Of a stretch of 47,171 nucleotides of DNA, positions 1-47,171 are shown in pieces. The notes beneath the pieces are model-generated. The model did not search any database and was not told the origin of the DNA. It worked only from the letters and a program-made list of their open reading frames with translations. The position numbers were made by a program, and so were the translations under genes. Source of the stretch: an uncultured Gammaproteobacteria bacterium. Lineage in GTDB: Bacteria; Pseudomonadota; Gammaproteobacteria; Pseudomonadales; Azotimanducaceae. Each line of letters begins with the position of its first letter. The stretch's first letter is position 1. The DNA is taken from positions 1-47,171 of the forward strand of contig CAJXCK010000005.1 in the NCBI GenBank assembly GCA_913051785.1, read 5' to 3'.

Positions 1-65
1 CTCGCGCATAAGCTCGCGCCTAAACCTTGTATTGGACCGACGCCGGCCACAATTGCTTTCCCCAT
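1..65 (-). CDS. N-terminal fragment of a short-chain dehydrogenase/Rossmann-type protein, truncated by window edge
   Basis: Minus-strand ATG at 65-63 reads MGKAIVAGVGPIQGLGASLCAR, a glycine-rich dinucleotide-binding start; TGATG overlap with the upstream YciI-like gene. Confidence 0.5.
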   Translation of the reverse strand, partial: MGKAIVAGVGPIQGLGASLCA

Positions 66-346
66 CAAGAATCTCCAGGTATAACTTGTTTAAATGGCTT
101 AATTTCGACCGATTCAAAAAGGCCCGCTTGATTATAAGGGTCGTTCGCCGCGAACTGTTTTGCTTCCTCTAAGCTGTTTACCTCAAGGACGATAAGGGAA
201 CCAATCATTTCTCCGGTTGTATCCGACATAAAAGGCCCCGCAAATCTAACTTCAAAGGAATCCAGATAATTTAGGTGCTCAGGTCGAGTCGAGACCCGTA
301 ACTGTGAGGATTTGGGAAAATCTTTACATAAAACTAGGTACAGCAT
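65..346 (-). CDS. YciI-like family protein
   Basis: MLYLVLCKDFPKSSQLRVSTRPEHLNYL...GPFM; internal ATG at 346 fits better than the ORF-track start at 484. Confidence 0.7.
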   Translation of the reverse strand: MLYLVLCKDFPKSSQLRVSTRPEHLNYLDSFEVRFAGPFMSDTTGEMIGSLIVLEVNSLEEAKQFAANDPYNQAGLFESVEIKPFKQVIPGDS

Positions 347-356
347 ACGGGGCTCC

Positions 357-1280
357 TTAGTTGCCAAGGCGTGCTTGTATTTTTGAAATGATTTGAAGGA
401 AATACTTCCTGGCGCTTTCAAAAGATGTTGCCATACCGCAAAAGTCGTGGAGCATTCCCTCGCATATGAGGATTTCTGAATCATTGCCCGCTTCCAGCAA
501 CTTCTGAGCGTAAGCTAAACCCTCGTCTTTGAGAGGATCGAATTCGGCGACAACGGTCAGAGCCGCTGGGAGATCGGTCAGGTTGGTTGAGTTTATTGGT
601 GTGGCTCGGTTGTCCAGTCTCTGCTCGTTATCCGGGCAATACGTATCCCAAAACCATTTCATTACGCTTGTATCAAGCATAAATCCCTCGCCGTTCTCCT
701 GGTAGGATTTGCGCGTCAGGTCTGAATCCGTTACTGGATAGAGCAGGCATTGATAAGTAAGATCAAAATCACATTGATCACGGACCAATCTACTGACAAC
801 AGCGCTTAGGTTGCCGCCAGCACTCTCACCAGCGACGCCTATCTTGCCGTTCCCATTGACCGCTTCCATATTTTCGTTAGCCCATTTGGTGACGGCGAAA
901 CAATCTTCCACTGCCCCAGGGAAAATATGCTCCGGAGCCAATCTATAGTCGACAGAAATAACATTGAGTTCACCGATCGTGCTGATCTCTCTGCAAACAG
1001 CATCCGACGTATCTAGATCTCCAATAACCCATCCGCCACCATGAAAGAAAATCAAAACCCCCGTTGTCATACCGGGTTGATAGACCCTTACAGGGATGGG
1101 TCCGTTTGGTCCCGACACGGATTCACTTCGTATGGTGGAAACTTTTATATCCTCATTCACGGGACGCATCGCTCGGTAAAGAGCTCTTCCTTCATCTATG
1201 GGTAGTTCGCTGATGCTGGGTGTTGGATCTCCTGCGGCCAGTTGATCGAGCATTGCCCTATATTCTGGAGCTAGTGGCAT
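357..1280 (-). CDS. Alpha/beta hydrolase, hormone-sensitive lipase-type esterase
   Basis: HGGGW oxyanion motif, GESAGG nucleophile elbow, C-terminal LHDF; start chosen at MPLAPEY. Confidence 0.88.
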   Translation of the reverse strand: MPLAPEYRAMLDQLAAGDPTPSISELPIDEGRALYRAMRPVNEDIKVSTIRSESVSGPNGPIPVRVYQPGMTTGVLIFFHGGGWVIGDLDTSDAVCREISTIGELNVISVDYRLAPEHIFPGAVEDCFAVTKWANENMEAVNGNGKIGVAGESAGGNLSAVVSRLVRDQCDFDLTYQCLLYPVTDSDLTRKSYQENGEGFMLDTSVMKWFWDTYCPDNEQRLDNRATPINSTNLTDLPAALTVVAEFDPLKDEGLAYAQKLLEAGNDSEILICEGMLHDFCGMATSFESARKYFLQIISKIQARLGN

Positions 1281-1409
1281 TGAAATTTTCCTTTTTGACC
1301 CTACGATATCACCGTACACCATACTTTTTTCGATCTCTAGCGGTAGCCGAGGCAGCGCATGTGGTGTTTTTTATAGAAAAGCTATGCAGGCAGTATTAAG
1401 GATCATCAG

Positions 1410-2012
1410 ATGGCAGGAAAAAACGAGACAGATGAGGGACAGTCGTTGAGCGATGCAGCAAAAAGTTTCAATAGGCTGGAGAATACACTCTTACAAAATC
1501 GGACGCTGACACTCTTTGGGGAAATTAACCAGGACGTGGCTAGGAAAATGTCCGAGCGACTTTTAGGGCTGGCTTTTGAGAACGATGATCCAATAACGCT
1601 CTACATAGGCTCACCGGGTGGGCATGTAGAATCTGGCGACACGATTTTCGATCTTATTCAGTATATAAAACCTGATGTGAGGATAGTAGGGACGGGTTGG
1701 GTAGGTAGCATAGCAACGCACATTTACCTCGCGACGGACAAGAAACTACGATTCTGTTTGCCAAATACCCGATTCCTGATTCATCAACCAAGCGGTGGTT
1801 TTGGTGGCGATGCATCGGATATAGAGATACACGCTCAAGAGATTTTGAAAACCCGTGAGAGGATCAACGGAATTATTGCGGAAAGGACCGGTCAGACCCT
1901 CAAGAAGGTCACTGAAGACACACAGAGGGATTGCTGGATGAGTGCTGAAGAGTCAGTGAAGTACGGCCTGGTAGGTAAGATAATCGCGAACTTCAATGAA
2001 TTACCGGCTTAA
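1410..2012 (+). CDS. ClpP-like serine protease, divergent
   Basis: YIGSPGGHVESGDTIFDLIQYIKP, GWVGSIAT (Ser), RFLIHQPSGG (His), DTQRDCWMSAEESVKYGLV (Asp). Confidence 0.85.
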   Translation: MAGKNETDEGQSLSDAAKSFNRLENTLLQNRTLTLFGEINQDVARKMSERLLGLAFENDDPITLYIGSPGGHVESGDTIFDLIQYIKPDVRIVGTGWVGSIATHIYLATDKKLRFCLPNTRFLIHQPSGGFGGDASDIEIHAQEILKTRERINGIIAERTGQTLKKVTEDTQRDCWMSAEESVKYGLVGKIIANFNELPA

Positions 2013-3290
2013 TTCTTGAGATTTATTCAGTAAGAAGCCCAATCTAGTTTGATGGATCCCCCCCCATAACATGAGGAGGAGGGTGAATATCAGACCGTAC
2101 CGTAGTGAATCAACTCCGGCTGTGTCCGACATTAGGTCGCTGATGAGGCCGACACTAAAGGCTCCCAAGCCTAGGCCTATTATGTTTAGGACGAAGAGGT
2201 TTATTGAAGCCATCACAGCTCTCATTTCGACCGCTGCAAGAGACTGTAGAATTGCGAAATTAACGCCGATGTATACCCCGCCGAGAGCTGCGGGTCCCGT
2301 GAACCAAAATATTGCCCAGAAAGGATCTACGCTTTGATAGCAGAGTAAGCCCGCTGGCAGGTAACCCAAAATCGAGAAGCTCACAATCCAAGCCCTCCAA
2401 CCTTCTGAGATTTTCGATAGTTTATCTGCCAGCGCACCGCCTAAGAATGTACCGAGGCCGCCGCCTAATCCTATACCTAAGGCCAGGAACGTGCCTGACT
2501 CGCTCGTGCTGAACCCGTGGATACGCTGAAAATAGACCGGTGCCCAAGCGATGGCGGCGTAGCCAGCCATAGAAATCAGAGAGTTGCTCAACAAAAGTTG
2601 TCGAATGCGGTTGTCTCGCCACATGGTTTTAACAACTAGGAAAAAAGGGGGTGGTTTGATTTCGGACGTTAATCCATCCGAAAGACCTCTTGGTGGCTCT
2701 TTCATAGTGAATCTCACGGCGAGAGCTATCAACAGGCCAGGAGCACCTGCAATAACGAAAGCCCACCTCCAACCGACCCAATCATTTACCCATCCTCCGA
2801 TTAAGAAGCCAAACATAATTCCGAAATTGACTCCAAGGCCAAAAATTGCCATTGCAGTGGCTCTCTCTGCCGGCTCGTACAGATCAGCAATAATTGAGTG
2901 AGAAGGTGGATTAGACCCCGCTTCTCCAACAGCGACACCTATTCGTGCCGCCAGTAATTGCCAATATTGGCCTGCAGCCGCGCAGGCAACGGTCATCGCA
3001 CTCCACAGGGAGATTGAAAACGCAATCAGATTTCGTCTATTTCTCCGGTCCGCCCACATTGCCATGGGCATCCCGAGAGTTGCATAAAAAAGGGCGAACG
3101 CAAAACCGGTCAAAATTCCCAATTGGGTATCAGTCAGATCGAAAGCAATCCTTATAGGCTCTTGGAGAATAGCTACTATTTGGCGGTCTATATGACTTGC
3201 GATAAAGACCAGGAGTAGCAGAAAAAGTGTATAGCCACGTTGCCGTCGATTTTGCGTTTTGATGTCCACTACGTAATTATCGATCATCAA
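2001..3290 (-). CDS. MFS transporter (spinster-like)
   Basis: 429 aa, multiple TM segments, DRQIVAILQEPIRIAFDLTDTQLGILTGFAFALFY, ADRRNRRN motif. Confidence 0.88.
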   Translation of the reverse strand: MMIDNYVVDIKTQNRRQRGYTLFLLLLVFIASHIDRQIVAILQEPIRIAFDLTDTQLGILTGFAFALFYATLGMPMAMWADRRNRRNLIAFSISLWSAMTVACAAAGQYWQLLAARIGVAVGEAGSNPPSHSIIADLYEPAERATAMAIFGLGVNFGIMFGFLIGGWVNDWVGWRWAFVIAGAPGLLIALAVRFTMKEPPRGLSDGLTSEIKPPPFFLVVKTMWRDNRIRQLLLSNSLISMAGYAAIAWAPVYFQRIHGFSTSESGTFLALGIGLGGGLGTFLGGALADKLSKISEGWRAWIVSFSILGYLPAGLLCYQSVDPFWAIFWFTGPAALGGVYIGVNFAILQSLAAVEMRAVMASINLFVLNIIGLGLGAFSVGLISDLMSDTAGVDSLRYGLIFTLLLMLWGGIHQTRLGFLLNKSQELSR

Positions 3291-3341
3291 ACTAGCTGGT
3301 AAAAGATTTACATAAACGACTCGTTATCGTAGGAGATTTTT

Positions 3342-4199
3342 ATGGAATGGAAGTTATTGAAGGTAGAGAAGCGAGAGGGTCTGGTCACGGTTGTTATCAA
3401 TAATCCGCCGATAAATCTCATCACGCTTGACCTGTACCGAGAGCTTTCTCAGTTTGTTGAAAAAATGGCTGATGAGAAAGGGGTGTCGGTGATTCTTTTT
3501 AAAAGCGCGAACCCAGATTTTTTCATCGCTCATTTCGACGTCAGCGAAATTTTGAAGTTTCCCCTAGAGGGAGAGGTGAGGCCCCACCCAGAGCTCAACG
3601 CCTTTCACTTGATGTGCGAAAGACTGCGGAACATGGAAAAGGTGACGATAGCGCAAATAGAGGGGCGAGTTGGCGGAGGTGGTGGTGAACTCGTTGCGAG
3701 TATGGACATGCGCTTCGGCGTAAAAAACAAAACTATTCTTAATCAAATGGAAGTTCCTCTTGGAATCCTGCCTGGCGGATCCGGTACACAGCGGTTACCC
3801 CGAATAATTGGCAGAGGTAGAGCTATAGAGGTGATCTTAGGTGCCGAGGACATTGATTCGGTAACGTTGGAAAATTGGGGCTTTCTGAATAGGCTGTATG
3901 AACCCGACGAAATTGAAGAAAAGGTAGCTACCCTAGCGAGAAGAATTTCCCTCTATCCAAATCCAGCGGTCCGTTTGGCGAAAAGGTCGATCAATAACCA
4001 CGAGATGCCCTTGAATATGGGTCTCCAGCAAGAGGCTTATTTGTTCCAACAACTACTGAGAACTGAGGAGGCGCCTAAGGCAATGACGAGATTTTTGTTG
4101 GGCGGGGGGCAAACAAAAGAAGGTGAGCTCCGAGTGGCCGAGCTGTCGCTAGAAATAAACGAATCAAGCGTAGCGGTTGATGAGGAAAAAGGCGACTGA
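3342..4199 (+). CDS. Enoyl-CoA hydratase/isomerase family protein
   Basis: Crotonase fold signatures: VTVVINNPPINLI, IEGRVGGGGGELVASMDMRFG, GILPGGSGTQRLPRIIG. Confidence 0.85.
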   Translation: MEWKLLKVEKREGLVTVVINNPPINLITLDLYRELSQFVEKMADEKGVSVILFKSANPDFFIAHFDVSEILKFPLEGEVRPHPELNAFHLMCERLRNMEKVTIAQIEGRVGGGGGELVASMDMRFGVKNKTILNQMEVPLGILPGGSGTQRLPRIIGRGRAIEVILGAEDIDSVTLENWGFLNRLYEPDEIEEKVATLARRISLYPNPAVRLAKRSINNHEMPLNMGLQQEAYLFQQLLRTEEAPKAMTRFLLGGGQTKEGELRVAELSLEINESSVAVDEEKGD

Positions 4200-5267
4200 A
4201 GCACAGATAAACACCGGGACGATAGCTACCATCAGGGGAGGAAAATTAAAGACTAAGGTCATCGGGATCAAAAAGTCTTGAAGATATTTAAAACTAAGCC
4301 CGATAAAAAGGCCCACAGCTAATCTTGGGCCCATTCCCGTCTTTCTAACCGCTCCCAGCGATAGTGAAAGAGCTAAGAGAGCCATTGCTGCGTACATCGC
4401 AGGGCTCAGGATCCGACTTAGTATGAGAATTTTGTGAGTCTGATGATCCTCTGATTCAGGTTGAAGAGAAATCTGCCTGCTCAGGTCACTTATTGATCTC
4501 CTTTTCGGCTGCTGGATTGTCTTGTTGATCAGTTGTTCAGGAGTTTGTTGCAGTTCCCACGGGTACACCTTATGAGATTCGGTCGAAACTAAATTACCTG
4601 ATTTAGACGTCAGTTCGACCGAGTGCAGGGTCCATAGGTTGTCAGCGAATTTAGCGGAGCTTGCCTGAATGGCCCTAAAACTGTCATCGGAAGGATTCAG
4701 CGAGTATTCGTAAATATCTTCAAAAAAAGGATCCCCCGATCCATCAAAACCGGCTGCGCCGATTCGAATAAATCTCTCTTGATCTTTGATCCAAACATCT
4801 CGCTCCATCATGGACGAGTCTTCTTTGCTTTGATTAAGCATTTTGTACTTTTGTGCGAAAGCGTCGGACTTGGGAGTAGCGAACTCGCTCAGAAGGAAGC
4901 TGGCTAGTATAAAAGTTGTTATGGCGGGAAGGATTCCGATATAGAGTCTCCATGGGGAAGAGCCGATGAGCCTGACAGCCTGAATTTCGCTATTCTCCGC
5001 CAGTTCGCCAAGAGCGATTAAGCAACCCATAAAAGTTGAAAATATTAGAACTTCACCCAGCCTCCTCGGTGTAGATGAGAGAACGAAAACCGCTATTTCG
5101 GTTAATTGGTATCCGTGTGCCGCATCTGATAATTCCTCGAGAAATGCAAACATCGAAACGAGCGCAGTGAAACCCAACGTGACTGCTAAAACGGCCTTAA
5201 AGATTTGAAAACTAAGATATCGATCGAACTTTGTGAATCCTAGAATATTACTGTGCGCTGACCACAT
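4164..5267 (-). CDS. LptF/LptG family lipopolysaccharide export permease (LptG-like)
   Basis: Three N-terminal TM helices, GELAENSEIQAVRLIGSSPWRLYIGIL, periplasmic domain and C-terminal TM helices. Confidence 0.8.
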   Translation of the reverse strand: MWSAHSNILGFTKFDRYLSFQIFKAVLAVTLGFTALVSMFAFLEELSDAAHGYQLTEIAVFVLSSTPRRLGEVLIFSTFMGCLIALGELAENSEIQAVRLIGSSPWRLYIGILPAITTFILASFLLSEFATPKSDAFAQKYKMLNQSKEDSSMMERDVWIKDQERFIRIGAAGFDGSGDPFFEDIYEYSLNPSDDSFRAIQASSAKFADNLWTLHSVELTSKSGNLVSTESHKVYPWELQQTPEQLINKTIQQPKRRSISDLSRQISLQPESEDHQTHKILILSRILSPAMYAAMALLALSLSLGAVRKTGMGPRLAVGLFIGLSFKYLQDFLIPMTLVFNFPPLMVAIVPVFICASVAFFLINRYA

Positions 5268-5423
5268 GTTCTCTAACTCTTGAAAAGGAGGGATTTCTTT
5301 TTTTTCGCGATTTGAATTTAAAAACTACCATCTTTTTAGCCTTGTGACAGATGAAAAGATCCATTGCGCCTAATCCAAGAATGGCCACATACTCTTAAAT
5401 AAATTGACTCTTAGTGAACATAA

Positions 5424-6068
5424 ATGGGTTTGGAAATAATAGGCGCTGGGTTTGGGCGGACAGGGACTCTATCGTTGAAGTTTGCGCTGGAGGAGCTAGG
5501 GTTCAACAAATGTTATCACATGATGGAAATTCCAAAGGTTTCCCATCATATAAGCTCTTGGCGAAAAGCCGCGGCGGGGGAAAATGTCGATTGGCATTTG
5601 TTATTTCAGGGATATAAAGCAGCAGTGGACTGGCCTTCCTGCAATTACTGGAGGGAGCAGCTACGAGCTTTTCCGGAAGCTAAGATAATTTTGACAAAGA
5701 GAGATGCAGACGACTGGTATGAGAGCGTCATCAATACAATCTGGCCTGCTTCTGTAAAAGGGAGGGAACTAGCGAGATCGAACGAAAATTTGGATAAAGT
5801 GGCACAGGATAGATCTAGCATGGTCTTTGAGGTTATTTGGGATGGGATTTTTGACGATCGAATGTCAGAAAAAGACTTTGTCATTGATAAATATGAAAAA
5901 CATAATCAGTCTGTCATCGATGAAGTGCCCTCCTCAAAATTATTAGTCTACGAGCCAGGTGAAGGGTGGGAGCCCTTGTGTCAGTTTTTGGGGTGCTCGC
6001 AACCATCGATTGACTACCCCAACGTGAATTCAACGGAAGAATTCTCTAGCCGAATGAAATCGTCTTAA
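5424..6068 (+). CDS. Sulfotransferase family protein
   Basis: IIGAGFGRTGTLSLKFALEELGF (P-loop-like PAPS motif), YWREQLRAFPEAKIILTKRDADDWYES. Confidence 0.8.
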   Translation: MGLEIIGAGFGRTGTLSLKFALEELGFNKCYHMMEIPKVSHHISSWRKAAAGENVDWHLLFQGYKAAVDWPSCNYWREQLRAFPEAKIILTKRDADDWYESVINTIWPASVKGRELARSNENLDKVAQDRSSMVFEVIWDGIFDDRMSEKDFVIDKYEKHNQSVIDEVPSSKLLVYEPGEGWEPLCQFLGCSQPSIDYPNVNSTEEFSSRMKSS

Positions 6069-6082
6069 CACTGAATGATCGG

Positions 6083-6538
6083 CTAAGGATTCTGGCCTGT
6101 TATCAGTCCGAGAGGGAAAAGTAGAGCTATCAGAATGAAAGGGACTATAAAATTGAAAGACACGATGACCAAAAAACTTTGAGTTATTGTTTGATAAGTT
6201 CCCTGCATGTCTTTCTTAAACGTTTCGAGCATTCCACCCTGAGAGAAATGGGTGAGCAAAGTGCCCGTGATGCCCTGGGCAACCGACAAAATTAGAAAAG
6301 TGGACCACATATGGTTTATTGTCATAGTCTCTCCGGTGGCAGGGGCTAGCGAAGAAGATATTCCCATGAAGACAAGAAAGATAACTACGCACAGAGCAAA
6401 AATATAACCGGAGTATTGATTCATACCGAGGGCACGGTAATTTGAATAGAGCATATAGCCTCCTGCTAATATAGAGCCAAGTGCGCTTGCAATGCTTATG
6501 CTTGTCATAGAATAGAGTTTCGGTAGTTCTTTACTCAT
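6083..6538 (-). CDS. Hypothetical multi-pass membrane protein
   Basis: 151 aa with about four hydrophobic segments; no family recognised. Confidence 0.6.
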   Translation of the reverse strand: MSKELPKLYSMTSISIASALGSILAGGYMLYSNYRALGMNQYSGYIFALCVVIFLVFMGISSSLAPATGETMTINHMWSTFLILSVAQGITGTLLTHFSQGGMLETFKKDMQGTYQTITQSFLVIVSFNFIVPFILIALLFPLGLITGQNP

Positions 6539-6550
6539 TAATCACCCTAA

Positions 6551-8011
6551 TTAGAAAAGCTCTGGCACTCGAGTATAGTGCTTTGTTGCGGCTTCATAAG
6601 CGTTAGCTATTTTAAGTAATTCTAAATCGCCGTTCGGTTTCCCAACAAGCTGAATCCCCACTGGCAAGCCCTCTTTAGTAAAACCACCTGGCACGGATAT
6701 AGCCGGCAAACCTGTTACTGTTATCATGCAGCAGACCGACATCCAATCGATGTAAGTATCTAATTTAACCCCTGCGATCTCACTAATCCATTCTTGAGAC
6801 AGGTCAAACGGCGGTACCTGAGCAGCTGGGAGCAGTAATGCATCAAACTCCCTAAAGTATTCACTGATATCCTCGAAGATTCGGGTTCTCGTGGCCTCTG
6901 CACGAATCATATCTTCTATCTTTAAGCTAAAGCCCTTTTCAACATTCCAAATTGCGCTGTCTTTAGTAAACTCTCGCCAGTTGGGGACAGTTTTCTCCAG
7001 CAGATTCCCAAGTCCTCTCAGCCCCACAGCTCTTTGGGTTTGGAAACACTCCATAGCATCTTCAAGAGGTGGGTCTTTGAAGATGACTTCTGCACCGAGT
7101 TTTGAAAACATTTTTCCAGCTTCATCAATAATCGAAAGGACGCTCTGATCAATAGGTAACCCGCCCAGGGTGGGACTAACCGCTATTTTTAGTGGTTGGC
7201 TGCCATCTATTTTTCTTGCCGCTAATGCATCCAAAAAGTATTCGCCAGATTCTGGAAGTGTTAGAGGGTCCCTAGTATCGGGGCCTGCCATGACAGACAT
7301 CAACAAAATTGAGTCTGCGACCGAACGTGCCATGGGTCCAGTCGTCGACAATCTGCCGTACCAACCCAACCCTGGGTTTCTAGGTGTTCTGCCGATAGAG
7401 GGTCGAAACCCAACCACATTACAGAAGCTTGCAGGGTTTCTAAGCGAACCACCCATATCACTGCCATCAGCCAAGGGAAGCATTTTTGTCGCTAAAGCGA
7501 CCGCAGCGCCGCCACTGCTGCCCCCCGCGCTTCGAGTCACATCGTAGGGATTCCTTGTCGCACCGAACACGGAATTGAAGGTATTCGAGCCAAGGCCAAA
7601 TTCAGGCATATTGGTATGTCCGATGAATATTGCGCCGGCTTCGCGTAGACGAGAGGTAAGTAGCTCGTCTTCTTTTTCAATCTTTTTTGCAAAAGGAGCA
7701 AACCCCCTCGTCGTAGGGAATCCTTTCACAGCGATAGCATCTTTAGGGGCCAGAGGAATACCGTGCAAAGGCCCTCGATCAGATATCGGGACGTGATCAG
7801 CTAATACCGCGAGCTCCATCGCGGCCTCTTCGTCCAAAAGATTCACTATTGCATTAACATAGGGGTTGATCGCCCCTATCCGACGATAAATATTGCTCAT
7901 CAGTTCTTCAGAAGATATATCCCCCCTTTGCATGTCTCTACATAGGGTTAGGGCGTCGTCCCATAAAGGTTTTTCTGCGCTGAATTCATTTGTGAGTGTC
8001 TTTTCGCTCAT
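6551..8011 (-). CDS. Amidase signature family enzyme
   Basis: GIPLAPKDAIAVKGFPTTRG; TRSAGGSSGGAAVALATKMLPLADGSDMGGSLRNPASFC. Confidence 0.93.
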   Translation of the reverse strand: MSEKTLTNEFSAEKPLWDDALTLCRDMQRGDISSEELMSNIYRRIGAINPYVNAIVNLLDEEAAMELAVLADHVPISDRGPLHGIPLAPKDAIAVKGFPTTRGFAPFAKKIEKEDELLTSRLREAGAIFIGHTNMPEFGLGSNTFNSVFGATRNPYDVTRSAGGSSGGAAVALATKMLPLADGSDMGGSLRNPASFCNVVGFRPSIGRTPRNPGLGWYGRLSTTGPMARSVADSILLMSVMAGPDTRDPLTLPESGEYFLDALAARKIDGSQPLKIAVSPTLGGLPIDQSVLSIIDEAGKMFSKLGAEVIFKDPPLEDAMECFQTQRAVGLRGLGNLLEKTVPNWREFTKDSAIWNVEKGFSLKIEDMIRAEATRTRIFEDISEYFREFDALLLPAAQVPPFDLSQEWISEIAGVKLDTYIDWMSVCCMITVTGLPAISVPGGFTKEGLPVGIQLVGKPNGDLELLKIANAYEAATKHYTRVPELF

Positions 8012-8120
8012 GAGCTGAGTTTACCAAGGATCCTAATCTAGAACGCTGTCTAAATATTGATCCTTGCATTTACCTTGCTGTGCGCTAGGGTGATCGAACG
8101 AGGAGATTAATAGGAGCGGG

Positions 8121-9674
8121 ATGACCGAAATTCTTGCCAAAGATTCCAGCCTGGCACAGCGATTCTTGCCCGAAGGTGTAGATCGTTTGATCTTCGTTGG
8201 AAGCGTTCTAGTCATCATTGGATTATGCGCTCCGTTAGCGGCGTACCCTACCGAAGCGAAGATGCTCCTTGCCAAAGTGTTTGACGAACTTACGCATAAT
8301 TTTGGGGTCCTCTACCTTATGGGCTCATTCGGAGCTTTGTTATTTCTCTTGGGTTTGGCCGCGAGTCAATTTGGGAATATTAAGTTGGGTAACGTAGAGC
8401 CAGACTTCCCAACATTTAGTTGGTCGGCGATGCTTTTTTGTGGAGGAATTGGCACATCGATTCTGTATTGGGGCACTATCGAATGGACCCATTATTTCCA
8501 GAGCCCTCCGTTTGATGTTGAGCCAGGCACTGCTGAGGCGCTCTCGTGGTCAACCAGCTATCCGATTTTCCACTGGGGACCAATAGGTTGGGCTTTATAT
8601 TGCCTTCCCGGTGTGGCAATGAGTTATAGCTATCATGTACGAGGAGCATCGCTTCGATTAAGTGAAGCCTGTAGGCCGATTCTAGGCAAACTTACCGACG
8701 GACCTCTGGGCCGATTAATCGACCTATGCTTTGTTATCGGATTAGTCGGAGCATGCAGCACTGGTTTTGGACTGGCGATACCGCTTATTTCTACTGGCAT
8801 TAGTCAGATTCTTTCTTTGGACCAGGCTGCCCTGGGCTTTGCCCTGGAGTTTATAGTCATACTCTTCGTCACTGCGATTTTTTCTATTAGTGTCTGGTTT
8901 GGTCTAGAGAAGGGGATAAAGCGGCTTAGCGACTTAAATGTCTCATTAGCGATAGTCCTATTGCTGTTTATTTTTTTAGTTGGACCAACTTTATTTATCG
9001 TCGAGCTTGGTTTCGAGAGCGCAGGACATATGTTCCATAATTTTATCCGTATGAGCACTTGGACGGATTCAGCTCAAACCTCAAGCTTTGTTGAGGGTTG
9101 GACGGTTTTTTATTGGGCCTGGTGGCTTGCGTTGGGGCCCTATATGGGCATTTTTATTGCAAAAATCTCTCGCGGCAGGACGATCAGGCAGGTCATTTTA
9201 GGGTGTATAGGTTACGGGACTCTTGGATCGGCCGCCTTCTTCGCCATTCTAGGAAACTATGCGGTCTACCTGGAATTTAATAATCTTTTACCGGTAGTGG
9301 AAATATTAGAAGCAGGTGGTGGCGATACCGCAATTATTTCAGTACTTGGTACACTCCCGATATCTGGGATCGTCATTTTCTTGTTTACTGTTGTATGCGT
9401 TATCTTTGCTGCAACCAGCTATGACTCAGCCTCCTATACGATTGCTGCCTGTGCAACGAAAGATTTGGGTCGTGATGAACACCCGGAGCGTTGGCATCGA
9501 GTTTTTTGGGCATGTTTACTAGGTGTATTGCCGATCACCCTTATATATGTCGGAGGATTGGATTCCTTGAAATCGGCGGTCACAGTCTCCTCGGTTCCGT
9601 TGTTCGTGATCGTGCTGCTAGTAACGCTGTCGCTATGCAAATCGTTAGCTGCGGATCAAAAAACCGACCGTTAA
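8121..9674 (+). CDS. BCCT family betaine/carnitine/choline-type transporter
   Basis: 517 aa, CGGIGTSILYWGTIEWTHYFQSPPF, FYWAWWLALGPYMGIFIAKISRGRTIR. Confidence 0.92.
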   Translation: MTEILAKDSSLAQRFLPEGVDRLIFVGSVLVIIGLCAPLAAYPTEAKMLLAKVFDELTHNFGVLYLMGSFGALLFLLGLAASQFGNIKLGNVEPDFPTFSWSAMLFCGGIGTSILYWGTIEWTHYFQSPPFDVEPGTAEALSWSTSYPIFHWGPIGWALYCLPGVAMSYSYHVRGASLRLSEACRPILGKLTDGPLGRLIDLCFVIGLVGACSTGFGLAIPLISTGISQILSLDQAALGFALEFIVILFVTAIFSISVWFGLEKGIKRLSDLNVSLAIVLLLFIFLVGPTLFIVELGFESAGHMFHNFIRMSTWTDSAQTSSFVEGWTVFYWAWWLALGPYMGIFIAKISRGRTIRQVILGCIGYGTLGSAAFFAILGNYAVYLEFNNLLPVVEILEAGGGDTAIISVLGTLPISGIVIFLFTVVCVIFAATSYDSASYTIAACATKDLGRDEHPERWHRVFWACLLGVLPITLIYVGGLDSLKSAVTVSSVPLFVIVLLVTLSLCKSLAADQKTDR

Positions 9675-9706
9675 GTTGATTTAAACATTACGTTACGGAA
9701 ATTCTT

Positions 9707-10198
9707 TTGGAAGATGTAACGGATAATCTCCTGAAGATCGCTAGTATTCTTTCTAGCAGGAAGGAAACCGTCGCTGTGACAGAGACCTCTACAGGAGGGC
9801 TTATCTCTGCCGGATTATTGAGCGTTCCAGGCGCCTCCTCTTATTTCGTAGGAGGGGTAGTCCCTTACGCTCGCTCAGTGCGTGGAGATTTATTAGGCAT
9901 AACCAAAGAAACAGTTGAAGGGCTCTCCCCGATGAGTGAAGAGATGGCCTTGAATTTTGCCCAAAATACGAAGCAGAAAATGCAGACTGACTGGGCAATC
10001 GCGGAACTGGGCATAGCTGGACCCGGAGGAAGCGTCTATGGGTTTGAACCAGGCTCTTGTGTTATCGGTGTTGTAGGGCCACTTTCCTCCAGTCTGTTTA
10101 TCCAAACTGGTAAGGATCGACGCAACGAAAACATGGCACTTTTCAGAGATTCTGCCCTAGGTTTATTTGCAGATGTTCTTAGTGAGATGGAGTCTTAG
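9707..10198 (+). CDS. CinA C-terminal-like nicotinamide-nucleotide amidohydrolase family protein
   Basis: VAVTETSTGGLISAGLLSVPGASSYFVGGVVPYA, AELGIAGPGG; TTG start. Confidence 0.8.
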   Translation: MEDVTDNLLKIASILSSRKETVAVTETSTGGLISAGLLSVPGASSYFVGGVVPYARSVRGDLLGITKETVEGLSPMSEEMALNFAQNTKQKMQTDWAIAELGIAGPGGSVYGFEPGSCVIGVVGPLSSSLFIQTGKDRRNENMALFRDSALGLFADVLSEMES

Positions 10199-10210
10199 TC
10201 CCTCCAAACG

Positions 10211-11302
10211 TTAAAACTCCAATATTGCGCGGCCATCTATCTCTCCATTCTCTAAAGCAGCGATCGCTTCGTTGATGTCCTCTAGAGGATATCTAGCGGT
10301 CACCAGAGCGTTGAGGTCCAAGATTCCTTTTTTGTGCCAGTCAAGGAACGTTGGGAAATCTCTATCTGGAGCGCAGGAGCCACCAATACTCCCAAGGAAT
10401 TGTTTCTCACTAATCAGTAAATCGATCGCTAAAAGCTCCACTTGTGTCGTTGGTACGCCGACCAGTACGGCCTGGCCTCCTTGTCGGGAACCGAAAGTAC
10501 CGGATCTGACTGATGGAACGATTTGTTCCATGGTGCTTTTTAAACCGATGCAATCAAAAGCATGATCTGCTCCGGAAACTGGCAAACCTCTAAAATTGAA
10601 CTCTGATTCGTTCGCAGTCAGTTTGTGTATAGCGATTACCGGATCCTCTCTCGTCGCATTAATTGTATGGGTAGCTCCAAATTTTTTCGCAAAGGCTAAT
10701 TTTTGATCATCTAAATCAATCGCAATAATAGGATGAGCTTTGGCAACTTTAGCCCCAACGATTGCTGAGAGACCAACGCCACCTACTCCGAATACAGCTA
10801 CGCTTTCATCTTCGCCTACTTTTGCCGTATTGATAACGGCCCCAGCTCCCGTCATTACAGCGCATCCAATGATCGATGTAACGTCTCTTTGTATATCTGA
10901 GTCAACTTTGACGACATATTGTTCGTCCGCGATCGTATGATCGGCCCAGGTAAAGACGTTTTGAGAAATGGCAACCTGACCTCGTATGTCCAGTATTGCT
11001 GCAACTGCGGGGCGCTCCGCTTTAGCCGCGTCTCTGGGGACCCATGTCACCAGCACCGTATCCCCGGGCGCAACGTGGCTCACGTTCGCGCCTACGTCGA
11101 TAACCAGTCCAGTCGATTCGTGTCCCAGGATGACCGGTTTTTCTCTCGGTGCATGTATTTGATGAAGTTGCGAATGGCATACGCCTGAGGCAAATTGTTT
11201 GACGATCACCTGGTCCGGTTCGGGAGATGGAAAAGTGATTTCCTCGATCTTTAGTTCATTTTCCTTTGGGTATAAAACTGCAACTCTTGCATCAACTGTC
11301 AT
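10211..11302 (-). CDS. Medium-chain (zinc-type) alcohol dehydrogenase family protein
   Basis: SGVCHSQLHQI, ILGHESTGLVIDVG, VAVFGVGGVGLSAIVGAKVA; start chosen at MTVDARV. Confidence 0.85.
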   Translation of the reverse strand: MTVDARVAVLYPKENELKIEEITFPSPEPDQVIVKQFASGVCHSQLHQIHAPREKPVILGHESTGLVIDVGANVSHVAPGDTVLVTWVPRDAAKAERPAVAAILDIRGQVAISQNVFTWADHTIADEQYVVKVDSDIQRDVTSIIGCAVMTGAGAVINTAKVGEDESVAVFGVGGVGLSAIVGAKVAKAHPIIAIDLDDQKLAFAKKFGATHTINATREDPVIAIHKLTANESEFNFRGLPVSGADHAFDCIGLKSTMEQIVPSVRSGTFGSRQGGQAVLVGVPTTQVELLAIDLLISEKQFLGSIGGSCAPDRDFPTFLDWHKKGILDLNALVTARYPLEDINEAIAALENGEIDGRAILEF

Positions 11303-11606
11303 CAGATTATTCTCCCGCCTAATCTTGTCTGACAAATTACGGGGGTTTTTTAGGCTTATCAATAGCTGTAGCTGTCAAAGTTCTAACGTGGCTCGAGACG
11401 ATATAGTTATGATCGACTGCCAAGATATTGGGGTTGGGAGTCGTATTGGTAGGTTATTTACATCTTATTCAGACTCAGTCTATTCAAAATCTTCAATGAA
11501 TTTGGCTACATAAGATCGGTATTTTAAATGCCCAAAGTCAATTGGACTCTAATTTATTAAATGCTAAAACCGATCGGCGATGCGGGGAGATTAATGCCAA
11601 CGATCT

Positions 11607-13808
11607 TCACTCATCTACCTTGACGCTGATTGATTTGTATCCGGCCTTTTCAATCGCTCGCGCTACTTGATTGGCGCTGTCAGGGCAGAGCGCTACTATT
11701 GATCCTCCACCTCCACCCCCTGAAAGTTTGGCGCCTACAGCACCGTTGATTCTTGCTAAGTGAATCAGTTCTTCGATTTCTGGCGTCGATAGCTGAAGCG
11801 CGTTCAGATATCCATGGCATAAATTCATGAGTTCCCCCAATTCAGACAGCTGGCCAGATTGCACTGCGTCTTTTGCCTGATTGGTGAGGCTTCCAATCTG
11901 GTCGAAAATGCTCTCATATCGGCCTTTGTGTTGATTCCAGGAGGCCCTAACCCTGGCTACCATCTCTGCCGTAAGACTTTCTTTACCGGTTATTCCTATT
12001 ACCAGTTCTAAAGGTTGGCCAAGAGTGAGAGTCTCAAAGTGAGGGTCATCTCTTTCTTTTTGATAAAATAGCGGCACGCCGTATGTTGCCACGGTGTTGT
12101 CTACACCAGACGCTTGGCCGTGCGCCGCTTGCTCGCACTTATAGGCTAAAGCATTTATTTCTGCGTCTTTGAGAGCTAGCTCGTAAGTTTTGTTGAGAGC
12201 CTTAATAATTGCCACCGCAAGGGCTGATGATCCCCCCAAACCCATTGCCTTAGGAACATTCGGAAATACCTCGATTGTCATTGCTTCTTTCGAGAGTTCC
12301 AGGTTGTGGATGAGCTGAGCCATAATACCTGGGATTCCCGGCGCTTCGGGAACGACTTTTTGCTCTACACCCCATCTGGGGATAATTACATCGATGCCTT
12401 TATTCGACACAGATGAACGCTTACGCACGCTCGCTTCAACGGCTAGTGGGATGGGCAGAGCAATGGCTGGTCGACCGTAAACTGCCGCATGTTCTCCCAG
12501 TAGAATGATCTTCCCAGAAGCGCTCTCACGATCCGCACTGTCCGGCCGCACTATCTTTCTCGCAATATCTTTCGCGATTTCCTGAGCTTTCCAAACTTTT
12601 ATTTCACCCGATTCAATTAGGCGCTCGACGACGGTCTCGAAATGCTCCTCCGAGACGCCTGCGCTGCTGGCCACGCTGCGTGCATGCAGATTCATATGAT
12701 TCTGACTGATTCCGCTGGTAGCCAAAGACCTGAGAGCGGCGAAATTCTGTGCTAGACCAACCGCGCTCATCAAGCCCGCCAATTCTGCTGCTCCTGGAGA
12801 ACCCAAAAGTCGATGATTGATCTTAACGCTCGGGTTGGTTTCTAGGGAACCTCCCACGGTCCCCACTTTGATAGGTATTTCAATTTCCCCCGTCAGAAAA
12901 CCATCCTCTTTTTTATGCCACTTCGTGAGCGCTTTATAGCGTCCAGAGCGCGAAGCATAAGCGTGCGCCGAGGCTTCGATTGCTCGCCAGTCATTACCCG
13001 TCGCGATTGCAAACGCATCTATACCGTTCATTATGCCCTTGTTGTGGGTGGCTGCCCGATAAGGGTCTGCCAATGCCAAATCGTTTGCCAGAACGATGCC
13101 ATTTCTCACTGATTCACCTGTGAATCCCTTGCCCTCTAGGTTAGCCACTGGAATCCTTACCTTTGTGCGAGCTATTGCCCTATCTGTCAGGTTTGAGAGG
13201 ATTCTTAGAAAGACCTTCCCATCAGTGATTTTTTCGACCAGTCCTGCCACGCCCTCACACATGGTGTTAACCATATTGGCGCCCATCGCATCTCTGGTGT
13301 CAACTAGCAGGTGCATCACGACCATCTCTCTCCCATCCTCTTCCGCCTTGTGATGGAAGACTTCTATGTCGATCGCGCCGCCTCCACGGGCGACCATCTT
13401 TGGGTGCAGGCTATTTGCGAGTGAGAGTATTTCTAGCTTTTCAGTCAGTAGCAATTCAGCTTTCTTCGAAGCGTCGCCATCAACGACTGATTGAACCTGA
13501 CCTATAAGGACAGTGTCGACCGGGTCGCTAAAGAATCCTCCACCCAATCTGGCAATGCGCGCGGCCCCTGACAGCCCAGCAACAATGGAGGGTTCTTCAA
13601 CTACTAATGGAATCACGTAGTCTCGGTTGTTAATCAGAAAATTTAGTGCAACGCCCAGTGGTAGTCCAAAAACACCTAATACGTTTTCGATCATTTTGTC
13701 GGCGACCGGCGCGTCTAATTGATGGTCTCTTGAGACTAGCTGATGCACATCGTCGCTGGTTAGGAGCCCTCGGCGATGGAGTTCAGATATCCTTTCGCTG
13801 ATGCTCAT
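11607..13808 (-). CDS. Bifunctional class II HMG-CoA reductase / mevalonate kinase fusion
   Basis: N-terminal half ENVLGVFGLPLGVALNFLINNRDY, DTRDAMGANMVNTMCEGVAGLVE, NHMNLHARSVA (class II HMGR); C-terminal half SGKIILLGEHAAVYGRPAIALPIP, MGLGGSSALAVAII, GAKLSGGGGGGSIVAL (GHMP mevalonate kinase); one uninterrupted frame. Confidence 0.93.
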   Translation of the reverse strand: MSISERISELHRRGLLTSDDVHQLVSRDHQLDAPVADKMIENVLGVFGLPLGVALNFLINNRDYVIPLVVEEPSIVAGLSGAARIARLGGGFFSDPVDTVLIGQVQSVVDGDASKKAELLLTEKLEILSLANSLHPKMVARGGGAIDIEVFHHKAEEDGREMVVMHLLVDTRDAMGANMVNTMCEGVAGLVEKITDGKVFLRILSNLTDRAIARTKVRIPVANLEGKGFTGESVRNGIVLANDLALADPYRAATHNKGIMNGIDAFAIATGNDWRAIEASAHAYASRSGRYKALTKWHKKEDGFLTGEIEIPIKVGTVGGSLETNPSVKINHRLLGSPGAAELAGLMSAVGLAQNFAALRSLATSGISQNHMNLHARSVASSAGVSEEHFETVVERLIESGEIKVWKAQEIAKDIARKIVRPDSADRESASGKIILLGEHAAVYGRPAIALPIPLAVEASVRKRSSVSNKGIDVIIPRWGVEQKVVPEAPGIPGIMAQLIHNLELSKEAMTIEVFPNVPKAMGLGGSSALAVAIIKALNKTYELALKDAEINALAYKCEQAAHGQASGVDNTVATYGVPLFYQKERDDPHFETLTLGQPLELVIGITGKESLTAEMVARVRASWNQHKGRYESIFDQIGSLTNQAKDAVQSGQLSELGELMNLCHGYLNALQLSTPEIEELIHLARINGAVGAKLSGGGGGGSIVALCPDSANQVARAIEKAGYKSISVKVDE

Positions 13809-13851
13809 TTTGAAAAAATTGGGAATCCGCGATGAGCTTCGGCTGTTTGGA

Positions 13852-14823
13852 CTATGCAGTGACTCTGACGCCATGCTCGGCTGTCTCCAAATTGAGGCAG
13901 ACAAATCCTGCCGATGTTGCGCTATCCACGAAGCTTTGCCTATTTTCCTTGTTTGTGTCGTCGCCGAAGGCCACGCCGATGTCGCCTCCACCGGCGCCAC
14001 AAGGTTTGTATGCAAGGCCATTTTGGTGGGCAATAGTACCCAACTTATTGTGCTCTGGCGAAAAAATATTTAGACCGCATGCATCGTCAAACTCTTTAAG
14101 GGTTTTTTGATAATGCAGAAGATTTTGAAGATGAAAGTTTTCTTTAGTTGTTTGGGATGATTCCTTGAGACTTTCGAGAGCTTTTTTATTTTGTTTCCCA
14201 TTTAATGATTGGAACTTACGGATGTGATCAAATGTCGTCGAACTTTTGCCGGTCCAGACGAACTCAATCCAAATTTCTGGGGGTAGGTAGAATTGTTGAG
14301 ATTCCGCATTCTGAAAAGAAATTATTTGTCCATGCCAGGATGCTGCTACATCCAGACCGCTCCCGGCACCGCCTTGCCAGGTTCTATGAATGTCTATTGC
14401 CTCTTTTATATTCGGCTCCCGATTTAGCACCTGACACAGGAGTCGGTAACTCGCAGTGCACACCGCGGCGGAAGATCCGAGCCCTAATTTTTTGCCCGAT
14501 AAAAAGAAGCTTGAACTATCGGTAATAATTTTAGAAGGCAGTAGTCCCTCGTCTGAAAGGTCCCGTAGCGTTACGAAACCAAATTTTTTCAGGATCGCCG
14601 AAATCAAGCTTGAACCACTTGAAGCTGGCAGTCTCTCCGGACTAACCAATTCAGGTACACTCTCGAAGCCTAAAGTCTCGAAGGCCCAGGATTCGCTACC
14701 CGTACTCTCCAAGCTGATTGATACGAAGGAGTTGGTCGCCAAAACGACTGCGGGGCCGCCAGCAAGCACTGAATACTCGCCCGTAAGCACTGCTTTTCCC
14801 GGTGCTACAGCTTTCATGTTCAT
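13852..14823 (-). CDS. Phosphomevalonate kinase (GHMP kinase)
   Basis: MKAVAPGKAVLTGEYSVLAGGPAVVLAT, KLGLGSSAAVCTAS, GQGGAGSGLDVAAS-like WQGGAGSGLDVAAS, KPCGAGGGDIGVAF. Confidence 0.85.
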   Translation of the reverse strand: MNMKAVAPGKAVLTGEYSVLAGGPAVVLATNSFVSISLESTGSESWAFETLGFESVPELVSPERLPASSGSSLISAILKKFGFVTLRDLSDEGLLPSKIITDSSSFFLSGKKLGLGSSAAVCTASYRLLCQVLNREPNIKEAIDIHRTWQGGAGSGLDVAASWHGQIISFQNAESQQFYLPPEIWIEFVWTGKSSTTFDHIRKFQSLNGKQNKKALESLKESSQTTKENFHLQNLLHYQKTLKEFDDACGLNIFSPEHNKLGTIAHQNGLAYKPCGAGGGDIGVAFGDDTNKENRQSFVDSATSAGFVCLNLETAEHGVRVTA

Positions 14824-14834
14824 TACTACTAAAC

Positions 14835-15764
14835 CTAAACCAAATGTGCGCCAGGACCGATGCTTGCCCAAATTAAGCGAACATTTTTTAGCTCTTCAAG
14901 ACTCTTTTGTATGATTGCTCGGCACTGTCTGGGATAAATCACTTTCACTTGCGGGCCTGCATCCATCGTGAAAAAGGCCGGCGTGCCGGCATTCCGAATT
15001 TCTCTGACCTGTTCCATTGCCGAAACCGTGCCGGGAGCCCAATAACTGATTGCTGGTTGGCTAGTGTGTATGACGCTATGCATTTTTAAGCAGTTTTGTT
15101 CAGCCACTTCAGAGAGCTTCATAAAGTCGCGCTCGACTATAGCTTTTTTAGCAATTTCGAAATCCGAATCAGCGGTCTTTATCCATTCCAAGTAAAAAGG
15201 CGAGGTCGCTTCAGAACTTTTCATCCCAGTAGTCGAAGAAATTTTTTTTGGGCCTTCGTTTGTAACAATGATGCAAATCTCGAGTTCCCAGTGGGACTCC
15301 TTAGCGAGCTGATCTGCTCTCCAGTCTGGACCTTGCAGCGTCACGAATCCACCATAAATCGATCTTGCGGAGCTTGCAGAACCTCTCCGAGCCCATTCGG
15401 ATAATGTTGAGAGATTCAGCCCGAGCTGGAAATGTTCGCTCAATGCAGTTACGAGGGCTGCAAATCCTGAAGCTGAAGACGCAAGACCAGCACCGGTCGG
15501 AAAATTGTTATCCGTCTCAACAGACACGGGTGGTAGTCCAAATTGCTGTCTAAACAAATCCAAGAAGTTGGCGACTTTCAAGTCTTCGATTCTTTTTCCG
15601 TTAAGTACGAGGCGCGTTTCTGTTGAGGTGGCAACTTTTGTTGTAGTAGTCAGACTGTCCAGAGTGATCGATACGCTGGGACTTGCTGGATGATTGAGCG
15701 TCTTATTTTGCTTGCCCCAGTATTTCACCAGCGCAATATTTGGGTGAGCAATTGCGGTGGTCAT
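14835..15764 (-). CDS. mvaD: Diphosphomevalonate decarboxylase
   Basis: AHPNIALVKYWGKQN, NFPTGAGLASSASGFAALV, ARRGSASSARSIYGGFVTLQG, FTMDAGPQVKVIYP. Confidence 0.92.
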   Translation of the reverse strand: MTTAIAHPNIALVKYWGKQNKTLNHPASPSVSITLDSLTTTTKVATSTETRLVLNGKRIEDLKVANFLDLFRQQFGLPPVSVETDNNFPTGAGLASSASGFAALVTALSEHFQLGLNLSTLSEWARRGSASSARSIYGGFVTLQGPDWRADQLAKESHWELEICIIVTNEGPKKISSTTGMKSSEATSPFYLEWIKTADSDFEIAKKAIVERDFMKLSEVAEQNCLKMHSVIHTSQPAISYWAPGTVSAMEQVREIRNAGTPAFFTMDAGPQVKVIYPRQCRAIIQKSLEELKNVRLIWASIGPGAHLV

Positions 15765-15766
15765 TC

Positions 15767-16093
15767 TTATTTTGTCTCGTCGGCTTCTGACCATTGTTCA
15801 GAAAGACCCTCGATTTTTTTGAGTATTTTGTCTTTCGTAAATGGAATATCCAGCAGCACCAAAGCGATTCCCAACGGAAACATCCAAAATCCAAGTATCG
15901 GTAGAAAACCAAAAATGCCGCCTATCATTAAGCCAAAGCCGCACAGACTTCTTATACCTGGTGGGACGCGTTCGTTTCCCCATTTCAGTACCCGATACGA
16001 TGTTCTCGCTATTTCCCTCTTCAGCCGGCTCTTACCAGAGTGATTAGTCCTTGGGATTATGCGATCGTTATCAAGATCATTGGAATCGGACAT
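15767..16093 (-). CDS. Small putative transmembrane protein
   Basis: 108 aa with hydrophobic segment GFGLMIGGIFGFLPILGFWMFPLGIALVLLDI; tightly linked upstream of mvaD. Confidence 0.65.
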   Translation of the reverse strand: MSDSNDLDNDRIIPRTNHSGKSRLKREIARTSYRVLKWGNERVPPGIRSLCGFGLMIGGIFGFLPILGFWMFPLGIALVLLDIPFTKDKILKKIEGLSEQWSEADETK

Positions 16094-16105
16094 GGGTTTT
16101 GAAGA

Positions 16106-17185
16106 TTAAGAACTTTCCTCAGCGGTCTTGGTTTTGAAAAGATCGCTGTCATTCTCACGCGTAATTCGCTCTAATCCACCCCTTTCCAGAAGCAAGTGCA
16201 CGTGAGCAATAGCCTCTCCAAGTGCCATCATGGTCTGTCTAGGATCCAAAGCTCTGTTGAAAAGGATGGGCAAAAGATCTTTAGCAATTTGAGGGGTCTC
16301 GCAATAGTCAGTAATCAACCTCATTCTTTCTTCATGGTGTTCAATAAGATCATGTAGACGTTGTTTTACTCCGAAAAAGGGTAGGTTGTGCCCGGGCAGC
16401 ACAAACGTATCATCTGGAATTTTACTGAGGAAATATTCATGAGAATCCATCCAGTTCTTCATCGGGTTTGCGCGAGGTTCTGATGCGTGAACGCTCACGT
16501 TCGACGTTATAACTGGGAGTATTTGGTCGCCTGATAGGAGTATTCTGTCTTCTTCACAGTATAGGCAAGCATGCTCAGGAGAGTGTCCGGAGCCTACGAT
16601 TATTTGCCATTTCCGCCCGCCGATATCCAGGGTATCGCCGTCTTCCATGCGTTCATAGCCGCTTGGTAGGCCGGGCATAGACATGCTGTCCTCTTTTCTG
16701 TTCGCCCACATTTTGCCTACTTGTGCAAGATAGTCTTTGTCCATACCCGCTTTTTCATAAAAAGACTGTCCAATCCAGTTCGAATGGCTGTTCCCAGTGT
16801 TATTTGCGAATGCTCTAGCCTGGTAATACTCTGTTCGGGTCATGAAAAGGTCTGAACGAAATAGCTCGGTGATGACTCCAGCCTGGCCGATGTGATCAGG
16901 ATGCATGTGCGTGCAAATCATTCCTTTGACGCTATCGGGTTTTATGGTTTCGGAAATAACCCGTTCCCATAGTTTAGAGGTTTTTTGGTCCGAGAGACCG
17001 GTATCCACTATCCACCAGCCACCATTATCTCTCAAGAGGTAAACATTGATAAAAGCGAGTGAACTAGGCATCGGCATCGACAACCAAAGAATCCCTGGAG
17101 CAATTTCAACAGAGGAGCCAGGCTCGGGCTCTTTTTGTTGGGGATAGCTGATTTCTCTCAATGCAGTGTCGATTGGCATATTCAT
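16106..17185 (-). CDS. MBL-fold metallo-hydrolase
   Basis: CTHMHPDHIGQAG, GSGHSPEHACLY, LLSGDQILP, VLPGHNLPF. Confidence 0.9.
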   Translation of the reverse strand: MNMPIDTALREISYPQQKEPEPGSSVEIAPGILWLSMPMPSSLAFINVYLLRDNGGWWIVDTGLSDQKTSKLWERVISETIKPDSVKGMICTHMHPDHIGQAGVITELFRSDLFMTRTEYYQARAFANNTGNSHSNWIGQSFYEKAGMDKDYLAQVGKMWANRKEDSMSMPGLPSGYERMEDGDTLDIGGRKWQIIVGSGHSPEHACLYCEEDRILLSGDQILPVITSNVSVHASEPRANPMKNWMDSHEYFLSKIPDDTFVLPGHNLPFFGVKQRLHDLIEHHEERMRLITDYCETPQIAKDLLPILFNRALDPRQTMMALGEAIAHVHLLLERGGLERITRENDSDLFKTKTAEESS

Positions 17186-17349
17186 GCGCGATATTATAAC
17201 CATTTGTTCCTGTTGCTGCTGATTAAATCAGTGCGAGAGCTGCTTCCAACTGTTCTAGGTATCCGGGATCGAGCGAATAAGCAACGCTTTGGGTACGCTG
17301 GCGACAGCTCTCGCTGACTGTTTCAACTCAGATCAGCCCGGTTTAGACT

Positions 17350-18276
17350 GTGAATATGAGTGCACTTCAAAGACCTACAGAATTTTTCACATCAAGCGAG
17401 TTGAGACGTTTAAGGCATATCGACGTTGGGAAAAGTCTGTGGAGCCTGGTGCATTGTTGGGGGGTGATAGTACTCACCTGGGTGGTCGTTTCGACATGGA
17501 CGAACCCGCTTACGATACTACTGGGCGTTATGATTGTAGGCACCCGACAGTTGGGGCTTTTTGTCTTGACGCATGACGCTGCTCACTTCGCCTTGTTCAA
17601 AGATAGGAAGATAAACGATTGGGTAGCCCAGTGGATTTTAAATAGGGCGCACACGGATGCTTCGGTGCACGCCTATCGTACCTATCATATGGCACACCAC
17701 CTCCACACCCAGCAGAAGGAAGATCCAGACTTGGAGCTGTCTGCTCCTTTTCCAATCAGTAAAGCGTCGTTTCTTCGTAAGGTAATGCGTGACCTGACTG
17801 GTCAGACAGGACTAAAGCAGTATCGACGTCTTTTTTCTTCTGCTTTTTCCGGAAACACTTATGGGGAGAGATTAAAATCAGCTTGGATGAGGCTGGGACC
17901 TAATATGTTGATCAATGTGTTCTTTCTCTCTGCATTCTCAATATTGAGCGCTTGGTACCTATATTTTTTCCTCTGGTTCCTGCCCTCGTTAACTTGGTAC
18001 AGACTTGTTGTTCGGCTACGTAACATAGCCGAACATGCCTCGGTTGAGAGTGACGATGATCGTTTGAAAAACACTAGAACGACAAAAGCAAACTGGATCG
18101 AGAGAGCTTTTATCGCACCGTATAATGTCCATTACCACTTAGAGCATCACTTGGTGGTTAACTGTCCACAGTATAATCTGCCTCTAGCCCACCAAATGTT
18201 GGTGGGAAAGGGTTACTTACCTCGGATGGAAGTTCAGTCGGGTTATCCCGCTGTACTTCGTCTTGCCGTCATCTAA
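17350..18276 (+). CDS. Fatty acid desaturase family protein
   Basis: Histidine boxes HDAAH, HMAHHLH and HYHLEHHL. Confidence 0.9.
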   Translation: MNMSALQRPTEFFTSSELRRLRHIDVGKSLWSLVHCWGVIVLTWVVVSTWTNPLTILLGVMIVGTRQLGLFVLTHDAAHFALFKDRKINDWVAQWILNRAHTDASVHAYRTYHMAHHLHTQQKEDPDLELSAPFPISKASFLRKVMRDLTGQTGLKQYRRLFSSAFSGNTYGERLKSAWMRLGPNMLINVFFLSAFSILSAWYLYFFLWFLPSLTWYRLVVRLRNIAEHASVESDDDRLKNTRTTKANWIERAFIAPYNVHYHLEHHLVVNCPQYNLPLAHQMLVGKGYLPRMEVQSGYPAVLRLAVI

Positions 18277-18278
18277 AT

Positions 18279-18755
18279 CTACTGTTGTTTCCTACTGGCT
18301 AAAAATTGCAAAAGCGATAGTGTTTCTTGCGGGTCCATTCTACCGACTGGTGAGCTGCTATAGGCAGAGGTCATTACTTTGCCGCTTTTAGATATGATGA
18401 ACTCGCTGGGCTGTATGAAATCACGAGACTCATCCCACCACGAGCCCATAAGATCTGCTTGTGGTCGTGTGACTCCGTAGCCTACTGGAAAGGATAGTGG
18501 CTCTGCTACCTCGCTAGTTTTCCCCTCGTCATCTACAGATGCAGCGATGATCTCCGTTCCTAATCCTTTAAATTGATCAATCAATTCTTCGTAGCCGGCT
18601 AACAGTCGGCGGCAGTAGGGTCACCAATGTCCGCGATAGAATAATACGATATTAAATTGACCCCCTAGATCCTGAGGGATTTGCAATGATTCGCCTCCGA
18701 CGATATCGAGATTTATATGGGGAAAGTTGTCCCCCGGAATCAATTTCTGCTCCAT
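18279..18755 (-). CDS. Peroxiredoxin-like (AhpC/TSA, thioredoxin-fold) selenoprotein; in-frame TGA at 18623-18621 read as Sec
   Basis: Manual minus-strand translation from ATG 18755: MEQKLIPGDNFPHINLDIVGGESLQIPQDLGGQFNIVLFYRGHW-U-PYCRRLLAGYEELIDQFKGLGTEIIAASVDD... The frame is open on both sides of one TGA at codon 45, where family members have Cys (RGHWCPYC). The ORF track gives only the part after the TGA (18279-18584). Confidence 0.82.
18594..18610 (-). promoter_or_regulatory. Candidate bacterial SECIS hairpin
   Basis: RNA 5'-GCCGACUGUUAGCCGGC-3', 11-27 nt after the UGA: GCCG/CGGC stem, A.C mismatch, CU/AG, apical loop GUU starting with G at +18. Confidence 0.5.
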
Positions 18756-18778
18756 TAATCGTCCTCCTTTAATGAAAT

Positions 18779-19933
18779 TTAGAACAAACTCTCAAACTGG
18801 CGGGATTCATTGCTCGTGCGGGCTGCATTCAAGCAACGAGCAAGCACTGGAATGCCCTCGGAAATTTGGTCGGGGGTAAGATGTCCAAATGCCAATCGCA
18901 AATAGGCTACGTCTTTCCTCGCATAGTGGAATGATTGGCCGGGCAGGTAGGCCACGCCTTCCTCTCGTGAGCTGGACCATAATTTTGCTCTATCCACATC
19001 TTCTGGAATGCGGACCCATATAAACAATCCTCCAACTGGTTGAGACCATACGCATATCTCACCGAGATTCTCCTCTAAAGAACTAAGCGTTAGGTCTCTC
19101 TTCTCGTGGAGCACGGGGTTGGCTACTTTTGCATGACCCCCTATTCCGTCTTTATAGAATTCAGCGGTGATTGCGGCGGCGAGACTATTGCTTCCCGCAT
19201 CGCTTCTCCTTGCGAGCAATCTCTCCAACATTGGGGGTTTCGAATAGATGTAGCCCAGGCGAAAACCAGGTGCGAGGATTTTTGATAATGAGCATAGATA
19301 AATGATGTTTGGATCGTCATCGAGAGCATATAAGGCTGGTTCCAGAGGTCCCTCGTAGTGCACATCTGCGTAGCAATTGTCCTCAATAATTGGAACACCA
19401 TATTTTTTGCCAAGATCAATTAGCTCTAGGCGCCGACTCTTTGGCATTACAAAGCCTGTCGGGTTTTGGTAAGTGCTAATTGTGTATATGAATTTCGGCA
19501 AACGATTTTCTCTTTTGCCCCTTTCTAGAGCCTCTTCAACCTTGTCAGGTCGCATGCCGCTCTCATCCAGCTCAATCCCTTGCATGTCAAATTTTAGGTT
19601 TCGATACGCGCTCAAAGTGCCTGGGTAACTGAATTCCTCGATCAAAATGGGATCACCGTGCGCTTCTTGAAGTGTTTCGGCGCTTAGCGTCACGCCTTGC
19701 ATCGAACCGTTCGTAAGTAAAAGATGATTTGGGTCGACTTCGACCCCCTCGCGTTGGCTTTCTCGCTGAGCCATTGCGATTCTCATACCTTCATGACCTA
19801 GATTGCCGGGATACTCTGTTAAAAAAGTGGCCTCATTCTCGATTGCTTTGACCGCTGCCTTTTTGAGGCTTTCAACTGGGAAGGTGCTTGGATCTGATCT
19901 TCCACTCCCGAAATCGTATTTTATTTTAGACAT
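18779..19933 (-). CDS. PLP-dependent aminotransferase (class I/II, 2-aminoadipate aminotransferase/MocR-like catalytic type)
   Basis: TISTYQNPTGFVMPKSRRLELIDLGKKYGVPIIEDNCYADVHYEG; YLCSLSKILAPGFRLGYI. Confidence 0.9.
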   Translation of the reverse strand: MSKIKYDFGSGRSDPSTFPVESLKKAAVKAIENEATFLTEYPGNLGHEGMRIAMAQRESQREGVEVDPNHLLLTNGSMQGVTLSAETLQEAHGDPILIEEFSYPGTLSAYRNLKFDMQGIELDESGMRPDKVEEALERGKRENRLPKFIYTISTYQNPTGFVMPKSRRLELIDLGKKYGVPIIEDNCYADVHYEGPLEPALYALDDDPNIIYLCSLSKILAPGFRLGYIYSKPPMLERLLARRSDAGSNSLAAAITAEFYKDGIGGHAKVANPVLHEKRDLTLSSLEENLGEICVWSQPVGGLFIWVRIPEDVDRAKLWSSSREEGVAYLPGQSFHYARKDVAYLRLAFGHLTPDQISEGIPVLARCLNAARTSNESRQFESLF

Positions 19934-20699
19934 TTCCCCTCACTAAATTTTCTCGTATTAGATATCGATAGCTTCGTGCTAGAGCCGTCATCATGTCAGT
20001 ATCACAATAATCAAGCTCTACGACTGCCCACTCGAAAATATCGGCGTCGAAAGTGTCAAAAATTGCTTTAAAATCCATATTGCCGTCCCCAACCGCGACG
20101 TGAGCTTTCTCGGGTAGTAGAGGGCCATCTTTTATATGGGCAAGCGGAGTTCGAGATTTTACCCGTTCGATTTCTTCAACAGGATTATTCTTGCCGAAGT
20201 TAGCAGCCCAGTACGTGTCTATCTGGAATTGAAGTTTTGGAAGCGCGTCTTGAATGTAATGATAGGCAGGCCGTCCATCGACCAGCTCAAATTCCCAATG
20301 ATGATTGTGCAGAAATAAAGGCAATCCGTAACGCTCAAGCTTAGACATCAAAGACCCGAGATCATCAATGGTCTTGTTTATAGAGATTATATCCCTGACA
20401 TTCTGTGGGGCTAACCCGCCAGGTGCTCGGGCTAAACCGAGTTCTTGGATGATCTCAGACAGTTTCCCTATCTCCATCGTTCTAGTCGCCCAAGGGAAAT
20501 GGGTAGACGAGACTTCCATCCCTAGATCGTTGACTTGTTTCTTGAAATCTCGAGGGTTCTTTCCAAATAAATTGAATGGTTCTACTCCGGCGAAACCTAT
20601 CTTAGATATCAAGTCTAGGACCAAATCAAAGTTCTTTTCAGATTGTTCTCTAACGCTATAAAGTTGCACCGAAACAGGCGGTAATTTGTCAGAGCTCAT
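19926..20699 (-). CDS. Sugar phosphate isomerase/epimerase (xylose isomerase-like TIM barrel)
   Basis: VSVQLYSVREQSEKNFDLVLDLISKIGFAGVEPFNLFG; PLFLHNHHWEFE; IDTYWAANFG; HIKDG; VGDGNMDFKAIFD. Confidence 0.85.
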   Translation of the reverse strand: MSSDKLPPVSVQLYSVREQSEKNFDLVLDLISKIGFAGVEPFNLFGKNPRDFKKQVNDLGMEVSSTHFPWATRTMEIGKLSEIIQELGLARAPGGLAPQNVRDIISINKTIDDLGSLMSKLERYGLPLFLHNHHWEFELVDGRPAYHYIQDALPKLQFQIDTYWAANFGKNNPVEEIERVKSRTPLAHIKDGPLLPEKAHVAVGDGNMDFKAIFDTFDADIFEWAVVELDYCDTDMMTALARSYRYLIRENLVRGNV

Positions 20700-20750
20700 A
20701 GATTTTTCCCCTGTCCACAGTATACATTTCTAAGGTAAGTATAATAGGCG

Positions 20751-21932
20751 GTGAACACTTGCTGGGTTTTTGGTGTAAAAAACGAGAGGGATGTTTATTT
20801 GAATAAGGTCAGATTTGGTTTAGTCGGTGGCGGATTCGGAGCCCTGATAGGCAGAGTGCACAAAATGGCCGCTGAATTGAGCGGTTCGGCTGAACTGGTT
20901 TGCGGTGCATTCTCCCGTGACCCTATCCAATCAAAAAAAGCTGGCGTCGAACTATTCGGTATCGACCCTCACCGAGCATATCCAGATGTTGAGACTATGT
21001 GTTTGATGGAGTCTGCCGTCGATGAGAGCAAAAGAGCGGAGGTGATGATTATTGCGACGCCGAATCACTCTCATTTTGAAATAGCTAAGCAGTGTTTGAA
21101 CTCGGGATTTCATGTTGTTTGTGACAAGCCGATGACCGTCAGCGTGAATCAGGCTCAAACATTGGCTGAATTAGTCGAGGTGACCGGCCTTTCATTTGGT
21201 CTGACTTATAACTACACGGGTTATCCGATGGTTCGCCAGGCACGAAGAATGATCTTAGATGGGCAGCTTGGAGAAATCAGGAGAGTGAGTTGCGAGTATT
21301 TGCAGGGATGGCTGGCAAATGATCTCTCTGAGAATAAGCAGGCGGCATGGAGGACAGATCCTGAATTGGCGGGACCGACGGGCTGTTTTGGAGATATTGG
21401 TAGCCATGCCGAGAACCTTGTGAGTTATGTCTCCAATCTTGAAATGAAAGAAGTTTGTGCTGACCTAACTCGCTTTGTTCCAGGTCGAAGACTTGATGAC
21501 GATGGAACAGTGTTGATTCGATTCAGGGGCGGTGCGAAGGGATACATATCAGCTAGTCAGATCGCTGTAGGGCGAGAGAACGATATTTCGTTAGAAATTT
21601 ATGGAACCAAAGGAAGCATAGAATGGAAACACTCAGATCCTAATTCACTCGTTTGTCGGAGAAATGGTGAACCGCTACAGATTTACCGATCGGGTGGGCC
21701 GGGTGAGGAGAGTGTGTCACGAGATCATGGGCTCCCAGCTGGTCACCCAGAGGGATTTATCGAGGCATTTTCGGAAATTTATCGTAATTTCTTTGAAAAC
21801 ATCAGGGAAAGCTCCGAGCCAACGTTTCCTTCGGTAAAGGATGGTGTAAGAGGAATGCGTTTCCTGGAGACCGTTGTAACAAGTTCGGAGGAAGGGAGTG
21901 TTTGGAAATCCCTTGAGGGAGAAGCCACATGA
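20751..21932 (+). CDS. Gfo/Idh/MocA family oxidoreductase
   Basis: VRFGLVGGGFGALIGRVHKMAAELSGSAELVCGAFS; IIATPNHSHFEIAKQCLNSGFHVVCDKPM. The true start may be the later TTG before NKVRFGLVGG. Confidence 0.9.
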   Translation: MNTCWVFGVKNERDVYLNKVRFGLVGGGFGALIGRVHKMAAELSGSAELVCGAFSRDPIQSKKAGVELFGIDPHRAYPDVETMCLMESAVDESKRAEVMIIATPNHSHFEIAKQCLNSGFHVVCDKPMTVSVNQAQTLAELVEVTGLSFGLTYNYTGYPMVRQARRMILDGQLGEIRRVSCEYLQGWLANDLSENKQAAWRTDPELAGPTGCFGDIGSHAENLVSYVSNLEMKEVCADLTRFVPGRRLDDDGTVLIRFRGGAKGYISASQIAVGRENDISLEIYGTKGSIEWKHSDPNSLVCRRNGEPLQIYRSGGPGEESVSRDHGLPAGHPEGFIEAFSEIYRNFFENIRESSEPTFPSVKDGVRGMRFLETVVTSSEEGSVWKSLEGEAT

Positions 21933-22996
21933 AAACTCTAAAGGGGCCAGCAATTTTTTTGGCGCAATTTATATCTGACGATGAACCTTTCAGCTCTCTG
22001 AGTAAGATCGCGGCCTGGGCCTCAAAATTAGGATTCGCTGGGATTCAATTGCCAATCGGGAATCCCGATTTCATTGACGTGAAAAAAGCTGCAGAGAGCA
22101 AAGTGTATTGCGATGAGCTTAAGGGGCATTGCTCTGAGTTCGGAATAGAAATCACGGAGTTATCGACTCATTTGGAGGGGCAACTAATTGCCGTGCACCC
22201 GGCTTATGACAAGCTATTTGACAGTTTTGCTCCTGAGGCGGTTCATAATAATTCAAAAGCACGATCAGAATGGGCTTCGCAACAGTTGAGGCTAGCTGCG
22301 CAGGCTAGTGCTAATTTGGGACTTTCAAACCAAGCCACGTTTTCTGGCTCGCTATTGTGGCCGTATATCTATCCGTGGCCTCAGAGATCTGCGGGCCTCG
22401 TTGAAGAGGGTTTTAAAGAACTGGCATCCCGCTGGTTACCTATCCTGGATGTGTTTGATGAGGCAGGAGTCAACCTTTGTTATGAAATACACCCTGGAGA
22501 AGATTTGCACGATGGTTCCAGCTTTGAATTGTTCTTAGAACAGGTCAAGGATCATCCAAGAGCGAATATCCTTTATGATCCCAGTCATCTTGTCTTACAA
22601 GGTATGAACTATCTCGATTTTATCGATATATATCGCGATCGAATAAAGATGTTCCATGTAAAAGACGCAGAACTCAACTCGTCCGGAAGATCCGGAGTTT
22701 ATGGTGGTTATAGTGATTGGCTAGATAGACCCGGTAGATTTCGCTCCCTCGGAGATGGTTCTGTGGATTTTAAGGCGATTTTCTCGAAATTGGCCGCGTA
22801 TGATTTTGATGGCTGGGCAGTCTTGGAGTGGGAGTGTTGTTTGAAGAATCAAGAGGATGGTGCGAGGGAAGGAGCCTCTTTTATCAAAGATCACATTATT
22901 AAAGTTACCGATAAAGCATTCGACGATTTCGCAGCCGCACCAGCTTCCACAGATGTCAACAGAGTGATTTTAGGAATTGAAGAAGATAGGACTTAA
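21929..22996 (+). CDS. Sugar phosphate isomerase/epimerase family protein
   Basis: LGFAGIQLPIGNPDFID; NLCYEIHPGEDLHDG; ILYDPSHLVLQGMNYLDFI; MFHVKDAE; SLGDGSVDFKAIF. Confidence 0.87.
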   Translation: MKTLKGPAIFLAQFISDDEPFSSLSKIAAWASKLGFAGIQLPIGNPDFIDVKKAAESKVYCDELKGHCSEFGIEITELSTHLEGQLIAVHPAYDKLFDSFAPEAVHNNSKARSEWASQQLRLAAQASANLGLSNQATFSGSLLWPYIYPWPQRSAGLVEEGFKELASRWLPILDVFDEAGVNLCYEIHPGEDLHDGSSFELFLEQVKDHPRANILYDPSHLVLQGMNYLDFIDIYRDRIKMFHVKDAELNSSGRSGVYGGYSDWLDRPGRFRSLGDGSVDFKAIFSKLAAYDFDGWAVLEWECCLKNQEDGAREGASFIKDHIIKVTDKAFDDFAAAPASTDVNRVILGIEEDRT

Positions 22997-23896
22997 GTGA
23001 TGCAGGAAATATTGGAGCGAGAAGCGAAAATACTTTCACATAATCAACGGGTTGAGTATTTCGAAAAGGGTTATATTGGTCTTCCTGGGTTTTTATCCCA
23101 GGATTGGTTGGATTGCCTCAATCAAATCACCTCTGATTTTATAGAAATCAGCAGTGGTTTAAGTTACGAGATTGGTACCGGAAAAGACCAACGATTTGAT
23201 TTGGAACCGAGTCATCGGCCCGGTGCTCCGCGGATTAGGCGGCTTAACTCCCCGGTTGATCATCATCAAGAATATTGGGACTTTGCCAGCAAAGGCCCTT
23301 TCGTAGAAATCGCGGAAGATCTATTGGGTCCAGATGTTAAATTTCATCACTCAAAGTTGAATTTTAAATGGGGGGATGGAGGTGAAGAGGTGAAGTGGCA
23401 TCAGGATATACAGTTCTGGCCTCATACCAATTATGAAGTGCTTACCCTCGGCGTATATCTTGACGATGTAGACCCTACGATGGCCCCGATGGGTATCATT
23501 CCGGGCAGTCACAATGGTCCTTTATTCGATCTCTATGATGAATCGGATACTTGGACGGGAAATATCTCCAACAACGACTTGAATCTCTTAGAAGTAGATT
23601 CTGCGGAGTACATAAGTGGTTCAGCTGGTACAGTGACTGTACATAATTGTCGTTGTGTTCATGGATCAGCCCCTAACTTGAGCAGCAGGTCGAGGCCGCT
23701 GTTTTTGTGTGCCTATTCAGCGGCACATGCTCTTCCAATAACCGATCTCACTCGTGGGGGAAAATATTCGGAGACGATTGTCAAAGGTAAGGCCGCCAGG
23801 TGGGCTAAATTCGACCCAAGGCCAGTATTGCTCCCGCCTGATTGGTCAAAGACGAGATATAAATCTATCTTCGAGCATCAACAGAAGGAGAATTAG
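22997..23896 (+). CDS. Phytanoyl-CoA dioxygenase (PhyH) family protein
   Basis: VKWHQDIQFWPHTNYEVLTLGVYLDDVDPTMAPMGIIPGSH (HxD) and distal VHNCRCVHGSAPN. Confidence 0.88.
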   Translation: MMQEILEREAKILSHNQRVEYFEKGYIGLPGFLSQDWLDCLNQITSDFIEISSGLSYEIGTGKDQRFDLEPSHRPGAPRIRRLNSPVDHHQEYWDFASKGPFVEIAEDLLGPDVKFHHSKLNFKWGDGGEEVKWHQDIQFWPHTNYEVLTLGVYLDDVDPTMAPMGIIPGSHNGPLFDLYDESDTWTGNISNNDLNLLEVDSAEYISGSAGTVTVHNCRCVHGSAPNLSSRSRPLFLCAYSAAHALPITDLTRGGKYSETIVKGKAARWAKFDPRPVLLPPDWSKTRYKSIFEHQQKEN

Positions 23897-23910
23897 ATCT
23901 AGCTAGGTGC

Positions 23911-24897
23911 TTATCCTACTAACGCCTTTTGGTAGTCATTAAGTTCTGGAGCTGTAGGCAGTTTAAATCTGCCGGAGGCCAAGTCCTCTAGCACTTGCGG
24001 GAACTCATCTGCGTTGATGAAACGATCGCTCCAGTTGGTTGTCGAGGTCACCGTCTCTACGGCGGCCCTTCTCTTCGCAATAACTTTCTCGTTAGATTTT
24101 TCTTTAGGCATCATGCAGATGAGACTGGCAGCCCTAAAGAGGCGATCATCAAAATCTGGAGTTCCCATACCAGGGCTGCTGCAGTGAATGGTTCTTGAGT
24201 CCCAAAGCATAAGATCACCTGGCTCCATGTGACAGATGACGGGTTTGGCGTCAGCCAGGAGAGGATCATCTTTCGGAAAACGAAAATGATCGATGGTGGG
24301 GTGTATGCGTTCTAACCTTTCCTTATACATCTCTGGGATGGCTTCAAAACGCCTGTGGCTGCCAGGAACCATAACGTTACCGCCTGTCTGTGGAGAAGTC
24401 GGCAGCAGATTAACAAGGCCTTGCACGCAATGTTTACCGGGCCTTCCTAAGGGATGTTGATCGATGTGCAGCCAACTCGGGCCCTCGTTTGTTTTCCAAT
24501 TTCGCTGATAAGTCCAAGGCCTCCATAGAGCTACACCATCGAAACTGACGAGGAGTTCATCGTCCTGCCAAAGATTGGCAAAGGCTTCTTTGACAGTCGG
24601 CACACTGCGGATATACCACTGAGCTTGGCTATGTCCTATTCCGTGACTTGGAAGAATTCCACCATGAACGGCGGTAGGCCATCGGTCGTTGTCCCACGTT
24701 GCGACGTCGTTTCGGTCGATGCCAGTGCCAAGTTCCTCTAGATAATCCCAAATTAGGCCAATGGCAGTGTTTGTCTCTTCTCTGCTTAATACATTTGCAA
24801 CTACAGCGAAGCCGTTCTCATCCATGTATTCCAACATTTCTGGATCTTGAGGGCTCCATCTCGGCACCTCTTTGTACTCTATCTTGATATTTTGCAT
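23911..24897 (-). CDS. Phytanoyl-CoA dioxygenase (PhyH) family protein
   Basis: SWLHIDQHPLGRPGKHCVQGLVNLLPTSPQTGGNVMVPGSHRRF; DLMLWDSRTIHCSSPG. Confidence 0.87.
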   Translation of the reverse strand: MQNIKIEYKEVPRWSPQDPEMLEYMDENGFAVVANVLSREETNTAIGLIWDYLEELGTGIDRNDVATWDNDRWPTAVHGGILPSHGIGHSQAQWYIRSVPTVKEAFANLWQDDELLVSFDGVALWRPWTYQRNWKTNEGPSWLHIDQHPLGRPGKHCVQGLVNLLPTSPQTGGNVMVPGSHRRFEAIPEMYKERLERIHPTIDHFRFPKDDPLLADAKPVICHMEPGDLMLWDSRTIHCSSPGMGTPDFDDRLFRAASLICMMPKEKSNEKVIAKRRAAVETVTSTTNWSDRFINADEFPQVLEDLASGRFKLPTAPELNDYQKALVG

Positions 24898-24988
24898 CTC
24901 CCTGCACCCCCTAAATATCCGCGCGTTTTATTCAACGCTTCTTTGATAAAATTATCACATCAATTTAAAAAGAGATAACGAACGAAAC

Positions 24989-25798
24989 ATGAACAAATTT
25001 CAGTCGTTTTTTGACAACGTCCGCTCTAACCGAGTTTTTGAAAGTATTGTGATTTTAGTTATCGTTTCCTCAGCTGTGATGGTCGGAATCAACTCCTATG
25101 ATTTGGATCCAAGGTTGTTAAGCATCATTTTCGTCTTCGATTTTGGAATCACGCTGTTTTTTCTTGTTGAGCTGACTGTAAGATTCCTGGGCGAACCCAA
25201 TAAGCGAGAATTTTTTAAGTCCGGTTGGAATATTTTCGACACAATGATTGTGTCGATAAGCTTGATCCCTATCGATGAGTCAGAGTTAGTTTTTTTGGGG
25301 AGACTAATCCGTATTTTTCGTGTTTTGAGGATGATTTCGATTATTCCCGAGCTCAGATTGTTGGTGAATTCTTTATTGCGGGCCCTACCACAACTTGGTT
25401 ATGTCGCTCTTTTAATGTTCATTATATTTTATATCTATGCCGCAATCGGAAACTCTCTTTTTCAGGAGATTGACCCAACTCTTTGGGGAAACATCGCGAT
25501 CAGCCTGTTGACGCTTTTTAGGGTGATGACTTTTGAAGATTGGACGGACGTCATGTATGCAACGCAAGCGGTTTATTGGTGGAGCTGGGTCTATTACCTA
25601 TCTTTTATTTTTCTCACGGCGTTTGCTTTTCTAAATATGATTATTGGTATTGTCGTTAAGGTTCTGGAAGAAGAACATCGTGCTGAGGAGGCAGCAGCAA
25701 AAGAAAGCGAGTTTGGGGGGCCTGAGCCAACTCTCTACGAGATCAAACAGCAGCTGGATGACCTGAGAGATCTCTTAAATAAGAAGACAGTCAGCTGA
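24989..25798 (+). CDS. Single-domain voltage-gated-type cation channel (ion transporter)
   Basis: S4-like GRLIRIFRVLRMISIIPELRLL (Arg every third residue), pore LLTLFRVMTFEDWTDVMYA, six predicted TM segments. Confidence 0.88.
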   Translation: MNKFQSFFDNVRSNRVFESIVILVIVSSAVMVGINSYDLDPRLLSIIFVFDFGITLFFLVELTVRFLGEPNKREFFKSGWNIFDTMIVSISLIPIDESELVFLGRLIRIFRVLRMISIIPELRLLVNSLLRALPQLGYVALLMFIIFYIYAAIGNSLFQEIDPTLWGNIAISLLTLFRVMTFEDWTDVMYATQAVYWWSWVYYLSFIFLTAFAFLNMIIGIVVKVLEEEHRAEEAAAKESEFGGPEPTLYEIKQQLDDLRDLLNKKTVS

Positions 25799-28256
25799 CT
25801 TTTCTTTTTTGAGGAATGTTTTTGACCAGTTCTCTCTTGGCTGCTTTCCTCTCGTATTTCTTGGCCGGGGTGTTAACGATCTCTGCTAGTTCTATTCTTC
25901 GGAGTCCTTGAGCGATCCGCTCTTTGCCGACGTTTGAGTATAAGGTATTTCGTTGGCGCGCATTTCTATTCAGCTGATGAATAATGGTATTCATCTCGTT
26001 GGGTGTTGTTTCTTGTCCATGCATCGTTCCAGCCGCTCTGCTGATCGACTCGTTCATCAGTGTGCCGCCAAGATCATTTGATCCGGCATTTAGGCAAGCT
26101 TTAACACCCTCATGTCCCATCTTTACCCAGCTTGTTTGTATATTATCTATCTGACCATGCAGTACTAATCTCGATACGGCGTGCATCAGGACGGCCTCTC
26201 GAAAAGTAGGTCCCTTCCTCGCTTTGCCCTTCAGATACATAGGTGCTTCCATGTGCACAAAGGGCAGGGGGACGAATTCCGTAAACCCTCCGGTGCGGGC
26301 TTGTAGGTCGCGAACTCGAAGTAGGTGACGAGCCCAGTGAATGGGTTTCTCCACGTGTCCATACATGATTGTCGCCGTGGTTTTAAACCCGAGCTCGTGT
26401 GCAGTTTCCATTACCTCCAACCATTGAGCTGTATTTACCTTATCCGCGCATATAATTGATCGGACCTCATCATCTAGTATTTCCGCAGCTGTCCCAGGAA
26501 GAGTTCCTAAGCCCGCCTCTTTTAGTCTTGTGAGATACTCTCGAAGGCCGACTCCAAGAGTAGCCGCTCCTTGCCATACCTCTAGAGGCGAGAAAGCATG
26601 TACGTGCATTTCGGGCACCGCGTTTTTGACCACCTCAAGGATATGCAGGTAGGTTTCCCCGGTATATTCGGGGTGAATTCCGCCTTGCATGCAAACCTCA
26701 GTTGCACCCCTATCCCAGCCTTCGGTAGTCCTACGAGCTATTTCTTCATCCGATAGGTCGTATGGTCTCCCTCTGAGATTTTCAGACAACTTTCCCTTTG
26801 AAAAAGCGCAGAATTGGCACTTGAAATAGCAGATGTTGGTGTAATTGATGTTCCTGTTCACAACATAGCTAACGGTGTCTCCATTTACCTGCTGTCGAAG
26901 ACGGTCAGCAGCCTGAGTGACGGCATTAAAGTCATCACCCCTGGCAGCAAAAAGGCGAACAATCTGGTTTTCATCAATGCGCTCACCCCTGGTACACGCG
27001 TTGATAATCTCCTCGATATCCTGTGAGGTTTTAGATGGCTGTGTTATTAAGGCACTCATTAGCTCACCGGGAGGGGAGGTCTCAGGGTCTCCTGGGCTCC
27101 ATTTATCTATCCGTGGAAATCCCTCGCTGTCCACTAAGTCTAGAACTCGCTCGTGCAAGTCTGGATGCACCCAATTTTCTAATTCCATGGCGAATCGAGG
27201 GTAAACGGTCAGCCGTTCCGTTAGATATTTCCCCGCATTTGCTGTTTCTCTAGAGAGTTCTTCAAGGTGAGGCCAGGGGGCCTCCGGATTCACAAAGTCG
27301 GGGGTGACGGGTGAGACACCTCCCCAGTCATTAATTCCAGCATGCACGATTTGCGGCAGCACCCCGGGGCTCAAGTTTGGTGGTGCCTGAACGCTCATAT
27401 CTGGTCCGAACATTATTCGAGCGCATGCAATTGTCCAAAGAAGCTCATTCAAATCTGGCTCGGGGGCACTTACCATCTTAGTGCCTTCCTTGGCTCTAAA
27501 GTTTTGGATGATGATCTCTTGAATATGTCCATATTCTTGTTGGATTTTGCGAAGCTCTAAAAGGCTTTCTATGCGCTCGCGTCGTGTCTCCCCGATGCCA
27601 ATCAAAATTCCTGTTGTGAAAGGAACCTTAGCTATGCCGGCATTGCGAAGCGTTTGCAGACGAACTGAAGGCGCTTTGTCTGGTGACCCGTAGTGCGGCA
27701 TACCTTTTTCACACAATCTTTCGGAAGCTGACTCCAGCATAATTCCCATCGAAGGAGAAACCTCTCGTAAGTCTTCCAATTCTTCTGGCTCCAAATTGCC
27801 AGGATTCGCGTGCGGCAACAATCCTGTTTCTTCAAAAACAGCCTTGGCAGCAGCCTTCAGGTACTGCGTTGTTGATTCATAGCCTGCCTCCGCAAGCCAT
27901 TCTCTCGCCGCCCGATATCTTAGCTCTGGCTTTTCACCCAGCGTAAAGAGCGCCTCTTTACAACCCATTTTTTGTCCATCTCTAGCGAGTTCTATGACTT
28001 CTTCTATCGAGAGATAGGCGGATTTAAGTTTTCTAGGGACAGTCGCGAAGGTGCAGTAATGGCAGACATCGCGACAGAGGTGAGTCAGCGGTATGAAGAC
28101 CTTTTTGGAGTAGGTGACAACGCTATTAAAGCCCTGATTACGAAGGTGACTGGCAACATCTGCCAGCTCCTTTGTGCTTGCCGTTTCAGATAAGTCGAGT
28201 ATCTCTTCATCGCTGAGTGCCTGCCCCGATCTTGCTCTGATTAAAAGATCTTTCAT
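25791..28256 (-). CDS. fbiC: FbiC: CofG/CofH fusion, 5-deazaflavin (Fo) synthase
   Basis: 821 aa with two radical-SAM CxxxCxxC clusters: LTHLCRDVCHYCTFA and NYTNICYFKCQFCAFSKG. Confidence 0.95.
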   Translation of the reverse strand: MKDLLIRARSGQALSDEEILDLSETASTKELADVASHLRNQGFNSVVTYSKKVFIPLTHLCRDVCHYCTFATVPRKLKSAYLSIEEVIELARDGQKMGCKEALFTLGEKPELRYRAAREWLAEAGYESTTQYLKAAAKAVFEETGLLPHANPGNLEPEELEDLREVSPSMGIMLESASERLCEKGMPHYGSPDKAPSVRLQTLRNAGIAKVPFTTGILIGIGETRRERIESLLELRKIQQEYGHIQEIIIQNFRAKEGTKMVSAPEPDLNELLWTIACARIMFGPDMSVQAPPNLSPGVLPQIVHAGINDWGGVSPVTPDFVNPEAPWPHLEELSRETANAGKYLTERLTVYPRFAMELENWVHPDLHERVLDLVDSEGFPRIDKWSPGDPETSPPGELMSALITQPSKTSQDIEEIINACTRGERIDENQIVRLFAARGDDFNAVTQAADRLRQQVNGDTVSYVVNRNINYTNICYFKCQFCAFSKGKLSENLRGRPYDLSDEEIARRTTEGWDRGATEVCMQGGIHPEYTGETYLHILEVVKNAVPEMHVHAFSPLEVWQGAATLGVGLREYLTRLKEAGLGTLPGTAAEILDDEVRSIICADKVNTAQWLEVMETAHELGFKTTATIMYGHVEKPIHWARHLLRVRDLQARTGGFTEFVPLPFVHMEAPMYLKGKARKGPTFREAVLMHAVSRLVLHGQIDNIQTSWVKMGHEGVKACLNAGSNDLGGTLMNESISRAAGTMHGQETTPNEMNTIIHQLNRNARQRNTLYSNVGKERIAQGLRRIELAEIVNTPAKKYERKAAKRELVKNIPQKRKVS

Positions 28257-28921
28257 AACCGTGCCCCCCGATCGAGGCTGTCGATCAAGCGCTCCTCAAT
28301 ACCGGATCTCGATAGGTAAGTAGCCGTCTGCGTTCTTGGAGCTTCTTGCATCACGCGGAGCAAGTCCTCGGGCAAGTCAATATCTAACGCAAAACGACTA
28401 GCCGGCACAATCTTGGGGCTAAAGTTTTTTGAGTAGGCCGCATTAACGTGTGGTTTAAAACTTTTTCCATCGAAAATGTACGGAATAGCTAGGGGCGGGG
28501 AGGATATTAACCCGTTCGTGCCTATGTTATCGGAGTCCGGCATGATCGTAATGCCCGGATTACTTCTAATTAGGAGGTCAACCTCCTCGGCCTCGATAGC
28601 GGGTACATCGGCAGGGACGACTACAATACCTTCTGCGTTAAAGTTCGCAACGAGATGAAGAGTTGCCTGCGTCAGTGCCTCCGCCAAACTTGCGCTGGGG
28701 CTTTCGCTGAAACGTTCCGTTGCGAAAGCTGCAGCTAGGGAATCCGCTTCTCGTGCTCGTGACACAATCAAGATTCCTGAGAGTTCTTTACAGCTTGATA
28801 GGGAGGTAATTACATCTCTGGCCATCGCGAGCATCAGGCCTCTTCGCTCTTCTTCACTTAGAACATTAGAGAGGCGCTGTTTCGCTCGATCGAACGTTTT
28901 GATGGGTACGATAGCCCACAT
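28253..28921 (-). CDS. cofC: CofC/FbiD-type guanylyltransferase of F420 biosynthesis
   Basis: MWAIVPIKTFDRAKQRLSNVLSEEERRGLMLAMARDV; VVVPADVPAIEAEEVDLL; FALDIDLPEDL; ATGA overlap with fbiC. Confidence 0.9.
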   Translation of the reverse strand: MWAIVPIKTFDRAKQRLSNVLSEEERRGLMLAMARDVITSLSSCKELSGILIVSRAREADSLAAAFATERFSESPSASLAEALTQATLHLVANFNAEGIVVVPADVPAIEAEEVDLLIRSNPGITIMPDSDNIGTNGLISSPPLAIPYIFDGKSFKPHVNAAYSKNFSPKIVPASRFALDIDLPEDLLRVMQEAPRTQTATYLSRSGIEERLIDSLDRGARL

Positions 28922-29021
28922 GAAGACCTCCTGATGTTCGGTTGAAGATACAGCGAGTCCCCCTATTCAAGCTCCTTTTTTTGCTTGACTGAGTTGGAGC
29001 CGCTTTTTTGAAGGTCTCTGT

Positions 29022-29945
29022 CTAAAGAAAACGCTCCAAAAAGCCCAAACAATTCTCTGCCAGAGAAATGCTATCCGATAACGTTAACATGACGGTGTTG
29101 GTACTTATAGTGGGGATTTTGATCGAATTGGCGCTTTCTTTGTCAGCCTCATCTATTACAAAACCATCAATGAAAGCTGAATAATGCTCGGCTACACTCT
29201 CAGCGCTAGATGAAATGCCAAGCTCCCTCATCATTTTTGCTGCCGGACCTTTTAAAGCCCTTCCCCCGATGATCGGGGAGACTGCAATGGTTGGAATCTT
29301 TGCTAATTTCTCTTTCACTCCGTTTAACTTTAAAAATGGATCAACGGATACATAGGGATTGGATGGACATATGATGATTCCCTGGCACCCCTCAATCCAC
29401 TGGTCCAGCTTTGCTTGGAGACTCGCACTTTCTATTCCTTGGAAGCGAAAACCATTCACTTCAGGTTCGCACTTTTCTTTCACAAAATAGTTCTGAAAAG
29501 AAAGTTCGCCGTCGCAGGTATCTACCAAAGTCGAAACCGGTTGGTCGCTCATTGGTATGATCGGATGCCGGATCCCAAGTTTTGCTGCAATAGCTTCGGT
29601 CGCCTCGGTTAACGTTTTTCCTTTGTTTAACATAGTCGTGCGATGCAGGTGGAGCGCGAGATCTTTATCGCCCAATTGAAACCATGTATCTCCGCCTAAT
29701 TCCTTCAGCGCCGAGAGGAAATTCCAACTTTCTCCTTCTCTGCCCCACCCAGTTTCAGTGTTGTTTATCCCCGCTAGGGCATAGGTCAAGCTGTCGATGT
29801 CAGGGCTGATCTTGAGTCCCAAGTGTTCGAAGTCGTCACCTGTGTTTACCGCAAACGCAAGATCCGATGGGTCCAATACTGAGGCCAACCCGCTGGCAAG
29901 TTTTGCACCTCCGACGCCACCAGTTATAGCTAAGATACGAGGCAT
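29022..29945 (-). CDS. cofD: CofD/FbiA 2-phospho-L-lactate transferase
   Basis: ILAITGGVGGAKLASGLASVL; VNTGDDFEHLGLKISPDIDSLTYALAG; WFQLGDKDLALHLHRT. Confidence 0.95.
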   Translation of the reverse strand: MPRILAITGGVGGAKLASGLASVLDPSDLAFAVNTGDDFEHLGLKISPDIDSLTYALAGINNTETGWGREGESWNFLSALKELGGDTWFQLGDKDLALHLHRTTMLNKGKTLTEATEAIAAKLGIRHPIIPMSDQPVSTLVDTCDGELSFQNYFVKEKCEPEVNGFRFQGIESASLQAKLDQWIEGCQGIIICPSNPYVSVDPFLKLNGVKEKLAKIPTIAVSPIIGGRALKGPAAKMMRELGISSSAESVAEHYSAFIDGFVIDEADKESANSIKIPTISTNTVMLTLSDSISLAENCLGFLERFL

Positions 29946-30727
29946 CAGCGGAACATGTCCTGGTCCAACGGCCGATTGATTAGAGTCCCATTCTCCCCAG
30001 GGTCATTCGTAAGCATTTTTTCAGGGTTGAGGCCTCTTACGATGACGACGGGGATTTGCTCGATTGTCTCGCCCATTACCAACGTTGCCGCATTCGCTAC
30101 CGCGTCGGCATTGTTTATCAAGGTTGCATTCAGTTTGCGATCGAAGATATCTGCGCCGCCAACTCTATCATCCAAAACTTTAACACCAGAGCTTCCAATG
30201 GCGACGCCGATTGTCCCCATCCTCCAAGGACGATTATGACTATCCGTGACGACCACTCCGATTTCCGCTACTCCTGATTTTCTCTGAAGCTCGGCCCGTA
30301 TTTTTTTTGCCGACAGGTCTGGATCCTTTGGCAGTAATAAGGCTTTTTCTCCATCTCTATGGTCAATGTTGGATTGGTCTATACCAGCATGGGCGCCGAC
30401 GATACCTAATTTATGCCGTGCGATTATCACATTTTCCTTAGACCTAAGAATCTCGGAGGACTCATCAAGAATTAGTTGCACCATTCTCGGGTCTTTTTTC
30501 GTATTCTCTGCGAGCTTTGTCGCTTCGCGGGAAGGATTGATGCTGGCGAGATCTCTTAGCATGCCCTCGGATTTCGAGATAATTTTCTGGGCTATACAAA
30601 GAATATCGCCCTCAAGAAGCTCAACCTCGCTCTCGTGCGCAGCGTTGAGGATGATGCTAACTAAATCATCACCTTCTTCGATCATCGGTATGCCCTCGAT
30701 ACCGATCACAGAGAAGTTGCTCCTCAC
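29945..30727 (-). CDS. cofE: CofE F420-0:gamma-glutamyl ligase (single-domain)
   Basis: LLEGDILCIAQKIISKSEG; VVVTDSHNRPWRMGTIGVAIGSSGVKVLDD; overlaps cofD start. Confidence 0.93.
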   Translation of the reverse strand: MRSNFSVIGIEGIPMIEEGDDLVSIILNAAHESEVELLEGDILCIAQKIISKSEGMLRDLASINPSREATKLAENTKKDPRMVQLILDESSEILRSKENVIIARHKLGIVGAHAGIDQSNIDHRDGEKALLLPKDPDLSAKKIRAELQRKSGVAEIGVVVTDSHNRPWRMGTIGVAIGSSGVKVLDDRVGGADIFDRKLNATLINNADAVANAATLVMGETIEQIPVVIVRGLNPEKMLTNDPGENGTLINRPLDQDMFR

Positions 30728-30731
30728 TTAA

Positions 30732-31394
30732 CTAGTGCTCTTGGCCAATGATCTTAATCCCGGAGTGAGATATCCCTCCGCTTCGGTTGATTTGAATGAG
30801 AATCGATGTCAAAGACTCTGCGGCGGCCGCATTTGCTATCGGGCCAGCATGCCAACCAGTCATTCCTGCCTCGCCAATCATATCTATGACTCGCTGTCTG
30901 GACTCCTTGTCGTTCCCAGTCACAAGTACATCACACTCGATAGTCACATCTTGCTGAAGCAGGTGCGCTGCTATGTTTTGAAATGCGCTAACTACAAGGA
31001 CCTCTTCTCCCAGAAAATCTTGTGCTCGCTTTCCTGCGCTGCCCTCAGGTGGCATTTGAACTGTTCCGACCTTAGGCGGCACCAAAGGCACGGTCACATC
31101 GATTAGAATCTTGCCTGCTAACGAATCCTTAACGAGTTCCAATGTGCTGATTTGATGATCTGCGGGAACGGTAAGCACTACAATATCTCCCGCCCTCGCA
31201 GCTTCGGCGTTTTCCATAGCCTCGGCCGGTGTATCTGGGCTTGTCTCTTTAAGCGCCTTCACAGCGGCTTCTGCCTTCTCTTGAGTTCTTGATCCAATAA
31301 CAATTTTATAGCCGACTTTGGACCATCTGATGGCTAAACCTGTGCCCAGATCACCTGTCCCTCCGAGTATCGCGACTGTTTCTTTTGAAGACAT
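30732..31394 (-). CDS. npdG: NADPH-dependent F420 reductase (NpdG/Fno-like)
   Basis: VAILGGTGDLGTGLAIRWSKVGYKIVIGSRTQEKAEAAV; DIVVLTVPADHQ; start at MSSKETV; first gene of the cof operon. Confidence 0.88.
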   Translation of the reverse strand: MSSKETVAILGGTGDLGTGLAIRWSKVGYKIVIGSRTQEKAEAAVKALKETSPDTPAEAMENAEAARAGDIVVLTVPADHQISTLELVKDSLAGKILIDVTVPLVPPKVGTVQMPPEGSAGKRAQDFLGEEVLVVSAFQNIAAHLLQQDVTIECDVLVTGNDKESRQRVIDMIGEAGMTGWHAGPIANAAAAESLTSILIQINRSGGISHSGIKIIGQEH

Positions 31395-31514
31395 GTTTTT
31401 CCCTAATTTGGATTTCGAGCCGGCGATTATGACCCGTAAAAAAGATGCTGTGAATACAGTGGTTGCAAGAGCGTATATTTCGTAGGAGCCTTTTTGTAAA
31501 AAGGAGACAAAAAG

Positions 31515-32417
31515 ATGCGTATAGGAGCGATGATAGGCGCTGATGGCACAAAATCGTCCATCGGAGAAGTAATTGAGATCGGCAGAGAAATCGAGGCGGC
31601 GGGTTTGGATCACGCTTGGTTAGCGAATATTTTCTCCTATGATGCGATTACAGCGTTGGCCTTAATGGGTCAAGAAACCTCAAGAATTAGGCTTGGAACG
31701 GCGGTAACACCAACCTTTCCTAGACATCCAACGGCTATTGCGCAACAAGCGATGACTGTGGCAGCTTCCTCAGATAACAGATTTACTTTGGGGATCGGTC
31801 TATCCCATAAGGTGGTCATCGAGGATATGTTGGGTTTGAGCTATGAAAAGCCGATTCGACATATGCGCGAGTATTTAGAGATTCTAATGCCCCTGATAAA
31901 AGGAGAAACAGTCAACCACGAGGGTGACGAATACAAAGTAAATGGTTTCGCTTTGGATATCCCTGGGGTCGAATCACTGCCTGTTGTCGTAGCTGCATTG
32001 GGGCCACAAATGCTGAAGCTGACAGCGGAACTTGCAGACGGGACAAACACTTGGATGGTCGGCCCCAAAACAATGGAGGACCATATTATTCCCTGCTTTG
32101 AGGCATCAGGGAATTACTCCCCAGAAATAGTAGCTGGTATGCCCATCGTTTTAACGAACAATATTGATCATGCGAGAGATTCGATTGGTAAAAGCCTAGC
32201 AGTTTATGGCCAGCTACCCAGCTACAGGGCGATGTTAGACAGGGAAGGAGCGGACGGGCCAGCGGACATAGCCATAATCGGCGATGAAAATAAGCTAGGA
32301 GGAGAGATCAAACGCTTAGAGTCCCTTGGTGTGACAGATTTTAACGCCGCGATAATGGACATAGAGGATGGGGCATATCATAGGACCTTGGAATTTTTGG
32401 GAAGCTTGAGGCCTTAG
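31515..32417 (+). CDS. LLM class F420-dependent-type oxidoreductase
   Basis: AGLDHAWLANIFSYDAITALALMGQETSRIRLGTAVTPTFPRHPTAIAQQAMTVAASSDNRFTLGIGLSHK; divergent from npdG. Confidence 0.88.
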   Translation: MRIGAMIGADGTKSSIGEVIEIGREIEAAGLDHAWLANIFSYDAITALALMGQETSRIRLGTAVTPTFPRHPTAIAQQAMTVAASSDNRFTLGIGLSHKVVIEDMLGLSYEKPIRHMREYLEILMPLIKGETVNHEGDEYKVNGFALDIPGVESLPVVVAALGPQMLKLTAELADGTNTWMVGPKTMEDHIIPCFEASGNYSPEIVAGMPIVLTNNIDHARDSIGKSLAVYGQLPSYRAMLDREGADGPADIAIIGDENKLGGEIKRLESLGVTDFNAAIMDIEDGAYHRTLEFLGSLRP

Positions 32418-32426
32418 CTTCTTAAA

Positions 32427-32645
32427 CTAGTAGTGAGGTGGACGCTCGTTTGGATCAAGGGGCTGCCTAATTTCCGTGACAGAAAGCAGAGTAGATTTTA
32501 CCTCTTGAAGTTTGGTTTCAAGACTGTCGATCCGTTGCTGTTGATTAACCAGTGCGTCGTTTAGCTGAGATATCGTGTCGTCCTGATATTCAAGGCGTTC
32601 CTCCAGTTCAGTCAATCGGTTTCTATCTAATATTTCGTCGTTCAA
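32427..32645 (-). CDS. slyX: SlyX family protein
   Basis: 72 aa coiled coil LEERLEYQDDTISQLNDALVNQQQRIDSLE with C-terminal PPHY. Confidence 0.85.
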   Translation of the reverse strand: MNDEILDRNRLTELEERLEYQDDTISQLNDALVNQQQRIDSLETKLQEVKSTLLSVTEIRQPLDPNERPPHY

Positions 32646-32695
32646 ATTTGGCTCCGAGAACTCTTAAGACTAAGATCATAGAAGAGGGAGGAATT

Positions 32696-33463
32696 ATGTT
32701 AAGAGATTTATCAAATAAAGTTGCGTGGATCACTGGCGCTGGAACGGGAATTGGGGAAGGGGCGGCAGTGGCTTTGAGCGAAGCAGGAATGCGAGTCGCT
32801 CTATCGGGACGCAGAATCGACAAGTTAGAAGAAGTGGCAAACCGCTGTCCGGGCGAGACCGTCATCGAGGTTTTGGACGTTGCAGACAAGAAGGCCGTTA
32901 ATGACGTTGCGGAAAAAATAATTGATCGCTTTGGTGGATTAGATGTTTTGGTTGCGAGTGCTGGGATCAATGTGAAGAACAGGAACTGGCATGATGTTAG
33001 CTTGGAAGATTGGGATTCTGTCATTCGGATTGATTTAGACGGGGCATTTTATTGCTGTAAGGCTGTACTGCCGACAATGAAGAAACAAAGAGAAGGGCTT
33101 ATTATCAATATTTCGTCTTGGGCTGGGAAACACGTTAGTGTGGTTACCGGCCCGGCCTATACCGCGGCAAAACATGCCATGAACGCGATGAACGAGAGTA
33201 TCAACATGGAAGCGTGTAGTTACGGAGTGCGAGCTTGCGCAATTTGTCCTGGAGAGGTCGCGACCCCAATTTTGGATAACAGGCCAATTCCGGTTTCCGA
33301 TGACGATCGAGCGAAGATGGTTCAGTCTGAGGACTGCGGCGAAGTAATCCGTTTTCTGGCGCAGCTGCCAAACCACGTATGCATAAACGATCTAACGATA
33401 AGTCCTACCTGGAACCGCGGTTATGTCGCCTCGGCCAAGGCCCAAATACCACAGCCAGATTAG
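32696..33463 (+). CDS. Short-chain dehydrogenase/reductase
   Basis: VAWITGAGTGIGEGAAVALSEAG; INISSWAGKHVSVVTGPAYTAAKHAMNAM (YxxxK). Confidence 0.92.
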   Translation: MLRDLSNKVAWITGAGTGIGEGAAVALSEAGMRVALSGRRIDKLEEVANRCPGETVIEVLDVADKKAVNDVAEKIIDRFGGLDVLVASAGINVKNRNWHDVSLEDWDSVIRIDLDGAFYCCKAVLPTMKKQREGLIINISSWAGKHVSVVTGPAYTAAKHAMNAMNESINMEACSYGVRACAICPGEVATPILDNRPIPVSDDDRAKMVQSEDCGEVIRFLAQLPNHVCINDLTISPTWNRGYVASAKAQIPQPD

Positions 33464-34392
33464 TCTTCGTTGTTTAATTCGGCGATTCTCGGCATGAGCT
33501 CTTCAATCAAAAGCTTTGTTTGCTGAATCATGTCGGCATGACCGTCAGCAATTGGTCTGAGTATAAATTTGTGAGCTCCGGCTTTATGGAATTCCTTTAA
33601 GAGTTCTAGCATTGCCTCGGCATCGCCAATCGCTGAATATTCCTTGGGGTCTTTGCCGAGTCTTTCCTGCATTAACTTATTGTATTTCGATACGATGGGT
33701 TCATCGGGCGAGCCAAATCGAACCGCGAAACCGGCACCAAAGTGATCCTCATCTATTTCCCGACCCAGCTCTGCACAACGCTCTTTGATCCGTCGGATAA
33801 CGGGTTGAATTTCTGCTGCAGTCTCGATGCCAGCCTGCCATCCTGTACCCCAGCGGGCGGTTCGCTCTATCGCGGCTTCGGCAGATCCGCCCACCCATAG
33901 AGGCATTGGGTTCTGAACTGGCTTGGGGTTAATTGTTGCTTTTTCTAACCGGTAATAATCACCCACGAAATCAACCCTATCCTCTGTCCAGAGTCGGGCA
34001 ATAATTTGAAGACCCTCATCTGTTCTTTTGCCTCTACCTTTCGTTGCTTTGCCCGTTGCTGAGTAATCTCTAGAGAGCGCGCTCCCAACTGCAAAGACCG
34101 GTAGAAGCCTCCCTTCGGAAAGTATATCTATCGTCGCGCACGCTTTAGCTATAAGGATGGGGTCTCTGAGGCCAAGGCTGGCCGCATTCATTCCAAATTT
34201 AATTTTTTTTGTCGCGCCGGCCAAAGCTGCCATCACACTCATCACCTCAAGGTTAGGAGTAGAGTCAATTATTCGGTCACTTTGCCAAATAGAATTTATG
34301 CCTCCCTCTTCACAAAGTGAGACCCACTTCCAAAACCCTTTTGCATCTTCGAAGTTGAAGCTTGCTATACCTAGACCGGCGTTTATTGACAT
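33460..34392 (-). CDS. LLM class flavin/F420-dependent oxidoreductase
   Basis: INSIWQSDRIIDSTPNLEVMSVMAALAGATKKIKFGMNAASLGLRDPILIAKACATIDILSEGRL; PLWVGGSAEAAIERTARWGTGW. Confidence 0.88.
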   Translation of the reverse strand: MSINAGLGIASFNFEDAKGFWKWVSLCEEGGINSIWQSDRIIDSTPNLEVMSVMAALAGATKKIKFGMNAASLGLRDPILIAKACATIDILSEGRLLPVFAVGSALSRDYSATGKATKGRGKRTDEGLQIIARLWTEDRVDFVGDYYRLEKATINPKPVQNPMPLWVGGSAEAAIERTARWGTGWQAGIETAAEIQPVIRRIKERCAELGREIDEDHFGAGFAVRFGSPDEPIVSKYNKLMQERLGKDPKEYSAIGDAEAMLELLKEFHKAGAHKFILRPIADGHADMIQQTKLLIEELMPRIAELNNED

Positions 34393-34549
34393 TTATTTCT
34401 TCGTTTTATTTGTTGAGGCTAGATTATTATGACCCGATGCAAAGCTGCAAACGGGCTTTATTTTTAGAAACACCCGTCGCGGTTAGCCGCTGTGATAAGA
34501 GTGATCAACATTTTCGATAATTTTCGAAGGCAAACAGGGGATTTATTCG

Positions 34550-35554
34550 ATGGATAAACAGGTGCTTGTAGCGGATATAGGTGCTACGAATTCGAGGTTC
34601 CAGCTAGCGACTGTCGGCTCGGGTCATCCTGTGAGTATCGATCTGATGGATGATGCGCTCGTTCTGCCCACAAATACCTTTCATGATCAGTTCCACCTGA
34701 TTGATGAGATCAAAGAGCGAATTAATCTGCAGGGTAGTTCGGATTTTATCTGCGCTGCCGCCGGGCCGGTTAACTCGAAAGAAGAACGCGTCGAGCTTAC
34801 CAACATAAACTTGAAATTAGATGCCGAGACCTTCAATAGCGAATTGGATCTAAATACGCAGATAATTAATGACTTTCACGCGGCAGCAATGTCCATAGGC
34901 AGCCTACGAGAGACAGAGGTTTTGGGCGGCGATGATCAGAGATTATTGGAATTGGCTTCAAGGAAAGTAGTGTTGGGACCTGGCACCGGTTTAGGTTCAG
35001 CTCTTGTGAATGGAGTTGTCAGTGAGGCTGTCGGGTACGATGTAGCGGAGTCGGAAGCCGGCCACGCCGATTTCGCCCCTGGCAACCACTTAGAGTTGGA
35101 ACTTTGGAGCTGGTTGGCGAGAGATACAGGTCACGTCTGCTGGGAGGACATACTCAGTGGACCCGGAATTCTGCGCTTGTATGCCGCAATGAATGGCATA
35201 TGGGGCACGTCGACCAAATTAGATACACCAGAGGAAGTTCTCTCTTCTGGTTTGAATTACGAAGACCCGGTTTGCCACCAAACCGTAGAGACATTTACTG
35301 GCATCTTGGGGTCTATGGCAGGCAATATGGCCTTGAATTCATGCGCGCAAGGTGGGGTATTTCTAGTGGGAGAGATCGTCTCCGCGATGATTGACTATCT
35401 AGCCGATAGCCCATTGAGAAGAAGGTTCGAAGAAAGGGGTGCCTTATCAGATTATGTTTCCAAGATACCTATAGTTATCTCTGCAGATAAAAATCTTGGT
35501 CTTCTGGGAGCTGCAAACTACGCGGCGCAGCGCTTAAGCAGTCACTCAGCCTGA
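34550..35554 (+). CDS. glk: Glucokinase (Glk family)
   Basis: VLVADIGATNSRFQLA; VVLGPGTGLGSALV; SEAGHADFAP. Confidence 0.9.
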   Translation: MDKQVLVADIGATNSRFQLATVGSGHPVSIDLMDDALVLPTNTFHDQFHLIDEIKERINLQGSSDFICAAAGPVNSKEERVELTNINLKLDAETFNSELDLNTQIINDFHAAAMSIGSLRETEVLGGDDQRLLELASRKVVLGPGTGLGSALVNGVVSEAVGYDVAESEAGHADFAPGNHLELELWSWLARDTGHVCWEDILSGPGILRLYAAMNGIWGTSTKLDTPEEVLSSGLNYEDPVCHQTVETFTGILGSMAGNMALNSCAQGGVFLVGEIVSAMIDYLADSPLRRRFEERGALSDYVSKIPIVISADKNLGLLGAANYAAQRLSSHSA

Positions 35555-36330
35555 CTTCGGCCTCTCTCCTGGATCTCGTTTCTCCGTGCGGCAACTTTTT
35601 CAGGCCTGACCTCACGTTTGCCATGGGCTCGATTGGCGTTTTTCTCTTCGATCAAGCCCTCCGATAGGGTCGATTCCCAACCTGCGTTGATAATACGTCG
35701 CATTTCTGTTCGGGTTGCCTCGTCGGTAGACATAATATCGCGTGCTAACCCAGAGCAATGAACAATCAATTCCTCTTCTTCAACTATTCTGTTCAGAAGG
35801 CCCCAAGAACAAGCTGTTTCAGCATCCAGAAAGTTTCCTGTGAGACTTAGTTCTCGAGCTCGATTAACTCCAATGATTCTGGGTAGTCTTTGAGATAAAC
35901 CCCACCCAGGAACGACACCAACTCTGGCATGAGTGTCGGCGAACTTAGCATTCGGGGTGCCAATGAGAAAGTCACACATGAGTGCTATTTCGAAACCGCC
36001 TGTTATTGCGTAGCCGTTGATAGCTCCAATAATGGGTACTTGAACATTAGACATTGCCTGCGCGACATCTGATTCAATTTTTCCAGAGGCCTCTATCTCG
36101 CCGCCTAACTCTTTTAGGTCTAGGCCGACGGTAAAAGCCCGGCCGCTTCCTGTTAGTATGACGACTTTCGTTTTGCCGTCGGATGCTAGCTCTTTAAATG
36201 TTTCGGCGAGCCTGTTGCGAAGAGAGATTGAAAGTGCATTGAGTGAAGATGGACGATTAAGCGTCACAATTGCAATTCCGTCCTGTCTTTCTAATAGAAC
36301 AAGTTCCTGATTTTCCACGATTACTTCCAT
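35542..36330 (-). CDS. Enoyl-CoA hydratase/isomerase family protein
   Basis: IAIVTLNRPSSLNALS; IIGAINGYAITGGFEIALMCDFLIGTPNAKFADTHARVGVVPGWGLSQRLPRIIG. Confidence 0.9.
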   Translation of the reverse strand: MEVIVENQELVLLERQDGIAIVTLNRPSSLNALSISLRNRLAETFKELASDGKTKVVILTGSGRAFTVGLDLKELGGEIEASGKIESDVAQAMSNVQVPIIGAINGYAITGGFEIALMCDFLIGTPNAKFADTHARVGVVPGWGLSQRLPRIIGVNRARELSLTGNFLDAETACSWGLLNRIVEEEELIVHCSGLARDIMSTDEATRTEMRRIINAGWESTLSEGLIEEKNANRAHGKREVRPEKVAARRNEIQERGRSQAE

Positions 36331-36459
36331 AAAACACGTCCAGCTTACTATATGGAGCATGATTTGCTCTGTATATGCGTTCTTTTCCGTGTCAGCTCCT
36401 AACCAAAGAAAGTAGGAAGGGCGATTACGACAACGTATAATCAAGCTCAAGAAGGAGGT

Positions 36460-37320
36460 TTGATCATCTTTATAAAAACACTCAGGTTATTGGCCGCGTT
36501 AGCAGCAATTCCCCTCTTGACAGGTTGTTCGGCCATAATTGGGTCTGCAACACAAAGATTGGCGGATGACCTCGGTCGCGCCATTCTGAATAGTAATGAC
36601 CCAGCGATGGTGAGAGATGGAGCACCAGCGTTCTTGATCCTTATTGATTCGATGTTGAGTTCGAACCCCGAGAATCCTGCGCTTCTAGCACAATCAGCAG
36701 AGCTCCTGTCGTCCTATGCTGGAGCTTTTGTAACTGAGCCCGAGCGCGGAAAGAAAATGCACAACAGGGCAAAACAGCAGATCCTGGATTCAGTCTGTAT
36801 GACACTCGAAAATGGGTGTAATTTGACGACGGTTCCCTACAAACAATTCGAGCTTTGGGTTGAATCGCAATCAAACGTTCCGGTCCTCTATAACCTCGGC
36901 AGTATATGGGCTGGTTGGATACAAGCCAGAAGCGATGATTTTGGTGCGATCGCAGAACTAGCACGTGTCAAAAGCATAATGGAGCGCGTTCGGTATTTAG
37001 ATGATTCTCACGCGAATGGTGGCGTCTATTTGTATTTGGGGGTGTTTGATACGTTAGTCCCGCCGGGACTGGGTGGTAAGCCCGAGCAAGGAAAAGCCCA
37101 TTTCGAGAGAGCGTTGGATATTTCAGATGGACAGAACCTGATGGTTAAAGTGATGTATGCCGAACAATACGCGAGACTAATATTCGATAGAGACCTGCAC
37201 GATAGTCTTTTAAGAGAGGTATTGTCCTCACCCGCCGACTCGGCGGGTCTAACTTTGATGAATACTGTTGCTCAAGAGAGAGCAAGAGGTCTTATGGAAA
37301 CAGCCGATGAATATTTCTAG
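36460..37320 (+). CDS. TRAP transporter TatT component family lipoprotein
   Basis: Lipobox LLTGCSA, TPR-like helical repeats, YLYLGVFDTLVPPGLGGKPEQGKAHFERALDISDGQNLMVKVMYAEQYAR; immediately upstream of DctP. Confidence 0.82.
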   Translation: MIIFIKTLRLLAALAAIPLLTGCSAIIGSATQRLADDLGRAILNSNDPAMVRDGAPAFLILIDSMLSSNPENPALLAQSAELLSSYAGAFVTEPERGKKMHNRAKQQILDSVCMTLENGCNLTTVPYKQFELWVESQSNVPVLYNLGSIWAGWIQARSDDFGAIAELARVKSIMERVRYLDDSHANGGVYLYLGVFDTLVPPGLGGKPEQGKAHFERALDISDGQNLMVKVMYAEQYARLIFDRDLHDSLLREVLSSPADSAGLTLMNTVAQERARGLMETADEYF

Positions 37321-38326
37321 TCAAAAACAATCTGTCTTCATATGTTTAGTTTGCGTGGTTTTCCTGTCTTTCGGAGCGAACTCCGCGACGTTAAAAATTG
37401 CGACACTATCTCCTGAGGGTACTGCTTGGATGAAAATGTTGAGGCAAGCCGCCGCTAATATTGAGGCTGATACGGGCGGTGAGGTCAAACTCAAGATCTA
37501 TCCTGGCGGTGTGATGGGTGATGACAAAGCGGTCCTTCGTAAAATGAGGATTGGCCAGCTTCAGGGTGCCGCCTTAACGTCGGGTGGTGTCATGCAACCC
37601 TATCCGGATATCGTGCTCTACAATCTTCCGTTGACCTTCCGAAACAGAGGGGAAATTGAGTACGTGCGTCAAAAAATGGACGCAAAACTTATGCAGGGAC
37701 TTCGCGAGAAGAAGTTTGTTGGCTTTGGAATAGCGGAAGTAGGATTTGCTTATCCTATGACGCAAGAGGCTGTCTCGTCAGTCAGCGATTTCAAAAATCT
37801 TAAAGTGTGGGCTCCAGACAATGATCCCGGAGCCATGCGAGCGTATAGTACTTTTGACCTGACGCCGATTCCGTTGCCAATATCAGATGTTTTAACAGGA
37901 CTTCAGACTGGGCTTATCAATGCGATTGGATCACCCCCCGTCGCGACGATAGCACTTCAATGGCACACGCAGGTGACACACCTTCTCGATCTCCCTCTAT
38001 TATACGTTTACGGATCTTTCGTTCTCAGTGAAAAGGCTTTTGGGAAGCTGTCACCCGATCAGCAAAAAGTAGTGAGTAAAGAGCTGTCGGTAGCAGTTCA
38101 AGCTGTAGATCTAGCAGCCAAAAAAGATAATGAATCGGCTGGGCAGGCCTTAAAATCACAAGGGCTTGTTTGGCTAAAGCCCAACGAGTCCGAGGAGGCT
38201 GAATGGTATCGTTTGGCGGAAGCTGCTAACGCTAAACTAATTGATCAGGGCTATGTTTCCCGCGGGATTTTTAATGAAATGATGAGCCATTTGGCCGATT
38301 ATAGAGTGGGTACAAGCGCTGATTGA
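37307..38326 (+). CDS. TRAP transporter substrate-binding protein (DctP family)
   Basis: ATLKIATLSPEGTAWMKMLRQAAANIEADTGGEVKLKIYPGGVMGDDKAVLRKMRIGQLQGAALTSGG; signal peptide. Confidence 0.92.
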   Translation: MNISSQKQSVFICLVCVVFLSFGANSATLKIATLSPEGTAWMKMLRQAAANIEADTGGEVKLKIYPGGVMGDDKAVLRKMRIGQLQGAALTSGGVMQPYPDIVLYNLPLTFRNRGEIEYVRQKMDAKLMQGLREKKFVGFGIAEVGFAYPMTQEAVSSVSDFKNLKVWAPDNDPGAMRAYSTFDLTPIPLPISDVLTGLQTGLINAIGSPPVATIALQWHTQVTHLLDLPLLYVYGSFVLSEKAFGKLSPDQQKVVSKELSVAVQAVDLAAKKDNESAGQALKSQGLVWLKPNESEEAEWYRLAEAANAKLIDQGYVSRGIFNEMMSHLADYRVGTSAD

Positions 38327-38798
38327 AAAAATTATAGTCCTACTGCGAAGATTAGAAGATGGTCTTTTAGTCTGCTTGCTAGGGGGGTTGATCTTGCTGC
38401 CGGTTGCCCAAGTGGTTCTGAGAAACTTGGGTCTGGGAGGGTTTTATTGGGGGGACAGTGCGGTTAGGGTTATTGTGCTCTGGATCGCCATGCTTGGGGC
38501 TTTGATTGCCTCTCGCGAGGATAATCACATTCGAATTGATTTGCTCTCGAGACTTTTTTCTAAGGGCTCGTTAGGGTTTTCTGCAACAACTTTTCAGAGG
38601 GCGAATTATCTCTTTACCTGTTTCATCTTGGTGATATTTGCCTACGCAAGCTTGCAGTTTGTTTACTATGAGTATGTAGATGGGGCGATCGCTTTTGGGC
38701 TAGTTCCTGCGTGGATATGCGAGCTCATCATACCGCTCGCCTCGGGATTGATGTCGATAAGATACTTTGTCTATTCCTTTCGTGGTCTGCCTCAATGA
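38319..38798 (+). CDS. TRAP transporter small permease (DctQ)
   Basis: Four TM helices, SREDNHIRIDLLSRL. The frame is open upstream of the listed TTG at 38376 (LIEKIIVLLRRLEDGLLVCLLGG); the start is uncertain (CTG 38319 or ATT 38322, otherwise TTG 38376). Confidence 0.8.
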   Translation: MIEKIIVLLRRLEDGLLVCLLGGLILLPVAQVVLRNLGLGGFYWGDSAVRVIVLWIAMLGALIASREDNHIRIDLLSRLFSKGSLGFSATTFQRANYLFTCFILVIFAYASLQFVYYEYVDGAIAFGLVPAWICELIIPLASGLMSIRYFVYSFRGLPQ

Positions 38799-40075
38799 CC
38801 TTGCTAGCCATATTACTTCTTCTATTCTTCGCGTTAATGGGAGCACCACTTTTTGCCGTGCTCCTTGGGGCATCAATGTTGGGATTTTTCACTGCTGAGA
38901 TTGAATTAGCAGCGGTAGCGATTGAACTCTATCGTATCGTTGATACCCCTTTATTGGTCGCGCTGCCGCTATTCACCTTTAGTGGATACGTTCTAAGTGC
39001 AGCAGGTACATCGCAACGATTGGTCGCTGTCTTTCAAAGCGTTTTTGGGATGATCCCGAGTGGGTTGGCTATTGTGGCTTTCTTCGCGTGCGCTGTTTTT
39101 ACCGCGCTAACCGGTGCTTCTGGAGTTACTATCGTCGCTTTGGGGGCCTTATTATTACCAGCACTCAAGTCCGCTGGCTTTGGAGAGCGTTTCTCATTGG
39201 GTCTAGTGACGACATCCGGTAGCCTTGGTCTTCTCCTAGTGCCTTCCGTGCCCTTGATTTTATATGGTGTGATTGCCCAGCAATTGGATCTAGGACCCGC
39301 TTTCACTATGACGGAACTTTTTGTCGCCGGACTAGTTCCGATGTTCCTCATGTTGTTTTGTCTCAGTGTCTGGACACTGGTTAAATATTCTGGAGGAGAG
39401 ATACCTACTGTCCCTTTTAGCGCAGCAAAGCTTAAAACAGCGCTTTGGGACGCTCGCTGGGAAATTCCGCTCCCCTTCGTGGTTTTGGGAGGGATTTTTG
39501 GCGGTTTCCTAGCGATTTCAGAGGCGGCGGCGATGACGGCTCTGTATGTTGTGGTCATCGAAGTGTTTTTTTACCGTGAAGTATCTTCTCGAGACCTTAC
39601 TTCGATCGGAAAAGATTCAATGGTTATGGTGGGTGGAATCTTATTGATTCTCGGAGTGGCTTTGGGATTCACCAACTACTTGGTTGATGCCGAGGTGCCG
39701 CAGATGATTATGTCGTGGCTAAAAGAATACATCACGAACCCTCTATTGTTTTTACTCATGTTAAACATTTTGCTTTTAGCGCTTGGGGCCGTTTTGGATA
39801 TTTTTTCAGCGCTCGTAATCATGGTTCCCTTGTTGTTGCCTGTAGCCGTCAGTTACGGGATACACCCGGTCCACTTGGGTATTATTTTTCTCGCTAATCT
39901 TCAGGTTGGTTATTTTACGCCACCTGTTGGAATGAATTTGTTCATCGCCAGCTATCGCTTTAAGAAACCACTAACTGAGCTCTACTCGGCGACATTACCT
40001 TTCATGGTGATTCTGCTCTTTGCTGTGATGATCATCACTTATGTACCGTTCCTAAGTCTCTGGCATATAGGCTGA
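38795..40075 (+). CDS. TRAP transporter large permease (DctM)
   Basis: FFACAVFTALTGASGVTIVALGALLLPALKSAGF; ALGAVLDIFSALVIMVPLLLPVAVSYGIHPVHLGIIFLANLQVGYFTPPVGMNLF; ATGA overlap with DctQ. Confidence 0.95.
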   Translation: MTLLAILLLLFFALMGAPLFAVLLGASMLGFFTAEIELAAVAIELYRIVDTPLLVALPLFTFSGYVLSAAGTSQRLVAVFQSVFGMIPSGLAIVAFFACAVFTALTGASGVTIVALGALLLPALKSAGFGERFSLGLVTTSGSLGLLLVPSVPLILYGVIAQQLDLGPAFTMTELFVAGLVPMFLMLFCLSVWTLVKYSGGEIPTVPFSAAKLKTALWDARWEIPLPFVVLGGIFGGFLAISEAAAMTALYVVVIEVFFYREVSSRDLTSIGKDSMVMVGGILLILGVALGFTNYLVDAEVPQMIMSWLKEYITNPLLFLLMLNILLLALGAVLDIFSALVIMVPLLLPVAVSYGIHPVHLGIIFLANLQVGYFTPPVGMNLFIASYRFKKPLTELYSATLPFMVILLFAVMIITYVPFLSLWHIG

Positions 40076-40079
40076 TAAG

Positions 40080-40499
40080 ATGATTCAAGAACTGATTATC
40101 CCTGTGAAAGGCAAAGGTCTTTATGACATTACCAAGCGAATCAACACATGTGTTTCCAATTATTCGTGCAGCGAAGGCCTGGCTACTATTTTTATAAGAC
40201 ACACCTCAGCCAGTCTCATTATTCAAGAAAATGCCGACCCAGCAGTTCAAGATGACTTAAATAACTGGATGGACAAGCTTGTTCCTGAAAACGATCCGAT
40301 TTTCTCGCATGTTCAGGAAGGTCCCGACGATATGCCTGCGCACATCAAAAGCGCTCTAACGTTGACTAGTGTCTCGATACCTATTGTTGATGGTTTACTT
40401 GGTCTGGGTACTTGGCAGGCAGTGTATCTTTGGGAGCATCGCGCTGTAACTCCAGGCATTCAACGTGATCGGAAGTTGTTAGTCCACGCATCTTACTGA
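40080..40499 (+). CDS. YjbQ family (secondary thiamine-phosphate synthase-like) protein
   Basis: GLATIFIRHTSASLIIQENADPAVQDDLNNWMDKLVP; LGLGTWQAVYLWEHR. Confidence 0.92.
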   Translation: MIQELIIPVKGKGLYDITKRINTCVSNYSCSEGLATIFIRHTSASLIIQENADPAVQDDLNNWMDKLVPENDPIFSHVQEGPDDMPAHIKSALTLTSVSIPIVDGLLGLGTWQAVYLWEHRAVTPGIQRDRKLLVHASY

Positions 40500-40915
40500 T
40501 ACTTATCTTTTTTTTGTTTGTCTTTCAGTTCGTCAGCCCACTTCCTGTGTCCGTCTGGATCTAAGATCATGCTGGAAAAATACAAGAGGAGATCTTTGTG
40601 AGTTTGGTTGAGTCTCGCCTCAACCATCGTCTTCTCACCGTCTTTACTGCTAATGAAACGAAATACGGTTTTTAAGTCGGTATCCGGACCAAGCACACTG
40701 CCGATCTCTTCGTTCAAGACATCGTGCAAATTTGGCAAGTCATCCTCAGTGATCCCTGTATCTTCAGGAGAAAGGACAACATTTGCCCACAAAGTCGCTA
40801 CAGAGACTTGGAAGAAATTTTTGTCTATGAAACTAGTGGCCACTGCCGCCTTTTCTCTTAGCTCAGTGAGGACAGGTTCAAAAGCTTCTTTTAGTTGTTC
40901 AGTCGAATACATCAT
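40493..40915 (-). CDS. Conserved hypothetical protein
   Basis: 140 aa ORF in intergenic context; no family recognised. Confidence 0.6.
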   Translation of the reverse strand: MMYSTEQLKEAFEPVLTELREKAAVATSFIDKNFFQVSVATLWANVVLSPEDTGITEDDLPNLHDVLNEEIGSVLGPDTDLKTVFRFISSKDGEKTMVEARLNQTHKDLLLYFSSMILDPDGHRKWADELKDKQKKDKYQ

Positions 40916-41031
40916 CCCAATGTTGCCACATCAATCGTAAGAGCTCTATTGTTGATAGTTTGTAGAACTTGATTGTTTGCAAGCGCCTCCTCCGAAACGT
41001 ATTGTAATCGCATTAATTGAGGGTCAAAAAA

Positions 41032-42183
41032 ATGCCGGCTTTGCAATTTGATCGCATCGCACTAGATGCCGAGACAGAAAATCTTCGTGAAAAGGTCAGA
41101 GAATTTGTTCAAGAAAACGAGAGCCACTTCGAACAACCAAACTCGGATTTTGTGACGGGCCATGACCCAGAATTCTCAAGGAAGTTGGGGGAAAAGGGTT
41201 GGATAGGGATGACATGGCCAGCCAAGTATGGCGGGGGCGAGAGGTCGAATTTTAATCGCCTAGTGGTAACTGAAGAATTATTGGCTGCGGGTGCTCCGGT
41301 TAGTGCTCACTGGATCGCTGATAGGCAAAGTGGTCCGTTACTCCTTAGGTTTGGCACTGAAGAGCAAAGGCAAAAATATCTACCCGGGATATGCAGGGGT
41401 GAAAGTTATTTTTCTATAGGAATGAGTGAACCGGACACTGGGTCGGATCTGGCGTCAGTCAGGACGTCGGCGATCTTGGAGGGAGATAATTACCGAGTTA
41501 ACGGCACCAAAATATGGACAACAGATGCTCACCGGAATGACTACATCATCTGTCTTGTTAGAACTCAGCCTGCGGAAGAGAACAGACATGCCGGATTGAG
41601 TCAGATCATCATTGATCTGAAACGTGATGGAGCCAAGGTTCGTCCTATCAAGAATATGGCCGGCGGTGAGGATTTCAATGAGGTTGTCTTTGAAGATGTC
41701 GTGGTTCCGAAAGATCGGATAGTTGGTGAGTCAGGAAACGGTTGGGCGCAAGTAACCTCAGAGCTCGCATACGAGCGGAGCGGTCCGGAAAGGTTTTTGT
41801 CGGCTTTTAGAGTTTTTGTTGAGCTAGTGCGTTTTTGTGGGCCTGATCCTACTCAGTATCAGGCTACTGTTATCGGGCGGATTGCGTCCCACATAATGAC
41901 TCTTCGAAGAATGTCGATCTCCGTGGCAGGGATGCTTGAGTCGGGTAAAGACGTTGTCGTGGAGGCAGCTCTAGTCAAGGAATTGGGAAACAACTTTGAG
42001 AAACTTCTCCCTGAGCTAGCACGAGCGGTTGGTTCTGATGGGTTCAGCGATTTTTCCCATGATAGTGATCTTTTCCGTCGTACATTTGAGGACACAATGC
42101 TCCTGTCACCCTCTTTCACTTTACGTGGAGGAACGAGGGAAATACTGCGCGGGGTTATCGCACGTGGTCTTGGGTTGAGGTAA
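41032..42183 (+). CDS. Acyl-CoA dehydrogenase family protein
   Basis: GWIGMTWPAKYGGGERS; FSIGMSEPDTGSDLASVRTSA; NGTKIWTTDAH; GTREILRGVIARGLGL. Confidence 0.92.
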   Translation: MPALQFDRIALDAETENLREKVREFVQENESHFEQPNSDFVTGHDPEFSRKLGEKGWIGMTWPAKYGGGERSNFNRLVVTEELLAAGAPVSAHWIADRQSGPLLLRFGTEEQRQKYLPGICRGESYFSIGMSEPDTGSDLASVRTSAILEGDNYRVNGTKIWTTDAHRNDYIICLVRTQPAEENRHAGLSQIIIDLKRDGAKVRPIKNMAGGEDFNEVVFEDVVVPKDRIVGESGNGWAQVTSELAYERSGPERFLSAFRVFVELVRFCGPDPTQYQATVIGRIASHIMTLRRMSISVAGMLESGKDVVVEAALVKELGNNFEKLLPELARAVGSDGFSDFSHDSDLFRRTFEDTMLLSPSFTLRGGTREILRGVIARGLGLR

Positions 42184-42185
42184 GG

Positions 42186-43160
42186 ATGGATCGGTCTGAT
42201 TTAACAAGTCTAATTGCTGACAGTGCGGAAAAAATCTTGTCTGACTTTTGTGATAAAAAACTGCTCGATCAAAGTGAAGCAGGGGTTTTTGCCCAGGAGC
42301 TATGGGATGAAATTAGATCGAATGGCTTCCTGGATCTCGGAATTCTGAAAGAGCAGTACTCGAGTCAAGATCTATTTGCTTTTTTGAAAATCTGTGGGCG
42401 CTACGCGGCACCATTGCCATTAGCTGAAACTATTCTAGCGAGGGGATGGTTCCCGGATGCTCTATTGGATGAAAGTGGAGTGGCAAGTATAGGAGTTGCT
42501 GATGGTTTGGAGGTCAAGAGAGTAGCTTGGGGAAGATCCGCTGAATGGCTAGTAGCAATAAATATTGAGGGCAGCTCGTTGAGCCTCTTTAGAGACTTCG
42601 AGGTCGTTGAACAAAAAATGAATATGGCGGGAGAGCCTTCGGATACCTTAAAGATAGGAGATCCGGTTTCACTAATAGAATTGAAGGAAGAACCTTTTGC
42701 TCAGATGGCGCTAGCGAAAACGAATTTGCTAGCAGGAACACTGCAATCGGTGCTCGATTTGGGGCTCCTGTTTGCGACAGACAGGGTGCAATTTGGGCGG
42801 TCGATTAGTAAGTTTCAAGCGATTCAGCACTCCCTCGCTGTCGTTGCTGCCGAAGTCGCAGCCGCTCAGAGGGCTGCTGATGCAGCTGTAGATTCGATCG
42901 GTAGTGATAGGTTCATTATAGAAGTTGCCGCTGGTAAGGCGCGGGTTGGGGAAGCGGTCGGAATAGTTGCTGAGCAGACGCATCAGATTCATGGCGCGAT
43001 GGGGTTTACGCATGAACACCAGCTCCACCATTTCACTCGAAGATTATGGGCTTGGAGGGATGAGTGGGGTAGTGAGAGCTACTGGCAGCGCAGGCTGGGT
43101 GAATGGTTATCCAGGCAGGGCCCGGATAACCTCTGGGCCAGCCTTGCGACCCCTGGCTAG
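42186..43160 (+). CDS. Acyl-CoA dehydrogenase family protein (short second subunit)
   Basis: 324 aa; DRVQFGRSISKFQAIQHSLAVVAAEVAAAQRAADAA; QTHQIHGAMGFTHEHQLHHFTRRLW. Confidence 0.9.
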   Translation: MDRSDLTSLIADSAEKILSDFCDKKLLDQSEAGVFAQELWDEIRSNGFLDLGILKEQYSSQDLFAFLKICGRYAAPLPLAETILARGWFPDALLDESGVASIGVADGLEVKRVAWGRSAEWLVAINIEGSSLSLFRDFEVVEQKMNMAGEPSDTLKIGDPVSLIELKEEPFAQMALAKTNLLAGTLQSVLDLGLLFATDRVQFGRSISKFQAIQHSLAVVAAEVAAAQRAADAAVDSIGSDRFIIEVAAGKARVGEAVGIVAEQTHQIHGAMGFTHEHQLHHFTRRLWAWRDEWGSESYWQRRLGEWLSRQGPDNLWASLATPG

Positions 43161-43199
43161 CTTAAGCTACTTTGCTACGACCGCCTCTTTAAAGATCTT

Positions 43200-44195
43200 C
43201 TATAAATTCACGATCATTTTGCCCGTGTTAGCACCCGTAAAGAGGCCTATAAAGGCATCGCCTGCGGATTCAATCCCCTCGTAAGTCGTTTCCTTCGTAA
43301 CAATTTCCCCTTTTGTTACCCATGTTTCCATATCTTTGCGAAATTGATCTTTCATATGATTGAAATGAGTGACGATAAATCCTCTCAAGGTTAGTCCCAA
43401 ACCAATGGCCATCGACAGGTTGTTAGGTCCAGGTCTGGGAGCTGTGTCATTGTAGGTTGCGATTGCCCCACAAAGAGGTATTCGTCCAAATGGGCGCATA
43501 CACATCAGCGCAGCTTCAAGGTGTTCTGCGCCAACGTTGTCGAAATAAACATCGATTCCTTCAGGGGCTAGTTCTCTTAGGTGGCTTAATAAATTGCCAT
43601 CGTTGTAATTAAATGCACTATCAAACCCAAGTTCTTTTGTTAGAAGGTCTACTTTTTCTTCGCTGCCCGCGCTGCCAATAACATGGCAGTTCTTCAGCTT
43701 GGCTATTTGACCGACAATGCTACCGACAGCGCCAGCTGCTCCAGATACAAAAACCGTCTCGCCGTCTTTTAATGCTCCTACCTCGAGGAGTCCTGCATAG
43801 GCGGTCATCCCGGGCATTCCGATTGCTCCCAGATATTCGGATGCGGGCGCGACAATTTCCCCAAGTCGCTCTATTCCATCTGCTCGCGCGGTAAAGCCAT
43901 CTCTCCACCCCCAATGGCTGGAGACGAAGTCGCCCTCTTTGAAATCCGGATGTGCTGACTTAATTACCTTCCCGATTGCTCCTCCTGTCAAAGGCTCACC
44001 TATTTGAAACGGAGGAACGTAGGATTTTCGATCCACCATGCGGCCGCGCATATATGGGTCAACTGACATACAAATATTTTTTACTTGGATCTCACCATCA
44101 GTCGGATCATTTGATTCAACTTCCACTATTTGGAAATCGCTGGTTTTTGGCATCCCCTCGGGTCTAGCCGCTAACGCCACAGCTTTCGCACACAT
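43200..44195 (-). CDS. NADP-dependent MDR oxidoreductase (prostaglandin/leukotriene reductase-like)
   Basis: SVDPYMRGRM; GMPGMTAYAGLLEVGALKDGETVFVSGAAGAVGSIVGQIAKLKNCHVIGSAGS; YFDNVGAEHLEAAL. Confidence 0.92.
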   Translation of the reverse strand: MCAKAVALAARPEGMPKTSDFQIVEVESNDPTDGEIQVKNICMSVDPYMRGRMVDRKSYVPPFQIGEPLTGGAIGKVIKSAHPDFKEGDFVSSHWGWRDGFTARADGIERLGEIVAPASEYLGAIGMPGMTAYAGLLEVGALKDGETVFVSGAAGAVGSIVGQIAKLKNCHVIGSAGSEEKVDLLTKELGFDSAFNYNDGNLLSHLRELAPEGIDVYFDNVGAEHLEAALMCMRPFGRIPLCGAIATYNDTAPRPGPNNLSMAIGLGLTLRGFIVTHFNHMKDQFRKDMETWVTKGEIVTKETTYEGIESAGDAFIGLFTGANTGKMIVNL

Positions 44196-44234
44196 AAGAC
44201 TCTCCTTTTTGATCTCTAATAAATTTTGTCTGAG

Positions 44235-45866
44235 TTATTCGTTTGAAATTGTGATTTCCTGATCAGTAATGAATTCCAGGAGAGCAGCTTGTCCATTCTC
44301 CGTCGCTTTGATGCCTCTCTCTAAAGCGGCCACAATTTCATTAGGATCGGTAACCCGCTCGCCATAACCCCCAAAAGCCTTCGCCATATCGGCATAGTTC
44401 CCAGAAATGTCGGTGGAGCGATATTTCTCGGTCGAGACAGGCATGATAGGAAGTTCGATTGCCATTGAGAAATTGTTGAAAAGGATCGATAGAATGGGGA
44501 TGTTTTCTCTCACTGCTGTTTCGAAATCCATGCCTGTAAAACCGATTGCGGCATCCCCCCAAACGTTGATACACAATTTTTCTGGCTCGGCCAGCTTTGC
44601 ACCCATTGCTAAGCCTAGACCATATCCAAGTTGCGTCGTTTTTCCCCAGCCTATATACGAGAGTGGAGTGGTCGACTCCCAAAAGGGCGTAATCTGGTCT
44701 CTTGGGCTTCCAGCATCATGGGTAATAACGACCTTTTCTTTATCTACTAGTCGGTTCAGTTCTGCGACGACTCGGTAGGGATTTATAGGTGCTTCGTTGT
44801 TGGTCAGCTTAGGTAGCCACTCTTGCATCCACTCCTCTTTTAACTGGTTAATTTTTTCAGGCTCATCAGTTCTTGCAGCCGCTTTTGAATTATCGGCATT
44901 GGAGAGTTCGGAATTTAACGCCGTTAATGTTAGTTTTGCATCCCCGATAAGACCGATATCCGCGGGCACATCCTTGTTTAGATCCATTGGATCTAAAGTC
45001 GCATGAATTATTTTCTTCCCTGGTGGCATTGGGACGCCGAATGCAGTTAGAGCAAAGGAAACGCCTAGCCCAAGAATTAGATCTGACTCCTCGAGGTATC
45101 TTTTTACAGGTCGCGAGTTCGCTCTTCCACCGCTTCCCAGGGAAAGTGGATGGTTCTCGGGAAATGCACTTTTTCCCTCAATACTTGTCGTCACCGGAAT
45201 ATTCCATTGCTCAGCAAGTTCTTTCAGCTCCTCCCAAGCTTTTGCATAGTGGATACCTTGTCCAGCATAAATAACCGGGCGGTCGGCGCCTGCTAACAAC
45301 GCAGCAGCTTTTTTCACATCTGACGGGTCTGGTGCTGATTTAGCTTTAAAGGCAGGAACGTGAACCCAATCGTCTGGTACATCCTCTCCCATAACATCGA
45401 GGGGCACCTCTATCATGACGGGACCTGGCCTGCCATTTCTCAATTGGAAGAAAGCTCGTCGCATGATCTCGGGTACAGCTTTTCCCATCGTAACGGGTTC
45501 GGCCCATTTCGTAATATGTTGCATGTTAAGGGTTGAATTAAAGTTCGGAAAATAGTTCGCAACCCGCCGTGGATAGCCTGCGGGCACGACTAAAATTGGT
45601 ACGGATTCCGAATAGGCTTGAGCCACGCCACCAAAGGCGTTCTCAGCTCCAGGCCCATGTTGCATACAAAAAACGCCGATCTTCTCACCAGATGACAAGC
45701 GAGAGTAAGCGTCCGCCATATGCAGTCCGATTCTCTCTTGTCGAACAATGATGGTTCTAATATCGAGCTTTGCAGCTGACTCGATAAGCGGATTGACCGG
45801 ATAAGCAAATAGGACATCAATTCCTTCTTCTTTCATTGCATGTGCAATTGCGTCTACTACTTTCAT
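44235..45866 (-). CDS. Thiamine pyrophosphate-requiring enzyme (acetolactate synthase-like)
   Basis: IVRQERIGLHMADAYSRLSSGEKIGVFCMQHGPGAENAFGGVAQAYSESVPILVVPAG; NVWGDAAIGFTGMDFETAVRENIPILSILFNN (TPP motif). Confidence 0.92.
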   Translation of the reverse strand: MKVVDAIAHAMKEEGIDVLFAYPVNPLIESAAKLDIRTIIVRQERIGLHMADAYSRLSSGEKIGVFCMQHGPGAENAFGGVAQAYSESVPILVVPAGYPRRVANYFPNFNSTLNMQHITKWAEPVTMGKAVPEIMRRAFFQLRNGRPGPVMIEVPLDVMGEDVPDDWVHVPAFKAKSAPDPSDVKKAAALLAGADRPVIYAGQGIHYAKAWEELKELAEQWNIPVTTSIEGKSAFPENHPLSLGSGGRANSRPVKRYLEESDLILGLGVSFALTAFGVPMPPGKKIIHATLDPMDLNKDVPADIGLIGDAKLTLTALNSELSNADNSKAAARTDEPEKINQLKEEWMQEWLPKLTNNEAPINPYRVVAELNRLVDKEKVVITHDAGSPRDQITPFWESTTPLSYIGWGKTTQLGYGLGLAMGAKLAEPEKLCINVWGDAAIGFTGMDFETAVRENIPILSILFNNFSMAIELPIMPVSTEKYRSTDISGNYADMAKAFGGYGERVTDPNEIVAALERGIKATENGQAALLEFITDQEITISNE

Positions 45867-45983
45867 AAAACTCTCCTCCTTCTCTTTCGACCATATTCTG
45901 ACAGGATCCTTCCGATATGTCAGTTATAAGCTTTTGTAAGGCGCATGAAGCCCTTTAATGGGCAGTGATCTCATTACATCTTT

Positions 45984-46715
45984 ATGTCGGGCTCTAAGAT
46001 GACGTCGCTTGTATTACGAACATTGATCAAAATTCATATACCAAGCCCGGAGCTCGCTATTGCGCTTTGGGTTTACTTACAGTGGGCTGCACTTTCAATT
46101 TCGTTGACAGGCAACTGCTTTCTATTCTGCAGGAATCGATCAAAGCCGATCTGTTGCTCTCTGATCAACAACTTGGCCTACTGACTGGTTTTGCTTTTGC
46201 TCTTTTTTATACGGTGGCTGGAATACCGATCGCCCGATACGCGGACAGGAATAACAGAAGAAATGTAGTCGCGATAGCGATAGCACTTTGGAGTTTTATG
46301 ACGGCCATTAGTGGCTTAGTTCAAAACTATTTGCAGCTGTTGCTCGCACGAATAGGTGTTGGAGTTGGTGAGGCCGGGGGAAGTCCACCTGCTCATTCGA
46401 TGATTTCCGATATTTTTCCGCCAGAAAGGAGAGCAAGTGCGTTAGCGTTTTACGTTATGGGAATTAATTTCGGTATCCTTTTTGGCTTTCTAGCCGGAGG
46501 GTGGTTGAACGAATTCTTTGATTGGCGCGTGGCTTTTTTTGTAGTTGGGGCACCAGGCATCATTGTGGCTCTTTTTGTTCGTTATACGTTGCGTGAACCG
46601 ATAAGGGGCCTGGTCGAAGACAGACAAGATAATGTTGCTGATACACCTTTTCCTGAAGTTCTAAAGCTTCTTTGGTCTAGACTCTCTTGTCGTCACCGTG
46701 CTAAAGGCTTCTTCC
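45984..46715 (+). pseudogene. Degraded/truncated MFS transporter (spinster-like), paralogous to 2001-3290
   Basis: Homology RYCALGLLTVGCTFNFVDRQLLSILQESIKADLLLSDQQLGLLTGFAFALFY...; ATG at 45984 is out of frame with the homologous frame, and MFS similarity stops near LLWSRLSCRHRAKG, leaving about half a transporter. Confidence 0.65.
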
Positions 46716-46751
46716 TCTTAAGATTAGAGATTGCGATTTGTGGATGGTTCC

Positions 46752-46776
46752 AAGGCCTCTTCGTTGAAGAGGCCTT
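46752..46776 (-). terminator. Hairpin downstream of isocitrate lyase, possible terminator
   Basis: Perfect 11-bp inverted repeat AAGGCCTCTTC-GTT-GAAGAGGCCTT; no convincing U-tract on either strand. Confidence 0.45.
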
Positions 46777-46791
46777 TAAGTCAAAAACAAG

Positions 46792-47171
46792 TCAGAATTG
46801 GTTCATCGTATTTGCAGTCCCGCCCGCCAACAATGCTTTTTCTCCGAGGAAGTACTCTTTGTGATCGTCCCCGATGTTTGAACCGGCCAGATCCTGGTGC
46901 TTCACAGCTGCTAAATTGCCCCTTATCTCTTTTCTTTGAACGTCTCTAACATAAGCTAGCATTCCCAAGTCGCCGAAGTAGCCCTCCGTGAGAGTGTCTG
47001 TGGAAAGCGCTGCGGTATGATAAGTTGGAAGCGTGATTAGATGGTGGAATATACCGGCCTCTCTTGCCGCATCTGCCTGAAAAGTCTGAACAAGAGCGTC
47101 AGCGGCGTCCGCTAACTCTGTTCCGTCTATCGCCACATCCATTAAACCTAATTCGTTTACATCTTGGTCTG
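46792..47171 (-). CDS. aceA: Isocitrate lyase, C-terminal part, truncated by window edge
   Basis: Frame open to window edge: DQDVNELGLMDVAIDGTELADAADALVQTFQADAAREAGIFHHLITLPTYHTAALSTDTL...NIGDDHKEYFLGEKALLAGGTANTMNQF. Confidence 0.92.
   Translation of the reverse strand, partial: DQDVNELGLMDVAIDGTELADAADALVQTFQADAAREAGIFHHLITLPTYHTAALSTDTLTEGYFGDLGMLAYVRDVQRKEIRGNLAAVKHQDLAGSNIGDDHKEYFLGEKALLAGGTANTMNQF

Follow-up and report, generated by a model that had tools for sequence, protein, structure and literature searches.

The 47,171-nucleotide stretch of DNA analysed here (the window), from an uncultured gammaproteobacterium, carries a single gene in which HMG-CoA reductase (HMGR) is joined to mevalonate kinase (MK). 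On sequence grounds, we predict with a probability of about 0.82 that this gene encodes a bifunctional biosynthetic enzyme, which feeds the phosphomevalonate kinase (PMK) and diphosphomevalonate decarboxylase (MDD) of its operon and replaces the MEP pathway. In the proposed scheme, the N-terminal class II HMGR would reduce HMG-CoA to mevalonate, probably with NADPH, and the C-terminal kinase would phosphorylate that mevalonate to 5-phosphomevalonate. PMK and MDD would then yield IPP, standing in for the lost MEP pathway.

The gene is on the minus strand, where positions 11607-13808 form an open frame of 733 codons with no internal stop; translated on the plus strand, the same stretch is interrupted by many stops. 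The original prediction of an uninterrupted 733-aa frame was correct in that there is one frame and no stop. Its start, however, had to be moved, as the Met at 13808 is internal. We placed the start 66 bases upstream, at ATG 13874, because the motif SRIPNFF just N-terminal to Met 13808 is conserved in nearly all homologues and because this ATG is preceded by a likely ribosome-binding site, GGAGA. The resulting protein has 755 aa (Table 1), and the HMGR sites E94, K279, D295 and H393 in its numbering correspond to E72, K257, D273 and H371 of the 733-aa frame. In the latter, Pfam HMG-CoA_red (PF00368) covers residues 4-376 (334 bits), followed by GHMP_kinases_N at 506-576 and GHMP_kinases_C at 646-724. 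Only HMG-CoA_red and GHMP domains matched in Pfam, which detected no thiolase domain in the protein. Among NCBIfam models, the best match to the HMGR part was TIGR00532, the "degradative" HMGR (371 bits, cutoff 260), and the kinase part matched the mevalonate kinase model TIGR00549 (242 bits, cutoff 163). Thus, the Pfam matches and both above-cutoff NCBIfam scores bore out the predicted succession of a complete class II HMGR and a complete GHMP mevalonate kinase.

Table 1. Features of the fusion gene and its operon in the window (residues in 755-aa numbering)
Feature	Position	Strand	Basis
HMGR-mevalonate kinase fusion gene, 755 aa	11607..13874	-	ATG 13874, stop codon 11607-11609; Pfam/NCBIfam, homologue N-termini
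Likely ribosome-binding site GGAGA, 9 bases before ATG 13874	13884..13888	-	sequence reading
HMGR catalytic and cofactor domains, residues 1-388	12711..13874	-	PF00368; E94, K279, D295 = P. mevalonii E83, K267, D283
HMGR C-terminal three-helix flap, residues 389-440	12555..12710	-	predicted helices; catalytic His393 = P. mevalonii H381
Short inter-domain linker, residues 441-449	12528..12554	-	model confidence minimum ~442-444; length and sequence vary among homologues
GHMP mevalonate kinase domain, residues 450-755	11610..12527	-	TIGR00549; K455, E461, S549, E581, D592; fold match 6mde
Phosphomevalonate kinase-like GHMP kinase	13852..14823	-	start inferred; TIGR01220 best match, below cutoff
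Diphosphomevalonate decarboxylase (MDD)	14835..15794	-	TIGR01240 279 bits, cutoff 171

Both active sites look intact. The equivalents of P. mevalonii E83, K267, D283 and H381 are invariant in 82/82 fused homologues, as are K433, E439, H440, S527, E559 and D570 of the kinase (733-aa numbering), and these homologues are ~50-80% identical to the window protein. A bifunctional HMGR and mevalonate kinase is therefore well supported and very likely. Structural comparison with Foldseek matched the HMGR half to P. mevalonii HMGR (TM 0.9 over the target), the closest folds being class II enzymes, and the kinase half to M. mazei mevalonate kinase (TM 0.88 over the target). P. mevalonii HMGR (1qax, 4i4b; ~48% identity) and E. 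faecalis HMGR (7m3h; ~38% identity) have the same fold as the window HMGR and share all of its catalytic residues, but their solved chains end after the flap, whereas the window protein continues into the kinase. Similarly, M. mazei mevalonate kinase (4hac, 6mde; ~32% identity) shares the GHMP fold and the catalytic Lys, Glu and Asp; it is a stand-alone enzyme, whereas the window kinase directly follows HMGR without a start of its own.

The fusion is the last gene of an MDD-PMK-HMGR:MK operon, in which PMK and the fusion share 23 bases, the 3' end of the former running past the start of the latter. The PMK gene is best described as PMK-like, its score being below the TIGR01220 cutoff. MDD and PMK were found upstream, on the same strand and in the same order, in 44 of the 50 loci with enough flank. 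Several loci contain additional genes: L161 has the order MDD-PMK-HMGR:MK-IDI-HMGS (HMGS, HMG-CoA synthase), L145 adds IDI, HMGS and the hopanoid gene hpnH to the operon, and in Rhodanobacteraceae-like loci IDI, hpnH, hpnA and an hpnB-like gene adjoin it. The location of the mevalonate operon beside hopanoid genes in L066, L072, L143 and L145 (hpnH, with hpnA and an hpnB-like gene also in L066) suggests a link to hopanoid synthesis in these lineages. Long open frames in the Rhodanobacteraceae-like loci were considered as MDD-PMK fusions and rejected, as the two genes occupy separate overlapping frames. A triple fusion in L047 (1119-aa open frame) was also rejected: its extra 380 residues match neither the window PMK or MDD nor the family HMGS, and therefore only its HMGR-MK part is taken as real. 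Directly upstream of MDD in the window, a predicted 108-aa protein (15767-16093, minus strand) has no Pfam or NCBIfam match.

In the window's family (f1), dxr was missing from 12/12 fusion genomes tested and present in all three fusion-less f1 genomes of the order panel. Since the fusion and the MEP-pathway gene dxr are mutually exclusive in this family, the fusion probably supplies all isoprenoids there. A panel of 61 family genomes comprised 17 with dxr, 16 with HMGS and IDI and no dxr, 24 with IDI and neither dxr nor detectable HMGS (two of them single-contig), and four in which none of the three was detected. HMGS was absent from 11 of the 12 fusion-bearing genomes of this panel. A PF01154 search, which found HMGS in the controls (L. 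lactis and four archaea), gave no match in the window's genome, two sampled congeners or the single-contig relatives G317 and G385. The same split was obtained with a family-specific HMGS alignment, which scored at least 680 bits or nothing and matched neither the window's genome nor either congener. The genome of the window, at 93% completeness, yielded no IDI. The family HMGS (L090, L143, L161 and others) is a divergent type, unusually long at ~490 aa; that of L143 scored 172 bits against a TIGR01835 cutoff of 360.

The lack of a recognisable HMGS in most fusion-bearing genomes tested parallels the situation in most Legionella, for which an unexplained absence of HMGS was reported (PMC13001223). 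In trypanosomatids and halophilic archaea, a flow from leucine to mevalonate has been described (PMC6832408). The window's genome contains, at 505-9201 of locus L182 (contig C71), an acyl-CoA carboxylase pair, an enoyl-CoA hydratase, acyl-CoA dehydrogenases and AtuA, a gene content that resembles acyclic-terpene or leucine-type catabolism. It is possible that HMG-CoA is derived from catabolism of this kind.

Two genomes of the window's order, G210 and G290, have HMGR and MK as two adjacent genes rather than the single fused gene of the window. They share the MDD-PMK-HMGR-MK order, which continues with IDI, hpnH, HMGS and FPP synthase, and their HMGR is 53-55% identical to that of the window; L143, with its IDI and HMGS, is a split-gene locus. 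In the HMGR tree, on which our conclusions rest because the MK-domain tree has very long outgroup branches, all fused proteins and this split pair formed one clade (100/98). When two long-branch rows were removed, the fused proteins formed a clade of their own (86/81) with the split pair as sister, whereas with these rows the pair fell inside the fused set, although a single fused clade was not rejected (p-AU 0.22). The split pair is probably the sister group of the fused proteins, and the simplest reading of the tree would be that HMGR-MK adjacency came first and was followed by one fusion event. Later fission in the split pair, as the tree with the long-branch rows would have it, is a less simple reading, and the sister position recovered without them argues against it.

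As both domains are fused, HMGR and MK are made in a fixed 1:1 ratio, and the enforced stoichiometry that had been proposed follows from the fusion itself. Class II HMGR is reversible and can re-oxidise mevalonate. Our best guess at a benefit is that 1:1 production and proximity would trap mevalonate, in the form of phosphomevalonate, before it could escape from the cell or be re-oxidised. The fusion may, however, bring no kinetic benefit. We give slightly less than even chances to a neutral history, in which the adjacent HMGR and MK genes lost a stop once and the product was kept since both halves work, with co-translation and no special kinetics. The separate adjacent genes of G210 and G290, probably sister to the fused ones and in the same operon order, are consistent with such a history, as is the variability of the linker, the least conserved region in 82 fused homologues (mean major-residue frequency 41%, compared with 70-80% in the domains). 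On the other hand, no clear re-split was seen among about 85 fused homologues in several families, which suggests some pressure for retention, yet re-splitting is rare for any fusion.

The position of the kinase on HMGR bears on whether mevalonate could be channelled. An AlphaFold2 model built with 55 fused sequences had a mean pLDDT of 87.7 and a pTM of 0.59, indicating that the halves fold well and that their mutual placement is not fixed. Flap helices were predicted at 389-404, 412-422 and 427-440 (755-aa numbering), and the kinase starts 9 residues past the last of them. As class II HMGRs carry out the reaction, their flap shuts over the active site, and in E. faecalis HMGR it closes over mevalonate and NADP (PMC10070635); the fused kinase would thus be mounted on a moving part. 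In the model, it is attached via a short flexible linker to the mobile catalytic flap, hanging from the third flap helix and so from the piece that would close over the HMGR site in each cycle. True channelling, a direct hand-over of mevalonate between the HMGR and kinase sites that avoids bulk mixing and is aided by the flap-mounted kinase, would fit the 9-residue spacing and the flap closure known from E. faecalis. We nevertheless regard it as unlikely, since the pTM defines no domain arrangement, the linker is of low confidence, fused homologues differ in its gap (9-36 residues), and no fixed interface or tunnel is evident in the model. Similarly unlikely, in our view, is a combined scheme in which flap opening presents mevalonate to the flap-riding kinase, the breakdown of leucine or acyclic terpenes provides the HMG-CoA for a pathway that has lost HMGS, and the fusion pulls this HMG-CoA toward isoprenoids. 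Internal initiation yielding a free kinase was rejected, as a start codon at the linker is not conserved (ATG in 16/85 fused homologues).

The NADH-dependent HMGR of P. mevalonii has D146, Q147, L148 and L152 at its cofactor positions, and the NADPH-dependent enzyme of E. faecalis has Tyr, Pro, Ser and Arg at the same four (PMC10070635). The fused proteins have His (82/82), Pro (80/82), Lys, Asn or Arg, and Arg (82/82), respectively. The cofactor site of the window protein resembles that of NADPH enzymes, unlike that of P. mevalonii HMGR, whose Asp146 is kept in most sampled stand-alone HMGRs of the P. mevalonii-like branch. In the 733-aa frame, the residue that corresponds to P. mevalonii Asp146 is His135, and Asp147 was therefore rejected as an NADH determinant. 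These residues predict that the fused HMGR uses NADPH and hence has a biosynthetic role, despite the family label. A catabolic enzyme, with HMGR working in the reverse direction to turn mevalonate into HMG-CoA, as the P. mevalonii enzyme does, and the kinase incidental, would agree with TIGR00532 as the best NCBIfam match. We consider it very improbable, given that PMK and MDD share the operon, that dxr is absent, and that the NADH-type Asp146 is replaced and the NADPH-type Pro147 and Arg152 are present.

About 85 distinct fused HMGR-MK proteins were found in several gammaproteobacterial families, and the closest ~74 loci in contigs of GTDB species were all fused, except for two truncated where the contig or locus ends. 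Among named records, the carriers were K189A clade single-cell genomes, HTCC2089-labelled MAGs, Pseudomonadales MAGs, Candidatus Azophilus (family Ca. Azotimanducaceae) and Rhodanobacteraceae or Lysobacterales MAGs. The full fusion occurred in 16 of 392 genomes sampled across the order (15 in the window's family and one in f38), in nine of 369 sampled across the class (from six families, with one further case at the edge of a contig in f210), and in only two of 399 sampled across the phylum, both gammaproteobacterial; none was detected in the non-gammaproteobacterial genomes sampled. How widespread the architecture is, a point left unanswered by the original prediction, can now be stated: it is widespread in some Gammaproteobacteria and was not detected in the sampled genomes outside them. 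It is clade-wide and conserved across many, mostly uncultured, gammaproteobacterial lineages. One MAG labelled Alphaproteobacteria (UBA2966; locus L034) has a fusion nested among the gammaproteobacterial ones and is probably mislabelled. The possibility that two genes were joined artificially, by misassembly or a frameshift, can practically be dismissed, because about 85 independent homologues are fused in frame, their linker lengths differ, and some come from single-contig genomes (G317, G385) or a chromosome (OX638346.1).

Elsewhere in the window, a coenzyme F420 biosynthesis cluster (25791-31613, minus strand) was detected, here in a gammaproteobacterium. It encodes an FbiC-like 821-aa radical SAM protein, CofC, CofD, CofE and an F420-dependent oxidoreductase. 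Two luciferase-like monooxygenases adjoin it, and an ion channel protein (Ion_trans; 24989-25798, plus strand) lies beside it.

Fused enzymes of the mevalonate pathway are already known. MvaE of Enterococcus and Streptococcus, in which acetoacetyl-CoA thiolase is fused to class II HMGR, is likewise a natural bacterial fusion of this kind. The domain make-up differs, as had been claimed: the partner of HMGR in MvaE is the thiolase, which acts two steps earlier in the pathway, whereas in the window fusion it is the next enzyme, MK, placed after the C-terminal flap of HMGR. A published description of the HMGR-MK pairing was not found in the open-access full-text literature searched. The HMGR reaction is commonly taken to limit the rate of the mevalonate pathway, and its natural fusion to the next enzyme is a building block that isoprenoid engineering could use as it stands. 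Split relatives that share the operon also allow a clean test, set up by nature, of whether it matters that consecutive enzymes are tethered, and the apparent absence of HMGS from most fusion-bearing genomes tested makes the question of HMG-CoA supply a testable one.
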